NCBI GenBank assembly: GCA_947498785.1
Contig: CANMLS010000032.1
Location: forward strand, 1-64,000
Direction: 5' to 3'
From: an uncultured Aquimarina sp.
GTDB taxonomy: Bacteria; Bacteroidota; Bacteroidia; Flavobacteriales; Flavobacteriaceae
Length of the DNA stretch: 64,000 bases
Shown: piece after piece, positions 1 to 64,000 of the stretch
Position numbering within the stretch: position 1 is the stretch's first letter
How the letters are laid out: each line of letters opens with the position of its first letter
Translations under genes and position numbers: made by a program
Notes under the pieces: generated by a model
Seen by the model: the letters and a program-made list of their open reading frames with translations, nothing else
Told to the model about the DNA's origin: nothing
Database searches by the model: none

Positions 1-108
1 ATTGATTATCTCCATTACAGCATATGACATCTATACAAAACCATTAATTGAGTAAAATAAAATATTAAATAGTATTATACGAATCTTTCTTGTTTATCCA
101 GAGATATA

Positions 109-423
109 TTAAGCTTCTCCTGTAGGTCCAAAATTCATAGGTATAGGAGCTTGTTCGTAATCTTTAATCTCCCCATGAGCAGCTTCAAAACGATTTACAT
201 TATCATTAAGTGCTTTCAGTAATCTTTTAGCATGCTGTGGAGTTAAAATGATTCTACTTTTCACCTTGCTTTTAGGTCTACCAGGCATAATATTTACAAA
301 GTCAACTACAAACTCTGAAACTGAATGATTTATAATTGCAAGATTACTATATATTCCATCTGCAATGGTTTCATCCAATTCAATATTTAATTGATTTTGT
401 TTCTGATTACTTTTATCTGCCAT
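109..423 (-). CDS. DUF3467 family protein
   Basis: This is a 104-residue soluble protein that I recognise as the DUF3467 family, whose biochemical role is not known. The N-terminal third is polar (many Gln and Asn), and the body contains the family-typical stretch ending in a LTPQHAKRLLKAL helix at about residues 60-73. It has no signal peptide or membrane segment, so it is probably cytosolic. It lies directly downstream of rpoC, a position I recall for this family in flavobacteria. A strong terminator separates the two, so it probably has its own promoter or depends on readthrough. The family call is from memory of the sequence pattern. Confidence 0.8.
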   Translation of the reverse strand: MADKSNQKQNQLNIELDETIADGIYSNLAIINHSVSEFVVDFVNIMPGRPKSKVKSRIILTPQHAKRLLKALNDNVNRFEAAHGEIKDYEQAPIPMNFGPTGEA

Positions 424-450
424 ATCAAATTTATTTTAGCATCTTTTTAT

Positions 451-480
451 AAAAAAGAAAGCCTGCCTAAAAAGGCAGGC
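451..480 (-). terminator. rho-independent terminator of the rpoBC operon
   Basis: On the minus strand GCCTGCC and its complement form a hairpin with a short T/A loop, followed by TTTCTTTTTT. It starts 7 bp after the rpoC stop codon and lies before the DUF3467 start, so it ends the long ribosomal/RNA polymerase transcript. Confidence 0.9.
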
Positions 481-487
481 TCTTATA

Positions 488-3400
488 TTAATTATAATTA
501 ACTTCTTGTCGTTGTTCCATTCGTTCTTCAAATTCATCATTTGAACCTACAATAATACTTTCATAGTTTCTCATTCCTGTTCCCGCTGGTATTCTATGTC
601 CAACAATTACATTTTCTTTAAGACCTTCAAGAGTATCAATTTTACCGCTCACTGCAGCTTCATTTAATACTTTTGTTGTCTCCTGGAACGATGCAGCAGA
701 AATAAATGACTTAGTTTGCAGCGATGCTCTTGTAATACCTTGTAGTATTGGAGTTGCTGTTGCAGGAGAAACATCTCTCGCAGTAACTAAGTTTTTATCA
801 TCCCTACGTAATGCAGAATTTTCATCTCTTAGGTCACGAGGAGAAATAATTTGTCCTGGCTTAAGGTTTTCGCTATCTCCTGAATCTTCAACCACCTTCA
901 TTCCAAAAATCTCATCATTCTCTTCAATAAAATCAGCTTTATGCACTAATTGGTTTTCTAAGAAAATAGTATCTCCTGGATCTTGAATTCTTACTTTACG
1001 CATCATTTGACGTACTACAACTTCAAAGTGCTTATCATTAATTTTCACACCTTGTAATCGATATACCTCTTGTACTTCATTCACCAAGTATTGTTGTACG
1101 GCAGAAGGTCCCTTAATTTTAAGAATATCTTCTGGTGTAATCGAACCATCTGATAACGGCATTCCTGCTCGTACATAATCGTTCTCCTGTACTAGGATTT
1201 GATTAGAAAGCTTTACAAGATACTTTTTAATCTCTCCTATTCTAGATTCTACTATGATCTCTCGGTTACCACGTTTGATTTTTCCAAATGAAACTACACC
1301 ATCAATTTCACTAACTACAGCAGGGTTGGATGGATTACGAGCCTCAAATAACTCTGTTACTCTTGGAAGACCACCTGTAATATCACCTGCTTTAGCAGAT
1401 TTACGAGGGATTTTCACTAAAATCTTACCTACTCCAATTTTATCACTATCATCTACCATAAGGTGTGCTCCTACTGGTAAGTTATATGAACGTAATACTT
1501 CATCTCCTTTTCCTAATACATGAAGTGTTGGTATCTTTTTCTTATCACGAGATTCAGAAATTACTTTTTCTTGGAAACCTGTTTGTTCATCGATTTCTAC
1601 TTGGTAGGTAATACCTTGTTCAATATTTTCATATTTAACTTTACCAGCAAATTCAGAAATGATTACACCATTATATGGATCCCATTGACAAACAACCTGA
1701 TCAGTTTTAAGTATATCTCCATCTTTAATAAACAACTGAGAACCATAAGGAATTAAGTTAGTACTTAAAACAATCTTGGTTTTTGGATCGATAACTTTAA
1801 TTTCTGACGTACGAGAAATTACTACATCAATCTCATTTCCATCATTATCCTCTCCTTTAACTGTCTTCAGTTCTTCAATTTCAGCTTTACCTGCAAATTT
1901 AGATTTCAATTGGTTTTCTTCCGAAATGTTACCTGCAATACCTCCTACGTGAAATGTACGCAAAGTAAGCTGCGTCCCAGGCTCACCAATAGACTGAGCT
2001 GCTACAACCCCTACAGCCTCTCCTCGTTGTACTGTTTTACCAGTAGCAAGGTTACGTCCATAACATTTCACACAAATTCCTTTCTTAGCTTCACAAGTAA
2101 GTGCTGAACGAACTTCTACTGATTCTACTGGAGAATTCTCAATATTCTTGGCAACTTCATCCGTAATTTCTACACCTGCTTCTGCTAATACTTCTTGAGT
2201 TAATGGATTAATAACATCTTGTAAAGAAGTTCTACCTACAATTCTAGCTGCAAGTCCTTCTATGATTTCTTCATTTTTCTTTAGTGGAGACACTTCTACT
2301 CCTCTAAGCGTACCACAGTCTTCAATATTAACTATAACATCCTGTGCAACATCAACCAAACGACGTGTTAAATATCCTGCATCTGCAGTTTTAAGAGCCG
2401 TATCTGCAAGACCTTTACGAGCACCGTGAGTAGAGATAAAGTATTCTAAAATAGAGAGTCCTTCTTTAAAGTTAGAAAGAATAGGGTTTTCAATAATTTC
2501 TCCACCAGCAGAACTAGCTTTCTTAGGTTTTGCCATCAATCCACGCATCCCTGTTAGCTGTCGAATCTGCTCTTTTGATCCCCTTGCTCCAGAATCAAGC
2601 ATCATGTACACAGAGTTAAATCCTTGTTGATCTTCTCTAATACGCTTCATCGATAATTCTGTCAATTCTGCATTTGTAGACGTCCATATATCAATAACCT
2701 GATTATAACGCTCATTATTAGTGATCAGACCCATATTATAGTTTCCTACAATATCATCTACTTTAGAATTAGCATCAGCAATCATGGTATGCTTCTCTTT
2801 AGGAATAATGATATCACCTAAACTAAATGATAAACCACCTTGAAATGCAAAATTATATCCTAAAGTTTTGATTTCATCAAGGAATTCAGCCGTCTCAGGA
2901 ACACTAGTAACCTTCAAAATATCTCCAATAATATCTCTAAGAGATTTTTTCGTTAATACTTCATTAATATATCCAGCTTTTTCTGGAACTTTCTCATTAA
3001 ATAATACACGACCTGTAGTAGTTTCTATAATTTTAGTTACTACCTCTCCTTCTTCATTTATATCGTTAGTACGAACTTTGATATTAGCATTAATATCAAG
3101 TCTTTTCTCATTATAAGCAATAGTTACTTCTTCTGGAGAATAGAACGTAAGGTCTTCACCTTTAATTTCTAAGTCTGGAGTAGATCTACGAGATTTAGTC
3201 ATATAATACAGACCCAATACCATATCCTGAGAAGGAACCGTTACTGGTGATCCATTAGCAGGATTAAGAATATTGTGTGATGCTAACATCAACAACTGTG
3301 ATTCTAAAATTGCTTCTGGTCCAAGTGGTAAATGCACTGCCATTTGATCTCCATCAAAATCAGCATTAAATGCAGTACATACTAATGGATGTAATTGTAT

Positions 3401-4789
3401 CGCTTTACCTTCAATAAGTTTAGGCTGAAATGCCTGAATCCCTAATCGGTGAAGCGTTGGAGCACGGTTAAGTAATACTGGATGCCCTTTTAAGACATTC
3501 TCTAGGATATCCCAAACAACCGGCTCTTTTCTATCTATAATTTTCTTAGCAGATTTTACTGTTTTTACAATACCACGTTCGATCAATTTTCTAATCACAA
3601 ACGGTTTGTATAATTCGGCTGCCATGTTTTTTGGAAGACCACATTCGAATAATTTCAATTCTGGTCCTACAACAATAACAGAACGTGCTGAATAATCCAC
3701 ACGTTTACCAAGTAAGTTTTGACGGAAACGTCCTTGCTTACCTTTTAACGAATCAGATAAAGATTTTAATGGTCTGTTAGAATCTGTTTTAACAGCAGAA
3801 GCTTTACGTGTATTATCAAATAATGAATCTACAGATTCTTGAAGCATACGTTTTTCATTACGTAAAATAACTTCTGGGGCTTTGATTTCCATCAAACGCT
3901 TCAAACGATTATTACGAATAATTACTCTACGGTATAAATCATTTAAATCTGATGTTGCAAAACGACCTCCATCTAATGGTACTAAAGGACGTAATTCTGG
4001 TGGAATTACAGGTACAACTTTAAGTACCATCCATTCTGGATTATTCTCTCTATTTTTATTTGCATCTCTGAAAGACTCTACAACCTGAAGACGTTTTAAT
4101 GCTTCAGTTTTACGTTGTTTGGACGTTTCATTATTGGCTTTATGTCTTAATTCATAAGAAAGTGCATCAAGGTCGATTCTTCTTAAAATTTCGATAAGGC
4201 ATTCCGCCCCCATCTTTGCAATAAACTTATTAGGATCTGTATCATCAAGATATAGGTTTTCCTGCGGAAGACTATCTAAAATATTTAAATACTCTTCTTC
4301 TGTAAGGAAATCCATTTTTTGTACCGCTTCACCTTCTTCATTTTTGGCGATACCTGGTTGAATTACTACGTAACGCTCGTAGTAAATAATCATATCTAAC
4401 TTCTTAGAAGGAAGTCCTAGTAAATATCCTATTTTGTTTGGTAAAGAACGGAAATACCAGATATGAGCCACAGGAACAACTAAGTTAATGTGTCCTACTC
4501 GATCTCTACGAACTTTCTTTTCGGTAACTTCTACCCCACATCGATCACAAACAATACCTTTGTAACGAATTCTTTTATATTTACCACAAGCACATTCAAA
4601 GTCCTTTACAGGTCCAAAAATACGCTCACAGAACAAACCATCACGTTCAGGTTTGTGAGTACGATAATTGATAGTTTCGGGTTTTAACACCTCTCCTTTG
4701 GACGCTGCCAAAATTGACTCAGGAGATGCTAAACCTATAGAGATCTTATTAAATCTCTTTACTGTATTCTTATCATTATTTCTTGCCAT
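488..4789 (-). CDS. rpoC: DNA-directed RNA polymerase subunit beta'
   Basis: This 1433-residue protein is the beta' subunit of RNA polymerase, full length for Bacteroidota. The N-terminal zinc site is visible as Cys66, Cys68, Cys81 and Cys84. The catalytic magnesium loop [12 protein letters not shown] lies near residues 473-484. A second zinc-type cysteine set appears later (CGTLRG, then [13 protein letters not shown]). The ATG follows rpoB by about 100 bp, a gap that holds an extragenic hairpin element. It is the last gene of the secE-to-rpoC ribosomal/transcription cluster and is followed at once by a strong terminator. Nothing looks broken or unusual in the reading frame. Confidence 0.99.
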
Positions 4790-4844
4790 AATATATGGTT
4801 GCTAAAGAATTATTGTAATTTAAAATTGAATAATAAATTGATAA

Positions 4845-4882
4845 CAAACTGTCTCCTTCGACACGCTCAGGTAGACAGTTTG
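4845..4882. repeat. REP-like extragenic hairpin between rpoB and rpoC
   Basis: An inverted repeat with arms CAAACTGTCT (4845-4854) and AGACAGTTTG (4873-4882) encloses CCTTCGACACGCTCAGG. The inner core resembles the dispersed CTTCGACAAGCTCAG-type extragenic palindromes that I recall from many bacterial genomes, here with one base different. On the minus strand it is not followed by a T run, so it is not a simple terminator. It may act as an mRNA-stabilising or processing hairpin between rpoB and rpoC. I found no second copy in this window. Confidence 0.6.
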
Positions 4883-4891
4883 ATTTTTATA

Positions 4892-7800
4892 TTATTCTTC
4901 TAATCTGATGTCCAGACCAAGACCTTTTAATTCGTGCATTAATACATTAAACGATTCTGGTAAGCCTGGCTCTGGCATTGGTTCACCTTTAACTATACTT
5001 TCGTATGTTTTGGCTCTTCCAATAACATCATCAGATTTTACAGTCAATATTTCACGCAATGTTGCAGAAGCACCATAAGCTTCAAGCGCCCAAACTTCCA
5101 TCTCTCCAAAACGTTGACCACCAAACTGAGCTTTACCACCAAGTGGTTGCTGAGTAATCAATGAATAAGGGCCAATAGAACGTGCGTGCATTTTATCATC
5201 TACCATGTGACCTAGTTTAAGCATATAAATCACACCTACGGTAGCTGGTTGATGAAAACGATCTCCCGTTCCTCCATCGTACAAATATGTATGTCCAAAT
5301 CTTGGAATTCCTGCTTCATCAGTAAATCCGTTGATTTGTTCTAGTGAAGCACCATCAAAAATTGGAGTAGCAAATTTTCTATCTAATTTTTGTCCTGCCC
5401 ATCCTAATACAGTTTCATAAATCTGACCTATGTTCATACGAGAAGGTACCCCAAGTGGATTTAGTACAATATCAACTGGTGTCCCATCTTCTAAGAATGG
5501 CATATCTTCTTCTCTTACAATACGAGCAACAATACCTTTGTTACCGTGACGACCTGCCATTTTATCTCCTACCTTTAGTTTACGTTTCTTAGCGATGTAA
5601 ACTTTTGCTAGTTTGATAATTCCAGAAGGTAATTCATCTCCAACAGAGATGGTAAACTTCTCTCTTCTTAGATTACCTTGTAAATCATTCTCTTTAATCT
5701 TAAAGTTATGAATAAGATCAGCTACCATAACATTTAAGTGATCATCAGTAGTCCAGGTTCCTTTGGTAAGGTGAGCATAATCATCAACACTATTAAGCAT
5801 TTTTTGAGTATACTTTTTACCTTTAGGAAGTACTTCTTCTCCTAGATCATTCATTACTCCTTGCGAAGTTTTTCCACCAACGATAGCGAACAACTTATCT
5901 ACTAATTCTGTTTTTAATAACTCGAATTTAGTATCATAAGATCTCTCTAATATATCAATATCTTCCTTATCCTGAGAACGTTTTCTCTTATCTTTAATAG
6001 CACGTGCAAATAATTTTTTATCAATTACAACACCATGTAAAGACGGAGAAGCTTTTAAAGAAGCATCTTTAACATCACCTGCTTTATCACCGAAGATAGC
6101 TCTTAAAAGTTTTTCTTCCGGAGTAGGATCACTTTCTCCTTTTGGAGTAATTTTTCCAATAAGAATATCACCTGGCTTAATTTCTGCACCAACACGGATC
6201 ATTCCGTTTTCATCAAGATCTTTGGTTGCCTCTTCAGAAACATTTGGAATATCATTAGTTAGTTCTTCATTACCTAATTTGGTATCTCTAACTTCAAGAG
6301 AATATTCATCTATATGTATAGAAGTAAAGATATCTTCTCTTACAACTTTTTCAGAAATTACAATCGCATCCTCAAAGTTATACCCTTTCCAAGGCATAAA
6401 GGCTACTTTCATATTTCTACCAAGAGCAAGTTCTCCTTTTTCTGTAGCATATCCTTGACATAACACTTCTCCTTTATTAACTCTATCACCTACACTTACT
6501 ATAGGTTTAAGATTAATATTAGTTCCTTGATTGGTTTTTCTGAATTTTATTAATTCATACGTTTTAGAATCTCCATCAAAACTCACCATTCTTTGCTCAT
6601 CAGTCCTATCGTACTTAATGGTAATCTTTTGAGCGTCTACATATTCTACAACTCCATCTCCTTCTGCATTGATTAATACACGAGAATCTGAGGCTACTTG
6701 ACGTTCTAATCCTGTACCTACAATTGGAGCATCAACTCGTAACAATGGTACTGCCTGACGCATCATGTTAGACCCCATTAAGGCACGGTTTGCATCATCA
6801 TGTTCTAAGAAAGGAATCAATGAAGCTGAAATAGAAGCAATTTGATTAGGAGCAACATCTGCATAATTTACATTTGTTGGATCAATTACTGGGAAATCAC
6901 CTTCCATACGAGCAATTACCTTATCAGCAGTAATATTTCCTTCCTCTGTGGTAGGGATATTAGCTTGTGCTATCAACTTCTCTTCTTCTTCCTCTGCACT
7001 TAAGTATCTATATTCTGCTACGTCAACTTTACCATCAGTAACTTTACGATATGGAGTTTCTAAGAATCCCATTGAGTTAACTTTTGCAAAAACAGCTAAT
7101 GATGATATTAATCCAATATTCGGTCCTTCAGGAGTTTCAATCGGACATAAACGACCATAGTGTGTATAGTGTACATCACGAACCTCGAATCCAGCACGTT
7201 CTCTTGATAAACCACCAGGTCCAAGAGCTGATAATCTACGTTTATGAGTAATCTCTGCCAGTGGATTTGTTTGATCCATAAACTGAGACAACTGATTCGT
7301 ACCAAAGAACGAATTAATCACAGAAGATAGAGTCTTAGCATTGATCAGATCAATTGGTGTAAATACCTCATTATCCCTAACATTCATTCGCTCACGAATA
7401 GTACGAGCCATACGAGCCAAACCAACTCCAAATTGCTGCGATAATTGTTCTCCTACAGTTCTAACACGACGGTTAGAAAGGTGATCAATATCATCTATCT
7501 CTGCTTTGGAATTAATAAGCTCTATTAGATATTTTATAATAGTAATGATATCTTCTTTGGTAAGCACTTGCTTATCCATTGCAATATCAAGTCCTAATTT
7601 TTTATTCATTCTATAACGACCTACTTCACCAAGGTTGTAACGTTGGTCAGAGAAGAATAACTTATCAATAATACCTCTTGCAGTCTCCTCATCAGGCGGT
7701 TCTGCATTACGTAATTGACGGTATATATGTTCTACCGCTTCTTTTTCTGAATTGGTAGGATCTTTTTGTAATGTATTATGAATTATTGCATAGTCACCTT

Positions 7801-8704
7801 TCTGATTATCTTCTTTATGAAGTAAAATCGTCTTTGCTCCTGCGTCTATAATTTCATCAAGATGATCTTTATCCAGAATCGTATCACGATCTAAAACGAT
7901 CTCATTACGCTCTATTGATACCACCTCACCTGTATCCTCATCCACAAAATCTTCATGCCATGTATTCAATACACGGGCAGCCAGTTTGCGACCTAATACT
8001 TTCTTTAATCCGGACTTAGAAACTTTTATCTCTTCTGCAAGATCAAATATTTCTAAGATATCTTTATCTCGTTCAAAACCTATAGCTCGGAAAAGAGTTG
8101 TAACTGGTAATTTTTTCTTTCTATCGATATATGCGTACATAACGCTGTTGATATCGGTAGCAAATTCTATCCAAGAACCTTTAAAAGGAATTACTCTTGC
8201 AGAATATAGTTTTGTTCCATTTGCATGGAAAGATTGTCCAAAGAATACCCCAGGTGAACGGTGTAATTGAGAAACAACCACTCGTTCTGCACCATTAATA
8301 CAAAAAGTACCACTTGGCGTCATATAAGGAATTGTACCTAAATACACGTCCTGAACAATAGTTTCAAAATCTTCGTGTTCTGGGTCTGTACAGAATAACT
8401 TTAGACGTGCTTTTAGTGGTACACTATAAGTAAGACCTCGTTCTATACACTCCTGAAGATCATATCTTGGAGGATCTACGAAATAATCTAAAAATTCTAA
8501 TACAAATTGATTACGTGTATCTGTAATCGGGAAGTTTTCCATGAAGGTATTATATAGACCTTCGTTTCCTCTTTCTTCAGATTTTGTTTCTAATTGAAAG
8601 AAATCCTGAAAGGACTTGATCTGAATATCTAAAAAATCTGGATAATCAGGTCTATTCTTTACAGAAGAGAAATTCAATCTTTCAGTTTGCGTTGCTAACA
8701 TCAA
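4892..8704 (-). CDS. rpoB: DNA-directed RNA polymerase subunit beta
   Basis: This 1270-residue protein is the beta subunit of RNA polymerase and is complete. The rifampicin-binding segment is readable as [20 protein letters not shown] followed by RLSALGPGG, the pattern of a rifampicin-sensitive enzyme. The fork-loop and catalytic stretch [17 protein letters not shown] follows, and the C-terminus carries the beta' interaction segment WALEAYGA. The ORF starts [10 protein letters not shown]; the second Met is an equally possible start. The gene sits 130 bp after rplL, a gap that contains a strong hairpin, and 100 bp before rpoC. The order rplL-rpoB-rpoC is the universal bacterial one. Confidence 0.99.
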
Positions 8705-8775
8705 TGGACGGAATTAAATTAAAATTTTAAAAAAATGTGCGTATTATATTGCCTAACATCTATATACGCAAAAAC

Positions 8776-8812
8776 GGTTTAGACCACAGAGAATATTCTC
8801 CGGGTCTAAACC
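8776..8812 (-). terminator. attenuator-like hairpin between rplL and rpoB
   Basis: Arms GGTTTAGACC and GGTCTAAACC enclose a second small palindrome (GAGAATATTCTC). On the minus strand the outer stem is followed by GTTTTTGCG, a short T tract. It lies after rplL and before rpoB, the same place as the partial terminator in the Escherichia coli operon. I infer that it lowers polymerase-gene transcription relative to ribosomal-protein genes. Confidence 0.7.
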
Positions 8813-8834
8813 TATATGTCAATATATGGTAAGC

Positions 8835-9209
8835 TTATTTAAGCTCAACCTCAGCTCCAGCCTCTTCTAATTGTGCTTTAAGAGCTTCTGCTTCGTCTTT
8901 AGCTATTCCTTCTTTAACTGCTTTAGGAGCACCATCAACAAGCTCTTTTGCGTCTTTAAGACCAAGACCTGTAAGTTCCTTAACAAGTTTTACAACTGCC
9001 AATTTAGAACCACCTGCAGCAGTAAGGATTACATCAAACTCTGACTTTTCTTCTGCAGCTTCACCACCACCAGCACCACCAGCAGCAACAGCTACTGCAG
9101 CAGCAGCAGGCTCGATACCATATTCTTCTTTTAATATATCAGCTAACTCATTAACTTCTTTTACTGTTAAGTTAACCAATTGTTCTGCGAAATCTTTTAA
9201 ATCTGCCAT
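8835..9209 (-). CDS. rplL: 50S ribosomal protein L7/L12
   Basis: This 124-residue acidic protein is the flexible stalk protein of the large ribosomal subunit, which recruits translation GTPases. The N-terminal dimerisation helix is followed by an Ala/Gly-rich hinge at about residues 36-52. The C-terminal domain contains the family core from EFDVIL through [20 protein letters not shown]. It lies 69 bp downstream of rplJ (L10), which anchors it on the ribosome. A strong hairpin follows before rpoB. Confidence 0.99.
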
Positions 9210-9278
9210 TTTCTATCGTTTTAAATAATTTTTTTTAATTGAAATATAATTTATTAAAAAGTGCGTACACTACTATTA

Positions 9279-9800
9279 TTATCCTTCTTTTTCGGATAAT
9301 GTTTTAAGGATACCAGCAAGTTTACCTCCGCTTGACTTTAACGCAGAAACTACGTTCTTAGCAGGAGACTGTAACAGACCGATAATATCTCCGATAACTT
9401 CTTCCTTAGATTTAATATTAACTAAAGCGTCTAAGTTTTCATCACCTACAAATACTGCTTCTTCTACAAACGCTCCTTTTAACAAAGGTTTTTCTGATTT
9501 CTTACGAAATTCTTTAATAACCTTAGCAGGTGCATTACCTGTTTCAGCAAACATTATCGAAGTATTACCTTTTAATGTATTTGGTAAATCTCCAAAATCC
9601 TTATCAGAATTCTCCATTGCTTTAGCAAGGAGTGTATTCTTAACTACTTTTAATGATACATTAGCTTTAAAACAAGCTCTACGTAAATTTGAAGTTGTTC
9701 CTGCATCTAAACCTGAAATATCAGCTAAATAGATATTAGCGTTTTCAGCCAACTGAGCAGTTAAGTCTTCAATTACTAGTGATTTTTCTTCTCTTGTCAT
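9279..9800 (-). CDS. rplJ: 50S ribosomal protein L10
   Basis: This 173-residue protein is the base of the ribosomal stalk, binding 23S rRNA with its N-terminal domain and L7/L12 dimers with its C-terminal helix. The start MTREEKSLVIEDL is typical for Bacteroidota. The segment LKVVKNTLLAKAM near residues 49-61 is the rRNA-binding signature. It is placed between rplA (15 bp upstream) and rplL in a tightly packed operon. Length and frame are normal. Confidence 0.98.
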   Translation of the reverse strand: MTREEKSLVIEDLTAQLAENANIYLADISGLDAGTTSNLRRACFKANVSLKVVKNTLLAKAMENSDKDFGDLPNTLKGNTSIMFAETGNAPAKVIKEFRKKSEKPLLKGAFVEEAVFVGDENLDALVNIKSKEEVIGDIIGLLQSPAKNVVSALKSSGGKLAGILKTLSEKEG

Positions 9801-9815
9801 AATCGTTTATCTTAA

Positions 9816-10511
9816 TTACCCAGCAAAGTTTTTAGCATCTATCTCAACACCAGGACTCATTGTAGAAGACATATATATAGATTTAATATATATACCTTTA
9901 GCAGTCTGTGGTTTCAACTTTACTAATGTTGTTAATAATTCTTTAGCATTCCCTTCGATCTTTTCAGCATCAAAAGATGATTTACCAATTGCAGCATGAA
10001 CGATACCAGTTTTATCAACTTTGAAATCGATTTTACCAGCCTTAACATCAGATACAGCTTTTGCTACATCCATAGTTACTGTTCCGGTTTTAGGATTAGG
10101 CATTAATCCACGAGGCCCTAATACTCTTCCTAGTGGTCCTAATTTACCCATAACACTTGGCATTGTGATGATCACATCTACATCTGTCCATCCGCCTTTA
10201 ATTTTTTCAAGGTATTCATCAAGACCAACAAAATCAGCACCCGCTTCTTTTGCTTCAGCTTCTTTATCTGGTGTTACTAATGCTAAAACTTTAACATCTT
10301 TTCCTGTTCCGTGAGGTAAAGTTACCACACCACGTACCATTTGATTTGCTTTACGAGGATCTACGTTCAAACGAACAGCAAGATCTACAGAAGCATCAAA
10401 ATTCACGTTTGTTATTTCTTTCACTAAAGCAGAAGCTTCTTCTAATGAATACGCTTTATTCTTATCGACCTTAGCGTTTGCTTCTTTTTGCTTTTTAGTT
10501 AATTTCGCCAT
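9816..10511 (-). CDS. rplA: 50S ribosomal protein L1
   Basis: This 231-residue protein forms the mobile L1 stalk next to the ribosomal E site. The family segment [20 protein letters not shown] is present near residues 121-140, followed by the [15 protein letters not shown] stretch. It follows rplK by 18 bp and precedes rplJ by 15 bp, so the two are almost certainly co-transcribed. In other bacteria L1 represses its own operon, but I cannot identify the mRNA target here by eye. Confidence 0.99.
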
Positions 10512-10529
10512 TTTGTAAACTTTTTTGGA

Positions 10530-10967
10530 TTAAAAAGGAGCTTGTCCTTTTACAGTTACACCCATTGAACGAGCAGTACCAGCAATCATCTTCATAGCAG
10601 ACTCTACAGTAAATGCATTTAAATCTTGCATTTTGTCTTCTGCAATTGTACGAACTTGATCCCAAGTAACGCTAGCCACTTTTTTACGGTTAGGCTCTCC
10701 TGAACCTTTCTTTTGTTTTGCTGCTTCCAGTATCTGAACAGCTGCTGGTGGAGTTTTGATAACAAAGTCAAAGGACTTGTCTGTGTACACATTGATTACA
10801 ACTGGTAACACTTTACCAGCTTTATCTTGTGTTCTACCATTGAATTGCTTACAGAATTCCATGATATTTACTCCGGCAGCACCTAAAGCAGGTCCAACTG
10901 GTGGGGATGGGTTTGCCGCTCCTCCACGCACTTGTAATTTTACTACTTTACCTATCTCTTTAGCCAT
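10530..10967 (-). CDS. rplK: 50S ribosomal protein L11
   Basis: This 145-residue protein binds the GTPase-associated region of 23S rRNA. The N-terminal proline-rich signature ([12 protein letters not shown]) and the C-terminal rRNA-binding stretch ending KGQAPF are clear. It is the first of the ribosomal-protein genes after nusG. The 75-bp gap to nusG contains an inverted repeat that might be a processing or regulatory hairpin. Confidence 0.99.
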
Positions 10968-10985
10968 TTTTCTAATTTTAAATTA

Positions 10986-11020
10986 GAATTGTTCTATAAG
11001 TGGAAGCAAAAGAACAATTC
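10986..11020. promoter_or_regulatory. inverted repeat in the rplK leader
   Basis: Ten-base arms GAATTGTTCT (10986-10995) and AGAACAATTC (11011-11020) with a 15-base loop lie between nusG and rplK. On the minus strand no convincing T run follows, so termination is unlikely. It could be an RNase processing site or a translational control hairpin for L11/L1. Confidence 0.45.
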
Positions 11021-11042
11021 AGGATCTATAATGTAACAATTA

Positions 11043-11597
11043 TTATATTTTCTCTACTTGCATATAACTTAATTCTAATGGTGTTTTTCTACCGAAAATC
11101 TTAACCATAACTTCAAGTTTACGCTTTTCTTCATTTACTTTTTCGACAGTTCCATTAAATCCGTTAAAAGGACCATCGATAACTTTTACTGTTTCACCAA
11201 CCGTATAAGGTATTGCAACATTATCAGTTTTCACTGCAAGTTCATCTACCTTACCAAGCATTCTATTAATTTCTGATTTTCTCAATGGCACAGGATCTCC
11301 TCCTTTTACCTCTCCCAAAAATCCTATAACACCATTAATAGATTTGATAATATGAGGTACTTCTCCTGAAAGGTTAGCTTCTATCATCACATAACCAGGG
11401 AAATACACTCTCTCTTTGTTTATTTTTTTTCCATTACGTATTTGCACCACTTTTTCTGTTGGTACAAGGATCTGAGAAACATAATCCTCAAGCCCCATAT
11501 GCGCAATTTCGCGTTCAATATAGTCTTTTACCTTATTTTCCTGACCGCTTACCGCTCTTACCACGTACCATTTTTTCGTATTATCCACTTCAGCCAT
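11043..11597 (-). CDS. nusG: transcription termination/antitermination factor NusG
   Basis: This 184-residue protein binds elongating RNA polymerase through its N-terminal NGN domain (WYVVRAVSGQENKVKDYIE, residues 10-28) and carries a C-terminal KOW domain (VIDGPFNGFNGTVEKVNEEK). In Bacteroidota NusG couples transcription with translation or Rho. It follows secE by 9 bp and precedes rplK, the canonical order. Length is typical of the family, without the large insertion seen in some Bacteroidota paralogues such as UpxY. Confidence 0.98.
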   Translation of the reverse strand: MAEVDNTKKWYVVRAVSGQENKVKDYIEREIAHMGLEDYVSQILVPTEKVVQIRNGKKINKERVYFPGYVMIEANLSGEVPHIIKSINGVIGFLGEVKGGDPVPLRKSEINRMLGKVDELAVKTDNVAIPYTVGETVKVIDGPFNGFNGTVEKVNEEKRKLEVMVKIFGRKTPLELSYMQVEKI

Positions 11598-11606
11598 TTT
11601 AAAAAT

Positions 11607-11804
11607 TTAAGATTTTACTAAAGTAAAATAATACTCTATTAGATTGCTAAAAGCAGTATCAATACCCCAGATAACCAAAGAAAAAATAACCGAAAAAACT
11701 ATAACCACCACAGTAAGCTTTTGTGCCTCTGCCCATGGAGTCCAAGTTACATGATTCTTTAACTCGTTATATGATTCTGTTATGTAATTCACTAGTCCAG
11801 CCAT
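11607..11804 (-). CDS. secE: preprotein translocase subunit SecE
   Basis: This 65-residue membrane protein is the SecE clamp of the SecYEG channel. It contains the amphipathic helix with the hallmark segment VTWTPWAEAQKLTVVV and one transmembrane helix (about residues 29-50). This is the short single-span form typical outside Enterobacteria. It lies between tRNA-Trp and nusG. Confidence 0.96.
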   Translation of the reverse strand: MAGLVNYITESYNELKNHVTWTPWAEAQKLTVVVIVFSVIFSLVIWGIDTAFSNLIEYYFTLVKS

Positions 11805-11932
11805 CTTGTTTTATATATATTAAACGAAATCAAAAAAAACAATTTTTAATATCGCTACAAAGCACATTGCTCTATTAATCTTTGTATGAAAAATGCTAAC
11901 GTATCCAAATCAAATACTTTACATTTTATAAG

Positions 11933-12005
11933 CACGGGTTGAGAGACTCGAACTCCCGACACCTGGTTTTGGAGACCAGTGCTCTACCAACTGAGCTAAA
12001 CCCGT
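11933..12005 (-). tRNA. tRNA-Trp(CCA)
   Basis: A 73-base cloverleaf can be folded by eye: acceptor ACGGGTT pairs with AACCCGT, the D stem is GCTC/GAGC, and the anticodon stem ACTGG/CCAGT presents loop TCTCCAAA-type sequence with anticodon CCA. Discriminator is G and CCA is not encoded. It sits between tuf and secE, so it is probably cut out of a longer transcript. Confidence 0.95.
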
Positions 12006-12018
12006 ATAACATAAGTCA

Positions 12019-12041
12019 AGGTATTCGCGATACGAATACCT
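12019..12041. other. hairpin between tuf and tRNA-Trp
   Basis: Perfect nine-base arms AGGTATTCG and CGAATACCT flank a five-base loop, 13 bp from the tRNA-Trp 5' end and 22 bp after the tuf stop. No T run follows in the direction of transcription. A processing or partial-pausing hairpin between tuf and the tRNA is my inference. Confidence 0.5.
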
Positions 12042-12063
12042 CAACTTTTATATACAATATGTA

Positions 12064-13251
12064 TTAGTCTAAAATTTCAGTAACCTGACCAGCTCCTACT
12101 GTTCTACCTCCTTCACGGATTGCAAAACGTAGACCTACATTCATCGCAATTGTCTGAATTAGCTCAACAGTAATTGTTAAGTTATCTCCAGGCATCACCA
12201 TTTCAACTCCATCAGGAAGTGCTATATTTCCAGTTACATCAGTTGTACGTACATAGAACTGTGGACGGTAGTTATTATGAAATGGAGTGTGACGTCCACC
12301 TTCCTCTTTTTTAAGGATATACACCTCAGCTTTGAATTTCTTATGTGGTGTTACAGAACCAGGCTTAGTGATTACCATACCACGAGAAATCTGAGTTTTT
12401 TCAATACCTCTTAATAAGATACCTGCATTATCTCCAGCTTCTCCTCTATCAAGGATTTGACGGAACATTTCGATACCAGTAATAGTAGAAGTTAATTTCT
12501 CAGCTCCCATCCCAATGATTTCTACAGGATCTCCAGTATTTGCAATTCCAGTTTCAATACGACCGGTTGCTACAGTACCACGACCAGTAATAGAGAATAC
12601 ATCTTCAATAGGCATTAAGAAATCTTTCTCAACATCACGCTTTGGTAATTCGATCCACTCATCTACAGCAGCCATAAGCTCCATTACAGTATCTACCCAT
12701 TTTTGTTCTCCGTTAAGAGCTCCAAGTGCAGAACCCGCAATTACAGGACCGTTATCTCCATCATACTCATAGAAAGAAAGAAGATCTCTAATTTCCATTT
12801 CTACTAATTCAAGAAGTTCTTCATCATCAACCATATCCACTTTATTCATGAATACAACGATTCTAGGAATACCTACCTGACGTCCTAATAGGATATGCTC
12901 ACGTGTTTGTGGCATTGGACCATCAGTAGCAGCAACTACTAAGATCGCACCATCCATCTGAGCAGCACCTGTAACCATATTCTTCACATAATCCGCGTGA
13001 CCTGGACAGTCAACGTGAGCATAGTGACGGTTTTGAGTTTGGTACTCTACGTGAGATGTGTTAATAGTAATACCTCTTTCTTTTTCTTCAGGAGCATTAT
13101 CGATTTGATCGAAATCTCTTGCTTCAGAAAGACCTGCATCTGCCAATACTTTAGTAATCGCAGCAGTTAAAGTCGTTTTACCGTGATCAACGTGTCCAAT
13201 AGTACCAATATTTAAGTGTGGTTTGGAACGATCAAAAGTTTCCTTTGCCAT
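12064..13251 (-). CDS. tuf: translation elongation factor Tu
   Basis: This 395-residue GTPase delivers aminoacyl-tRNA to the ribosome. The G motifs are clear: GHVDHGKT (residues 19-26), DCPGHADYV, and NKVDMVDD. Switch I carries the normal RGITIN segment. Domains 2 and 3 follow at full length. The gene lies between tRNA-Thr(GGT) and tRNA-Trp, as in the tRNA-tufB arrangement of many bacteria, and is the only EF-Tu gene in this window. Confidence 0.99.
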
Positions 13252-13309
13252 AATTATTTATTTAATCTTAGTTATATATTAGTGTTCAATTTAAAAATTC
13301 TGAACCTAG

Positions 13310-13381
13310 AGCCAATGACGAGATTTGAACTCGTGACCTCTTCCTTACCAAGGAAACGCTCTACCCCTGAGCTACACCGGC
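13310..13381 (-). tRNA. tRNA-Thr(GGT)
   Basis: A 72-base cloverleaf: acceptor GCCGGTG/CATTGGC with two G-T pairs, D stem GCTC/GAGC, anticodon stem TTTCC/GGAAG with loop TTGGTAA giving anticodon GGT, and T arm ACGAG-TTCAAAT-CTCGT. CCA is not encoded. It lies just upstream of tuf. Confidence 0.95.
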
Positions 13382-13625
13382 TTTTTAATGAGTATAATGA
13401 CAAACCAGAGCACTTTCATTACATTGAGAAAGAAATCTAATCAATCATTATATTTATGTTAAAAATCCAACCTTAACTAGCTTATAATTAAGATTTGCTC
13501 TATTTCAAAGTAGAAAAACTGAATTAAATCACAATCTACTACTTCATACAGGCTTTTCACCCTGCTTTCTTATACCCAAAAATAAAGTTAAAAACATTAC
13601 CTATTGAAGTAAAGAAAATTCATTG

Positions 13626-13698
13626 AGCGGGAGACCGGGTTCGAACCGGCGACATTCAGCTTGGAAGGCTGACGCTCTACCAACTGAGCTACTCCCGC
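13626..13698 (-). tRNA. tRNA-Gly(TCC)
   Basis: A 73-base cloverleaf: acceptor GCGGGAG/CTCCCGC, anticodon stem TCAGC/GCTGA with loop CTTCCAA giving anticodon TCC, and T arm GCCGG-TTCGAAC-CCGGT. It is part of the four-tRNA run upstream of tuf, in the same order as E. coli thrU-tyrU-glyT-thrT. Confidence 0.95.
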
Positions 13699-13798
13699 TT
13701 TTAGTTCTATATTTAAATACAGAACAGAATTTCTATCTTTAATTTAAAAAAAGCATTCGCAAATTATTTTTTACTAGATACTTCATTTTAAAATTTTG

Positions 13799-13880
<82 letters not shown>

Positions 13881-14009
13881 CGAATTGATAAAATCAATAT
13901 TTCATGATGAACATATGAATTTTGAGTGCGCAAAAATAATCAATTATTTTACAATTCAAAATTCTATTAAAAAAGTTTAATTTTTATCACAAAAACCAAA
14001 CTCTTTTAG

Positions 14010-14083
14010 AGCCGATGGAGGGACTCGAACCCACGACCTGCTGATTACAAATCAGCTGCTCTAGCCAGCTGAGCTACATCGGC
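14010..14083 (-). tRNA. tRNA-Thr(TGT)
   Basis: A 74-base cloverleaf: acceptor GCCGATG/CATCGGC, anticodon stem GCTGA/TCAGC with loop TTTGTAA giving TGT, and T arm GTGGG-TTCGAGT-CCCTC. It is the first of the tRNA genes after the hpf terminator. Confidence 0.95.
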
Positions 14084-14104
14084 TTTTCACTATGTTTTAG
14101 AACA

Positions 14105-14132
14105 TAAAAAAGTCCGCTATTTCTAACGGACT
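14105..14132 (-). terminator. terminator after hpf
   Basis: On the minus strand AGTCCG and CGGACT pair across a ten-base loop and are followed by TTTTTT. It separates the xerC-hpf transcript from the tRNA/tuf transcript that follows. Confidence 0.85.
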
Positions 14133-14184
14133 GCAAATGTATAGAATTTATTTCTTTCACAAAACTATTTTTTAAAAAAAATAG

Positions 14185-14487
14185 TCAAACATGTGCATTT
14201 AATTTTTCCTTTCTTTTTTTCAACTGCCTTTCCAGCGAACTAACACACTCATCCACACCTTCTTCAAAGGATTTGTTGATTTTTTTGATCATAAATTCAT
14301 CTCCTGGTACACTTAATAAAATTTCAGTAATTTTATTCTCTTTACCACTTGTATTCATAACTTTCAAAAAGACATCTGCATGAATTATACGATTAAAATG
14401 AGTTTCTAACTTATCTAATTTACTCTGGGTAAAATTCATCAGCTTCTGATCTGCATTAAAATTTACGGATTGCAAGTTCACTTTCAT
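14185..14487 (-). CDS. hpf: ribosome hibernation-promoting factor, short form
   Basis: This 100-residue protein belongs to the HPF/RaiA (YfiA) family, which binds the 30S decoding centre in stationary phase and silences or dimerises ribosomes. The start MKVNLQSVNFNADQKLMNF matches the beta-strand/helix layout of the family, and the Lys-rich C-terminus (QLKKRKEKLNAHV) fits rRNA binding. At 100 residues it is the short type without the dimerising tail of long HPF. It follows xerC by about 70 bp and ends with its own terminator. Confidence 0.92.
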   Translation of the reverse strand: MKVNLQSVNFNADQKLMNFTQSKLDKLETHFNRIIHADVFLKVMNTSGKENKITEILLSVPGDEFMIKKINKSFEEGVDECVSSLERQLKKRKEKLNAHV

Positions 14488-14558
14488 ACGTTGTTAGTTT
14501 AATTAATTTTACAAAAAAATATTAAGCCGAAAAGACAAATAAACCGAAAACTTATCTG

Positions 14559-15449
14559 TTACTTTTTATTCCTTGGATGTGATTTTTTATACACTTTGGC
14601 CAATTGAGCCACACTATGATGTGTATACACCTGTGTAGCAGCCAAACTGGAATGACCAAGTAATTCTTTTACAGCATTAAGGTTCGCCCCTTCATTAAGC
14701 AAGTGTGTCGCAAAGGAATGTCTCAAAATATGAGGACTCTTTTTTACTTTTGAAGATGCCTCACTAAAATAACCATTTATGACGCGATATACAAGTGTTT
14801 CATAGATTTTAACGCCTTTTTTGGTTAACAATAAAAACGGATTTTCCTGCCCTTCCAACAAAATAGACCTTATATTTAAATACTGTATAATAGTCTGACA
14901 AACCGACGAAAGCAAAGGCAAATACCTTTCTTTACTGCGCTTACCCAATACCTTTATTTGTTTATTCCCAATATCAATATCAGAAATCTTTAAATTTACC
15001 AACTCTATTCTTCGAATACCCGTAGCATAAAAAAGCTCTACAATTAACCTATCTCTAACACTTTCAAAATCTTTATTATCTGTTAAATAATCAAGAACAC
15101 TTTCTACCTCTTGCGTAGAAAAAGGTATTTGAAGTTTTTTTGCAACTTTTAATGCTCGATGCTTAGCAAGAGGGTTTTTATCCACTTGTTCTGTTTTAAG
15201 CAAAAACTTATAATACGTCTTTAGAGATGAAACCTTTCTATTTATAGTCCTATTAGAAACACCTCCACTCACTAAAGTCACAATCCACGAACGAATCTGA
15301 GCGTAATTAGCCTCAGAAATCTTTACTGTATCATATTCTTTTTCAAAAAACTTCAAAAAAGTCAACAAATCAGCTTTATAAGCTTTTACAGTGTGCTCAG
15401 AATATTTTTTCTCCAGAAGTAGATACTCTATAAACTCAGATATAAACAT
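14559..15449 (-). CDS. xerC: tyrosine recombinase XerC-like
   Basis: This tyrosine recombinase most likely resolves chromosome dimers at dif. From the start chosen here (MFISEFIEYL) the product has 296 residues. An N-terminal SAM-like core-binding domain spans about residues 1-85. Catalytic residues are visible at Arg146 (TGIRRIEL), Lys170, His240 and Arg243 (HILRHSFATH), His266 (LGHSS) and Tyr275. An in-frame ATG seven codons upstream lies inside the rpsU terminator hairpin, so the later ATG is the better start. It could be either the XerC or XerD partner; the rpsU-xerC-hpf neighbourhood is the one usually annotated xerC in flavobacteria. Confidence 0.92.
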   Translation of the reverse strand: MFISEFIEYLLLEKKYSEHTVKAYKADLLTFLKFFEKEYDTVKISEANYAQIRSWIVTLVSGGVSNRTINRKVSSLKTYYKFLLKTEQVDKNPLAKHRALKVAKKLQIPFSTQEVESVLDYLTDNKDFESVRDRLIVELFYATGIRRIELVNLKISDIDIGNKQIKVLGKRSKERYLPLLSSVCQTIIQYLNIRSILLEGQENPFLLLTKKGVKIYETLVYRVINGYFSEASSKVKKSPHILRHSFATHLLNEGANLNAVKELLGHSSLAATQVYTHHSVAQLAKVYKKSHPRNKK

Positions 15450-15450
15450 A

Positions 15451-15500
15451 AAAAAACCGTTAGAGAACAAAAGTATGAAACTTTTGATTCTCTAACGGTT
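15451..15500 (-). terminator. rpsU terminator ending at the xerC start codon
   Basis: Arms of 19-20 bases (15455-15473 and 15481-15500), with one bulged base, flank a seven-base loop. On the minus strand the hairpin is followed by TTTTTT, then directly by the xerC ATG at 15449. The hairpin thus doubles as the xerC leader: readthrough mRNA would carry it right at the start codon. Confidence 0.85.
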
Positions 15501-15570
15501 AAAATTTATACTGAAAAACGGTATCTTGTTTCTTCGTAAAGAAACATTATAAAGACAACGCTATTTACTT

Positions 15571-15765
15571 TTAAATTTCTTCTTGATCTCTTAAGTGCTG
15601 AATATATTGCGCTTTTTGGATCTGAGCTCTTCTTTCTACAGAAGGCTTTGAAAACGCCTGACGTTTACGAAGCTGACGCATCGTTCCTGTTCGATCAAAT
15701 TTACGCTTAAAACGCTTTAACGCTCTATCTATATTTTCTCCGTCTTTAACTGGTATAATTAACAT
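15571..15765 (-). CDS. rpsU: 30S ribosomal protein S21
   Basis: This 64-residue very basic protein is bS21, which binds near the 3' end of 16S rRNA. The start MLIIPVKDGENIDRALKRFK and the basic helix KRFKRKFDRTGTMRQLRKR are typical. In Bacteroidota bS21, bS6 and bS18 have been shown to hold the anti-Shine-Dalgarno in a pocket. This gene has a perfect Shine-Dalgarno, unusual in this genome, which fits feedback by bS21 itself. A good promoter lies 36 bp upstream and a strong terminator follows. Confidence 0.97.
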   Translation of the reverse strand: MLIIPVKDGENIDRALKRFKRKFDRTGTMRQLRKRQAFSKPSVERRAQIQKAQYIQHLRDQEEI

Positions 15766-15771
15766 AGTTGT

Positions 15772-15780
15772 ACCTCCTTT
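15772..15780 (-). promoter_or_regulatory. strong Shine-Dalgarno of rpsU
   Basis: The minus strand reads AAAGGAGGT with six bases to the ATG. Other genes in the window do not show such a site. In flavobacteria the anti-SD is normally sequestered by bS21, so a strong SD on rpsU allows preferential translation when bS21 is scarce. Confidence 0.85.
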
Positions 15781-15800
15781 CTTTAGAAATTATTAGGGTG

Positions 15801-15830
15801 CAAATATACTACAAAACTATTACCTGCAAA
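15801..15830 (-). promoter_or_regulatory. Bacteroidota-type promoter of rpsU
   Basis: The minus strand carries TTTG (15830-15827), an 18-base spacer, and TATATTTG (15808-15801), matching the -33 TTTG and -7 TAnnTTTG consensus for the primary sigma factor of Bacteroidota. Confidence 0.7.
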
Positions 15831-15843
15831 GTTTTATTTAGCA

Positions 15844-17223
15844 TTATTTTAGTGACCATATAGAATACCCTTTTGGCGGTGCTTGAATCTTAACCCATTT
15901 TCCTACTTGTGTAGTTGGCTCCCATCCCGAATTACCAGTGTAATCTTTAATTTTCCTATTAGACCAATTTGTCTCGATCCATCTTTCTTGCCAAAAATTA
16001 GAATTATTAATATACACTATTAGTCCACTTTTTTCTTCTCCCCCATTTCTTTTTGCTATATACTCATCATTATCTGTCCAGAGATTTGTTGTACTTCCAC
16101 TCGCAAGGTTATTATGAATCCAAATAAGGTTATTCATTTTTGCTTTATTTAACCAATCTTCATAATCTCTATAAAAAATTACTGGATATCCCTCATGTGT
16201 AAGAATATAGGCATATGCTAATATTTTATTATGAATAATTTCATCTGTATCATGATTTGCCACAAACGTCACTGCTCTAAATCCATTTCTCTTCAATAGC
16301 ATATCACCACTTAAAGCATTTAGATTATCCCCCATAAACGCATCTCTCATTTTATAGTAACACGCAAAGTCAAAAGCGGACATCTGAGCTTGATCTGTCC
16401 ACCACTTCAAAGTATTTACATTACCATCCCAATACTCTCCCACTGCAAATCCTCCTACAGCATCTCTAAATTGTTTTGCAACCCATGGTTCAAATCCTTT
16501 TACATAATCAAATCTCCACCCATCAAACTTCATTGTATTTTTATAATATTTAGCCACAGAGTTTGATCTTTTCCACAACCAATCTTGTACATAATGTTTT
16601 TTATGACTTAAATCGGGAAAACCTCCAAAAAATCCACTATCAGTATTATATTTATCATTAGGATGGAAATCATATTTAGTCCTATTAAATTTACCTGATA
16701 ATGGTGTAAACTCGGTATAGGTATCTTTTCCTGCAAATTCATTAGATTCTAGGTCTCCACCACTATTATGATTAATTACCATATCTGCAATTACACTCAA
16801 TCCATTATTATGTGCTTGCGTAATCAGTGATTCTAATTCTGATTTAGAACCAAAACGTGTTTCAATACTACCCATCTGATCATATTGACCAAAATCATAA
16901 TAATCAAAAGGATCATACCCCATTGAAAACGGGCCGTTATGAGCTTTACTTACTGGCGGTAACCAAATTGCATCTATTCCTACATTGCTCCATGAAGAAA
17001 CTTTACTTTTTACAACATTCCACCAAGTACCTCCAGCTGGAACATCCCAATAGAATGCTTGCATCATTACTCCTGAACCTATTTGTTTCAAAGCTTTAGA
17101 AGAAACCTCTTCTTGTAGTATATTAGTTTCAGGTTCTAAAGAACTAAGAACTTCATCAGTACTACAACTTATAAATAAAATCGATACAGCTAAAAACGGA
17201 TAAAAAAATGAGATTATTTTCAT
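15844..17223 (-). CDS. GH13 alpha-amylase, lipoprotein
   Basis: This 459-residue enzyme is a glycoside hydrolase family 13 alpha-amylase, predicted to cut alpha-1,4-glucans such as starch outside the cytoplasm. A lipoprotein signal ends at Cys20 (LFISC). The four GH13 regions are visible: DMVINH (147-152), GWRFD with nucleophile Asp239, GEYWD with acid/base Glu263, and NHD with Asp325. A C-terminal beta domain with WKVK-type ending follows (GYSIWSLK). It stands alone rather than in a SusCD locus. A perfect LacI-type palindrome 73 bp upstream suggests sugar-responsive control. The polyacidic residues after the Cys fit export to the cell surface, which is an inference. Confidence 0.93.
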   Translation of the reverse strand: MKIISFFYPFLAVSILFISCSTDEVLSSLEPETNILQEEVSSKALKQIGSGVMMQAFYWDVPAGGTWWNVVKSKVSSWSNVGIDAIWLPPVSKAHNGPFSMGYDPFDYYDFGQYDQMGSIETRFGSKSELESLITQAHNNGLSVIADMVINHNSGGDLESNEFAGKDTYTEFTPLSGKFNRTKYDFHPNDKYNTDSGFFGGFPDLSHKKHYVQDWLWKRSNSVAKYYKNTMKFDGWRFDYVKGFEPWVAKQFRDAVGGFAVGEYWDGNVNTLKWWTDQAQMSAFDFACYYKMRDAFMGDNLNALSGDMLLKRNGFRAVTFVANHDTDEIIHNKILAYAYILTHEGYPVIFYRDYEDWLNKAKMNNLIWIHNNLASGSTTNLWTDNDEYIAKRNGGEEKSGLIVYINNSNFWQERWIETNWSNRKIKDYTGNSGWEPTTQVGKWVKIQAPPKGYSIWSLK

Positions 17224-17295
17224 GATTACTCAATATTTGTGTTAAATTATTATCAAATTAAGTATTTAACACATATCAAATGCTTTTGAAATTAT

Positions 17296-17311
17296 ACGCA
17301 AACGTTTGCGT
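17296..17311. promoter_or_regulatory. LacI/GalR-type operator palindrome upstream of the amylase gene
   Basis: ACGCAAACGTTTGCGT is a perfect 16-bp palindrome with a central CG, the form bound by LacI/GalR-family regulators. It lies 73 bp before the amylase start and 37 bp after the acyl-CoA dehydrogenase terminator. No LacI gene is present in this window. Confidence 0.7.
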
Positions 17312-17348
17312 GTTGATAAAATACTCAACATTAACACTTTACACCAAC

Positions 17349-17403
17349 AAAAAAGGCAAAGAGCAATAAAATAATTATGATTTTATTGCTCTTTGCCTTT
17401 TTT
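17349..17403 (-). terminator. very strong terminator after the acyl-CoA dehydrogenase gene
   Basis: A perfect 24-base inverted repeat (17349-17372 and 17380-17403) with a seven-base loop. Its own outer arms supply the T tract in both directions. It begins 21 bp after the dehydrogenase stop codon. Confidence 0.92.
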
Positions 17404-17423
17404 GAGACCTAATTTATCTAGTT

Positions 17424-18590
17424 CTAAGTCGCTGCTTTATATTCTTTCTTATCAATAACTATTTTAGCTATTATTTCTCTTAAAATTTCTGAAGTACCTC
17501 CTCCAATAGGACCAAGTCTACTATCTCTAAGCAATCTTGCCAACGGATACTCTTCCATATAACCATACCCTCCAAGTAATTGCAGGCACTTATAAATGGC
17601 TTCATCTGCTATTTTTGTAGACAGCAGTTTGGACATAGAAGCCTCTTTTACCATATATTGCCCATCATCAAGTCTTTTAGCTACAGAATAATTAAACTCT
17701 TTACACATTTCTATTTCGCTAGCTATATCTGCAACTGTATGACGTAATGCTTGAAACCTATCAATTGTTTTTCCGAAAGCTTCTCGTTCTGACATATATT
17801 GTATCACATAATCTAGCGCATATTCTGCACGAGCATGTGCATTAACCCCCATTATTAATCTTTCTAATGCAAAATGTTGCATAATATATGAGAACCCTTT
17901 GTTTTCTTCGCCCATAAGATTATGAGCAGGGATTTTTACATTATCAAATGCTATTTCACCAGTATCAGAAGCCCTCCATCCTAACTTTTCTAATTTGGTT
18001 GCAGATATTCCAGGGGTCTCTCTATCAATAACAAAGACACTTATACCTTTATTTCCAAGTTCAGGGTTAGTTTTTGCTGCAATCACAAGATAATCACTAT
18101 ACACACCATTGGTAATAAATGTTTTGGAACCATTTATAATATAATGATCTCCTTTCTTTATCGCTGTAGTTCTCATTCCTGCTACATCAGAACCACCAAA
18201 AGGTTCTGTAATCCCTAAACATCCTATTTTCTCTCCTGATATACTTGGGCTTAAATATTCCTCCTTAATTCGATCATCTCCCTCTTTATCTATATGAGTC
18301 ATTGCCAGATACATATGTGCCCAAATAGCAGCTGCAAACCCTCCTGAATTAATCTTTTGTAATTCTTCTAATAAAACAACAGTATAAAAAAGATCGAGTT
18401 CTAGACCTCCATATTTTTCTGGATAGGCAATACCCAAATACCCCATCCCTCCAAATTTCTTCCAAATAAATCGATCAATATCCCCAGTTTTTTCCCATTT
18501 ATCTATATGAGGAGTAACTTCTTTTTTCAGAAATTCTCTAAGGCTTTCTCTAAATAATTCGTGTTCTTCTGTAAAATACATGCTATCCAT
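17424..18590 (-). CDS. acyl-CoA dehydrogenase
   Basis: This 388-residue flavoenzyme introduces the alpha-beta double bond in an acyl-CoA. The FAD/substrate segment LGITEPFGGSDVAGMRTTA (residues 125-143) and the C-terminal RDSRLGPIGGGTSEILREII are typical. The catalytic base appears to be Glu243 in ALERL, as in isovaleryl-CoA and long-chain dehydrogenases; the medium-chain position near the C-terminus is Gly. I therefore favour a branched-chain, aromatic or long-chain substrate over a medium-chain one. It is a single-gene unit with no beta-oxidation genes beside it. The start could be Met1 or Met4. Confidence 0.92.
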   Translation of the reverse strand: MDSMYFTEEHELFRESLREFLKKEVTPHIDKWEKTGDIDRFIWKKFGGMGYLGIAYPEKYGGLELDLFYTVVLLEELQKINSGGFAAAIWAHMYLAMTHIDKEGDDRIKEEYLSPSISGEKIGCLGITEPFGGSDVAGMRTTAIKKGDHYIINGSKTFITNGVYSDYLVIAAKTNPELGNKGISVFVIDRETPGISATKLEKLGWRASDTGEIAFDNVKIPAHNLMGEENKGFSYIMQHFALERLIMGVNAHARAEYALDYVIQYMSEREAFGKTIDRFQALRHTVADIASEIEMCKEFNYSVAKRLDDGQYMVKEASMSKLLSTKIADEAIYKCLQLLGGYGYMEEYPLARLLRDSRLGPIGGGTSEILREIIAKIVIDKKEYKAAT

Positions 18591-18726
18591 ATGACAACCG
18601 CAACTTTTTTAGTTAACATATTACTGTAGAAAGTAACAAACCAGTACAGGAAACCACAATTAAAAACAAGTTTTATGGTTACACATTAGCGATTTATCAG
18701 GAATTCACAGCAATCTTTTCCTATTC

Positions 18727-19599
18727 TTAATTTAAAGTCAAATATAACTTTATTCTATCTATTTTTTCTAAAGAAAAACCTTCGATTTTCCCCAATTCAT
18801 TAAAGTCTGAAATATCACCATTACTCTCTATAAAATCTTTAATATCTAATGCAGTCTCAAAATCAAAATAAGGTACATCCATTAGTTCTTTGACAGATAC
18901 AACATTAATATTCAACCTTTTAATTACTCTTGAAGTCTTTACAGTATATAAGGACAATATCATATTTCTCTGATGATCATAGAGCCCTGAAATATCCTTA
19001 AGTTGTATATCATTTACAAATCCCCCAATCTTGCTTCTATATTTTATGATTCGTTCTGCTACAAAATCAGGTACCTTAATATCTTTTTGAAGTTCTTCTG
19101 AAGTAACTTGATTTAAATCTTTTTTCTCTGCATATGATTTAACTGGGTATTTCTTTTTGAAATTTGTCTTTAGTGTTTTACTTTTTTTGATCCATTCTGG
19201 AAACTTAAATAATGGTGAAATAATTATCAATAGAGAATCTGAGACTTGAGTCACTTTTTTAAATTCTGCCACAGAATTTATCCATTTACCTTTTTCTCTA
19301 TACGCATGTAAACGATCTAATTCTTTGGCAGAAAGACCTAACACATATCCTTTATGATCAGAAATAAAATTAGGGTTAAATGTCGACAAGCTGTATTTCT
19401 TCTCCTTGTTTTTTGCTACTCCCTTAAGAGAATCGATCTGATTCTGAAATTGGGTAAGTTCAACAAAACTACTTTCAGTCAATTCTGGCTCAGGGTAAAA
19501 ATAGTACCCCAATATAGTTAGTAGAAGAATTATAGATAAAAGAAAAATCCCATTTCGAAAACGTGTATGTATTTCGAAATGGGATTTTGTATTTATCAT
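18727..19599 (-). CDS. membrane-anchored helix-hairpin-helix protein, ComEA-like
   Basis: This 290-residue protein has one N-terminal membrane helix (about residues 15-33) and then several helix-hairpin-helix units. Examples are LSAKELDRLHAYREKGKWIN, the segment VPDFVAERIIKYRSKIGGF, and a last one near the C-terminus (MDVPYFDFETALDIKDFIE). The units resemble the DNA-binding HhH of ComEA, so DNA capture in the periplasm is possible. Flavobacterial homologues share the N-terminal SHF-R-GIFLL pattern as I recall it. The gene starts 16 bp after agcS, and its first codons contain a perfect 17-bp inverted repeat. The exact function is unproven. Confidence 0.75.
   Translation of the reverse strand: MINTKSHFEIHTRFRNGIFLLSIILLLTILGYYFYPEPELTESSFVELTQFQNQIDSLKGVAKNKEKKYSLSTFNPNFISDHKGYVLGLSAKELDRLHAYREKGKWINSVAEFKKVTQVSDSLLIIISPLFKFPEWIKKSKTLKTNFKKKYPVKSYAEKKDLNQVTSEELQKDIKVPDFVAERIIKYRSKIGGFVNDIQLKDISGLYDHQRNMILSLYTVKTSRVIKRLNINVVSVKELMDVPYFDFETALDIKDFIESNGDISDFNELGKIEGFSLEKIDRIKLYLTLN
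19544..19588 (-). terminator. perfect 17-bp inverted repeat inside the first codons of the HhH gene
   Basis: Arms 19544-19560 and 19572-19588 are exact complements with an 11-base loop. On the minus strand the stem ends in ATTTTTCTTTTAT. It looks like the agcS terminator but lies wholly within codons 4-19 of the next gene, so it would also control translation of that gene. Confidence 0.75.
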
Positions 19600-19615
19600 C
19601 TACAATAATGTTTTT

Positions 19616-21226
19616 TTATTTTTTTGAAGCTTTTATAGCATCAAAATATCGTACTAGTTGTTTTTTAACTACTGGGAACAGAAAGAATAAACCTATCATG
19701 TTAGGAAAAACCATTGCAAAAATCATTGCATCAGAGAAATCCCAAATAGATCCCATACTTGCAGCCGCTCCAATTACAACAAAAGTTAAAAACAATAGCT
19801 TATAAGTCAAATCTGCGGCCTTACCTCTTCCGAACAAATACTTCCAAGACTGTAACCCATAATAAGACCATGAAATCATCGTAGATACTGCAAAAAGCAC
19901 AACTGCAATGGTTAAAAATATATTAGAATAAGGTATATATTGAGCAAAAGCTTTGGAAGTAATTCCAGCTCCTTTAACAACTTCATTACCTATCATAACA
20001 GCTCCACTACCGTCTGAACTAACATCAGCTCCATATTCAAAAAACCCTCCGAAATTAAATATAATAATTACTAAAGCGGTCATTGTACAAATCACTACGG
20101 TGTCTATAAACGGCTCAAGTAAAGCAACTAACCCTTCACTGGCTGAATATTTTGTTTTCACTGCCGAATGTGCAATCGATGCAGATCCTGCTCCAGCTTC
20201 ATTAGAAAACGCCGCTCTTTTAAACCCTACTAATAAAACACCTATAACACTACCCACTCCTATTGCAGTAGGATTAAAAGCTTCTGATATAATCAACCCA
20301 ATAGCATCATCTATTAACGAGAAATTACCAAAAATTATATATAAACAAGCGATAATATACATTACCGCCATAAAAGGAACTACTTTTTCTGTAACCGAAG
20401 CAATTCGTTTAATTCCACCAATGATAATAATTCCAACAAAAATTGCAAGTATTATACCGATCCAAAATCCTGCTCCTGTACTTTCCAGATTAAATATCTC
20501 TTTTAAAACTATGGTCGCTTGATTGGATTGTGCTGCATTACCACCTCCAAAAGAACCACCAATACAAAATATTGCAAATATTACTGCAATAATTTTCCCA
20601 AAAACAGTAAATCCTTTTTCTTTTAAACCTTTACTTAAGTAATACATCGGTCCTCCATATACAGTACCATCTTCACCAACATCCCTATACTGAACACCAA
20701 GAGTACATTCAACAAATTTGGTAGACATCCCTAATAGTCCACAAATAATCATCCAAAACGTAGCTCCTGGTCCTCCAAGCGCAATAGCTAATGCTACTCC
20801 TGCAATATTCCCATTACCTACTGTTCCAGATACTGCGGTTGCTAATGCCTGAAAATGACTTACTTCTCCTTCTTTAGATTCATCTCGAATAGTATCTCTA
20901 ATATCCCCATCTACCGCTGCTGATGAATCCCCTAAACCATGCCCCTCTACATCGTCATATTTACCTCGTACCACATTAATAGCTCTTCCGAAATATCTAA
21001 CATTAGGAAAACCAAAATAAAGTGTAAAAAACAAGGCACTTAATACCAATAATATAAGAACAAACGGAACTCCTAAAACTTTGAAAAAGACTACAGCCGA
21101 GAAAAAATCAGCTACTGGTCTAAATCCTTGATCTATTTTTTGATCAAGTCCAACTTCTTGGGTTTCTTGCGCAAATGTTAAAAATGGAATGATGAGTGCT
21201 AACAGTGAAAGAAGAATTCTCTTCAT
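19616..21226 (-). CDS. alanine/glycine:cation symporter (AGCS family)
   Basis: This 536-residue polytopic membrane protein belongs to the AGCS family, which imports alanine or glycine with Na+. The family segment GNGNIAGVALAIALGGPGATFWM near residues 136-158 and the downstream GGSFGGGNAAQSNQ are clear. The N-terminus carries a cleavable-looking signal (to about residue 20), common in Bacteroidota members. About ten further hydrophobic spans are visible. The ComEA-like gene follows 16 bp downstream. Substrate is inferred from the family only. Confidence 0.93.
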   Translation of the reverse strand: MKRILLSLLALIIPFLTFAQETQEVGLDQKIDQGFRPVADFFSAVVFFKVLGVPFVLILLVLSALFFTLYFGFPNVRYFGRAINVVRGKYDDVEGHGLGDSSAAVDGDIRDTIRDESKEGEVSHFQALATAVSGTVGNGNIAGVALAIALGGPGATFWMIICGLLGMSTKFVECTLGVQYRDVGEDGTVYGGPMYYLSKGLKEKGFTVFGKIIAVIFAIFCIGGSFGGGNAAQSNQATIVLKEIFNLESTGAGFWIGIILAIFVGIIIIGGIKRIASVTEKVVPFMAVMYIIACLYIIFGNFSLIDDAIGLIISEAFNPTAIGVGSVIGVLLVGFKRAAFSNEAGAGSASIAHSAVKTKYSASEGLVALLEPFIDTVVICTMTALVIIIFNFGGFFEYGADVSSDGSGAVMIGNEVVKGAGITSKAFAQYIPYSNIFLTIAVVLFAVSTMISWSYYGLQSWKYLFGRGKAADLTYKLLFLTFVVIGAAASMGSIWDFSDAMIFAMVFPNMIGLFFLFPVVKKQLVRYFDAIKASKK

Positions 21227-21325
21227 GATGATGTGAGTTAATTAAATTTTAGTTATAAGAAGTGAGCAAGATGCTAAAAAAAACGGTCGTGTACAATTTT
21301 TATGGAGTTAAATGTTTTGTAACAG

Positions 21326-22342
21326 TTAAATATTAAATTCTTTGTTAAGCAATTCAATTTGCTCTGGACGTCCCAAAACTACAATCTTAGAACTCGGCCT
21401 CAAAATTGTGTCTGCTTCGGGGTTTACGATATACTCCCCATCTGGGGATTTATATCCAATAATTGTACACCCTGTTTTAGATCTCATATCAATCGTACGA
21501 ATTGTTCTTTCTCTATCATCGTCAAACATATCTTCAAAGCAAACTTCTTCTATATTTATTGATCTTTTACCGACAATCGAAAGATTATCCAAAAATTCTA
21601 TCAAATCTGGAACCACAACCAACGATGCCATATGATCTCCTCCAATACGATCAGGCATAATTACATTATCTGCTCCTGCCAATCTTATTTTTTTATAAGA
21701 TGTATCTTGCGAGGCTCTACTTATTATTTTAAGCTTCTTATTAATTTGTCTAGCAGACAGCACTATAAATAGATTATCAGCATCTTCTGGAAGTGTACAG
21801 ATTAAGCAATCAGCATTTTTTATACCAGCTTGGATCAAAAGATCATCTTCTGTTGCATTACCTTTAAGAAATAGTAGCTGATCACTCTGACATCTTTCTA
21901 TCACATCACTGTCTTTTTCTATAATAATAAAAGGTTTACTATAGGCTAATAATTTCACTGCCGCTTGTTTACCATTACGACCATAACCAATAATGATAAT
22001 ATGATTTTCGAGCTGATGTATCATTTTTTGTGTTTTTCGGTATTGCACTCTTTTGGGATCATTTTTACTTACTATATATTCTGTAATCACAGATACAGAA
22101 TATGCAAATATAGACACACTAGTCGCGATAAGAAAGATTGTGAATAATTTGGCATTATCATCCAAAGGATGTACTTCACTAAATCCAACCGTTGACATTG
22201 TTATCACAGTCATATAAAGAGCATCTATCCAAGAATAATCAGAAAAAAACTTAAACCCCAGTACTCCAATACTAATTACAATAATTAATAAAATTAAAGC
22301 AATATATACTTTTCGTCTGCCCCAATTATAAATTTTTATCAT
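21326..22342 (-). CDS. potassium channel with RCK/TrkA domains
   Basis: This 338-residue protein has two N-terminal transmembrane helices around a pore loop, then a cytosolic RCK (TrkA-N and TrkA-C) ligand-gating domain. The selectivity filter reads TVGF (residues 51-54) instead of the canonical TVGYG, which may alter ion selectivity. The RCK nucleotide site IIIGYGRNGKQAA is near residue 117. Its start codon overlaps the stop codon of the PspC gene upstream (ATGA), so the two are translationally coupled. K+ or related cation flux across the inner membrane is the expected role. Confidence 0.88.
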   Translation of the reverse strand: MIKIYNWGRRKVYIALILLIIVISIGVLGFKFFSDYSWIDALYMTVITMSTVGFSEVHPLDDNAKLFTIFLIATSVSIFAYSVSVITEYIVSKNDPKRVQYRKTQKMIHQLENHIIIIGYGRNGKQAAVKLLAYSKPFIIIEKDSDVIERCQSDQLLFLKGNATEDDLLIQAGIKNADCLICTLPEDADNLFIVLSARQINKKLKIISRASQDTSYKKIRLAGADNVIMPDRIGGDHMASLVVVPDLIEFLDNLSIVGKRSINIEEVCFEDMFDDDRERTIRTIDMRSKTGCTIIGYKSPDGEYIVNPEADTILRPSSKIVVLGRPEQIELLNKEFNI

Positions 22343-22560
22343 AAGTCAAATACAGAAGTTCGTTTAGTATATACCAAATCTTTTAACTTTAACCAAAACG
22401 CCATATTAAGATATATCACAAACCCAAGTCCTGCGGTAGCAAAAGTTAAGTAAATAAAGAATAACCGTACGTTTTTAGCACGCATACCCAACCGGTCTGC
22501 TAATCGAGAAGAAACATAAAATCCGTTGCGTTCTAGAAAATGTCTTAAATTATAAAGCAT
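22339..22560 (-). CDS. PspC-domain small membrane protein
   Basis: This 73-residue protein contains a PspC-type domain: a short helical N-terminus (FYVSSRLADRLGMR) and one hydrophobic helix (about residues 33-57). PspC proteins sense envelope stress in other bacteria. Here the gene is 29 bp downstream of the DUF2851 gene and overlaps the K+ channel gene by four bases, so a link to membrane potential control is an attractive inference. There are no pspA/pspB genes nearby. Confidence 0.8.
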   Translation of the reverse strand: MLYNLRHFLERNGFYVSSRLADRLGMRAKNVRLFFIYLTFATAGLGFVIYLNMAFWLKLKDLVYTKRTSVFDL

Positions 22561-22589
22561 ACTGCAAAATAATTATATTAAACTAAATT

Positions 22590-23870
22590 CTAATCACCAT
22601 TTAATAAATAATTCCCTATTGCACACTTTAAACATGCTTTTTGATCACAATATTGATTCTTTAACTGAATCATAGCCTGAGAGTGTAGTGCATTCTCAAC
22701 AGGAACTTTTAATCCTTCAAATTTATCAACAATACTATTTTTTTCTTTTGAGAGTTGAGCTATTAACCTAAAAATTTCTTCATCAGGATACCGACCAATA
22801 CTTCTTGCGTATAAAAACTTAATAGGAATTATAGTATTGATCAGCAATAAATCTATGAAAGGTTTTGTTATCTTTTTCCTTCTAGTTTTTGATTCTTTTT
22901 GAAATGTATAATGATTTTCCCAAAAACTACTTGTTTCAACACTCAACAATGCATAGAAATCTTCAACATTATTAATACGAATAATTTTGCTAAAAAGTTG
23001 ATTATTCTTAAAATATAACATTGCTAGTTGAGCTAATCTAATTGTTGGAAAGTTTGAAGGCCTCAATCTAAAAAACTGAATTGGTAATACTCCTTGAGTA
23101 TTTAATTGAAACTTAGATTTCAAAAAAGTATATTCACGTTTTAGAGATTTACCATATTCATGCTCAAAATTATGGTCTAAAAATCCTGCTTGACCAAAAA
23201 ACAAGGCTTCTAATTCTTTACATGTAACACTACATTTCCTAAGGATTGAAAAATCAATAGAATTTGCTAAACTCAAAAAGGTTTCTCCATTCACTTTTAA
23301 TCCGAAATTTTTTGCCAAAAGCCTGAAAAGCACTGCTTCCCAATCATTAGCAGATTGATTTAAAAGTTCTATTATATAACCAGTTTTGTGTTCTAACCTT
23401 TCTAAATACAGCCTTTCTTGCCAGTTAGACAAAACAAATTCAGAAACATTGGGGAGTTCTTTTTCACATCCAATCCATTGTTTATTACTTTCTGTAAAAA
23501 GCTTCTTGTATCGAACTAATATTTCATGAGACACATAGTCTTTAAGTTGTAGAGTAGGAATTACGGTATTATCTTTTCTAAAGATTTCAATATCATCTTC
23601 CCAGACTACATGAAGAATTACATTATCATAAGCTGGATCATTTTCATGATTATGCACATACCAATCGCTTGATTTGACATGAATTTCTACATTTCCCGCC
23701 CATTTTTGACCATTTATAATAAGTCTGGCGTTAAAAAAATCAGGACCTGAATGATCTGTATTATGTAATCCAACTTGTTGCAGAAGGAGGTCTTCTTTCC
23801 TTGTTGTTTTGAGATTGGAAAGTTCAAACTTTTTATACTTCCAAAAATATTGGAGTAAATCTTCTTTCAT
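22590..23870 (-). CDS. DUF2851 family protein
   Basis: This 426-residue soluble protein matches what I remember as DUF2851, a Bacteroidota-enriched family of unknown function. It contains a repeated FxxLxxxxG pattern in the middle (RLLAKNFGLKVNGETFL). The C-terminus has a small cysteine cluster (CDQKACLKCAIGNYLL) that could bind metal. It heads a three-gene minus-strand unit with PspC and the K+ channel. No catalytic motif is evident to me. Confidence 0.75.
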   Translation of the reverse strand: MKEDLLQYFWKYKKFELSNLKTTRKEDLLLQQVGLHNTDHSGPDFFNARLIINGQKWAGNVEIHVKSSDWYVHNHENDPAYDNVILHVVWEDDIEIFRKDNTVIPTLQLKDYVSHEILVRYKKLFTESNKQWIGCEKELPNVSEFVLSNWQERLYLERLEHKTGYIIELLNQSANDWEAVLFRLLAKNFGLKVNGETFLSLANSIDFSILRKCSVTCKELEALFFGQAGFLDHNFEHEYGKSLKREYTFLKSKFQLNTQGVLPIQFFRLRPSNFPTIRLAQLAMLYFKNNQLFSKIIRINNVEDFYALLSVETSSFWENHYTFQKESKTRRKKITKPFIDLLLINTIIPIKFLYARSIGRYPDEEIFRLIAQLSKEKNSIVDKFEGLKVPVENALHSQAMIQLKNQYCDQKACLKCAIGNYLLNGD

Positions 23871-24039
23871 CTGTATTGCGTATTGTTTATATTACAAAAT
23901 GTAATTTGCTACTAAACATCACGGGTAGGACAAAGAAAATATAATAGCATATTTTAATAATTGATGAAAATACTAAATTTTATTTTAAGCCTGTAAATTT
24001 AACATTAGAATATTGACGAAATCATAAACCTGAATTTAA

Positions 24040-24893
24040 GTGAATAACATCTTAAAATCTATTTTTATTTCAATTTTCCCTATAATTGCTCTCTATTTTG
24101 CAATTGATAGTTTTATACATCTCATGAATCATGAGGTATCATATAGACATCTAGGAAGATTAATTCTAACTTCTACAGTTGTTGCCTTTTTCTTTTCCTT
24201 TTTATCAAACCAGTAGCCAGAACAGATTCTAATCATAAAAGACCCACTATTGGTATTGCAATTGGTCTTTTAATCAGCTTAATATTTGGAGGGATTTATA
24301 AATCAAGACCTAAGTGGTTCATTACCTAGCATTGGTATATTTTTAGGATGGGTTTTATATATAAAATGGTATTCAACTTTTAATAACAGAAAAGGTAATA
24401 CAGTTCTTAAAGTAGGTAGTTATTTACCAGAATTAGAACTACAAGACATCAAAAAAACAAGATTATTACTTCTGTTTTTATTGGCAATCCTTCTATTTTT
24501 CTTTTCTATCGTGGTAATTGGTGTCCATTATGCATGGCTCAAATCAAAGAAATTGCCTCACAATACAAAGAACTTGAAAAACGAAATGTAAATATTGTAT
24601 TTATTAGCCCTCAACCACATAAGCAAACAAAAACTCTTGCTAAGAAATTTAATCTAAACTTTAATTTTTTGATAGATCATAAAGGCAAAGTCGCTCAACA
24701 ATTAAACATCTTGTCAAAAAATGGATTACCAATAGGACTTCAAACTCTAGGATACAACAGTGATACCGTAATGCCCACAGTACTAATAACCAACAAAGAA
24801 GGAAAGATTGTTTTTGTAGACCTTACTAATAATTATCGTGTACGTCCAGAACCTAAAACTTTCCTAAGGATTCTAGATACCTGTGACTTATAA
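24040..24893 (+). pseudogene. frameshifted redoxin (AhpC/TSA-like) gene with N-terminal membrane helices
   Basis: Four consecutive segments in alternating frames make one recognisable protein. Segment 1 (GTG at 24040, stop at 24214) and segment 2 (about 24207-24310) give N-terminal membrane helices. Segment 3 (about 24286-24450) gives another hydrophobic stretch and the domain entry VGSYLPELELQDI. Segment 4 (about 24453-24893) carries the peroxiredoxin motif RGNWCPLCMAQ and the rest of the domain to CDL. One-base changes near 24200 (T5 tract), 24310 and 24451-24457 (A7 tract) would restore a single frame. Three breaks in one gene, with all neighbours intact, argue for real decay rather than a single sequence error. 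Confidence 0.8.
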
Positions 24894-25267
24894 TAAAAAT
24901 GATATTTCTTTTTTATTGGACTCTATTAAAAAAATAAAAAGACGTCTAAAAACATTAAAAAATACTTGGAACCCCTTTTCATTGCTATGTTTGATCAGTC
25001 AAAATTCTTAAAATCAGATCAGTTCAATATAGAAATGTACTATTGGTAATATTTTATGTATTAATGGAAAACATTACTACAATTTCATTTCATTACTTTG
25101 TCTAGAATTAAAAGGGAAAATTAATTCACTTAAAAAATATTTAAGATTACAAAACCCTAAGCTAAGTTGAGTTTGTGTTAGGTTATTGATGGTTGCCATT
25201 TTTGGCAACCATCTTTATTTTCACCCATTTCTTAATTAAAAAAAGGCAATTCTATCTACAATACCAC
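24894..25267. other. gene-free stretch with one hairpin terminator
   Basis: No convincing ORF or RNA gene is visible. The region is very AT-rich and contains a single clear hairpin at 25188-25213. A sequence GGAACCCCTTTTCATTG near 24967 weakly resembles half of the CCCC-TTTTCAGGG motif found elsewhere in the window, but I do not count it as a copy. Confidence 0.5.
25188..25220 (+). terminator. terminator downstream of the redoxin pseudogene
   Basis: Arms GATGGTTGCC(A) and (T)GGCAACCATC form an 11-bp stem with a four-T loop, followed by TTTATTTTC on the plus strand. No intact plus-strand gene is left upstream, so it may be a relic or belong to an unseen small RNA. Confidence 0.75.
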
Positions 25268-26248
25268 CTATGAATTTCTATCTGGATATATATCAAACTT
25301 GTTAAAAAAAGCTTTTCTAAATTTGGAAGAATTCGAATAATTAAGCGTATTCATTACTTCTTTTATTGCTAGGCCATCACTTATAATCATATTATACGAA
25401 ATTTCAAGCCTCTTATTATTAAAAAACTCTAATGGCGTCTGATTATGTATTTCTTTAAACATGTTAAAAAAATTAGTACGACTCATATGTGCCATAGCAG
25501 CTAATTGATCAACTCCAATAAAAGGTTCTTGGATATTATTTTTTAAATAGTTACTCACTTTATATATATTTCCAACCTGAGCACTATTAATATTAAAGGG
25601 ATTACTTTCTGTTTCCCATTTTAATACATCCTTCCAAAATGTTTCTAATAAACGTATTCCTCTAGCTATAAAATAAAGATAATTTTCAATTTTGTCTACA
25701 TCAGGCTGTACAATTTGATCAAATAGATTTGATTGTTTGTATGAAAGATAAAACTTATTAATGTGCTGATGCGAATATCTAATATAATTATCTACTCTCT
25801 CTGCCATATCACTGTTTTTCATAAAATATTGGTCGGTATATGAACTTTTTAAAACAATCATCGTAGATTTTACTTCTGCTCCTTTAGTAATAAAAACTTG
25901 TTCTCCTTGCTGACCATTCATACATCTCATATTACCAGGCGTATAACTATCAGAATAAGTACTTATAATTTGATTTTTTTCTAACTGATGATCTAAAGCA
26001 TACTTTCTAAAATGAAGTATAATATCCTTTTCACTAATAGGATTTCTTATATATTCTATATCTGCATTAGCTCTATAATTATTAACAAGAAGAAAGACTT
26101 CTGGCGATATTTTATAATATGACAAATACCCTTCTCCTATTTCGGAGGGAAAATTAATTCGATCTGTAGAACCATTTGGATCTAATTGAGATCTAAAATA
26201 ATTACTTAATTTATCAATATCAGAAAAGTCAAATGTATATTTATGCAT
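25268..26248 (-). CDS. AraC-family transcriptional regulator
   Basis: This 326-residue protein has a C-terminal AraC/XylS double helix-turn-helix (about residues 225-326), with the first HTH around GVDQLAAMAHMSRTNFFNMFK and the second around AIKEVMNTLNYSNSSKFRKAF. The N-terminal 200 residues are a ligand or partner domain without obvious similarity. The final Arg/Pro segment (DIYPDRNS) matches the family end. It stands between the redoxin pseudogene and the cystathionine beta-synthase gene, with a terminator separating it from the latter, so its targets are not evident from context. Confidence 0.9.
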   Translation of the reverse strand: MHKYTFDFSDIDKLSNYFRSQLDPNGSTDRINFPSEIGEGYLSYYKISPEVFLLVNNYRANADIEYIRNPISEKDIILHFRKYALDHQLEKNQIISTYSDSYTPGNMRCMNGQQGEQVFITKGAEVKSTMIVLKSSYTDQYFMKNSDMAERVDNYIRYSHQHINKFYLSYKQSNLFDQIVQPDVDKIENYLYFIARGIRLLETFWKDVLKWETESNPFNINSAQVGNIYKVSNYLKNNIQEPFIGVDQLAAMAHMSRTNFFNMFKEIHNQTPLEFFNNKRLEISYNMIISDGLAIKEVMNTLNYSNSSKFRKAFFNKFDIYPDRNS

Positions 26249-26330
26249 ATTCTAAATTTTACAACTATATTATTTTAATTAACATCAATTTTCATTAATA
26301 AAGTTGTATAGTATTAAATTCAAATAAAAT

Positions 26331-26376
26331 ATAAAAACACCCCTTTTATTAGCTAATAATTACTAATAAAAGGGGG
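26331..26376 (-). terminator. terminator after the cystathionine beta-synthase gene
   Basis: Thirteen-base arms CCCCTTTTATTAG (26340-26352) and CTAATAAAAGGGG (26363-26375) with a ten-base loop; TGTTTTTAT follows on the minus strand. Confidence 0.88.
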
Positions 26377-26403
26377 ATATAAAAATGTTTTAAATATAAG
26401 GAT

Positions 26404-27765
26404 TTATTTTATATGACTAATTACGTCATATTTTGTTATGATATGGTGTTTTCCATTATCCAAAGCAACCAGAACTGCAGGATTTCCATTTTTGATTAAC
26501 TTAGAAATCTCATCCAGAGAAGTTTTTGAAGACACGATAGGGTAAGGGTCTTTCATAACGTCCTTAATAGGAGTATTATCCATATTTTTGTCATCAAGAA
26601 ATGCAGTAAACAGAGCGCTTTCATCTACAGAGCCTATAAAACCATCACTATCAACTACGGGGATTTGAGAAATCTTAAATTTACGCATACGTTCAATCGC
26701 ATGTGATACTAGTTCCTCGGTTTTAACAGTAATCAATGGTTTTTCTATATGATCCCTAACGAGATCATCTGCAGTAGATACTTCTTCATCAAGAAATCCT
26801 CTTTCACGCATCCAATCATCATTAAACATCTTACCTACATATCTACTACCATGATCGTGATATAAAATAACAACTACATCGTCCTTGGTAAAATGTTTCT
26901 TTAATTGAAGTAATCCTTTTATTGCTGCACCTGCACTATTCCCTAAAAACATTCCTTCTTCTTTAGCCAGTTTTTGCGTATACACAGCAGCATCTTTATC
27001 TGTTACCTTGGTAAAACCATCAATAACCGAAAAATCCACATTTTTTGGAAGAATATCTTCTCCAATACCCTCTGTGATGTATGAATAAATCTCATTTTCA
27101 TCAAAAATACCAGTTTCATGATATTTCTTGAATACAGAACCATAAGTATCTATTCCCCAGATTTTTATATTTGGATTTTTTTCTTTCAGATATTTACCTA
27201 CTCCCGATATTGTTCCTCCTGTGCCTACTCCAACGATAAAGTGTGTCACTTTTCCATTAGTTTGTTCCCAAATTTCTGGCCCTGTACTTTCATAATGTGC
27301 CAAAGTATTAGATGGGTTATCATATTGATTTACATACCACGAATTTGGAGTTTCCTCTGCTAATTTTTTTGAAACTGAATAATATGATCTTGGATCATCT
27401 GGTTCTACATTGGTTGGACATACCATTACCTTTGCTCCTACAGCTCTAAGAATATCCATTTTTTCTTTAGACTGCTTATCAGCCATTACGCAAATTAGCT
27501 TATATCCTTTTACAATTGCAACCAAAGCCAATCCCATTCCAGTATTTCCAGATGTTCCTTCAATAATTGTTCCTCCTGGTTTTAATCTACCATCAGCTTC
27601 TGCATCTTCGATCATTCTTAAAGCCATTCTGTCTTTTACAGAGTTCCCCGGATTAAAAGTTTCGTACTTTGCTAATACTAAAGCATCGACATCCTTTACC
27701 ATAGTATTCATTTTAACCAAAGGAGTATTACCAATGGTTTCTAATATATTATTTGCGTATTTCAC
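26404..27765 (-). CDS. cystathionine beta-synthase / cysteine synthase with CBS pair
   Basis: This 453-residue PLP enzyme condenses serine (or O-acetylserine) with homocysteine or sulfide. The PLP lysine is Lys44 in PGNSVKDR, and the phosphate loop GTSGNTG follows near residue 70. Residues 1-325 form the fold-type II catalytic domain; the C-terminal part (about 335-453) is a CBS domain pair (HAIERMRKFKISQIPVVD), which usually senses an adenosyl ligand. Such CBS-tailed enzymes in Bacteroidota are annotated as cystathionine beta-synthase, but cysteine synthase activity is possible. It has its own promoter and terminator. Confidence 0.9.
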   Translation of the reverse strand: MKYANNILETIGNTPLVKMNTMVKDVDALVLAKYETFNPGNSVKDRMALRMIEDAEADGRLKPGGTIIEGTSGNTGMGLALVAIVKGYKLICVMADKQSKEKMDILRAVGAKVMVCPTNVEPDDPRSYYSVSKKLAEETPNSWYVNQYDNPSNTLAHYESTGPEIWEQTNGKVTHFIVGVGTGGTISGVGKYLKEKNPNIKIWGIDTYGSVFKKYHETGIFDENEIYSYITEGIGEDILPKNVDFSVIDGFTKVTDKDAAVYTQKLAKEEGMFLGNSAGAAIKGLLQLKKHFTKDDVVVILYHDHGSRYVGKMFNDDWMRERGFLDEEVSTADDLVRDHIEKPLITVKTEELVSHAIERMRKFKISQIPVVDSDGFIGSVDESALFTAFLDDKNMDNTPIKDVMKDPYPIVSSKTSLDEISKLIKNGNPAVLVALDNGKHHIITKYDVISHIK

Positions 27766-27806
27766 TCCTGTATTTTTATGTACCCGAACGTAGGTATTTT
27801 ATAGTA

Positions 27807-27837
27807 CAAAGATACGATCTAGATTATCGTTTGACAA
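27807..27837 (-). promoter_or_regulatory. Bacteroidota-type promoter of the CBS gene
   Basis: The minus strand has TTG (27837-27835), a 20-base spacer and TATCTTTG (27814-27807), a full match to TAnnTTTG, located 42 bp before the start codon. Confidence 0.65.
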
Positions 27838-27858
27838 TTTTTAAACAAGAATAACCTG

Positions 27859-29100
27859 TTATTGAAAACGTATCGATTTGGTAGGTGATATCCTTGATAT
27901 AATATAAGAAGGAATAAGCAGCATTAATAAACATAATATCATAGTTCCTGCATTAAGCATCAAAACATAACCCATATCAATATAGACAGGTGCAGTGCTT
28001 ACATAATAGGTTTCTGGATTAAGTCCTACCACACCATAATGTTTTTGAAGAATTAGTAATCCTACTCCTATTAGATTACCCCAAAACAAACCAATTAAAA
28101 TTAGATACCCTGCATTATACAAAAACATCTTTCTTATACTCCAATCATTAGATCCTAAAGCTTTTAATATTCCTATCATAGGAGTTTTTTCGAGAATCAA
28201 AACCAATAGAGCTGTAATCATATTAATCCCTGCTACCAGAATAATAATCCCGATAATACCAATAATATTAAGATCAAATAGTTTTAACCATTCAAAAATA
28301 GTGGCATATTTTAGAGCGATCGTTTGGCTATCCAGCGTAGAAGGTATATTTTCATAGATTTCCTGACCTTTTTGATCTATGCTATCAAAATCATCTATAA
28401 ATACTTCAAAATTTCCTACTTCATCAGGTTTCCACTTATTCATTTTCTGAATATGCCGGATATCTGCAAAAAGAAAAGTTTCATCAAATTCTTGAAATCC
28501 AGAATTATATATCCCAACTATTTGAAAAGCTCTTATATATGGACTTGAATTACGCTTAGCATTTTTCTTTAAAAAATAAGTGATTACTTTATCTCCTATG
28601 GTTAATCCCAGCCGACTTGCAATATATGATGATAATAAAATTTCCTCATTAAGTTGATCTCCATAATTAGGTAATCTGCCCTCTATTAAATATTCTTTAA
28701 AATAATCCCAATTATAATCCTTTCCAATTCCTTTTACAACTACTCCATCAAAATCTGTTTCTGTACGTATTAGCCCCATTTTGGTTGCCACTCCTTGTAT
28801 ATGGGTAATACCACTAACATCTGTAAAGTCGGGATAAAAACTTTGATTTATTTTTATCGGAATCAAGGACTCAACACTATTATTATTATCAAAACTCGAA
28901 ATTAACACATGCCCATTAAAAGCAGCAACTTTTTCTCTTATTTTACGTTGTAAACCCACACCTGTAGCCACAGTAATCAACATCATAATCATACCAATAG
29001 CAATTGCTGATATTGCAATTTTTATGATTGGAGTTGAAATGCTACTTTTATGTTCCTTACCTTTGATGAGGCGTTTGGCAATAAAATACTCGAAATTCAA
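27859..29100 (-). CDS. LolC/LolE-type ABC transporter permease
   Basis: This 413-residue protein is an FtsX/LolCE-type permease: one N-terminal transmembrane helix (about residues 24-45), a large periplasmic domain, and three C-terminal helices with the family motif LEKTPMIGILKALGSNDWSIRKMF (read as two parts around residues 305-328). Lol permeases extract lipoproteins from the inner membrane. The N-terminal MNFEYFIAKRLIKGK is the usual start in flavobacteria. There is no ATP-binding gene beside it, so the ATPase is encoded elsewhere. Its start lies only 8 bp from that of the divergent NamZ-like gene. Confidence 0.85.
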   Translation of the reverse strand: MNFEYFIAKRLIKGKEHKSSISTPIIKIAISAIAIGMIMMLITVATGVGLQRKIREKVAAFNGHVLISSFDNNNSVESLIPIKINQSFYPDFTDVSGITHIQGVATKMGLIRTETDFDGVVVKGIGKDYNWDYFKEYLIEGRLPNYGDQLNEEILLSSYIASRLGLTIGDKVITYFLKKNAKRNSSPYIRAFQIVGIYNSGFQEFDETFLFADIRHIQKMNKWKPDEVGNFEVFIDDFDSIDQKGQEIYENIPSTLDSQTIALKYATIFEWLKLFDLNIIGIIGIIILVAGINMITALLVLILEKTPMIGILKALGSNDWSIRKMFLYNAGYLILIGLFWGNLIGVGLLILQKHYGVVGLNPETYYVSTAPVYIDMGYVLMLNAGTMILCLLMLLIPSYIISRISPTKSIRFQ

Positions 29101-29108
29101 GCTTAACT

Positions 29109-30386
29109 ATGGTTTTTATTAGAAATGCATTCAAAAATACATTTTTATTCGTTTATACCCTTCTTATTTTTTGTGGAAGTATAACAAAAATGTATTCACA
29201 GGATCATCCTGATGCACAAAACACAATAAAAAAAGATAGTATCACTACAGATATTATAAAGATTAAATTACCTCTTATTGTTGGAGCAAATCAGACATCA
29301 TCATATCTACCACTCATAAAGAATAAAAAGGTTGCTATTGTAAGTAATCAAACATCTGTAATTTTCAAAGACGGCATTACAAACCAACACCATGTTCATC
29401 TTGTTGATTCACTTTTATCTCATGATATCAAAATAAAAAAAGTATTTGCTCCAGAACATGGTTTTAGAGGTAAGGCTGACGCTGGAGAACTTGTTGCTGA
29501 CGGTAAAGATGTTAAAACAGGACTTTCTATTATATCGCTATATGGTAAAAACAAAAAACCTTCTGCAGCCGCTTTATCAAATATAGATATTGTTATTTTT
29601 GACATACAGGATGTTGGTGTTCGTTTCTATACCTATATTTCTACCTTACATTATGTAATGCAAGCCTGTGCAGAAAATAAAATTCCTCTACTCATATTGG
29701 ATCGTCCAAATCCCAATGCTCATTATATTGATGGTCCCACTCTAGAAAAAGAACATTCTAGTTTTTTGGGAGTTCACCCAATCCCGCTAGTCCACGGCTT
29801 AACTATTGGAGAGTATGCTAATATGGTAAATGGAGAGGGATGGTTAGGAAAAGGGCTAATATGTGAAGTTACGGTTATTCCAGTAAAAAACTATACTCAT
29901 ACAACTTCATACAGTTTACCAATAAGACCTTCTCCTAATTTACCTAATGATAAAGCGATTAATCTCTACCCTAGTCTTGGCTTTTTTGAAGGCACCACTA
30001 TAAATGCTGGTCGTGGCACCGAAACTCAGTTTCAAATTTTTGGCTCACCAGATTTAGCTCTAGAAAAATATGATTATGCCTATATTCCAAAACCTAATTT
30101 TGGTGCTAAGTATCCCAAACATCGCGGAGAGGTATGCTATGGAAAAGATTTAAGAAAAAGCGACCCCTTAGATGCCATACATCTGGAGTGGTTAATCAAT
30201 GCCTATAACAATTCTCATGATAAGGAAAAATTTTTTAATACCAAATCGTTTACCATTCATGCTGGAACAAAAAAATTACAACAACAAATAGAGGAAGGAT
30301 TGACTCCAGAAGAAATCAAAAACACATGGATTGAAGATCTTCAAAAATTCAAAATAAAAAGAGAAAAATACCTAATTTACCTGTAA
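29109..30386 (+). CDS. exo-beta-N-acetylmuramidase NamZ-like (DUF1343, GH171)
   Basis: This 425-residue secreted protein belongs to DUF1343, now known as the NamZ exo-beta-N-acetylmuramidase family (GH171), which releases MurNAc from the ends of cell-wall glycan. An N-terminal hydrophobic signal precedes the domain. Family segments are visible: VAIVSNQTSV, FAPEHGFRG, FDIQDVGVRFYTYISTL, and LPNDKAINLYPSLGFFEGT. The protein ends with the usual KREKYLIYL. It fits peptidoglycan recycling or scavenging of wall fragments. The start is 8 bp from the divergent permease start. It is followed by the kinase gene, but a motif-bearing promoter intervenes. Confidence 0.9.
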   Translation: MVFIRNAFKNTFLFVYTLLIFCGSITKMYSQDHPDAQNTIKKDSITTDIIKIKLPLIVGANQTSSYLPLIKNKKVAIVSNQTSVIFKDGITNQHHVHLVDSLLSHDIKIKKVFAPEHGFRGKADAGELVADGKDVKTGLSIISLYGKNKKPSAAALSNIDIVIFDIQDVGVRFYTYISTLHYVMQACAENKIPLLILDRPNPNAHYIDGPTLEKEHSSFLGVHPIPLVHGLTIGEYANMVNGEGWLGKGLICEVTVIPVKNYTHTTSYSLPIRPSPNLPNDKAINLYPSLGFFEGTTINAGRGTETQFQIFGSPDLALEKYDYAYIPKPNFGAKYPKHRGEVCYGKDLRKSDPLDAIHLEWLINAYNNSHDKEKFFNTKSFTIHAGTKKLQQQIEEGLTPEEIKNTWIEDLQKFKIKREKYLIYL

Positions 30387-30403
30387 TACAAAAACTAACA
30401 AAA

Positions 30404-30418
30404 CCCCCTTTTTCAGGG
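30404..30418 (+). promoter_or_regulatory. CCCCC-TTTTT-CAGGG operator-like motif, site A, upstream of the TPR kinase
   Basis: CCCCCTTTTTCAGGG lies 23 bp before a perfect -7 box TACATTTG (30442-30449). The placement, just above the -33 region, is that of an activator site. The kinase ATG at 30453 comes so soon after the -7 box that its mRNA would be leaderless or nearly so. Confidence 0.55.
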
Positions 30419-30452
30419 ATACTGATGTATGTAGGAATTAATACATTTGTTT

Positions 30453-32603
30453 ATGTTGAGATTTTTACGAAAACTAATTACATATAACTTCTTTATATTC
30501 TGCTTTATACTTAAAGCTCAGATAAAAGAAGACAAGTCTTTACGTCTTTCAACAAGCACAAATATCGAGTATAAAGAAAAAAAACGCATCGATAAAGCGT
30601 ACAAACATCTCAATAACAACAGAGAAAAAAAAGCATATATTATTGCGCAAGAATTATTAAAAAAAACACTCGACAATCGTTCCAAAACTAATGTGAATTT
30701 ACTTTTAGGGCATTATTTTAATTCGAGACAAATAATTGATTCTTCTTTGTTTTACACAAAAAAAGCATTAAAAAACAATAAGTTAAACAAAAATGACTCG
30801 CTAAAAAACAGAATTTATGGCTTAGGCTATAATTTACTTGCTATCAACTATAAAAGAAGAGGATTACTAGAAGAAAGTAGAAAATGGCATCGTAAAGGAA
30901 TTGATATTTCTCAACGGTTTAAAGACAAAAATCTTTTTTACATTCACACGCATGGGCTTGCACTTACACAAAGTGAAATGGGAGATTATAAAAATGCTTT
31001 AAAACTATTCAAAGAATGCTTAACCTACAAAGAAGATCCAGCAATCATTTATGGAAGTTACATCAATATTGGTAGCATTTATGCAAAACTCAATGACTAC
31101 AAATCTTCTAATGATTATTATCAAAAAGCTTTAAAACTTAGTCTAGAAAAAGAAAACTATCACGCTATTGCAGTAATCAAGATAAATCTGGCCATAAATT
31201 ATCAAGAACAAAAAGAGATTGACAAGGCTACTTCTCTATATAATGAAGTAATAGTATTATCAGAAAAAAAAGAATACAAACATCTTTCATTAATTGCTCG
31301 ACTTAATATTGGAAGTGTTTATAAAGATTTAAAGAAATATAATGAAGCAGAAATCGCATTTTCTTCGGCGTTGGATGAAGCTATTACCTTAGGTTATCTT
31401 GATGATCAAAAAGTAATCTATGATAATCTGAAAGAGATTTTTATTGCTCAAAACGATTATAAAAAAGCATTTAAGTTTGTAACAAAAGCTTTTAAAATCA
31501 AAGATTCTATTAATAAACTACAAAGTGATAAAGAGATTAATGAACTCGAAGTAAAATATAAAACTTTACAAAAAGAAAAAGAAATAAAAGTACTGCAGGT
31601 AGAGAATCATAATCGAAAATTAGAACTTAAAAACCAGAACGAAGCTATTAAAAACCTCAAATTGAAGCAAGAAGTAGAAAAGAAAGAAAATGAATATAAA
31701 ATTTTATCTTTTCAGAATGCTTCAGAAAAAAAACTGAATGAAATTACTTTGTTAAAAAAAGATCAGGAAATTCAGGAAACTAAGTTGATTAGACAAAAAA
31801 GTATTAAAAATACAATTTTGTATTCCTTTTTGATATTACTTATCCCTGTTATCAGTTTGCTGTTTACGTATTATCAGAAACTTCAAACCCAGAATGAATT
31901 AAACAAAAAGCAAGAAGAAGTCAGTGAACAAAAAATTTCGTCATTACTTAAAGATCAAGAATTAAAACTAATCAAAGCATCTATAGAAGGCCAGGATAAA
32001 GAGAGAAAACGTATTGCCGAAGAATTACACGATAGTATTGGAGGAAATCTGGCTGCTATAAAATTACAACTTAATAACCTTACTACTAGTAATAAAGAAG
32101 ATTACTTAAAAACCATTAACTATCAAATAGATGACACCTATGAGCAAGTGCGAAGTCTTTCTCATAATCTAACTCCTAAAAAATTTAGTAAAAATAACTT
32201 CTGTGAAGTACTCGAAGAATATTTTAATAATATAGGCAAAAGCAGTAGTCTTAATACTTCATTTGTAGTATATCCCAGAATCGAAATTGATTTCTTAGAG
32301 GAAATATTACAAATCGAAGCTTTTAAAATTATTCAAGAATTAATCACCAATACAATCAAACATTCAAAAGCTTCCTCTGTCGAACTTCAATTGAATCTAG
32401 TAGACAACACATTGAGCATATTATTTGAAGATAATGGTATTGGCTTTAATCCAAAAAATAATACCGACGGAATCGGCTTTGAAAATATAAAAAGTAGATT
32501 AAAAAAAATTTATGGAACTTTTTATATTGATTCAAGAATTAATAGAGGTACCATTATAAATATAGAAATTCCAACTTTAACAACAATCGCAAATGAAATA
32601 TAA
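30453..32603 (+). CDS. TPR-containing sensor histidine kinase (HisKA_3 type)
   Basis: This 716-residue kinase (ATG at 30453; a TTG two codons upstream is less likely) begins with a signal-like hydrophobic stretch. Tetratricopeptide repeats (about residues 30-350) follow, forming the periplasmic sensor, then a charged coiled coil, a membrane helix (about 448-470), and the kinase core. The phospho-accepting His is near residue 526 in AEELHDSIGGNLAA, and the ATPase boxes EALKIIQELITNTIKHS-like and DNGIGF, GIGFENIKSRL are present. It overlaps the LuxR-type regulator gene by 11 bp, which pairs them. Such TPR kinases are common in Bacteroidota; the signal is unknown. Confidence 0.92.
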   Translation: MLRFLRKLITYNFFIFCFILKAQIKEDKSLRLSTSTNIEYKEKKRIDKAYKHLNNNREKKAYIIAQELLKKTLDNRSKTNVNLLLGHYFNSRQIIDSSLFYTKKALKNNKLNKNDSLKNRIYGLGYNLLAINYKRRGLLEESRKWHRKGIDISQRFKDKNLFYIHTHGLALTQSEMGDYKNALKLFKECLTYKEDPAIIYGSYINIGSIYAKLNDYKSSNDYYQKALKLSLEKENYHAIAVIKINLAINYQEQKEIDKATSLYNEVIVLSEKKEYKHLSLIARLNIGSVYKDLKKYNEAEIAFSSALDEAITLGYLDDQKVIYDNLKEIFIAQNDYKKAFKFVTKAFKIKDSINKLQSDKEINELEVKYKTLQKEKEIKVLQVENHNRKLELKNQNEAIKNLKLKQEVEKKENEYKILSFQNASEKKLNEITLLKKDQEIQETKLIRQKSIKNTILYSFLILLIPVISLLFTYYQKLQTQNELNKKQEEVSEQKISSLLKDQELKLIKASIEGQDKERKRIAEELHDSIGGNLAAIKLQLNNLTTSNKEDYLKTINYQIDDTYEQVRSLSHNLTPKKFSKNNFCEVLEEYFNNIGKSSSLNTSFVVYPRIEIDFLEEILQIEAFKIIQELITNTIKHSKASSVELQLNLVDNTLSILFEDNGIGFNPKNNTDGIGFENIKSRLKKIYGTFYIDSRINRGTIINIEIPTLTTIANEI

Positions 32604-33240
32604 TTTAATTATTGTAGACGATCATAAAATGTTTTTAGACGGCTTGCTTAGTATACTCAACTCAGAAGATGAGTATAATATTTTACTAACCGCCAAAGAT
32701 GGAAAACATATAGCAAAATACTTAGAAATTAACCCAGATGAAAGAGTTGATCTTATCATCACAGATATTTCTATGCCCGAATTAGATGGCATTACTCTTA
32801 ATAAGATTATAAAAGAACGAAAGAAAAATACAAGAACTCTTGTAGTTAGTATGCATAACAATGCAGAAATGATTGATAACCTGATTGAGCATGATGTAGA
32901 TGGATATGTACCAAAAAATGCAGAAAAAGAAGAGCTTCTAAAGGCTATAAAAACAATATTAAAAGGAGAAAAATATTTCTCAAAAGAAATAAAAGATATA
33001 TATCTTGAAAACAAGTTCTCTAAAAAAAGACAGGAGGAAATTAAACTTACTCAAAGAGAAATTGATGTAATTACTCTAATTGCTCAAGAGCACACAACTC
33101 AGGAGATTGCAGATAAACTATTCTTAAGTAAGCATACCATCGAAAGTTATAGAAAAAACCTCATCGCCAAACTTAATGTAAGAAATCTGGCTGGGCTGAC
33201 TAAGTATGCATTAAAAATGAAATACATCAAAAATGGATAA
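32593..33240 (+). CDS. NarL/LuxR-type response regulator
   Basis: This 215-residue regulator has an N-terminal receiver with acidic pocket VDDH (residues 8-11) and phospho-acceptor Asp58 (IITDISMPE). The C-terminal LuxR helix-turn-helix is visible as LTQREIDVITLIAQEHTTQE followed by IADKLFLSKHTIESYRKNL. It overlaps the TPR kinase gene and is therefore its partner. The GC-rich operator-like motif before the kinase gene and before the following peptide gene makes both likely targets, which is an inference. Confidence 0.95.
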   Translation: MKYNLIIVDDHKMFLDGLLSILNSEDEYNILLTAKDGKHIAKYLEINPDERVDLIITDISMPELDGITLNKIIKERKKNTRTLVVSMHNNAEMIDNLIEHDVDGYVPKNAEKEELLKAIKTILKGEKYFSKEIKDIYLENKFSKKRQEEIKLTQREIDVITLIAQEHTTQEIADKLFLSKHTIESYRKNLIAKLNVRNLAGLTKYALKMKYIKNG

Positions 33241-33287
33241 TTTCAACAAATTTACTTACAATTTTAAAATCAAAAAAACTCTCTAAA

Positions 33288-33304
33288 CCCCCTGTTTTTC
33301 ACGG
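33288..33304 (+). promoter_or_regulatory. CCCCCTGTTTTTCACGG motif, site B, upstream of the small peptide gene
   Basis: The site reads CCCCCTGTTTTTCACGG, and a partly inverted copy CACTGAAAATAGGGAG follows at 33322-33337. A TAAATTTA -7-like box lies about 21 bp beyond the second copy, so the layout resembles site A. Confidence 0.5.
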
Positions 33305-33400
33305 AAAAAAGGATTTCGTTTCACTGAAAATAGGGAGATTATCCTTGCCAATATCGCCTAAATTTATTGTAGGAAATTAAATTAATTAAAGTCTACAATT

Positions 33401-33559
33401 ATGGAGAAATTAACATTCGCACAGTTGCTCGAAGAGCAAGGAAAACAAATTCTAAGTAAACAATCATTATCTAAAGTATATGGGAAGGGAGGAGCAAAAA
33501 GACCGATTTTTGACGTTCCTGGTCCTTCTCCTGTAAGTTTCGAGAACGAGATAGAATAG
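33401..33559 (+). CDS. 52-residue peptide with double-glycine-like leader
   Basis: The ORF runs from ATG 33401 to TAG 33557-33559 and encodes a 52-residue peptide. The first half (EKLTFAQLLEEQGKQILSKQ) is helical and charged. Next come LSKVYGKGGAKRP, similar to the LS-xxx-K-xx-GG leader end of Bacteroidota peptide precursors, and a Pro-rich tail (FDVPGPSPVSFENEIE). It stands alone between an operator-like motif and a terminator, directly after the LuxR regulator. No modification enzyme or exporter is adjacent, so a RiPP or signal-peptide role is only a hypothesis. That it is translated is supported by its punctuated location. Confidence 0.55.
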   Translation: MEKLTFAQLLEEQGKQILSKQSLSKVYGKGGAKRPIFDVPGPSPVSFENEIE

Positions 33560-33587
33560 AAACCTTTTGCTTTTAGCAAAAAAAAGC

Positions 33588-33618
33588 TGAATTCTATGTT
33601 AAAAACAAATAATTCAGC
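33588..33618 (+). other. hairpin after the peptide gene
   Basis: GCTGAATT and AATTCAGC pair around a loop within the 3' untranslated region of the peptide gene; a smaller hairpin (TTTTGCT/AGCAAAA) precedes it. Together with the terminator they form three stacked hairpins that could protect the mRNA 3' end. Confidence 0.45.
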
Positions 33619-33628
33619 CAAGTTACAC

Positions 33629-33661
33629 AAAGGTCTTTCATTAATTTGAAAGGCCTTTTTT
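33629..33661 (+). terminator. terminator of the peptide gene
   Basis: AAAGGTCTTTCA and TGAAAGGCCTTT pair (one G-T pair) with a short loop and are followed by TTTTTTA. Confidence 0.85.
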
Positions 33662-34324
33662 ATAGAAATCAAATTCTCAATAAAGATGCTTATTTTAACC
33701 AGCATTATGCATTAAAAAATCTATTACATCTTTGAACTACTGCAAATACTGGCGCTTCACTATATTTTTTAATTTCACCATAACGGTGCTATGCAGAAAT
33801 TAAGAAAACATCAGTATTTATGGTATTTCAAAGCTTCATCACGAAGTTCTAATACATAAAACGGGTTTAATCACAATAAAACACCCCTAAAGCATTATCA
33901 TTATACCTTTTCAGCTTTAAAAATACTCAAGTAAAAGCAGTATTTTTAAAGCTTAACTCATTGTCTAAACAAATGTAGTAGCTCCAAGACGATATGCGGC
34001 ATTATAAGTTTAAATTGGTATTAGACAAACAAAGAAAATTAAAACATAGCCTAAGGGCTTTATATTATTTTAAAGTATAAAGGGAAGAAAACAAATTTTA
34101 ATGGATAATCTTAAATCAGAAATGTAGAATGAATAAATAATAGTGTAGCTTTTACACCTAACTTTATTTATCATCGAAATACAAAAAAGAAAAAAAAGAC
34201 AACTTTATGAGCTCTCAAACTTCTTCTCATACAAATAACCATAAAGAGTAATAAACCTATCTAAAAAGGACGTTATATTTTGTATAACAGCCTTGGTTCT
34301 TTTAAACATACATAAGCATCATTA
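33662..34324. other. gene-free stretch with one long hairpin
   Basis: No convincing ORF is present (the longest candidate is about 22 codons). The notable item is a perfect 13-bp inverted repeat, arms 33914-33926 and 33940-33952, with a 13-base loop and no T run on either side. It could belong to an unrecognised small RNA or a long 3' region of the PorP gene. Confidence 0.5.
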
Positions 34325-35251
34325 TTATTTCTCCATAAAACCACCACCAAAACGATAACTTAATACAATCCCATGAGTATTATTTATTGGTGTACTTTTT
34401 AACGTCTGATTATAATTATATAATACTCTTAAATGATTAGAAATATAGAATCCCGCAAGAAAATTCATAGAAGAGTTTGTTCTGTATCCAGCCCCAACTT
34501 CTATTTTATTTTTATAATTAACCTTAGCATTAAAATCTGTCTGAATTGGCGCTCCAGACACATGCTTAATAAGTATACTAGGGTTTATCATAACCTCTTC
34601 AAAACGAGTTGCAAAAAAACGATATCCTGTATAGGCATAATAAGGACTTTCTATATTTACATTATCTTCTTCAGAAGATAATGAATCTCCCAATAGATTT
34701 GGTGCTGAAACACCTACATAAAAACGCTCTCTATTATAAAGTATACCGATCCCTAAGGTGGGTATAATCGTGTTAATATTATTTGCAAAATTTGGGTCAT
34801 TCTGAATTCCTAATTCTAATAGATTTTCATCATAAATCAGTATACCCCCAGTTATCCCAAAAGATAATACATTGGGATTATACGACCACCATCTAGCACG
34901 ATTATAACTACGATCAAAAAACAACTTATACGAATATGCTCCAAACAAACTTGTAGCAGTTGTAACTCCAACCTGATCACTATAAACACCTGCTCCAAGT
35001 CCAACATTTTCTGAACCCAATGGAGAGTTAAAGGTTAACCCAATATTCCTTGGGCTTCCGTCTATTTGATTTAAGTATCCCCTATTGGTAATTGTAATAT
35101 CTGCATCTGGATAAAACCCTGCATGTGCTGGATTTATAATTACGGTATTGTAATTATAATTTGCAAAAACAGGAGTTTGTTGCCCAAATATTGGGTATAA
35201 AACCCCTTTTGAAAGCATTACAACCATCAATATTATATATTTTGTTTTCAT
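34325..35251 (-). CDS. PorP/SprF-family type IX secretion protein
   Basis: This 308-residue outer-membrane beta-barrel belongs to the PorP/SprF family. Members accompany specific cargo proteins bearing a type B (CHU_C) sorting domain and help them through the type IX secretion system or onto the surface. A signal peptide ends near residue 23 (FGQ). The family start FANYNYNTVIINPAHAGF is clear, and the chain ends in an aromatic-rich strand with terminal GGFMEK. It begins 3 bp after the stop codon of the 1798-residue cargo gene, so the two form one unit. Confidence 0.93.
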   Translation of the reverse strand: MKTKYIILMVVMLSKGVLYPIFGQQTPVFANYNYNTVIINPAHAGFYPDADITITNRGYLNQIDGSPRNIGLTFNSPLGSENVGLGAGVYSDQVGVTTATSLFGAYSYKLFFDRSYNRARWWSYNPNVLSFGITGGILIYDENLLELGIQNDPNFANNINTIIPTLGIGILYNRERFYVGVSAPNLLGDSLSSEEDNVNIESPYYAYTGYRFFATRFEEVMINPSILIKHVSGAPIQTDFNAKVNYKNKIEVGAGYRTNSSMNFLAGFYISNHLRVLYNYNQTLKSTPINNTHGIVLSYRFGGGFMEK

Positions 35252-35254
35252 TAA

Positions 35255-38200
35255 TTAACGTTTTAAAACAAGGAATCCTGTTTCTTTTTTCAAATTATGA
35301 ATCCCTTCAATTTTTATATCAAAGAAATAAGTCCCTTCTGGTAATTTCCCCCCTCCTATACTCCTCTTTCTGTTTGCTATTCCTCTAAAAACCCTTGACG
35401 TATTGTTATAACCTTCAGTTTCAAAAACCAAATCTCCCCATCTATTATATATCAACACTCTATTATTTGGGTAATTATCAATACCATGAATCTCCCAATA
35501 TTCATTGATACCATCACCATCAGGAGAAAAGCCATATCCTGTCTCATCCTCTTCTAATGGAGTAACATATACGGTAACCATATCCTCGGCAGTACACCCA
35601 TCATTACCCGTAAAAAACAAAGTATATGTTGTAGTTTCTGTTGGGCTGGCTATTGGGTTTGCTATACTACTATTATTTAAACCTTCAGAAGGTAACCAAG
35701 TCAAAGTGCCAGGGTTTGAAACGACTGCATCTAATTGTATTTCTTGTCCTTGAACGATTTCTTGATCTTCTCCTGCTTCTATATCACACTCCACAAAGTC
35801 ATTATCTTCTATAACAACATCTTGCTCTGTAGTTGTTCCAAGAACAATACCTGTTGATGGATTTCTAATCGCAAGTCTAACCATCTCTGTACCTTCTACA
35901 TCTGTATCGTCTACAATCGTAAAAGTGGCTGTACCTGTAGTCATACCATCCAGAATAGTAATCGTTGTAGTACTTAAGATAAAATCTGAAGATGTAATTC
36001 CTACTCCTTTGGTAACAAGATCAACTGTTTGATTACCGACTACAGCTGTCGAAGAAGTGGCTGTCACTGTTATTACTGTACCAGCAGCTTCTGTACCTAC
36101 ATTTGCAGAAACTGAAAGATTTACTGTAGGGATAGGTGCAGAATCATTATCGGTAATAACAACATCTTGCTCTATAGTTGTTCCTAGAACAATACCTGTT
36201 GATGGATTGCTAATCGTGAGTCTTGCCGTCTCTGTACCTTCTATATCAGTATCATCTTCAATAGTAAAAGTTACTGTACCTGTAGTCGTACCATCAGCAA
36301 TAGTAATCGTAGTACCACTTAAAATAAAATCTGAAGCTGTAATTCCGGTTCCTGTCGTAGCAAGATCAATAGTTTGATCACCCACTACAGCCGCCGAAGA
36401 AGTAGCCGTTACAGTGATTACTGTACCAGCAGCTTCTGTACCTGTATTTGATGAAACCGAAAGGTTTACTGTAGGGAGAGGTGCAAAATCATTATCTGTG
36501 ATATCAACATCTTGAGTTGTAGTCCCTCCAAGGGTAATCCCTGATGATGGATTACTAATCGTTAGTGTTGCTGTCTCTGTGCCTTCTATATCAGTATCAT
36601 CTTCAATAGTAAAAGTTACTGTACCTGTAGTCATACCATCAGCAATAGTAATCGTAGTACCACTTAAAGTAAAATCTGAAGCTGTAATTCCGGTTCCTGT
36701 CGTAGCAAGATCAATAGTTTGATCACCCACTACAGCCGCCGAAGAAGTAGCCGTTACAGTGATTACTGTACCAGCAGCTTCTGTACCTGTATTTGATGAA
36801 ACCGAAAGGTTTACTGTAGGGAGAGGTGCAAAATCATTATCTGTGATATCAACATCTTGAGTTGTAGTCCCTCCAAGGGTAATCCCTGATGATGGATTAC
36901 TAATCGTTAGTGTTGCTGTCTCTGTGCCTTCTATATCAGTATCATCTTCAATAGTAAAAGTTACTGTACCTGTAGTCATACCATCAGCAATAGTAATCGT
37001 AGTACCACTTAAAGTAAAATCTGAAGCTGTAATTCCGGTTCCTGTCGTAGCAAGATCAATAGTTTGATCACCCATTACAGCTGTCGTAGAAGTGGCTGTC
37101 ACTGTTATTACTGTACCAGCAGCTTCTGTACCTACATTTGCAGAAACTGAAAGATTTACTGTAGGGAGAGGTGCAAAATCATTATCTGTGATATCAACAT
37201 CTTGGGTTGTAGTCCCTCCAAGGGTAATCCCTGATGATGGATTACTAATCGTGAGTGTTGCTGTCTCTGTACCTTCTATATCTGTATCGTCTACAATCGT
37301 AAAAGTGGCTGTACCTGTAGTCGTACCATCAGCAATAGTAATCGTAGTACCACTTAAAATAAAATCTGAAGCTGTAATTCCGATTCCTGAAGCTGCAAGA
37401 TCAATAGTTTGATCACCCATTACAGCTGTCGAAGAAGTGGCTGTCACTGTTATTACTGTACCAGCAGCTTCTGTTCCTGTATCTGATGAAACCGAAAGGC
37501 TTACTGTAGGGAGAGGTGCAAAATCATTATCTGTGATATCAACATCTTGGGTTGTAGTCCCTCCAAGGGTAATCCCTGATGATGGATTACTAATCGTGAG
37601 TGTTGCTGTCTCTGTGCCTTCTATATCAGTATCATCTTCAATAGTAAAAGTTACTGTACCTGTAGTCGTACCATCAGCAATAGTAATCGTAGTACCACTT
37701 AAAATAAAATCTGAAGCTGTAATTCCAGTTCCTGTCGTAGCAAGATCAATAGTTTGATCACCCACTACAGCCGCAGAAGAAGTAGCCGTTACAGTGATTA
37801 CTGTACCAGCAGCTTCTGTACCTGTATTTGATGAAACCGAAAGATTTACTGTAGGGAGAGGTGCAGAATCATTATCGGTAATAACAACATCTTGCTCTGT
37901 AGTCGTTCCTAGAACAATACCTGTTGATGGGTTGCTAATCGTGAGTCTTGCCGTCTCTGTACCTTCTATATCTGTATCGTCTAAAATCGTAAAAGTGGCT
38001 GTACCTGTAGTCATACCATCCAGAATAGTAATCGTTGTAGTACTTAAAGTAAAATCTGAAGATGTAATTCCGATTCCTGAAGCTGCAAGATCAATAGTTT
38101 GATCACCCACTACAGCCGCCGAAGAAGTAGCCGTTACAGTGATTACCGTACCAGTAGCTTCTGTACCTGTATTTGATGAAACCGAAAGATTTACTGTAGG

Positions 38201-40651
38201 GATAGGTGCAGAATCATTATCGGTAATAACAACATCTTGCTCTGTAGTTATTCCTAGAACAATACCTGTTGATGGATTGCTAATCGTGAGTCTTGCCGTC
38301 TCTGTACCTTCTACATCTGTATCGTCTACAATCGTAAAAGTTACTGTACCTGTAGTCATACCATCCAGAATAGTAATCGTAGTACCACTTAAAATAAAAT
38401 CTGAAGCTGTAATTCCGATTCCTGAAGCTGCAAGATCAATAGTTTGATCACCCATTACAGCTGTCGTAGAAGTGGCTGTCACTGTTATTACTGTACCAGC
38501 AGCTTCTGTACCTGTATTTGATGAAACCGAAAGATTTACTGTAGGGAGAGGTGCAGAATCATTATCGGTAATAACAACATCTTGCTCTATAGTCGTTCCT
38601 AGAACAATACCTGTTGATGGATTGCTAATCGTTAGTGTTGCCGTTTCTGTACCTTCTACAACAGCATCATCAACAATAGTAAAAGTTACAGTACCTGTAG
38701 TCATACCATCAGTAATAGTAATAGTAGTACCACTTAAAGTAAAATCTGTGGCTGTAATTCCGATTCCTGAAGCTGCAAGATCAATAGTTTGATCACCTAC
38801 TACAGCTGTCGAAGAAGTAGCCGTAACCGTGATTACTGTACCTGCAGCTTCTGTACCTGTATCTGATGAAACCGAAAGATTTACTGAAGGGGTAGGACTG
38901 AGTGTTCTTACATTATCTATATGATAAATTTCCCCTTGATTACCAACTCCGTCTTCTAGAAATAAATACACATCATAAACCGTATCAGACATAAGAGAAG
39001 AGATAATTTCCTCAATATCAGTATTAGCCAAGTCCATTAAAAAATTATCGTTAGTAGTTGCTCCAGTTCCATTTAGAATATCGTCATGATCTGGAGTTCC
39101 AGAAAAATTACCTGGATAAATGGCATAGTGTATTGTTCCTGTTTCTGGTCCATTAACAACCAATGTAAATCCTGATAAAGTCTCATCAATTGCTTGAGGG
39201 TATCCAGTATTTAATGGTATAGCATAATGATCTCCTCCAAAAACAACATAGGCTTCACCGTTCGTTGCCCTTCGGTTTCCTAGAATAAAATCAGAGATTC
39301 CATCACCATTAAAATCTCCACCTCCATCAACTGGTCTTCCACTACCTCCAGACAACCCTTCGATGATAAAACCATTGTTACCATTCAAAGTGGTTTCATC
39401 TATTGGATCGGGAAAACCTGTTGAGCTACCAAATACTACATAAGCAATTGGGTTAGAACCGTTACTACCAAAAGTGGAAACAAAATCATCAATCCCATCC
39501 CGATTTATATCACCTATAGAAGCTGCAACAGAAATCGCTGGTAAATTAAACCCATTAGAACCATTAATATCACTTACATCAAAATTAGCAGGGAAAGCAT
39601 CAGAACTACCATATATTGCAAGTCCTTCAGAAAAAATATCATCTATATTATCATTATTAATATCTCCCAACAACCCTACATATGCCAAAAAAGATCCGCC
39701 TGTATGTTGAATTGTAAACCCGTTAGATCCATCCAAAGTTCCATCAACATCAACTATAGGATCAAAAGAACTTCTTCCGAAAAGCACATGAGTGCGCTCC
39801 TGAAATGAACCTGACCCAATTGACCAATCTCCTAATATAATATCATTAAACCCATCATTATTAACATCTCCCGCACTCCCGACAAGATATGAAGCTCTCA
39901 AAGTAGATGAATATCCATCAATCCTAAAACCATTACTCCCATCTATCCAACTTTGATCAAAGGATCCAGGAAAATTACTAGTGCGTCCAAAAATGACCAA
40001 CGTATCGGTAGAAGTGAATACTGGACCTACAATAAAATCACTAATTCCATCACCATTAACATCTCCTAATCCTGCAACTTCATTGAATCTGTTACTTTCG
40101 ATAATAAAACCATTGCTTCCGTTTAAATCATTTTTATCGATACTGGCCACAAACGTACTCGAACTACCATATATAACGAGTGCATCAATATCTCCTGCAG
40201 TTATAAAATCATCAATTCCATCTCCGTTAACATCTCCAATTCCACTAATGGAACTACCAATTCTTTCTTCATTTTCTATCCCTTCAATAATAAAACCATT
40301 TGTCCCATTTAATGAAAGTATGTCAAAATCCGCACCAAAACCTGTAGAAGAACCAAAAACAACATATACTGTCCCTGCTCTTGTAAAACCGTTAAAAGAG
40401 GCATATTGTGCTCCAATAGCAATATCATCAAAACCATCATTATTAATGTCTCCAATAAAATCCACTTCTGATCCAGTCAAAGATCCATTCAATATTCCAG
40501 GGATTCTAAATCCATTAGTACCATTTAAAGTACCCAAATCAAAATTTGCTGGATAAAGCTGTTGAGCTTTGATACCACTATAAGTTAGATTAAATGCAAT
40601 AATTAACATTATAAGCTTAACTATCTGAATATTTCCTTTTATGCTTCCCAT
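35255..40651 (-). CDS. T9SS type B surface protein with FG-GAP and Calx-beta repeats
   Basis: This 1798-residue secreted protein has a signal peptide (to about residue 29). About 470 residues follow with seven FG-GAP-type Ca-binding repeats (GDVNGDGIDD-like motifs), which form an integrin-like beta-propeller. A linker follows, then nine Calx-beta repeats of 115 residues (about 587-1620), each ending in a D-TDND Ca-binding motif. A PKD-like linker (DIEAGEDQEIVQGQ) and the C-terminal gliding-motility-type domain (GYGFSPDGDGINEYW to GFLVLKR) complete it, marking it for type IX export. The PorP/SprF gene sits 3 bp downstream. A role as a calcium-dependent adhesin is an inference from these domains. 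Confidence 0.93.
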   Translation of the reverse strand: MGSIKGNIQIVKLIMLIIAFNLTYSGIKAQQLYPANFDLGTLNGTNGFRIPGILNGSLTGSEVDFIGDINNDGFDDIAIGAQYASFNGFTRAGTVYVVFGSSTGFGADFDILSLNGTNGFIIEGIENEERIGSSISGIGDVNGDGIDDFITAGDIDALVIYGSSSTFVASIDKNDLNGSNGFIIESNRFNEVAGLGDVNGDGISDFIVGPVFTSTDTLVIFGRTSNFPGSFDQSWIDGSNGFRIDGYSSTLRASYLVGSAGDVNNDGFNDIILGDWSIGSGSFQERTHVLFGRSSFDPIVDVDGTLDGSNGFTIQHTGGSFLAYVGLLGDINNDNIDDIFSEGLAIYGSSDAFPANFDVSDINGSNGFNLPAISVAASIGDINRDGIDDFVSTFGSNGSNPIAYVVFGSSTGFPDPIDETTLNGNNGFIIEGLSGGSGRPVDGGGDFNGDGISDFILGNRRATNGEAYVVFGGDHYAIPLNTGYPQAIDETLSGFTLVVNGPETGTIHYAIYPGNFSGTPDHDDILNGTGATTNDNFLMDLANTDIEEIISSLMSDTVYDVYLFLEDGVGNQGEIYHIDNVRTLSPTPSVNLSVSSDTGTEAAGTVITVTATSSTAVVGDQTIDLAASGIGITATDFTLSGTTITITDGMTTGTVTFTIVDDAVVEGTETATLTISNPSTGIVLGTTIEQDVVITDNDSAPLPTVNLSVSSNTGTEAAGTVITVTATSTTAVMGDQTIDLAASGIGITASDFILSGTTITILDGMTTGTVTFTIVDDTDVEGTETARLTISNPSTGIVLGITTEQDVVITDNDSAPIPTVNLSVSSNTGTEATGTVITVTATSSAAVVGDQTIDLAASGIGITSSDFTLSTTTITILDGMTTGTATFTILDDTDIEGTETARLTISNPSTGIVLGTTTEQDVVITDNDSAPLPTVNLSVSSNTGTEAAGTVITVTATSSAAVVGDQTIDLATTGTGITASDFILSGTTITIADGTTTGTVTFTIEDDTDIEGTETATLTISNPSSGITLGGTTTQDVDITDNDFAPLPTVSLSVSSDTGTEAAGTVITVTATSSTAVMGDQTIDLAASGIGITASDFILSGTTITIADGTTTGTATFTIVDDTDIEGTETATLTISNPSSGITLGGTTTQDVDITDNDFAPLPTVNLSVSANVGTEAAGTVITVTATSTTAVMGDQTIDLATTGTGITASDFTLSGTTITIADGMTTGTVTFTIEDDTDIEGTETATLTISNPSSGITLGGTTTQDVDITDNDFAPLPTVNLSVSSNTGTEAAGTVITVTATSSAAVVGDQTIDLATTGTGITASDFTLSGTTITIADGMTTGTVTFTIEDDTDIEGTETATLTISNPSSGITLGGTTTQDVDITDNDFAPLPTVNLSVSSNTGTEAAGTVITVTATSSAAVVGDQTIDLATTGTGITASDFILSGTTITIADGTTTGTVTFTIEDDTDIEGTETARLTISNPSTGIVLGTTIEQDVVITDNDSAPIPTVNLSVSANVGTEAAGTVITVTATSSTAVVGNQTVDLVTKGVGITSSDFILSTTTITILDGMTTGTATFTIVDDTDVEGTEMVRLAIRNPSTGIVLGTTTEQDVVIEDNDFVECDIEAGEDQEIVQGQEIQLDAVVSNPGTLTWLPSEGLNNSSIANPIASPTETTTYTLFFTGNDGCTAEDMVTVYVTPLEEDETGYGFSPDGDGINEYWEIHGIDNYPNNRVLIYNRWGDLVFETEGYNNTSRVFRGIANRKRSIGGGKLPEGTYFFDIKIEGIHNLKKETGFLVLKR
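35790..38890 (-). repeat. nine tandem 345-bp Calx-beta coding repeats
   Basis: Nine copies of a 345-bp unit (115 codons each) lie in tandem. Several neighbouring copies (for example around 36400-37100) are almost identical at DNA level, including synonymous positions, whereas the terminal copies diverge. This indicates recent duplication or gene conversion. Long open frames seen on the plus strand here are by-products of the repeats. Confidence 0.92.
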
Positions 40652-40676
40652 ACTTCAAAAAATAATTCGTTTGCCA

Positions 40677-40684
40677 CAAAACTA
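40677..40684 (-). promoter_or_regulatory. -7 box of the surface-protein gene
   Basis: The minus strand reads TAGTTTTG, a full match to TAnnTTTG, 26 bp before the surface-protein start. A GC-rich motif (site C) lies about 55 bp further upstream. Confidence 0.5.
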
Positions 40685-40738
40685 TTCATGATCTTATCGA
40701 CATCTATCACCATAAATGGGGTTTTGCAATAATATACA

Positions 40739-40757
40739 CCCCCCTGTTTTCAGGGGG
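40739..40757. promoter_or_regulatory. CCCCCTGTTTTCAGGGGG motif, site C
   Basis: CCCCCTG-TTTT-CAGGGGG is the most symmetric copy in the window. On the plus strand it is followed by TTTTTGTTTTTTT and looks like a terminator, but no plus-strand gene lies upstream. I read it as a regulatory site for the minus-strand surface protein or the plus-strand cluster. Confidence 0.55.
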
Positions 40758-40871
40758 TTTTTGTTTTTTTAGGCAAAACATTCTCTCACCTCTTATGGTT
40801 TTCATGATTTTTTTTATAGATCAAACTCAAATCATTCAATTTTTTAAACAAAATGTTTTACCCCCCTCAGA

Positions 40872-41113
40872 CACCCTTTCGAGGGGGTTCAGAACCTCCC
40901 CTAACCTGGTTAAAAACCGCTTCGTATTGGTGTATAACCCTTGTAAAGAGGTTCTAAATCGGTACCAAGAGGTTATACATATATTAGTAAGAGGTTCTCT
41001 ACCTGATAAAAGTGGTTTATATGCGTTTTATACCAATCTACAACCTCTTCGGACCACCTATACAACCCTTTATGATGAGTTCAAAACCTCTTATAAATAA
41101 TACACAACCTCTT
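40872..41113. repeat. array of twelve phased octamers, AAGAGGTT/AACCTCTT
   Basis: Twelve octamers with a 21-22 bp period form three blocks of four. Block 1, inverted and degenerate: 40872, 40893, 40915, 40936. Block 2, direct: 40946, 40967, 40989 (all AAGAGGTT) and 41010 (AAGTGGTT). Block 3, inverted: 41042, 41085, 41106 (all AACCTCTT) and 41064 (AACCCTTT). Corresponding units of blocks 1 and 2 are symmetric about 40944.5, and those of blocks 2 and 3 about 41029.5 (within half a base). Twenty-one base pairs equals two helical turns, so all units face the same side of the helix. Sequence between octamers is not conserved. A 101-codon ORF across it is not credible. Confidence 0.8.
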
Positions 41114-41270
41114 CGAACTACTTAAATAGACCTCTATAACAAGCATAAAACCAAAAACTAAAGGAAATGTAATGTCTACTTTTATAGTCTATACGTTTGA
41201 TTATTCCTATACAAACTACTTATTCTTAAGAGCACGATCTGTATAGATATCAGTTTTAACATCACCCATA

Positions 41271-41285
41271 CCCCTGTTTTCAGGG
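41271..41285 (+). promoter_or_regulatory. CCCCTGTTTTCAGGG motif, site D, upstream of the SPFH/LipL32 cluster
   Basis: CCCCTGTTTTCAGGG is followed by a second GC-flanked element (GGTGTTTTCCACCCC, 41307-41321) and a -7-like CATCTTTG at 41333-41340, about 119 bp before the first gene of the cluster. The layout resembles sites A and B. Confidence 0.55.
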
Positions 41286-41458
41286 TGTTGTTTTTCACTA
41301 GAAAAGGTGTTTTCCACCCCATGCTTCTATTCCATCTTTGCACTGTGATTTTTTAGTCTCTATATCACAGCTTAACAAGTTACAGATAGTAGTATAGAGT
41401 CATTTTAAAAATCATATTAAAAGTAAAAAACAAGTACTAACCCTTAAAAACTAAAATT

Positions 41459-41881
41459 ATGACTTGGGGAATCACTTTAATTCTATTGAGTATTATAGCA
41501 GTACCATCCTTATTGCTATCTAAAAAGCCAAATGCAAAAGAACTATTAGAAAAAATCGAACCTTACCAAGGCTGGATCGGACTTGTATTCTGTTTCTGGG
41601 GGGTGTGGGGAATTATCTCTGCAGTTCTTAACCTGGGATGGCTTACATCATATCCTATCTGGTGGATAACACTATTAGCAGGTAACATTATCGAAGCTAT
41701 TTTAGGATTCATGCTAGGTTTTGGTCTAATCAATAAGTTCTTCTTATCCAAAAATGAAGCTGCTAAAGAAAAAGCGAATAAGCTTAGAGAAAAATTAGCT
41801 CCAAAACAAGGTAAACTAGGAATCTTAGGGATCATAGTAGGTTGTTGGATGATTATTGCTTCTTTCTTATTCTTTACATAA
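41459..41881 (+). CDS. small membrane protein, unknown, first gene of the cluster
   Basis: I do not recognise this 140-residue protein. It has about four hydrophobic helices (residues 2-20, 35-60, 65-90, 118-138) and a Lys/Glu-rich cytosolic loop ([19 protein letters not shown]). The compact four-helix plan resembles small inner-membrane stress proteins. It is followed by a zinc-ribbon membrane protein 64 bp downstream on the same strand, in a transcript that ends with the first LipL32-like gene. Confidence 0.75.
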
Positions 41882-41945
41882 TAAAAAAGTAAACCAAAAT
41901 TAAAATTAGAGAATAACATGTATCTAAACCTATAAATAATATATC

Positions 41946-42290
41946 ATGATCATATTCGGAACTGGTTCTTCGACAATACAACCTGAAAAATTAAATGGAG
42001 GAAGTTGCCCGCATTGTAATACACAAAACAACATGTGGATACAAGGACGTAAAAAATACTTTCATGTATTTTGGATACCATTCTTTCCTGTCGGAAAAAA
42101 AGTATATACCGTTTGTGGTCATTGTAAAGGTGCTTTTGAAAAAAGAGAAATTCAAAATCAGGAATTAATAACATCTTTTACTGATTTTAAAAATAACCAC
42201 ATCAAAACTCCTTGGTATCACTTTATAGGTTTGATCATTTTTGCTTCATTAATTACACTAATCTCAATATTACCTCTACTAGGTAAATAA
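41946..42290 (+). CDS. zinc-ribbon membrane protein
   Basis: This 114-residue protein has an N-terminal zinc ribbon (CPHCNTQNNMWI, then CGHCKGAFE; Cys pairs near residues 21/24 and 57/60) and a single C-terminal membrane helix (about residues 92-111). The pattern FWIPFFPVGKKVY between the Cys pairs is typical of the small zinc-ribbon family often found beside stress or secretion genes. Partner proteins are likely the other zinc-ribbon and SPFH products of the cluster. Its exact role is unknown. Confidence 0.78.
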   Translation: MIIFGTGSSTIQPEKLNGGSCPHCNTQNNMWIQGRKKYFHVFWIPFFPVGKKVYTVCGHCKGAFEKREIQNQELITSFTDFKNNHIKTPWYHFIGLIIFASLITLISILPLLGK

Positions 42291-42317
42291 AAACTAAGTA
42301 TATCAAAACTTTATATC

Positions 42318-42929
42318 ATGAAAAAACTCGTTTTTATATTATTCATAGCTATCACTCCAATTATTGCACAAGAAAATAACAAAACATTGACTATAGTTGG
42401 TGAAGCAAATAAGCAAGTAGAAGTTAGTAGTTATTTTCTCACTATTTCATTAAAACAAATCGTTGCAGATGGATACCAGCAACTAGAACCTAAGAGTCTG
42501 AGCGAAGTACAACAAATGTATAGTGATAAATTAAAAGCTATAGGAGTAGATTTTGGCAAATACAACAAAAATATTCTTTACCAATTGTACGCATCATACT
42601 CAGAAGTAAATGATGTTGTATACTACAATTACACCTCAACTTCTGAGGAAGAGATCACAAAAATCATTAATCAGAAAATGAATGGTTTAACCGTGATACA
42701 AGTAGAAGTAAATCCAAAAGAAAAAACAAATAAAGAATGGGCCAACCTAACTCTTACAGCAATTGAAAATGCTAAAACAAAGGCAAAAAAAGCTGCAGAG
42801 GGACTTGGCAAAAAATTGGGCGAAATCATAAAGATTGAAAATTCTGACACAAGCGTACAGCATATAAACATATATAAACCAGAAGAAATTCAAAAACACT
42901 TTGTAACAGTAACCTTTACTATAGAGTAA
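42318..42929 (+). CDS. secreted SIMPL (DUF541)-like protein
   Basis: This 203-residue protein has a signal peptide (MKKLVFILFIAITPIIAQ) and one domain that resembles SIMPL/DUF541: an N-terminal strand TLTIVGEANKQVEVSSYF and the C-terminal helix AIENAKTKAKKAAEGLGKKLGE followed by IIKIENSD. SIMPL proteins occur in the periplasm or outer membrane, and some affect oxidative or membrane stress; the biochemical activity is unclear. It sits between the zinc-ribbon membrane protein and the first LipL32-like gene with gaps of 27 and 41 bp. Confidence 0.7.
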   Translation: MKKLVFILFIAITPIIAQENNKTLTIVGEANKQVEVSSYFLTISLKQIVADGYQQLEPKSLSEVQQMYSDKLKAIGVDFGKYNKNILYQLYASYSEVNDVVYYNYTSTSEEEITKIINQKMNGLTVIQVEVNPKEKTNKEWANLTLTAIENAKTKAKKAAEGLGKKLGEIIKIENSDTSVQHINIYKPEEIQKHFVTVTFTIE

Positions 42930-42970
42930 GTAAACTTTAAACACAATTAATAAATCATAAAAACTAAAAA

Positions 42971-43654
42971 ATGAAAACAAAAATTTTAATCGCAATAGCA
43001 GTACTTGCTTTTGGAAGCACTTTTAATGCTGAAGCACAAAAACTAAAGAAATTTGGTAGCTCTGTTGAAAAAAAGATTGGACCAAAAACTATAAAAGTAC
43101 CGTATACAGATATAGTATCATACATGGGATACGCTGCACCAGGAAATGAAGATGAAGTAAAAGATGGAAAAAAATTCTACTATATATATGTTTGGATTCC
43201 TGCAGTTGCTCCAGAATTAGGAGTCAGAATGATGTCTCCTGTAGGCAAAACTAAAATAAAAAAGGCAACAAAATCTGCAGCATACACAGAAAACGCTGGT
43301 TCTAGTGATTATTTTGATACTTATATAACTCTAGAACGATCTGACATTACTAGCAAAGATAATATTAGCGAAAGTGCTGCAAAAAGTGCTAACTGGGTAA
43401 CATTAGAACGTAATGATGATAGTAGCGAAATGCCTAAGCAACCTAGTGGAAGTGGATACAACTCACTATTGAGATACAAAAGTGAAGCAAGCAATCCTAC
43501 CAAAGCTTTAACCGTTGGATTATATCGTATTGGTTTTACGACATATAAAACTGGTGAAGTAAAGGGTACATTCTTAGCAGAAGTTGCAGCTCCTATAAAA
43601 CTTCCAGGAGTGGTTATGGCAAAAACTATAGCAGACCTAAAAAAGGGATTATAA
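42971..43654 (+). CDS. LipL32-like secreted protein, copy 1
   Basis: This 227-residue protein resembles LipL32, the major surface lipoprotein of Leptospira. Shared segments, compared with my memory of LipL32, include YYIYVWIPAVAPELGVRMMS (residues 74-93), the FDT-I-ERSD stretch, YNSLLRYK, and GLYRIGFTTYKTGEVKGTF near residues 182-200. The signal peptide ends AEA-Q and there is no Cys, so it would be a soluble secreted or periplasmic protein rather than a lipoprotein. Part of the Asp-rich Ca-binding loop of LipL32 is reduced to NDDSSE. A second paralogue lies at 47242. It closes the first transcript of the cluster before a strong terminator. Confidence 0.85.
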   Translation: MKTKILIAIAVLAFGSTFNAEAQKLKKFGSSVEKKIGPKTIKVPYTDIVSYMGYAAPGNEDEVKDGKKFYYIYVWIPAVAPELGVRMMSPVGKTKIKKATKSAAYTENAGSSDYFDTYITLERSDITSKDNISESAAKSANWVTLERNDDSSEMPKQPSGSGYNSLLRYKSEASNPTKALTVGLYRIGFTTYKTGEVKGTFLAEVAAPIKLPGVVMAKTIADLKKGL

Positions 43655-43683
43655 TATATAAATTGGAATATTGATCTCTATGA

Positions 43684-43733
43684 TGGTTATTCCTATATTT
43701 TTTAATCCAAAAATATAGGAATAACCACTTTTG
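43684..43733 (+). terminator. terminator after LipL32-like copy 1
   Basis: Nineteen-base arms (43684-43702 and 43709-43727) with a short loop are followed by CTTTTGTT. A similar ATTCCTAT-containing terminator follows the second LipL32-like gene, so the duplication probably included it. Confidence 0.88.
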
Positions 43734-43768
43734 TTACTCTCATTTTTCTAAAACTCACTATTCCAAAA

Positions 43769-43969
43769 ATGGAAGACAATAACCACCAAAAAAAGAAAAA
43801 AGAAAAAAATATTTTGGACGACATTCTAGCTAATGCAGTTTCTTCTACCAAAAAACATGAAGAAACAAGTGCTGGTCTGGAAACTAAAAAATGTAAAAGT
43901 TGCGGAGCAGCCAGACCCGATGATACAGACCTTCGGTATTGTGATTTCTGTGGAGATCAATTCTATTAA
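43769..43969 (+). CDS. small zinc-ribbon protein
   Basis: This 66-residue cytosolic protein has a Lys-rich N-terminus (NNHQKKKKEKNILDDILAN) and a C-terminal zinc ribbon CKSCGAARPDDTDLRYCDFC (Cys at about residues 42, 45, 58, 61). It lies 20 bp upstream of the next zinc-ribbon gene and forms the head of the SPFH transcript. I take it to be an adaptor subunit of the same complex. No enzymatic motif is present. Confidence 0.72.
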   Translation: MEDNNHQKKKKEKNILDDILANAVSSTKKHEETSAGLETKKCKSCGAARPDDTDLRYCDFCGDQFY

Positions 43970-43989
43970 AAACATAACTCTTTACAACT

Positions 43990-44754
43990 ATGTCTTTTAG
44001 TAAAACACAAAATAGATGGGATGGTTTTCTCAAAAAAATTGAAGAACGATTTCAAGAAGTATTAGAAAAAACTGAAGCTGCATTACCTCTATTATTTGAA
44101 GCGACAGATTTTGAAACGACTACCTTTAGTAACGCCTGGCAAGGAATTTATTCTCAAGCTAGTGATTTGATTTATAAAATAAATGATACCTGGGATGAAA
44201 AAGTTGAAGAAGCTTTTGAAAATGCAGGAATAGATTTTGGTTCGGATCAATTTAATCAAGAAAGAGATAAAGGGTATCGAATCCAATTTGAATTAGAACA
44301 AAAACTAAAATCATACGAAGTCAAAATATTTGCAAATGCAGCAAAAAAATTAGTACAACAAGTACAGGATATATTATCTAACGATTTTTGTTGTTCGCAA
44401 TGTCAGGCAAAACTTCCTGTGAAAAGTAATTTTTTTAGATCTTACTATAGTACATGTGAGTATTGCCAAACTGTAAACACATTTGAACCTGGAACCAAAG
44501 CAAGGAATATAGAACACTTTGCTATCCACGCTTTGGGAGAAGAAGCTGCACTACAATACTATCTGAGCTACGAGGAGCTTAAGTTTCAAAATTACCTAAA
44601 AGATAAAGACATCCATAAAAAAGAGGAATTAGATGCTCAATATCAAAAATATGTAGAGACCTACCTTAAAAAAAGAATTGAAATTATCCCTGACTATAAA
44701 GATCGCTATGAAAAGGATCTTAAAGCTAAGACAGCATTTTTAACTAACTATTAG
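43990..44754 (+). CDS. zinc-ribbon coiled protein, unknown
   Basis: I do not recognise this 254-residue soluble protein by name. It is mostly charged helices, with a zinc ribbon in the middle (CCSQCQAKLPVKS, then CEYCQTVN; Cys around 137-141 and 157-160). The gene is 20 bp before the SPFH gene, so the two are almost certainly translated together. The arrangement of a zinc-ribbon protein with an SPFH protein resembles the Bacillus YdjG/YdjI pair, but sequence similarity was not tested. Confidence 0.7.
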   Translation: MSFSKTQNRWDGFLKKIEERFQEVLEKTEAALPLLFEATDFETTTFSNAWQGIYSQASDLIYKINDTWDEKVEEAFENAGIDFGSDQFNQERDKGYRIQFELEQKLKSYEVKIFANAAKKLVQQVQDILSNDFCCSQCQAKLPVKSNFFRSYYSTCEYCQTVNTFEPGTKARNIEHFAIHALGEEAALQYYLSYEELKFQNYLKDKDIHKKEELDAQYQKYVETYLKKRIEIIPDYKDRYEKDLKAKTAFLTNY

Positions 44755-44774
44755 TAATTCTTAAACAAACAGAT

Positions 44775-45824
44775 ATGTCAAATTCATTTAGTAATCAACT
44801 ACGTTCGGTAATCGAATGGCAAGATCCAAAACCTGAAACTCTTTTTGAAAAATGGACAGAAGATGGTGACGAGATTAAAAATGCATCAAAGTTAATTGTA
44901 GGTCCAGGGCAAGGGTGTCTTTTTGTATACGAAGGAAAAGTAGAAGGTTTTTTTGAAGAAGAAGGTCTTTATGATCTTAAAACAGGAAATATTCCTTTTT
45001 GGACTACGATCAAGAATATCATGTATAAGTTTGAGTCTGCTCATAAAGTAGGTATCTTCTTTTACAGAAAAGCTGAAATGCAAAATATACGTTGGGGAAC
45101 TCCTTCTCCAATTACATATAAAGATCCAGTTTATAATTTTCCTGTAGGGCTTGGCGCCTTTGGAAACTTTTCTTTTAAAATTACAAGACCTGTTGATTTT
45201 TTTAGAAGTGTGATTGCTGGTGATGATTATTATCCTGTAAAAGCAATACAAAAAGTTATTCTATCTAGAATTACCCAGCCTATAAGTGATTTTCTTGCCA
45301 ATGCATCTTTTAGTTATACAGAAATTGATAAACATCGTAATGAAATTGCCTTGTTTTCTAAAGATTCATGTACCCAGATTTTTGACGAATTAGGATTTGA
45401 ATTACTTGATTTTAGAATAGAAGGTACCAGTTTTGACGAAGAAACCAAAACAAGAATAGGAAGAATTGCAGATATGAGTGCAGAAGCTCAGGCAATGAAA
45501 GAACTTGGTGTTAGCTATCAGGATTACCAACAACTTGAAGCTTTAAAAAATATGGCAAAAAATGAAGGAGGAGGTAATATTGGTATGCAAATGGGAGCTG
45601 GATTAGGAATGGGGCAAATGTTAGGGAACATGATGAATAATCAGAATAACCAAAACCAAGGGCAACAAGCTTCGCAACAACAATCTTCACAACAACAAAA
45701 CACTCCTCCACAAAATGATGATCCCATGCAAAAATTAGAAAAATTAAAAAAAATGTTTGATGCTGGATTCATTGATGAGCAAGAATACAAGCAAAAAAAA
45801 CAAGAAATATTATCTCAATTTTAA
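44775..45824 (+). CDS. SPFH-domain protein with SHOCT tail (YdjI-like)
   Basis: This 349-residue protein has an N-terminal SPFH/band-7-like domain of the YdjI type (about residues 5-235; GPGQGCLFVYEGKVEGFFEE, later WGTPSPITYKDPVYNFPVGL). A Gly/Met/Gln/Asn-rich linker follows (about 260-310), then a C-terminal SHOCT helix (MQKLEKLKKMFDAGFIDEQE). There is no transmembrane segment, so it would assemble on the membrane surface. In Bacillus, YdjI recruits PspA to sites of membrane stress. The Gln/Asn stretch suggests oligomerisation. It is the hub of the transcript 43769-46955. Confidence 0.85.
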   Translation: MSNSFSNQLRSVIEWQDPKPETLFEKWTEDGDEIKNASKLIVGPGQGCLFVYEGKVEGFFEEEGLYDLKTGNIPFWTTIKNIMYKFESAHKVGIFFYRKAEMQNIRWGTPSPITYKDPVYNFPVGLGAFGNFSFKITRPVDFFRSVIAGDDYYPVKAIQKVILSRITQPISDFLANASFSYTEIDKHRNEIALFSKDSCTQIFDELGFELLDFRIEGTSFDEETKTRIGRIADMSAEAQAMKELGVSYQDYQQLEALKNMAKNEGGGNIGMQMGAGLGMGQMLGNMMNNQNNQNQGQQASQQQSSQQQNTPPQNDDPMQKLEKLKKMFDAGFIDEQEYKQKKQEILSQF

Positions 45825-45854
45825 AAACAAAATCAATCCTAAAAATTAAATACT

Positions 45855-46955
45855 ATGAGTACAGTACATACGTTTTCAGATCACGATAAAACAGAACAAG
45901 GACAAAAAGCAATTGCTTTAGGCATTCAAATAAAAAATGGTATTGGTTCAGAAAATTACGATTATACACGTCAAGAGGCTGCAGATTTTACTTGGCCAAA
46001 TATAGATCAAGATAAAATTGGTTATATCGAACCGTGGTTATGTTATCAAAAAAATCCGGATGGTACTTTAGGAGGTTGGATAGATTTAAATGAGTTTTCA
46101 GATGGTACCGAAAGAAAACTTAATGCTTGTTTATTAAGGCTCGGATTTCCTAAAGAATTAGGGGAAGTGTATGAAAACATTAAAGACATATTAAAACAAA
46201 TTCAGAATAGTGAAGATTTTGAAACTACTGCTCGAAAATATGGCTTTAAGAATAATGAGCAATTTTCTATTAGAGACCATGTAGATTCTGCTAATGTGAA
46301 ACTGAAAAAATCAGAATCCAAAGCATATGATGCAGCAGATGATCTCTTAAAAGAACAAAAAGCGAAGTTGGATGCTCAAATGGATGCGCATATAGAAGCT
46401 GCAGAAGCTGGTGGATTATTAGATCCTATTTCGGGAATTGATATGGAAACCTGGGCTGCCGCTAATGCCAAGATCGCTGGTGGCATGGATCTAGAAGAAG
46501 TATTAAAAGTGGTAGGAACCGAAAAACCAATCTGGGACGAGGTCTCTGCAGAATGGACTGCAAGAATGTCACAAGATACTACTTTTGCTATATCAAAGGT
46601 ATACGGAGATGCATTTATGAATTCAAATATAGGAAAGTTTGCTAGTGAAGAAACTAATCAAGATTCAGCTCCAAGCTCTTCAAATAACAACGGTGGTTTA
46701 AATGCTGTATTAGAAGATTTTGAGCTTTACATCAAAATCATGTGTCATCAAAACATGGGAGCAGCACAAGGAAAAGATGCTGCTTCAATTCTACAGGAGT
46801 ATGGGCTTACAGTTACTGATTGGAGTTCTGTAGGAGCACACTGGTCTTCAAAAATGGCAACAGATACTCGTATGGCACTTCAGATGGGTGAACTTATGGA
46901 AAAATACAATGCAGAATTTGCATCAGCAAAAGCAGGTGATGATATAGATTTTTAA
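45855..46955 (+). CDS. protein with duplicated helical module (DUF6620-like)
   Basis: This 366-residue soluble protein matches what I recall of DUF6620 only weakly, so treat the name as tentative. The first 110 residues hold a GWIDLNEFSDGTERKL segment. The C-terminal half has two copies of a helical module, about 195-260 (GIDMETWAAANAKIAGGMDL) and 290-357 (LEDFELYIKIMCHQNMGAAQ), each with a Trp-Ser/Ala-W-(T/S)-x-(R/K)-M-(S/A)-D/Q-T motif. It follows the SPFH gene by 30 bp and is the last gene of the transcript. Role unknown. Confidence 0.7.
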   Translation: MSTVHTFSDHDKTEQGQKAIALGIQIKNGIGSENYDYTRQEAADFTWPNIDQDKIGYIEPWLCYQKNPDGTLGGWIDLNEFSDGTERKLNACLLRLGFPKELGEVYENIKDILKQIQNSEDFETTARKYGFKNNEQFSIRDHVDSANVKLKKSESKAYDAADDLLKEQKAKLDAQMDAHIEAAEAGGLLDPISGIDMETWAAANAKIAGGMDLEEVLKVVGTEKPIWDEVSAEWTARMSQDTTFAISKVYGDAFMNSNIGKFASEETNQDSAPSSSNNNGGLNAVLEDFELYIKIMCHQNMGAAQGKDAASILQEYGLTVTDWSSVGAHWSSKMATDTRMALQMGELMEKYNAEFASAKAGDDIDF

Positions 46956-46969
46956 AAATTAATATAACA

Positions 46970-47041
46970 GATGACCCGTGGTTTGTTGAATTCCCATAAC
47001 ACTACAATTAACAACCATAATGGTTTCGGGTCATCTTGTTT
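46970..47041 (+). terminator. terminator of the SPFH transcript
   Basis: GATGACCCG (46970-46978) and CGGGTCATC (47027-47035) form the base of a long stem-loop, with a smaller CCATAATGG hairpin inside. TTGTTTTT follows. Confidence 0.8.
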
Positions 47042-47241
47042 TTGAATCTTTTTAAAAAAACAACACTTTGTAAATTATTAAAAATCAAATAATTAACAAT
47101 ACAACTATAATTCTCATTAAAAAGATTCATATTTGTACGACTGATTATTTCAATACATTTAATAGAATATTTGGTAAAAAATTTAATAAAATAGTACGTG
47201 TGTCTTACTAATCATTAATAACTATAACTAAATCAATTATT

Positions 47242-47925
47242 ATGAAAACAAAAATCTTAATTCTACTAAGCATATTCGCTCTAGGAACATCTATTAATAC
47301 TCAAGCTCAAAAACTAAAGAAATTTGGAGGTTTAACTGAAAAAAAAATTGGTCCTAAGACCATAAAAGTACCTTATACTGATATAGTATCTTATCTTGGA
47401 TATGCTTCTCCTGGTAATGAAGATGAAGTAAAAGATGGAAAGAAATTTTACTATATCTATGTTTGGGTACCTGCTGTAGCACCAGAACTAGGGGTAAGAA
47501 TGATGTCGCCAGTAGGAAAAACTAAAATAAAGGGGGCTACTACATCTACAGCATATACAGAAAATGCAAGTTCTAGCGACTTTTTTGATACTTATATTAC
47601 ATTAGAGCGTTCTGATATTGTAAGTAAAGATAAAATCAGTGAAGAAGGTGTAAAAAGCGCAAAATGGACTATATTAGAACGTAACGATGATAGTAGTGAA
47701 ATGCCTAAACAGCCTAGCGGAAGTAGCTATAATTCATTATTAAGATATAAAAGTGAAGTAGGTGATCCTCTTAAAGCATTAACAGTTGGGTTATATCGCA
47801 TTGGTTTTACCACATTCAAAACTGGTGAAGTAAAAGGAACATTCTTAGCACAAGTTGCAGCTCCAATAAAATTACCAGGAGTAGTAATGGCTAAAACTAT
47901 TGCTGATTTAAAAAAGGGACTATAA
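47242..47925 (+). CDS. LipL32-like secreted protein, copy 2
   Basis: This 227-residue paralogue of the protein at 42971 has the same length and about four-fifths identical residues by eye. It repeats the LipL32-like segments YYIYVWVPAVAPELGVRMMS and GLYRIGFTTFKTGEVKGTFL. The signal peptide ends INTQA-Q with no lipobox Cys. It has a 286-bp upstream region of its own after the SPFH terminator, so it is an independent unit and may be regulated differently from copy 1. Its terminator resembles that of copy 1. Confidence 0.85.
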   Translation: MKTKILILLSIFALGTSINTQAQKLKKFGGLTEKKIGPKTIKVPYTDIVSYLGYASPGNEDEVKDGKKFYYIYVWVPAVAPELGVRMMSPVGKTKIKGATTSTAYTENASSSDFFDTYITLERSDIVSKDKISEEGVKSAKWTILERNDDSSEMPKQPSGSSYNSLLRYKSEVGDPLKALTVGLYRIGFTTFKTGEVKGTFLAQVAAPIKLPGVVMAKTIADLKKGL

Positions 47926-47957
47926 TTAGATTCTAAACAACAGACACACGATTTATG

Positions 47958-48000
47958 ATATTCCTATGTTTTCTATAAAGAATACATAGGAATATTTTTT
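47958..48000 (+). terminator. terminator after LipL32-like copy 2
   Basis: ATATTCCTATGT (47958-47969) and ACATAGGAATAT (47984-47995) pair around a 14-base loop and are followed by TTTTTTA. Confidence 0.88.
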
Positions 48001-48009
48001 TAGTATTAT

Positions 48010-48504
48010 TTAGAAAGATAATTTAGCTTTCATCTTTTCAACAATATTAAATGCTGCTGGACATATGGCAACATTTTTTAACGTCAAATTAGATATTTGT
48101 TGAATTTTTTTACGATCAGTATGTGGGTATTCGCGACAAGCTTTTGGTCTCACTTCATAAATACTACAATAATTATCTGCTCCAAGAAAAGTACAAGGTG
48201 TCTCTTGTAAAATCAAATCTTTATCCTCATCCATTTGTAAATATTGTTCTTCAAACTGTCTGGGTTTTATTTTTAAAAATTTTGCAATTCGTTCTACATC
48301 CCTATCTGTAAACAATGGACCAGCAGTTTTACAGCAATTCCCACAGGATAAACAATCAGTAATATTAAACTCTTCATCATGCAAGTCTTGCATGATAAGA
48401 TCTAACTTTTTGGGAGGTTTTTTTTTGAGTTTAGCAAAGAACTTTTTGTTCTCGTTATGTTTATCTTTGGCCAGTTGCGGTAATTGATCAATAAATTCTT
48501 GCAT
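48010..48504 (-). CDS. YkgJ-family cysteine-cluster protein
   Basis: This 164-residue protein has the Fe-S or zinc cysteine cluster of the YkgJ/UPF0153 family: CLSCGNCC (about residues 57-64), then CTFL, YCSIY and RPKACREYP. The cluster very likely binds metal; the reaction is unknown. The start lies 57 bp from the divergent methyltransferase start. Confidence 0.85.
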   Translation of the reverse strand: MQEFIDQLPQLAKDKHNENKKFFAKLKKKPPKKLDLIMQDLHDEEFNITDCLSCGNCCKTAGPLFTDRDVERIAKFLKIKPRQFEEQYLQMDEDKDLILQETPCTFLGADNYCSIYEVRPKACREYPHTDRKKIQQISNLTLKNVAICPAAFNIVEKMKAKLSF

Positions 48505-48561
48505 TCTGCAAAAATAAGATTTTTAAATACTAATCGTAACCTTCAAAATCATAAACTAGAA

Positions 48562-49278
48562 ATGATAAATACAGATGTTTTTGGAAATGCTATTAAAGAT
48601 TTTCATAATAAAGAATATACCGATGATATTATTGTAAAAGCTGATGATTTTGATGATGATCATATACCTATCCCTTATCTTTTTAGGTCTTACCCAGAAA
48701 TGCCCAAGATAGAACAAAAAGCATTGGATATTTCTTACGGAAAAGTACTCGATGTGGGATGTGGTGCAGGAAGTCATAGTCTATTTCTTCAAAATCAGAA
48801 AAAGCTAGATGTCACGGCAATTGATATTTCTGATGGTGCTATCGAAGTTTGTATAAAAAGAGGGATTAGAAATGCTATAACTCAAGATATTTTTAATCAC
48901 AATCACACATCGTATGATACTATCCTATTCTTAATGAACGGAAGTGGTATTATAGGCACCCTGAATAAAATTGATATTTTTTTTACACATATAAAAAAAC
49001 TCTTAACACCTGGTGGGCAAATCCTTATGGATTCTTCAGATATTTCATATCTTTTTCAAGATGATGATGGTGGTTTTTGGGTAGATGCATCTGCAGGATA
49101 TTATGGAGAAATGAGCTACTCTTTACAATATAAAAATCAAGAATCAGCAAAATTCGACTGGCTATATATTGATTATAATACACTACAAAATGCAGCTAAT
49201 ACTAATGGTTTTTTAACCGAATTGTTATTTGAAGGAGAAAATAACGACTACTTAGCCAGACTTACTCTAGCAATTTAA
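48562..49278 (+). CDS. class I SAM-dependent methyltransferase
   Basis: From the ATG at 48562 this protein has 238 residues. The SAM-binding motif I is VLDVGCGAGSHSLFLQ (about residues 63-78), followed by TAIDISDGAIEVC and a motif around FLMNGSGIIGT. An upstream in-frame ATG at 48484 would overlap the YkgJ gene, so the later start is chosen. The C-terminal part is diverged and the substrate is not evident. The divergent YkgJ gene does not suggest one. Confidence 0.85.
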   Translation: MINTDVFGNAIKDFHNKEYTDDIIVKADDFDDDHIPIPYLFRSYPEMPKIEQKALDISYGKVLDVGCGAGSHSLFLQNQKKLDVTAIDISDGAIEVCIKRGIRNAITQDIFNHNHTSYDTILFLMNGSGIIGTLNKIDIFFTHIKKLLTPGGQILMDSSDISYLFQDDDGGFWVDASAGYYGEMSYSLQYKNQESAKFDWLYIDYNTLQNAANTNGFLTELLFEGENNDYLARLTLAI

Positions 49279-49419
49279 CAAAACTATTTTTTTGATCCAT
49301 GATTGATGGTACAATCTTTGTGACAGAGAAATAACATATAAAAACAATGCTAAAGTAAAAATAAAATATTGTGTAAATTACTTTATTTATACCACTAACT
49401 AATCCTTAAAAATACTCTT

Positions 49420-50202
49420 GTGCAATTAACAAAATTCTTAAGTTACCTACTGATATCCTCTTTTATTCTTGTGGGATGTTCTAATGATGATGACGATACT
49501 CCTACAGCCAGTGCATTACAGGTAAACAACAAACAACCACTTGGCAGTTCTGCAAATGACCTTCTAAGTGCAACAAAGTTTACCAGTATAACTGTAGAAA
49601 TAGTATCTGTACAAGGATTCGAACCATCAACTACCACAATAAACGGTTTTAGAGATTTCTTACAAGATCGACTATTTAAGCCTGATGGGATTACAATTAC
49701 TCAACGTTCTGTTCCTTCTTCTGGTAAAGCACCTTTTACTATTGAAGAAATTGCAGAAATAGAAAATGAAACCAGAACATTATTTAATGAAGATGGTAAT
49801 ATCACTGTATATGTATATTTTGCAGATGGAAGCAGAGAGGATGATACTAACGAGCAAGTAACTTTGGGGTCTGCGTATCTCAATACTTCTATGGTTATTT
49901 ATGAAGGCACATTGTTGGCATTAAACACAAGACCTAATTCTCCTGCCCTTAGTACAATAGAAATCGCTACACTCAATCATGAATTTGCTCATCTCATGGG
50001 ATTAGTAGACCTAGGAAGTCCCATACAATCTCCTCATGAAGATGTAGATGATGAGGGTGAACCTAACAACCACTGTAATGTATCTAATTGTCTTATGGAA
50101 GCTGCCATACAATTTGGTAGCGGCATGATGGGTATGGGAGACGTAATTCCAGAACTTGATCCACAATGTATTGCAGATTTACAAGCTAACGGCGGAAGAT
50201 AA
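49420..50202 (+). CDS. metzincin-like zinc metalloprotease, lipoprotein
   Basis: This 260-residue protein starts at GTG and has a lipoprotein signal with Cys20 (LVGCS) followed by Asp residues, a surface-export-type signal in Bacteroidota. The zinc motif is His187-Glu188-x2-His191-x2-Gly194-x2-Asp197 (HEFAHLMGLVD), an HExxHxxGxxD metzincin pattern with Asp as the third ligand, and Met226 in NCLMEA forms the Met-turn. Cys219 and Cys224 flank it and could form a disulfide. The gene stands alone with a strong terminator. An extracellular protease is the expected role. Confidence 0.82.
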   Translation: MQLTKFLSYLLISSFILVGCSNDDDDTPTASALQVNNKQPLGSSANDLLSATKFTSITVEIVSVQGFEPSTTTINGFRDFLQDRLFKPDGITITQRSVPSSGKAPFTIEEIAEIENETRTLFNEDGNITVYVYFADGSREDDTNEQVTLGSAYLNTSMVIYEGTLLALNTRPNSPALSTIEIATLNHEFAHLMGLVDLGSPIQSPHEDVDDEGEPNNHCNVSNCLMEAAIQFGSGMMGMGDVIPELDPQCIADLQANGGR

Positions 50203-50228
50203 CAAGAAGATAAAAAAGAGATAATTAT

Positions 50229-50284
50229 GAGTTATTAAAAAAAGCACCATCATTTTATTTTGATGATGCTTTTTTTAATAACTC
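50229..50284. terminator. bidirectional terminator between the metalloprotease and DoxX genes
   Basis: Twenty-four-base arms (50229-50252 and 50261-50284) with one mismatch and an eight-base loop carry A/T-rich ends on both sides, so it serves both convergent genes. Confidence 0.88.
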
Positions 50285-50312
50285 ATTTTACAAAATCAAT
50301 TATTCTCCTTTA

Positions 50313-50702
50313 TCATATGGTTTCTATGGATTTTTTGGTTGAAACGTTTGCCAATTTCACTAATGAAAATGCTCCTATTGCCATAACAATATCCCTTACA
50401 GCTACATCTATATAATGACCACCAAACACCAATGTTAATGCGATTGCTAATAACCATCCCATAACTATATATCCACCAATTTTAGGTCTAAATAGCACCA
50501 GAACCCCAGCTACAATCTCTACTATACCTACTATAATCATAAAAGTAGATGCCTCAAAAGGCAAAATATTAGCAAATCCAGTCGAAATATATTGACTCCA
50601 ATCTGCTAGAATATTAGTAAATTTATCTAATCCAGCGACTATGGGCACTAATCCATAAGTATATTTTAATAGTGTAAATGCTGTTTCAATCTGTGAATCC
50701 AT
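50313..50702 (-). CDS. DoxX-like membrane protein
   Basis: This 129-residue protein has about four membrane helices (residues 15-35, 45-70, 75-95 and 98-118). It fits the DoxX/DoxD-like group of small quinone- or stress-linked membrane proteins. The assignment is based on length and the FRPKIGGYIVMGWLLAIAL segment; I cannot name the reaction. It is divergent from the ECF sigma gene and shares the intergenic palindrome at 50757-50774. Confidence 0.7.
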   Translation of the reverse strand: MDSQIETAFTLLKYTYGLVPIVAGLDKFTNILADWSQYISTGFANILPFEASTFMIIVGIVEIVAGVLVLFRPKIGGYIVMGWLLAIALTLVFGGHYIDVAVRDIVMAIGAFSLVKLANVSTKKSIETI

Positions 50703-50756
50703 ATTCCAAATATTTACTTAGTTATTTTGTTTTTTAGATAGAAAACAACCCATTTG

Positions 50757-50774
50757 GTTACAAAACTTTGTAAC
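50757..50774. promoter_or_regulatory. 18-bp palindrome between doxX-like and sigma-factor genes
   Basis: GTTACAAA-AC-TTTGTAAC has perfect eight-base arms around a two-base centre. It lies 55 bp from the doxX-like start and 41 bp from the sigma-factor start, so a dimeric regulator could control both. Confidence 0.6.
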
Positions 50775-50814
50775 TTTTTATCCTCTTTTTTATCTAAGAA
50801 GAAAACAATACCCA

Positions 50815-51489
50815 ATGGAACCTATTAAAATTACTGAATATAGAACTCATAAAATATCAGATTCTGATGTGATATCCCGTATTCTCCTTGGAGAAAAAGA
50901 GTTATATGAAATTTTACTACGGAGAAATAACCAGAAACTGTATCGGGTAATAAGAAGTTATATTAATGATCTTTCTGAAATCGAGGATATCATGCAAAAT
51001 ACATACTTAAAAGCATATGAAAACTTACATAAATTTAAGCATAATTCGAGGTTCTCTACTTGGTTAATACGAATTGGTATAAACGATACTTTAGCTCGAT
51101 TAAAAGCAAAAAACAAACACTTTAATATACATAATCCCGAAGCTAGCTTTTCTAATGATTTTATACTTGAAATTCCTGATACAGAAAAGCTAAACCCTGA
51201 AACAAAAATGATTCGCCAAGAAGCTAAGCAAACACTAGAAAAAGCTATTGATCAATTAGACACAAAATATAAAACGGTTTATATCTTAAGGGAAGTTGAA
51301 GGAATGAGTATCTCAGAAATATCTGATTGCTTAGGGTTAACAATCTCTAATGTAAAAGTTCGCATACATCGTGCTAAAGATATGATCAGAGAGGAACTTT
51401 ATAAACTCTCACTGAAAACAGATATCTTCGAATTTGGATTTAGTAAATGTGATTTTCTTGTCAATAGAGTAATGAACCTAATCAAGTAA
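50815..51489 (+). CDS. ECF-type sigma-70 factor
   Basis: This 224-residue protein has sigma region 2 (residues 45-105; YRVIRSYINDLSEIEDIMQN and FSTWLIRIGINDTLARL) and region 4 (about 145-200; AIDQLDTKYKTVYILREVEG then MSISEISDCLGLTISNVKVR). The tail is longer than in most ECF factors. There is no anti-sigma gene next to it, so its control is not visible here. The divergent DoxX-like gene is a plausible target through the palindrome between them. Confidence 0.9.
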   Translation: MEPIKITEYRTHKISDSDVISRILLGEKELYEILLRRNNQKLYRVIRSYINDLSEIEDIMQNTYLKAYENLHKFKHNSRFSTWLIRIGINDTLARLKAKNKHFNIHNPEASFSNDFILEIPDTEKLNPETKMIRQEAKQTLEKAIDQLDTKYKTVYILREVEGMSISEISDCLGLTISNVKVRIHRAKDMIREELYKLSLKTDIFEFGFSKCDFLVNRVMNLIK

Positions 51490-51576
51490 TTGGCAGACTA
51501 CTTTTGTATGGGTGATTTATATTTTGCTATAAATCAAAGAGTTTAAAAACTTATTCTTATAAAATTAAATTTTCGA

Positions 51577-52269
51577 TTAAGAGCCACTTAAAAATGACAA
51601 CAAAGTATTTTTATAGGTTAGACTTATTGGGATATGCATTTTTTTAATTTCTACATACTCCTTTGTATAAGTTTTTATTTTCTCTGTATTTACTATATAA
51701 GATTTATGTATACGCATAAAAGATTGCGATGGTAACCTTAATATAAGATCACTCATTTTTTCATACACAACCAAAGTATCTTCTATCGTATGAATTTTTA
51801 CATAATTACTTAAACCCTCAATATAAAGTAGCTCCGAAAAATTAATTTTAACCATTTTCTTATCTGATTTGATAAAAATATGATCAACAGCAGCTGGGGA
51901 ACCTATTATATTAGAAAATTGAGGGGTGATTTTATGAATTGCTTTTAAAAAACGATCAAAAGAAAAAGGCTTTAATAAATAATCAACTGCACTAAGTTCA
52001 AACCCTTCTAAAGCAAATTCTCGGTGAGCCGTAGTAAAAACTATTTTGACTCTGTTTTCTATAATTTTAGCAAGGTTTAAGCCCGAAAGTTTAGGCATTT
52101 CTATATCCAAAAAAATCAAGTCTACTGGATTATTTTGCAGATAATCAAGTACCTCGAGAGCATTCTTAAATTCTGCAATTAATTCTAAGTTTGATACATC
52201 GCAAATATATTTTTTTAAAATATTTCTTGCAGTTTGTTCATCATCTACTATAATGCATCGAAATTTCAT
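51577..52269 (-). CDS. LytTR-type response regulator
   Basis: This 230-residue regulator has a receiver domain with phospho-acceptor Asp55 (LIFLDIEMPK) and a C-terminal LytTR DNA-binding domain (about residues 135-228; LLYIEGLSNYVKIHT, SFMRIHKSYIVN). It follows the LytS-type kinase gene by 59 bp and is its partner. LytTR proteins usually bind pairs of direct repeats about two helical turns apart. Confidence 0.93.
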   Translation of the reverse strand: MKFRCIIVDDEQTARNILKKYICDVSNLELIAEFKNALEVLDYLQNNPVDLIFLDIEMPKLSGLNLAKIIENRVKIVFTTAHREFALEGFELSAVDYLLKPFSFDRFLKAIHKITPQFSNIIGSPAAVDHIFIKSDKKMVKINFSELLYIEGLSNYVKIHTIEDTLVVYEKMSDLILRLPSQSFMRIHKSYIVNTEKIKTYTKEYVEIKKMHIPISLTYKNTLLSFLSGS

Positions 52270-52328
52270 CTGTTTACTTTGTTATTTCAACCCGTTTTAC
52301 AACTCATTTTTTAAACATCAATACATGG

Positions 52329-53354
52329 TTAAACATTAATTTTCAATACAATAGAATACAATTTATCTTCATCTTTAATCTGTAATTCATATTCATCGTC
52401 ATATAAGATATTTAACCTCTTCTTGATGTTTTCTAATCCAATACCTTTAGGGGAAGAATCCTCTATAGTTTGTTCTGGTTTAGAATTTTTAACCTCATAG
52501 ATCAGTTGACCTTTAATTACTTCTAATTTAACAAAAATATGAGCAATCTTCGTTTCATTTTTTAAACTATGTTTGAAAGCATTTTCTACAAATGGCACCA
52601 AAATCAAAGGTGGTATAGATATCTGATTGATGCTCTCTGGGATAGCAATCTCTACCGCTACTCTATCATCAAATCGAGATTTCTCTAAGTCAATAAAATC
52701 ATTTAATAAATTGATTTCTTTCTCTAAAAGAATAAACTTTTGGGTACTCTCATAGAGAGAAAAACTAAGAAAATCAGATAATTTCAGAATTAATTCGGGG
52801 GTTTTTTTTGAATTTTCCAAAGACAACCCGTAAATATTATTTAGTGTATTAAAAAGAAAGTGAGGGTTGATCTGCGATTTCAGATATTTCAACTCTGACT
52901 GTAATTTTTCATTTTCAAGAGTTTTGGCTCGTTTTTGTAACTCTGCCACTTTCCAGATTACAGAAATTCCAATAATGAGAATTAAAGGAGAAGCAATAAT
53001 CATAGAAGTTTGGAGAAATTTATACGGTAACCACACTCCAAAATCATACAGATCAGAATAAATCAAGGATAGTATTTTATAATTAGCTATTCGTTGAATA
53101 AACCCTGCTACAATTAATGTTAATAGCGTATATGTAAAATATTTTGCTGTTTTTCCTTGTAATAAAAATTTTGGTAGTAAAACAAAGTAATTAAAATAAA
53201 CAACAATAAGTCGTATAGGCATATTCATAAGCTCAAAAGCTAATGCCTCTGTATACTTTCCTTTATAACTAGCTTCAACTATGGTAAATATAATTGTATA
53301 AACAATCCAAAAACCGATATGAAACCAGATGCTTTTAACCTTCATCATTAACAA
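52329..53354 (-). CDS. LytS/YehU-type sensor histidine kinase
   Basis: This 341-residue kinase has four N-terminal membrane helices (about residues 10-30, 42-62, 72-92, 112-134), a short coiled coil and the His_kinase domain with phospho-accepting His165 (KSQINPHFLFNTLNNIYG). The ATPase end carries PPLILVPFVENAFKHS and GIGLENIKKRLN. No separate periplasmic sensor domain is present. It pairs with the LytTR regulator downstream. Confidence 0.93.
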   Translation of the reverse strand: MLMMKVKSIWFHIGFWIVYTIIFTIVEASYKGKYTEALAFELMNMPIRLIVVYFNYFVLLPKFLLQGKTAKYFTYTLLTLIVAGFIQRIANYKILSLIYSDLYDFGVWLPYKFLQTSMIIASPLILIIGISVIWKVAELQKRAKTLENEKLQSELKYLKSQINPHFLFNTLNNIYGLSLENSKKTPELILKLSDFLSFSLYESTQKFILLEKEINLLNDFIDLEKSRFDDRVAVEIAIPESINQISIPPLILVPFVENAFKHSLKNETKIAHIFVKLEVIKGQLIYEVKNSKPEQTIEDSSPKGIGLENIKKRLNILYDDEYELQIKDEDKLYSIVLKINV

Positions 53355-53387
53355 AATTATAGGATTTTTATATTTCAGGCTTATTTA

Positions 53388-53427
53388 TACACATAATTTA
53401 TGCAAACCTATAATTTATTTATGTGTA
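53388..53427. promoter_or_regulatory. inverted repeat upstream of the LytS-type kinase gene
   Basis: TACACATAA (53388-53396) and TTATGTGTA (53419-53427) form nine-base arms with centres 31 bp apart, 34 bp upstream of the kinase start. A regulator-binding site is possible but unproven. Confidence 0.4.
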
Positions 53428-53614
53428 ATTAATTTACATAAGCAAAAATGAAGTTTACATCAAAAAAGAAGTGTTTTATATAAATTTACTTTTTTCAGTT
53501 CTTTAATCAAATACATTAGTCACAGAAAAAAATCACATCTAGTTTCCTTTTTTAAAATAATTAATGTTAATGACTTAGGGTATGTACAACTTATTTTTTT
53601 GTTGAATTTAGTTT

Positions 53615-53793
53615 TTTGGGGATAGCTCAAGAATCAATAGAACGATTCTATAATGAATAATCCGACAACTGGTGTTTTGGTAAAAAACGAGTTATACTAT
53701 ATTATCAATACTCAGTTAGGAATTTTCAATAAAGATGGATCTCTTTTTCCTATGAAAAAATTATATGAACCTATAACCCTAAAGGTAAAATGA
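53615..53793 (+). pseudogene. C-terminal remnant of a larger protein gene
   Basis: From 53653 (ATG) to 53793 a 46-codon ORF reads MNNPTTGVLVKNELYYIINT and continues to PMKKLYEPITLKVK. It looks like the last strand of a beta-propeller-type protein. Just upstream, in another frame, is IAQESIERFYNE, a sequence that would join on after a frameshift. I read this as the decayed end of a lost gene. A partial hairpin at 53853-53922 that ends in TTTTT probably was its terminator. Confidence 0.5.
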
Positions 53794-53852
53794 AAAGATC
53801 AAAAGTATTGAAGTGGTAAAAAAACACTTAAAACCTAAACATAGATAAAAAT

Positions 53853-53926
53853 AAATAGGCCTCTTTCAAAATCAGTCAAAAATTAGTCAAAAAACGAATG
53901 TAAAAACGAATGAGGTCTATTTTTTA
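53853..53926 (+). terminator. relic terminator after the gene remnant
   Basis: AAATAGGCCTC (53853-53863) and GAGGTCTATTT (53912-53922) pair over a long loop, with TTTTT following. It probably served the gene whose remnant precedes it. Confidence 0.5.
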
Positions 53927-54003
53927 AAAGCATTTATAATATTAAGAACAACTTAAATCTACACATACCTTTTATTTAGAAATTTAACTACTTGAATTCA
54001 ATT

Positions 54004-55629
54004 TTAATATACTTTTTTCCCTCCCAAATATGTAGTTTTTACTTTAATATTCGGAATTTCATCCTCTTCTACTTCCATAATATTGTCTTCCAGAATTACA
54101 AAATCAGCAAATTTACCTACGCTAATACTTCCTTTTTGATTTTCTTCAAAATTACTGTATGCTGCCCAAATAGTCATTCCTTTTAGCGTTTCTTCTCTTG
54201 TAAGCGCATTTTCTTTTTGAAAACCTCCTTCTGGATATTGTTCTAAATCTTTTCGTGCCACTGCAGCATAAAAAGTATAAAAAGGACTTACATGCTCTAC
54301 AGGGTAATCGGTTCCTAAAGCAACTTTGCCTGTTTTTTCCAGTAATTTTTTATACGCATATGCCCCCTTAATACGATTTTCTCCTAATCGCTCATCTGCC
54401 CAGTACATATCACTTGTAGCATGAGTAGGTTGTACACTCATTATCAAATTATCATTAAGAATATCAAATTCTTCTGGAGCTACCACCTGAGCATGTTCTA
54501 CACGCCACCTCCTATCCAACTTATCCTGTAATACTTCATTATACGTTCTTATCACTACTGCGTTTGCAGAATCACCAATGGCATGAGTATTCATCTGAAA
54601 TGGAGATTTAGCTAATCGTTTTGCCAAAGTTATAAAATCAGTATTCCCAATGACCATGGCTCCATGATGATTTTCTTTATCAGAATATGGTTTTTTTAAT
54701 GTTGCTCCTCGAGACCCTAGTGCTCCATCTGCATATACTTTAAAAGAAGAAACATTTAGTTTATCTGTTTTATACACTCCTTTTTCTAAATAATAATCCA
54801 CATATTCTGGCACATTACTTACCATAGCATACATTCTAATGTTTAACTCATTAGCTTTTTGCAGACTATCGATTAAAGTAATCACATCTGGGCTTAATCC
54901 AGCATCATCCACAGTAGTTAATCCATAACTAAAGTTAATCACTTCTGCATCCTTTAATGCCTGTATTTGCTCCTTTATTGTAGGTTGAGGAATAATTGAT
55001 CTGATCAATTCCATTGGATTATCAATAAGTACCCCAGTAAGTTTTCCTTCCTTATGAAGAATCTCTCCTCCTTCTACTTTTGTATCCTTTGTAATTTTGG
55101 CAAGATCTAAAGCTTTCTGATTTACAATCATCGCATGACCATCAACCCTTGTAATTGCAACGGGAATATCTGGAAACAAGCTATCCAACTTCTCTTTTGT
55201 TGGAAACTCCTTAACCTCCCAATCATTCTGATCCCAACCTCGACCTGTTACAAATGATACATTCTTTTCTTTTTGAAACTCAACAATACGATCTAATACT
55301 TCTTTATAACTCTTAGTACCAACTAAATCTACTTTTTGTTGTTGTAATCCGAGTCCATAAAAATGACAATGTGCATCGATCAATCCTGGTACTATGGTCT
55401 TTCCTTTAACATCTAAAGTATCGTTTGCTTCATATTCATTTAGCAATTCATCATTCGAACCTACATCGAGAAATTTACCTTCTTTTATTACAAAAGCCTG
55501 AGCTTTTGGATATACATCATCTACGGTATACACATTAGCGTTTATAACAAGTAAATCTACTTTCTCTTTGTCTTCCTGACAAGAAATAACGGATAGTGCG
55601 ATGACAAATAATACAGATAGTTTTTTCAT
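54004..55629 (-). CDS. amidohydrolase (YtcJ-like), lipoprotein
   Basis: This 541-residue enzyme belongs to the metal-dependent amidohydrolase superfamily (YtcJ/LAF3-like, amidohydrolase family 3). A lipoprotein signal ends at Cys17 (VISCQ). Metal ligands are visible in DAHCHFYG (about residues 85-92), in NTHAIGD and in LGTDYPV near the C-terminus. The substrate of this group is usually an amide or carbamoyl compound and is not evident here. It is a single-gene unit. The divergent 306-bp region upstream holds a small remnant. Confidence 0.88.
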   Translation of the reverse strand: MKKLSVLFVIALSVISCQEDKEKVDLLVINANVYTVDDVYPKAQAFVIKEGKFLDVGSNDELLNEYEANDTLDVKGKTIVPGLIDAHCHFYGLGLQQQKVDLVGTKSYKEVLDRIVEFQKEKNVSFVTGRGWDQNDWEVKEFPTKEKLDSLFPDIPVAITRVDGHAMIVNQKALDLAKITKDTKVEGGEILHKEGKLTGVLIDNPMELIRSIIPQPTIKEQIQALKDAEVINFSYGLTTVDDAGLSPDVITLIDSLQKANELNIRMYAMVSNVPEYVDYYLEKGVYKTDKLNVSSFKVYADGALGSRGATLKKPYSDKENHHGAMVIGNTDFITLAKRLAKSPFQMNTHAIGDSANAVVIRTYNEVLQDKLDRRWRVEHAQVVAPEEFDILNDNLIMSVQPTHATSDMYWADERLGENRIKGAYAYKKLLEKTGKVALGTDYPVEHVSPFYTFYAAVARKDLEQYPEGGFQKENALTREETLKGMTIWAAYSNFEENQKGSISVGKFADFVILEDNIMEVEEDEIPNIKVKTTYLGGKKVY

Positions 55630-55737
55630 TATAGCTGAGTTTAGAAGTTTAAATGTATATATATCTAAGTATTGAAGTGGTTAAGGTTTTCTTAATATCA
55701 GAGTTCACGCATCAAATAACAACCTCTATATTATTAA

Positions 55738-55887
55738 AAAAATAAAAAAACCTCTTGCTTTTACACACTTCAAGTCGAACAACCGATAATAATTAAAAGG
55801 AAAGTTATACATTTAGAATTTTGTAATCACGAACTTACTAAACTGCTAAAATGGTTAGAACGGCATGAAATAGATGTAGGACAGTAA
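55738..55887 (+). pseudogene. short coding remnant without start
   Basis: The frame from 55738 to the stop at 55885-55887 reads ...QPIIIKRKVIHLEFCNHELT, then KLLKWLERHEIDVGQ, with protein-like composition and no start codon. I take it as the C-terminal end of a lost gene, but I cannot place the family. It is too short to be sure. Confidence 0.4.
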
Positions 55888-55935
55888 ATCATTTTACCTT
55901 ACAATTTTCACATATCTTTTAGTAAACTTTAAATC

Positions 55936-56667
55936 ATGAAAAAACTATTCTTTTTACTATCAATCATCATCATATATTCTTGTGACAGAAATAATCTTAA
56001 AATTGAAACAATAGAAAATGAAAACCTTACTCAGCATCAGATTGATTCTATATTAACCAATTTTAAATTTGAATATGACAAACCTGTTTTTATAGATAGT
56101 ACCTCTCAGGTTTTATTGCCCATTACTACACAACATTCAGAAAGAAAAAAAATATTAAGTAGATATAGTAGTGATGAATATTCTTGGACTGATTATCCTA
56201 GATATTGGAACATTCTTTTTTACAACAAGAGTTCTAATCAAACTAGGCTTTTAACTGAATCTAAAATGAGAATTACTGATTATGCAGTGAATATTAAAGA
56301 AACGGGAGCAATTTTATCTAAAAGCATTTTATATAAAATTGGAGATATTGATTATAATAAAGATAAAAAACTTAATAATGATGATCCTGAACACCTATTT
56401 ATATCAAAAACAGACGGAACTGAACTTAAAAGATTATCTCCTAAAAACGAATATTTAATTTCGTATACACTTATACCTAACAGTGATCAAATTGTAATAG
56501 AAACCATACGAGATACTAATTCTGATTTAGAATTTAAATTAGATGATGAAAAAATCTGGTATTTGATAAATCTAAATTCAAATGCACAACCTATTGAAAT
56601 TATAAATTCTGGACTACGAAAGAAAATCGAGAATTTATATTTTGAGCAGTGGCTTAAAAAGAAATAA
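55936..56667 (+). CDS. lipoprotein of unknown function
   Basis: This 243-residue protein has a lipoprotein signal with Cys16 (IIIYSCDR). I see no recognisable family. The middle shows a pattern of short strands with YPRYWNILFYN and KIGDIDYNKDKKLNNDDPEH, the latter reminiscent of Ca-binding or dockerin-like loops. It is convergent with the DUF885 gene and shares the bidirectional terminator at 56668-56704. Confidence 0.75.
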   Translation: MKKLFFLLSIIIIYSCDRNNLKIETIENENLTQHQIDSILTNFKFEYDKPVFIDSTSQVLLPITTQHSERKKILSRYSSDEYSWTDYPRYWNILFYNKSSNQTRLLTESKMRITDYAVNIKETGAILSKSILYKIGDIDYNKDKKLNNDDPEHLFISKTDGTELKRLSPKNEYLISYTLIPNSDQIVIETIRDTNSDLEFKLDDEKIWYLINLNSNAQPIEIINSGLRKKIENLYFEQWLKKK

Positions 56668-56704
56668 AAAAGAGGTTGTTTAAATGTTTTAAACAACCTC
56701 TTTT
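56668..56704. terminator. bidirectional terminator
   Basis: A perfect 17-bp inverted repeat (56668-56684 and 56688-56704) with a three-base loop and A/T-rich flanks on both sides lies between two convergent genes. Confidence 0.9.
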
Positions 56705-56722
56705 AATGATATCGAATAATAA

Positions 56723-58516
56723 TTACTTATTACCTACAATCCAATTATTGATTTTATCTTCTAGTAAAGCTAGGGGAACACATCCAGTTTCTAATACTTG
56801 ATTATGAAACTGGCGAATATCAAATGTATCGCCTAATTCTTTTTCGGCTTTAGCTCTTAATTCTCGTATTTTTAATTGACCAATCTTATATGATAATGCT
56901 TGTCCAGGATTTGCCATATATCGTTCAATCTCTGAGATAATTCCAGCTTCTGATTCTGCTTCATTATCCAATGAATATTGTATTGCTTGTTCACGCGTCC
57001 ATCCTTTTGAGTGTAGCCCTGTATCCACTACCAAACGTATAGCACGATGCATTTCTGCACCCAGCATTCCAAAATACTGATATGGATCGGTATATAATCC
57101 TAGCTCTTTACCCAATGATTCACTATATAATGCCCATCCTTCTCCGTATCCACTATACCATAATGTTTTTCTGAATTTTGGTAATTCTTCACTTTCTTGA
57201 GTAAGTGAGATCTGATAATGATGTCCTGGAATAGCTTCATGCAAAAACAAAGACTCATCACTATAGGTATTATACTTTGTTACTTCTGGTATTGGAGTAT
57301 AAAAAATACCTGGTCGTGTCCCATCCAAAGATCCTGGATTATACTCTGCACTTGCAGAGTTTTCACGAAATGCTTCTGTACGGCGTACTTCGAATGGTGT
57401 TTTTGGTTTTACATCAAATAATTTTTCGATCTGTGGTTTCATACGATTATGAATCACATTAAAATTATCTATTACTTGTTGAGGTTCTGTAAACGGCATT
57501 AACTCCTTCTTATTACGTACATGATCAAAGAATGATTTAAGATCTCCTTTATACCCAACTTCTTCCTTGATTTTTTCCATTTCAGCAGAAATTCTTGCCA
57601 CTTCAGAAAGTCCTAACTCATGAACTGCATCAGCTGTCATTGTTGTAGTGGTATACAGCTTGATTTGATATTGATAAAATGCTGCACCGTTAGGAATTTC
57701 AGAAATCCCAGAGCTGGTTCTTCCTGCCTCCAGGTAGGTTGTACTCATAAATTGATGTAAACTTTTATAAGCAGGAATAATTTTCCCAGATACCATTTCA
57801 CTATATGCTTCGGTTAATTGTTTTTTATCCTCATCAGAAAAATCTTCAGGAAAATTTTTAACTGGAGTATAAAAAAGATGCTTGTCTAAATCTTCTACGG
57901 TTAATGCCTTTAATTGAGGAAGTACTTTTATAATTAGGGATTTTGGTAACATATATCCGGCTGTCATTCCTTCTTTCATTTTTGCTTCAGCAGAGGTCAT
58001 CCATGCAATATATCCTTCAAGACGCTTTAACCAATTGTTATAATCTTCTACAGTTTTAAATGGCTGAGCACTAGAACCACTAGCTAATTGTCCTGCGACA
58101 AGGTTAATCGACCACATTTGATCTATAGGAAAATAGTCTTGTTTAAAATTAAAACCCTCTAAATTCATGTCGCATTCCCAATTGAGAATTGCTTTGGTCA
58201 TTTTTTCACTTTCAGAAAGTGTAGCATCATCAAATTTTGCTAATTGTTCTTTATATTTTTGAAAATACGCTTTAGATTTTTGTACGGTTTCATCGGCCAA
58301 AGGATTTGGGAATTGATCATTAAATCTATTGTCTCCTGCAAAAGTTGCTTCCACTGGATTGAGCTGTAAACCATCTTCATAATAATTGTCCAGCATCTCA
58401 TTAAATTTGGCACTAACATTAATTTCTTCTGCGGGCTCTTTTGTCGTGGTTGTTTCATTTTTACAAGCTGTAAAAATTATGGTAAGAAATACCATAGCAA
58501 GTGTTTTTTTGATCAT
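56723..58516 (-). CDS. DUF885 family lipoprotein (M32/M3-like peptidase fold)
   Basis: This 597-residue protein has a lipoprotein signal ending at Cys18 (FTACKN) and belongs to DUF885. The motif HEAIPGHHYQISL near residue 430 resembles the HExxH zinc motif and may be catalytic; Glu-rich segments follow (SGYGEGWALYSESLGKEL). A peptidase or related hydrolase on the outer face of the cell is plausible. It stands alone, downstream of a long AT-rich intergenic region with no obvious motif. Confidence 0.88.
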   Translation of the reverse strand: MIKKTLAMVFLTIIFTACKNETTTTKEPAEEINVSAKFNEMLDNYYEDGLQLNPVEATFAGDNRFNDQFPNPLADETVQKSKAYFQKYKEQLAKFDDATLSESEKMTKAILNWECDMNLEGFNFKQDYFPIDQMWSINLVAGQLASGSSAQPFKTVEDYNNWLKRLEGYIAWMTSAEAKMKEGMTAGYMLPKSLIIKVLPQLKALTVEDLDKHLFYTPVKNFPEDFSDEDKKQLTEAYSEMVSGKIIPAYKSLHQFMSTTYLEAGRTSSGISEIPNGAAFYQYQIKLYTTTTMTADAVHELGLSEVARISAEMEKIKEEVGYKGDLKSFFDHVRNKKELMPFTEPQQVIDNFNVIHNRMKPQIEKLFDVKPKTPFEVRRTEAFRENSASAEYNPGSLDGTRPGIFYTPIPEVTKYNTYSDESLFLHEAIPGHHYQISLTQESEELPKFRKTLWYSGYGEGWALYSESLGKELGLYTDPYQYFGMLGAEMHRAIRLVVDTGLHSKGWTREQAIQYSLDNEAESEAGIISEIERYMANPGQALSYKIGQLKIRELRAKAEKELGDTFDIRQFHNQVLETGCVPLALLEDKINNWIVGNK

Positions 58517-58756
58517 GATGTGATGTGTTTTTGTTTAAAAAAAGGAAAGATAGAAAAAATCACAAGAAAAGAAATGTTTCTTAACAATGTTAAAACAGTA
58601 TATCCTTGATTATAAAAAAGATTATAATCTTATATCTGACATTCTCGAATATAGTTAGTTTTGATCTGACCTAATTTCTACTTTGACTTTGTTGATCAAC
58701 GATTTAATCAAATTCCTTATTCAAAAACTAAATCATTAAAAGAGTATAAATCAGTA

Positions 58757-59731
58757 TTAATTCTCCTTTATTTTTTCCTTACACTCTTTTGCTAATTCAA
58801 AATTTAGTCCGTTAAACACAAAAACACATTGACATTTGAAAGTATTTGATTGATCCTCATTTTCAGAATCGTCTTGGTCATTATTATCGGATTCACTCTC
58901 AATGGAATTTTTACAATTACAATCGGTTATTAAGTCATCTGTTTTATAATCTACCGATATCATTCTTGTCTTAGGGTCATATTTAACACCTCTTTCCCAA
59001 TCCCTCGAAAGAAGGGAGTATGCAAAATCTTTTTGAAATATTCCGTCTTTGTAGTCCACCAACATTGCACTAGTTACAAAACAAAGCGAGCATCCTCTGA
59101 CTTGTTGTGTTAGCACATATTTAGCTCCTTCTGTTGTTGGTATCGAAAAAATACCAGTAAAACCATCACCATCAAAAACTTCATAAACTTTTGATTTTTT
59201 GGTATTCATTGAACCTTCTTCTTTTTGTACATTATTGTTTAATGCTGTATAGTGCATCAATGAAACTCTACTTTTATATGTACCTCCTGTTTTTTCATCA
59301 ATAGAAAAATTGTAAAGTTTACCATCATCTGATTTTATGATATCTAATTCAGATGAATTAAGTAATTGAGTAATATCATTTTTACCAAACTCGGTATTAG
59401 TAACAACTCTATTTAGGTTATCCATTATTTTTTTCTGTAAAAAGAGAATTAAATCATATTTACCAATAGAGTCTTTGACTACAAATTCATAGTCCTTTTT
59501 ATTTTTAAGTATGTTTTTTTGATCTTTTTTAGATATCCCAATTTCATCAAACGAATATGAGTTTTTTCCATAAATTGAAATTCCCTCATAGAACTTGAGG
59601 TATTCATTGGTTTTGGAGATAAGTTTTTTAAATGAAATATTTTCCTGAGCAAAAGTAAAATTGCTTAGTATCAAAAAAGATAAAATGAATTTTAATGTAT
59701 TTGTATTTTTTTCAAGAGCACACAGCATCAC
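58757..59731 (-). CDS. secreted protein of unknown function with Cys-rich C-terminus
   Basis: I do not recognise this 324-residue protein. It has a signal peptide (to about residue 28, TFAQ) and a mostly charged body. Cysteines appear as CSLC (around 216-219), CNCK (around 274-277) and CQC near the C-terminus, next to an Asp/Asn/Ser-rich stretch (ESDNNDQDDSENEDQSN), so metal or disulfide binding is possible. The start could be Met1 or Met2. Confidence 0.7.
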   Translation of the reverse strand: MMLCALEKNTNTLKFILSFLILSNFTFAQENISFKKLISKTNEYLKFYEGISIYGKNSYSFDEIGISKKDQKNILKNKKDYEFVVKDSIGKYDLILFLQKKIMDNLNRVVTNTEFGKNDITQLLNSSELDIIKSDDGKLYNFSIDEKTGGTYKSRVSLMHYTALNNNVQKEEGSMNTKKSKVYEVFDGDGFTGIFSIPTTEGAKYVLTQQVRGCSLCFVTSAMLVDYKDGIFQKDFAYSLLSRDWERGVKYDPKTRMISVDYKTDDLITDCNCKNSIESESDNNDQDDSENEDQSNTFKCQCVFVFNGLNFELAKECKEKIKEN

Positions 59732-59794
59732 ATCAATGATTTGAACGATTCTAAGATAATGTTTTTGGTCAAGTTGGTGATCTATTTTTTGATT

Positions 59795-60097
59795 CTAAAT
59801 CAATTTTCTTTTTAAACTTTTCAAACAAAAAACAAACCGTTCGAATGCAAAAGAGTATAACAATACATTAAGAACTAGTCCTCCTATGAGACCATATATT
59901 CCTTTTACAACCTCAGAATACCCAATAGCATCTGTAGGTAACTTAAATATAGCATGCAATTTCATTAAAAACTCTGTTGTGGGAGTAAAAACAAGTGTTC
60001 CTCTATCATTTGCATTTCCTAGTATGCTGCAAATTGTTGCTAAAACAAAAAGTAAAATAAATGTTACAATGTATGTATGTATATTAATCTTTTTCAT
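59795..60097 (-). CDS. small membrane protein of unknown function
   Basis: This 100-residue protein has two hydrophobic helices (about residues 8-27 and 68-90) joined by a polar loop. It has no recognisable family. The GC-rich motif copy E lies 104 bp upstream, which would place it under the same control as the peptide and SPFH genes. The 63-bp gap to the next gene is on the same strand. Confidence 0.6.
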   Translation of the reverse strand: MKKINIHTYIVTFILLFVLATICSILGNANDRGTLVFTPTTEFLMKLHAIFKLPTDAIGYSEVVKGIYGLIGGLVLNVLLYSFAFERFVFCLKSLKRKLI

Positions 60098-60200
60098 CTG
60101 TAGTTACGTATTAAAAGTTAAAATGGATTATTCTTAATACTGCGCAAGATATAGTCGTTTGGAAGTATACCAAACACCAGAAACAATGAAAACAGAGACA

Positions 60201-60214
60201 CTGAAAACAGGGAG
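60201..60214 (-). promoter_or_regulatory. CTCCCTGTTTTCAG motif, site E
   Basis: The minus strand reads CTCCCTGTTTTCAG, with a second related piece CCCCTTTTTCC at 60224-60234. The copy is less symmetric than A-D and lies 104 bp before the small membrane-protein gene. Confidence 0.45.
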
Positions 60215-60288
60215 TTATTAATAAGGAAAAAGGGGTATTAGAAATTTCTTATATCCAACTCATGAAAGAGGTTTAGTAAAAAAGAAAA

Positions 60289-61101
60289 TCAATACTCACG
60301 TATATATTTTTCTTTTTCGATAAGAGCAATAGGCTTTTTGCCACTACCAGTTAGAAATTTTGTTTTTAAAGTTACTCTTTCTTTTAACCTTTGAAAAAAT
60401 ACAATAAAATGTAAATGGGGACCAGTAGCCCAGCCAACATCACCGCTATATCCTATAAACTGACCTATTTTTATTTGGTCTCCAATTTTTACTTCTGCTC
60501 CATTCTTTTTGATATGGGTATATTCGGCAAAAGTACCATCACTATGGTATATGAGGATAAAATTATTATATTTTGCACATTCTGCTGTCGTGCAACTTTT
60601 ACTAAAACTTTCTTCTATATCTACCACAATACCACCTCTTGCTGCATATATTTTAGTTCCTACAGGCATTTTAAAATCTAATGCATTTTCATCTTTGTGA
60701 GAGACGGTACCGTTATATCCTTGAGACAACCAGTATTCTTTTCCTTTTGGAAAAGGTAAGTAATATTTAAAATCAGTATCATATTTTTTTAGGTTATGAT
60801 TACCATGATTATAGGTAGACTCATATCCTAATTTTATGCGTTTTTTTCTATCGATTACAGTAAGCTCTGTAATGACATGTTTTTTGGAATTTGCTGGTAT
60901 AACAAAAACCTTATTATTTCCATTGGTAGAGTTTAAATTCTCTAACCTAAAATCTATTTTGGCAGAAACCGGGCTATATTCGTCATTATCGGCTAGGATA
61001 GCAAACCCATTCTCATTCTCCTCATAATAAAGTTTAAAGTTATCCTGAGAGAATACTGTAGTAGAAAACACACTAAATAACAATACAATAATTACTTTCA
61101 T
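60289..61101 (-). CDS. M23-family metallopeptidase
   Basis: This 270-residue secreted protein has a signal peptide (to about residue 19) and a C-terminal lysostaphin-like M23 domain. Zinc ligands are His135 and Asp142 (SHKDENALDF) and His231 in GPHLHF, with His196 also conserved (YTH). The N-terminal 120 residues are an uncharacterised beta-rich region. It probably cuts peptidoglycan cross-bridges or a related substrate. The upstream gap is AT-rich with no clear regulatory element. Confidence 0.9.
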   Translation of the reverse strand: MKVIIVLLFSVFSTTVFSQDNFKLYYEENENGFAILADNDEYSPVSAKIDFRLENLNSTNGNNKVFVIPANSKKHVITELTVIDRKKRIKLGYESTYNHGNHNLKKYDTDFKYYLPFPKGKEYWLSQGYNGTVSHKDENALDFKMPVGTKIYAARGGIVVDIEESFSKSCTTAECAKYNNFILIYHSDGTFAEYTHIKKNGAEVKIGDQIKIGQFIGYSGDVGWATGPHLHFIVFFQRLKERVTLKTKFLTGSGKKPIALIEKEKYIREY

Positions 61102-61479
61102 AGATTGAATTTTACATTAAGATAACAAAAATTATACCGACCATAAGAATGTTTAACATTAGAACCAAATTTTAAATATTACAAAAAAATCATGGTTTCT
61201 AAACAGAAATTACGATTTGTATTATCGAAGTGGTTTAATTTTTTTGATCAATTGGAGTGTTTTTGACACTTAGGAGCAGCCTTATGATGTAAAAAAGGGC
61301 ACTTTTATAACAAATCGAAAAAAATTCAAACCAATTCATCACTAAATGAATCATATGTTGCCAATACTAATCTATTAAGACTCTAGTTTTTCTATAGATT
61401 GGCAAGCTTAAGACACTTTATGGGTGCAGGAGGTCATTACATAATATACAAATAGCTCTCGCACATATAACAAGATAAT
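61102..61479. other. gene-free stretch
   Basis: Between the M23 peptidase gene and the TonB-receptor-like gene (378 bp) no ORF, RNA gene or clear hairpin can be supported. The region could hold the promoter of the peptidase, but no convincing box is visible. Confidence 0.5.
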
Positions 61480-63243
61480 TTAATAATTAAACTTATAAGT
61501 AATCCCTCCTAAGACTTGTACGCCTTGGACTGGGAAATTGACCCAGCGCTCATAATTTTCTCCAGCCAGATTATTTCCTTTTACAAAAAATGAAAGTTGA
61601 TCACTCAAGCGATACCCTAGATTAACGTTAGCATCAAAATAGCTATCCAGAGTAACTATAGATTCTGGAAGTGTAGGAAGAGGGATAACTTGATTGTTTA
61701 AGTCCTTTCGTTCACCCACATAAAATAGTTGAGCTCCAAAATACCATTGTTTATTAATTTGATAATCCATTAATACAGAAGCTTTAACCTCTGGTAAATT
61801 CCACGCTTCTTGTTCATCTTCTGTACTATAATTAAAATATTCTACAGAAGCTCCTAGTTTAAACTTTTTACTAATTTCAAAATTTAACTCCCCGTATCCC
61901 ACTACAGTATTAATATCATCATAACGATAAGAAAATGAATTTCCATAATCAAAACCTTCTAATTGCAGTGTTGGTCTGGTGTTATTCACAAATAATGGTT
62001 TTTCATCTTCAGAAATGTAACTCCCCCTAAAATTATAACTAACCACATCAGATATCTTTCCTTTTAATCCTACATACGCATCATATAGAGTATTTGTAGG
62101 TTCTATAATTAATGTAGGAGAGACAAAAGGGTTTTGTTGTACTGCATCTCTATAGCTATTCTGTTCTAATTCTCCTTCTAAACCACCATAAGCAATAACA
62201 GCTTCCTCTAGTAATCTATAAGAAGCAGTAACTTTTGGATAAATAAAGAAATCATTATCACTATTTTCTGTATCAATACTATAATATACAGCTGCACCCA
62301 GATTTACCGTAAGATCGTCTCTTAGAATTACCAAGCTTGGATTTACTCCTAGATTTAAAATACCATATTTATTAGGAGTTTGTAAGGTAAAGTCAAGATC
62401 TCTTTCAAAATTACCGCTTAGATAATCTACAATAAAATTAGTAGTGATCAAATTATCTCCCATTTCAAATTCAAAGGTTGGTTTTGCAACTACATGGTGC
62501 TCTACAGAACTTAAAGCATCTCCAAAAAATCTGTAATTCAATGATGCTTTCTTAAAATATAAATCATCAAACTGAAGTTTCCCTCCTATTTTGGCTCCAT
62601 AATAACTTTGTTGCGGATCAATAGCATTAATCTGCTCTTGTGTTAGTTGCGGAATTTCTGGTAATCCATACCAATTATATAGCTGATGCTCTACTCCAGC
62701 TTCAATTCCATATGTATAATCTCTGGTTCTCGAAGTATAATTAAGATCCAGAAAAGTATTATAAAACTTGTCATCCAATTGTATATCTTCAATTCCTCCT
62801 TGTGAAGAATTATGATGTAAATACAATCCAATATTATCTGATCTATTGATCTGAAAATTGCTATAAAACTCTGCAAGAACAGAGGTGAAATTTCCAAATC
62901 CTAAGGTCGCATAATTATCATATATCTCTATCGGTTTTGGTCTATCAATATTAGCTGCGCGACCTTTTGCTGGAGTATATGTTGATGCTACAGGCACCGA
63001 AAATATACTATATCGGATATCTTTTTTTTGCTGTGTCACCGAATCATTAAGAATTGGTGTAGTTTTGATTTTAAATGCATCACTAATTGTTGGGGTATAC
63101 GCCTTCACAATAACTACTCTTTCTGTTTCAAGCGTTTCTTTATCTTTTTCTTGAGAAAAGATTATCGCATTTATAAAAAAAGTACTTATCAGAAGTAATA
63201 CTCCAGACCTGACAGGTTTTGAAAAACTATAAGGTTTATTCAT
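61480..63243 (-). CDS. TonB-dependent receptor-like outer-membrane barrel
   Basis: This protein is 587 residues long from the start chosen here (MNKPYSFSKPVRSG), which gives a good signal peptide. An upstream frame extension would overlap the TPR gene. After a short N-terminal segment (ERVVIVKAYTPTISDAFKIK) the chain is a long series of alternating barrel strands with a C-terminal aromatic residue (ITYKFNY). No clear plug domain is present, so import of a ligand through a TonB channel is not certain. It follows the TPR protein gene by 49 bp, and the pair is probably one operon. Confidence 0.82.
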   Translation of the reverse strand: MNKPYSFSKPVRSGVLLLISTFFINAIIFSQEKDKETLETERVVIVKAYTPTISDAFKIKTTPILNDSVTQQKKDIRYSIFSVPVASTYTPAKGRAANIDRPKPIEIYDNYATLGFGNFTSVLAEFYSNFQINRSDNIGLYLHHNSSQGGIEDIQLDDKFYNTFLDLNYTSRTRDYTYGIEAGVEHQLYNWYGLPEIPQLTQEQINAIDPQQSYYGAKIGGKLQFDDLYFKKASLNYRFFGDALSSVEHHVVAKPTFEFEMGDNLITTNFIVDYLSGNFERDLDFTLQTPNKYGILNLGVNPSLVILRDDLTVNLGAAVYYSIDTENSDNDFFIYPKVTASYRLLEEAVIAYGGLEGELEQNSYRDAVQQNPFVSPTLIIEPTNTLYDAYVGLKGKISDVVSYNFRGSYISEDEKPLFVNNTRPTLQLEGFDYGNSFSYRYDDINTVVGYGELNFEISKKFKLGASVEYFNYSTEDEQEAWNLPEVKASVLMDYQINKQWYFGAQLFYVGERKDLNNQVIPLPTLPESIVTLDSYFDANVNLGYRLSDQLSFFVKGNNLAGENYERWVNFPVQGVQVLGGITYKFNY

Positions 63244-63292
63244 TTTTTTAAAATATGTAAGCATATAATACAACTCGTTTAATAACTGATTA

Positions 63293-64000
63293 CTACTGTT
63301 CGGTTTGGATGGATGAATTTGTTTTTGCTTCTTCGGCTTTGATCTTTTTAAGTTCGATGGTTGCCTCATCTATTACCTCTGGGTAATCGGTAAAGTTTTT
63401 AATAACGCTCTCCAAAATATAAGTTGCTTGATATGCATCTTTAAGACCGTAGAAATTTTTTGCCATAAGTACTAATCCTTTCGACCCATACAATCGATAC
63501 CCTGGGAAATCTTTAGATAGTTTCTGTACCGTTTCATTAGAACTTTTATAATTTCCTTCTTGGTTTTTAAAGTAAGCCTCATAGTATAAAGCCTCTGCTG
63601 CTAACTCTCCTGTTGCAATTTTTTGCACTTCGGCATATGCGCGTTTTGTTCTCTCCATATCTACAGTTTGGAAAGCTGCTCGAGCAGTAAAAATTTTAGC
63701 ATCACTTTTTACATCGTTTTGGATTTTTGGATTCGCCAACACTTTATCTGCATATTCGATGGTTTTTTGATACTTGAGTAATTGATAATATGATTTCATC
63801 AGGTTCGATTGTGCAAAGATTATATTCTGGGGATAATCTGCATCACTCTCTAAACGTTCTAATACCGGAATTGCTTTTTCATAATTACGGTTCTCTAGGT
63901 GTATCTGAGATAATCTTGCAAGTGACTGTTCTGTAAATTCTGTACGATCCTTTTGTAATACATATTCATAATGAGGTATCGCAGTTTGTTTTTCTCCTTT
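63293..64000 (-). CDS. TPR-repeat protein, truncated by the window edge
   Basis: The reading frame is open from the stop at 63293 to the window edge at 64000, without an N-terminus; at least 235 residues are visible. The sequence contains TPR-like helical pairs (for example NRNYEKAIPVLERLESDADY and YPEVIDEATIELKKIK). It ends ...TNSSIQTEQ. The 49-bp gap to the TonB-receptor-like gene suggests a shared transcript. The family resembles large flavobacterial TPR proteins next to such barrels, but the missing N-terminus prevents a firmer call. Confidence 0.75.
   Translation of the reverse strand, partial: KGEKQTAIPHYEYVLQKDRTEFTEQSLARLSQIHLENRNYEKAIPVLERLESDADYPQNIIFAQSNLMKSYYQLLKYQKTIEYADKVLANPKIQNDVKSDAKIFTARAAFQTVDMERTKRAYAEVQKIATGELAAEALYYEAYFKNQEGNYKSSNETVQKLSKDFPGYRLYGSKGLVLMAKNFYGLKDAYQATYILESVIKNFTDYPEVIDEATIELKKIKAEEAKTNSSIQTEQ

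Follow-up and report, generated by a model that had tools for sequence, protein, structure and literature searches.

LipL32 copy 1 of the marine Aquimarina stretch analysed here is, by its sequence and predicted structure, a secreted protein that has the LipL32 fold and retains the whole Ca-cluster. Its cassette also includes a two-component sensor and a common promoter element, which suggests that the protein acts within the cell envelope. Taken as a whole, this explanation (LipL32 fold and Ca-cluster, a LuxR-type regulator bound to the element and paired with a TPR kinase, and an envelope role for copy 1) is considered somewhat probable. It builds on what was observed, namely the homology, the fold as predicted, the Ca residues, the synteny, and the element with its spacing and its rarity in the own genome; from there, we infer that the regulator binds the element, in which direction it controls the genes, that the unit is co-transcribed, and that it serves the envelope. 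All coordinates refer to the window, a 64,000-nt stretch (CANMLS010000032.1, positions 1 to 64,000).

Two LipL32 genes and their distribution

42971..43654, + strand: LipL32 copy 1 (PF12103, E 2.1e-82, and predicted structure); signal peptide, no lipobox
47242..47925, + strand: LipL32 copy 2 (PF12103, E 1.6e-81); different upstream region, without the 40-bp element

A first-pass annotation had called both proteins LipL32-like, and the profile search bears this out: they score 275.5 and 272.6 bits against PF12103 (Lipl32; curated cut-off 25 bits), in each case over the whole model (1-179 of 179). Furthermore, the predicted fold is the LipL32 jelly roll of PF12103 and matches LipL32 of Leptospira interrogans (PDB 2zz8, 3frl, 2wfk), to which the sequence is 47% identical across 171 aligned positions. 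The proteins had also been described as secreted and as lacking a lipobox; both copies indeed have a signal peptide, and neither leader contains a Cys, the residue expected in the NF038394 lipobox. Unlike the L. interrogans protein, they fall below the NF038394 equivalog cut-off (114.8 and 113.5 vs 300 bits). A Cys occurs within the first 40 residues of 17 of the 44 aligned homologues, neither window copy among them, and a rough lipobox could be read in a few (L109, L116, L143); consequently, lipidation elsewhere in the family is possible, a point that was counted against the explanation. Part of the Ca loop had been reported missing. The acidic run of the loop is in fact shorter than in L. 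interrogans, but all five published Ca-cluster residues (D132, T133, D164, D165, and Y178) map onto the window copies in the alignment, where they are invariant (44/44). The overall sequence observation of that annotation is confirmed, and its interpretation is supported in part.

The distribution of LipL32 in the phylum is patchy. Among the 56 relatives searched (the own genome included, all in the window's genus), 23 carry the gene. It is also present in 16 of 397 sampled family genomes (again including the own), spread over 13 of 237 genera, and in 1 of 395 genomes of the phylum sample, that one being the own genome. Nevertheless, its rarity in Bacteroidota had been overstated, since Gardiner et al. 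2014 (PMC4080168) had already listed orthologs in Cellulophaga, Formosa, and Ulvibacter. Like PtlL32 of Pseudoalteromonas tunicata, these are members of the same protein family in marine bacteria.

The cassette and its proposed two-component system

30447..32603, + strand: histidine kinase with TPR repeats, HisKA_3 and HATPase_c (Pfam)
32593..33240, + strand: LuxR-type response regulator, Response_reg and GerE (Pfam); overlaps the kinase gene
41459..41881, + strand: TM140, 140 aa, predicted four-helix membrane protein; commonest LipL32 neighbour; no Pfam family matched
41946..42290, + strand: Zn_ribbon_15 protein (ZnR15), PF17032 E 1.8e-8; C-terminal hydrophobic segment by eye
42318..42929, + strand: SIMPL (DUF541) protein, PF04402 in 8/8 aligned members; signal peptide by eye
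43684..43727, + strand: inverted repeat with 19-bp arms, 3' of copy 1; possible terminator or attenuator
43769..43969, + strand: small ORF, 66 aa; CxxC...CxxC zinc-ribbon motif by eye in translation
43990..44754, + strand: CC254, 254 aa; contains CxxC pairs and is the first of the large genes in the SPFH module; no Pfam match
44775..45824, + strand: SPFH (Band_7_1) and SHOCT protein, PF13421 E 5e-36, PF09851
45855..46955, + strand: DUF6620 protein, PF20325 E 1e-10

LipL32 copy 1 is the last gene of a tight, probably co-transcribed unit, TM140-ZnR15-SIMPL-LipL32. In a scan that included the 43684..43727 repeat, terminator-like sites in the region were not above shuffles in number. The first-pass annotation had placed the two LipL32 copies in an SPFH cluster; they do stand on either side of the SPFH gene, but the weight given to this module was overstated, as other partners of LipL32 are more widely conserved. 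At 36 named loci classed outside Aquimarina, TM140 is found at 31, the kinase (at least 230 bits) at 28, SIMPL at 22, and SPFH at none; at the 36 classed as Aquimarina, TM140 is found at 30, SPFH at 20, the kinase at 17, and SIMPL at 11. This split of 72 loci was made by hand from record titles, and loci are not genomes, some of which contribute two. L075, which carries the SPFH module, and L090 have titles without a genus and were counted as Aquimarina, with whose copies they cluster in the LipL32 tree; L088 was counted outside, though it is probably Aquimarina.

Gene order around these partners varies. It is TM140-LipL32-HK-RR in L111/L113, and in Cyclobacteriaceae (L134/L138) HK/RR is divergent from LipL32-TM140. 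TM140 is present in 11 of 16 LipL32 genomes vs 31 of 381 others (p 1.5e-8, kinship not corrected). Counted against the explanation, 31 of 42 TM140 genomes lack LipL32, and 5 of the 16 LipL32 genomes lack TM140. The own genome has a second TM140 (L152), which was left out of the 32 TM140-only loci.

The stretch 30447..33240 encodes a two-component system, its kinase, receiver, and GerE domains being divided between two neighbouring, overlapping genes. In other genera a kinase stands next to LipL32/TM140, and the window kinase is its best match in the own genome: against the Lacinutrix L123 kinase it scores 558 bits, the next best place in the own genome reaching 256. The regulator matches the L123 regulator with 320 bits. 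Two observations count against the connection: in the window, 8 kb including a T9SS gene pair separate the kinase pair from TM140, and Cellulophaga has the element but a different regulator near TM140.

The 40-bp element

41272..41311, + strand: 40-bp element CCCTGTTTTCAGGG-n6-TTTTCACTAGAAAAGGTGTT, candidate binding site of the response regulator; fits the 38-base pattern with 0 mismatches
41333..41340, + strand: -7-like promoter element CATCTTTG; TTTG 25 bp past the 41272..41311 site
60173..60212, - strand: second element copy, 2 mismatches; 75 bp before ORF 59795-60097
59795..60097, - strand: membrane protein of 100 aa, probably the second member of the regulon

With up to 3 mismatches allowed, the own 5.67-Mb genome contains two matches to the element, both in the window, and none to the reversed control. 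The site at 41272..41311 has a PWM score of 62.0 (background maximum -0.9), and in the window only 41272 and 60173 reach at least 10. Spacing is nearly fixed: of 128 distinct sites, related genomes among them, 114 have TTTG at offset 25, as does the window, and a site at equal distance precedes the counterpart of the 59795-60097 ORF in 6/6 relatives fetched for comparison. In addition, a PWM trained on TM140 upstreams alone detects the element directly 5' of LipL32 in 9 gene rows that have no TM140 unit. These represent 8 distinct genes from 8 genomes and score 18.7-59.6, against the same background maximum.

The element occurs in 33 of 52 genus genomes, the reversed control in 2. Kinase (at least 580 bits) and element are both present in 28 of these genomes and both missing from 16, with 3 having the kinase only and 5 the element only (p 1.2e-6, kinship not corrected); these 3 and 5 genomes were counted against the explanation. 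The element precedes none of 72 kinase genes, a count that holds duplicate genes; hence there is no sign of autoregulation. Its absence before LipL32 copies 2 and 3 counts against the explanation. At a score of 14, 34 of 100 LipL32 gene rows lack it, three of them scoring 9.6-13.4; the 100 rows hold at least 6 genes twice (L035/L122, L036/L087, L037/L118, L043/L130, L049/L139, and L050/L141). By eye, most candidate targets, among them those in 36 stretches hand-picked from the listed sites, look secreted, lipoprotein-like, or membrane-bound; two, L248 and L262, look cytosolic, which was also counted against.

A proposed envelope role and its alternatives

In the proposed model, the TPR histidine kinase (30447-32603) would switch the LuxR-type regulator (32593-33240), which, judging from co-occurrence and synteny, most likely binds the 40-bp element ending 25 bp before the -7-like TTTG of the unit's promoter. 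Active regulator would then turn on TM140, SIMPL, LipL32, and the second locus at 59795-60097. TM140 is a predicted membrane protein, SIMPL and LipL32 would be exported, and LipL32 would contribute to an envelope-maintenance response from within the envelope, probably from the periplasm, rather than serve mainly as an adhesin. In many Aquimarina, the SPFH module follows the LipL32 unit and is flanked by two LipL32 copies; copy 2 has a separate upstream region.

We know of no earlier regulatory setting for the LipL32 family, for which the two-component context, recurrent membrane partner, and near-fixed-spacing element would be the first. This context of kinase, TM140, SIMPL, and promoter element goes beyond Gardiner et al. 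2014, the main text of which contains no operon, downstream, neighbour, or synteny wording (PMC4080168). In open-access full texts, nothing was found on LipL32 together with SPFH, an earlier description elsewhere being possible; LipL32 with DUF541 gave only a listed Leptospira DUF541 peptide, and the motif core only unrelated work on lung carcinoma cells. In pathogenic Leptospira, LipL32 is reported to be more abundant than any other protein, with a primary function "largely unknown" (PMC3544172). Tentatively, and with slightly less than even confidence, LipL32 may at root be a periplasmic effector of a dedicated envelope two-component regulon, with TM140 and SIMPL, its repute as adhesin or surface antigen in Leptospira and Pseudoalteromonas being secondary. 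If so, this primary function becomes tractable in harmless marine flavobacteria, since Aquimarina, Formosa, or Winogradskyella strains that cause no disease are open to gene deletion and transcriptomics.

It is also conceivable, though unlikely, that the LipL32 copies are exported, displayed on the cell surface, and used as adhesins on algae or animals, where they would bind matrix proteins with Ca2+. Many of the named LipL32 genera are marine, which was counted for this idea, as was the retained Ca-cluster. It is favoured by the weaker host matrix binding reported for P. tunicata PtlL32 mutants and by the matrix binding of the recombinant protein (PMC4080168). However, the window copies have no lipobox or other visible surface anchor, and the usual partners (kinase, membrane protein, SIMPL) include no surface machinery. 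Furthermore, Leptospira LipL32 is reported to be subsurface and dispensable for infection, with adherence of the lipL32 mutant equal to wild type (PMC3544172).

That the element is an intrinsic terminator or other promoter feature unrelated to the kinase and regulator, with synteny reflecting an inherited neighbourhood, seems very improbable. A terminator scan flags CCCTGTTTTCAGGG+T, the related genomes are non-independent, and the kinase genes themselves lack the element. Nevertheless, the large upstream gene in the window is on the minus strand, leaving little to terminate; conservation runs on through TTTCACTA..GGTGTT with the fixed distance to TTTG; stems with GAAAAC replacing GTTTTC exist; and the element co-occurs with the kinase amid varying gene orders. 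There is somewhat more, though still little, to be said for the two LipL32 genes and CC254-SPFH-DUF6620 forming one membrane-organisation system like PspA-YdjGHI of Bacillus. The module stands between both copies wherever a stretch holds all three, SPFH recurs near LipL32 in Aquimarina, and at 3 of the 32 TM140-only loci a module gene adjoins TM140. Against this, SPFH is missing from every locus classed outside Aquimarina, L084 and L085 have two LipL32 copies with no SPFH between, and the window SPFH matches Band_7_1 weakly (126 bits vs 329 for another gene of the own genome). The B. subtilis operon, as reported, likewise joins an SPFH protein, the envelope-stress protein YdjI, to membrane partners in a stress operon (PMC8581546). 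Unlike that operon, which is under sigma-W control, a two-component system is proposed here, and no PspA was found among the window proteins scanned with Pfam. PF13421 also matches in B. subtilis.

Leader, calcium cluster, and distribution of the LipL32 copies

Copy 1 (42971..43654, +) and copy 2 (47242..47925, +) belong to the LipL32 family and have a fold that is predicted; the NCBIfam LipL32 equivalog cut-off is missed (114.8 versus the 300 bits needed). The first-pass annotation held that both lack the lipobox cysteine, and indeed neither leader contains a Cys. Because, in addition, each leader closes by eye with an ordinary signal-peptidase-I-like site, the two proteins are probably not lipoproteins. 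Among 44 aligned family rows, 17 have a Cys within residues 1-40, mostly inside the hydrophobic stretch, and in a few members the leader Cys could belong to a rough lipobox.

The published calcium cluster of LipL32 (PMC5566480, PMC8951592) consists of Asp132, Thr133, Asp164, Asp165, and Tyr178, to which D116, T117, D149, D150, and Y163 of the flavobacterial protein correspond by alignment. These five residues are invariant in all 44 aligned homologues; consequently, what the first-pass annotation described as a missing part of the Ca loop is a shorter acidic run, with the site itself kept. In a separate alignment, L058, a divergent member outside the 44 rows, visibly lacks most of the cluster.

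Family members from Bacteroidota had been published by 2014 (PMC4080168). Among the 56 genomes examined as relatives, 23 have a LipL32 match; they include the own genome and all belong to the window's genus. At family level, 16 of 397 genomes match, the own genome again counted, and these fall in 13 of 237 genera. The phylum sample of 395 yields one match, namely the own genome. None was found in the searched plasmids, phages, and viral contigs.

Gene neighbourhood and history

The neighbourhood survey covered 40 loci of one set plus 72 named loci, at which a kinase was counted from 230 bits upwards against the kinase of the cassette. The 36 named loci placed outside Aquimarina have TM140 (a predicted four-helix membrane protein) in 31, the kinase in 28, SIMPL in 22, ZnR15 in 2, and SPFH in 0; the 36 placed in Aquimarina have TM140 in 30, the kinase in 17, SIMPL in 11, ZnR15 in 21, and SPFH in 20. 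At 32 TM140 loci away from LipL32, the kinase is seen in 14, SIMPL in 20, and an SPFH-module gene in 3. Given these counts, with and away from LipL32, TM140 looks like the hub, and SPFH like a secondary neighbour, found among LipL32 loci in Aquimarina only. The order is HK-RR-TM140-SIMPL-LipL32 in Winogradskyella, Formosa, Lacinutrix, Algibacter, and Flavobacterium, TM140-LipL32-HK-RR in Flavivirga, and LipL32-TM140 with divergent HK/RR in Cyclobacteriaceae (n=2). Gaps in the window are 64 bp (TM140-ZnR15), 27 bp (ZnR15-SIMPL), and 41 bp (SIMPL-LipL32).

The window's SPFH protein scores 126 bits to Band_7_1, versus 329 for another gene of the own genome. The SPFH module can be compared with a YdjI-type system (PMC8581546). 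A CxxCxxCC putative zinc/iron-chelating protein (48010-48504, -) adjoins LipL32 at many Aquimarina loci (uncounted). The own genome's second TM140 (L152, G000:C38:27693-28109) is nearly full strength (263 bits), and none of the searched cassette genes turned up within ~8 kb of it.

In a tree of 92 proteins, with the bootstrap not settled and the inner branching open in many places, copy 1 groups with the TM140-linked copy of A. algiphila (99/90), copy 2 falls, without strong support, among Aquimarina copies mostly not TM140-linked, and the own genome's copy 3 joins divergent members (100/73). The TM140-linkage label changes 15 times, versus 29 in shuffles.

The promoter element

In many genera, the sequence upstream of TM140 contains CCCTGTTTTCAGGG, 6 bases, and TTTTCACTAnAAAnGGTGTT, then a -7-like TTTG. 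By fuzzy matching, with some duplicate genes in the counts, this element lies upstream of 86/130 TM140, 8/136 LipL32, and 2/69 SIMPL genes, and of 0/72 kinase, 0/35 CC254, and 0/36 SPFH genes. The Bacteroidota -7 consensus is TAnnTTTG. In 114 of 128 distinct sites (sites differing in the 60 bp downstream, so that close relatives stay in), TTTG starts 25 bp past the element, a spacing that fits an activator site adjoining the -7 box. A terminator scan flags the element's first half; this reading is disfavoured because the large upstream gene in the window points the opposite way.

With at most 3 mismatches, a 38-base pattern has two matches in the 5,673,872-base genome, both inside the window, and its reversed control has none. 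The element occurs in 33 of 52 genus genomes (reversed control, 2); a looser 27-base pattern gave no specificity across the family. A PWM built from 45 distinct TM140 sites, whose background maximum is -0.9 over ~1.06 Mb of random plus reversed sequence, matches the window at 41272 (62.0) and at 60173 on the minus strand (27.3). At score 14, 100 LipL32 gene rows, including at least 6 genes fetched twice, divide into 9 with a direct site, 57 with a site at the head of the TM140 unit, and 34 with neither, of which three reach 9.6-13.4. Rows without a site include Aquimarina second copies, the own genome's third copy, both Cyclobacteriaceae, and divergent lineages. The direct sites represent 8 genes, one fetched twice (Cellulophaga 3, Winogradskyella 3, and one each in genomes G303 and G401), and are informative, since TM140 upstreams supplied the training set of the PWM. 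At one locus (L137:9700-10000), a SIMPL C-terminus remnant (VYGVTVTFELK) persists between element and LipL32, and therefore this case looks like an internal deletion of the TM140-SIMPL part with the promoter kept, rather than an independent gain.

The kinase/regulator pair and a possible envelope regulon

The pair lies ~8 kb upstream of TM140 in the window:

30447-32603, + strand, histidine kinase (TPR, HisKA_3, HATPase_c)
32593-33240, + strand, response regulator (Response_reg, GerE)

Minus-strand PorP/SprF and T9SS substrate genes (34325-40651) intervene. The latter encodes 1798 aa with FG-GAP/Calx-beta domains, tandem repeats that closely resemble one another, and a CHU_C signal for type IX secretion. 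The window kinase matches the Lacinutrix kinase at 558 bits (next-best place in the genome, 256). In the 52 genus genomes, element and kinase (at least 580 bits) are both present in 28, kinase only in 3, element only in 5, and neither in 16 (p 1.2e-6, kinship ignored); three of the element-only genomes (G008, G011, G843) have a lower-scoring kinase directly upstream of the site or TM140. At a Cellulophaga locus (L142:2139-2768), a different LuxR-type regulator, flanked by eye by nadE-like and dnaG-like genes, lies near TM140, and the element is retained. A separate two-component system (LytTR response regulator and His_kinase, 51577-53354, -) is close to the window's SPFH region.

The best explanation, favoured with moderate confidence, is that LipL32 copy 1 belongs to an envelope regulon of the two-component pair: the regulator would bind the element and activate a unit that would be co-transcribed and whose products would function in the envelope. 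This confidence is slightly reduced because the element is missing in front of the kinase genes and a leader Cys occurs in some homologues. An internal role for LipL32 is favoured by its subsurface location and dispensability for infection reported in Leptospira (PMC3544172), and by the missing lipobox here; the main evidence against this reading is the adhesion phenotype of a P. tunicata PtlL32 mutant (PMC4080168).

Other candidate targets come from 36 additional stretches, hand-chosen among listed sites and inspected for downstream ORFs. By a lenient ORF rule, applied without a random control, 37 of 39 sites, TM140's own among them, lie upstream of a same-strand ORF within ~330 bp; the two exceptions are both in one locus (L259). 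By eye, the recurrent targets are a 100-aa membrane protein, lipoprotein-like proteins, and MORN-like repeat proteins that look secreted, and two candidates (at loci L248 and L262) look cytosolic. In the window, the second element copy lies upstream of the gene for the 100-aa membrane protein (59795-60212, -, site and gene together), and the site stands at the same distance in 6/6 relatives fetched for that gene. The gene that follows (58757-59731) encodes 324 aa with no Pfam family.
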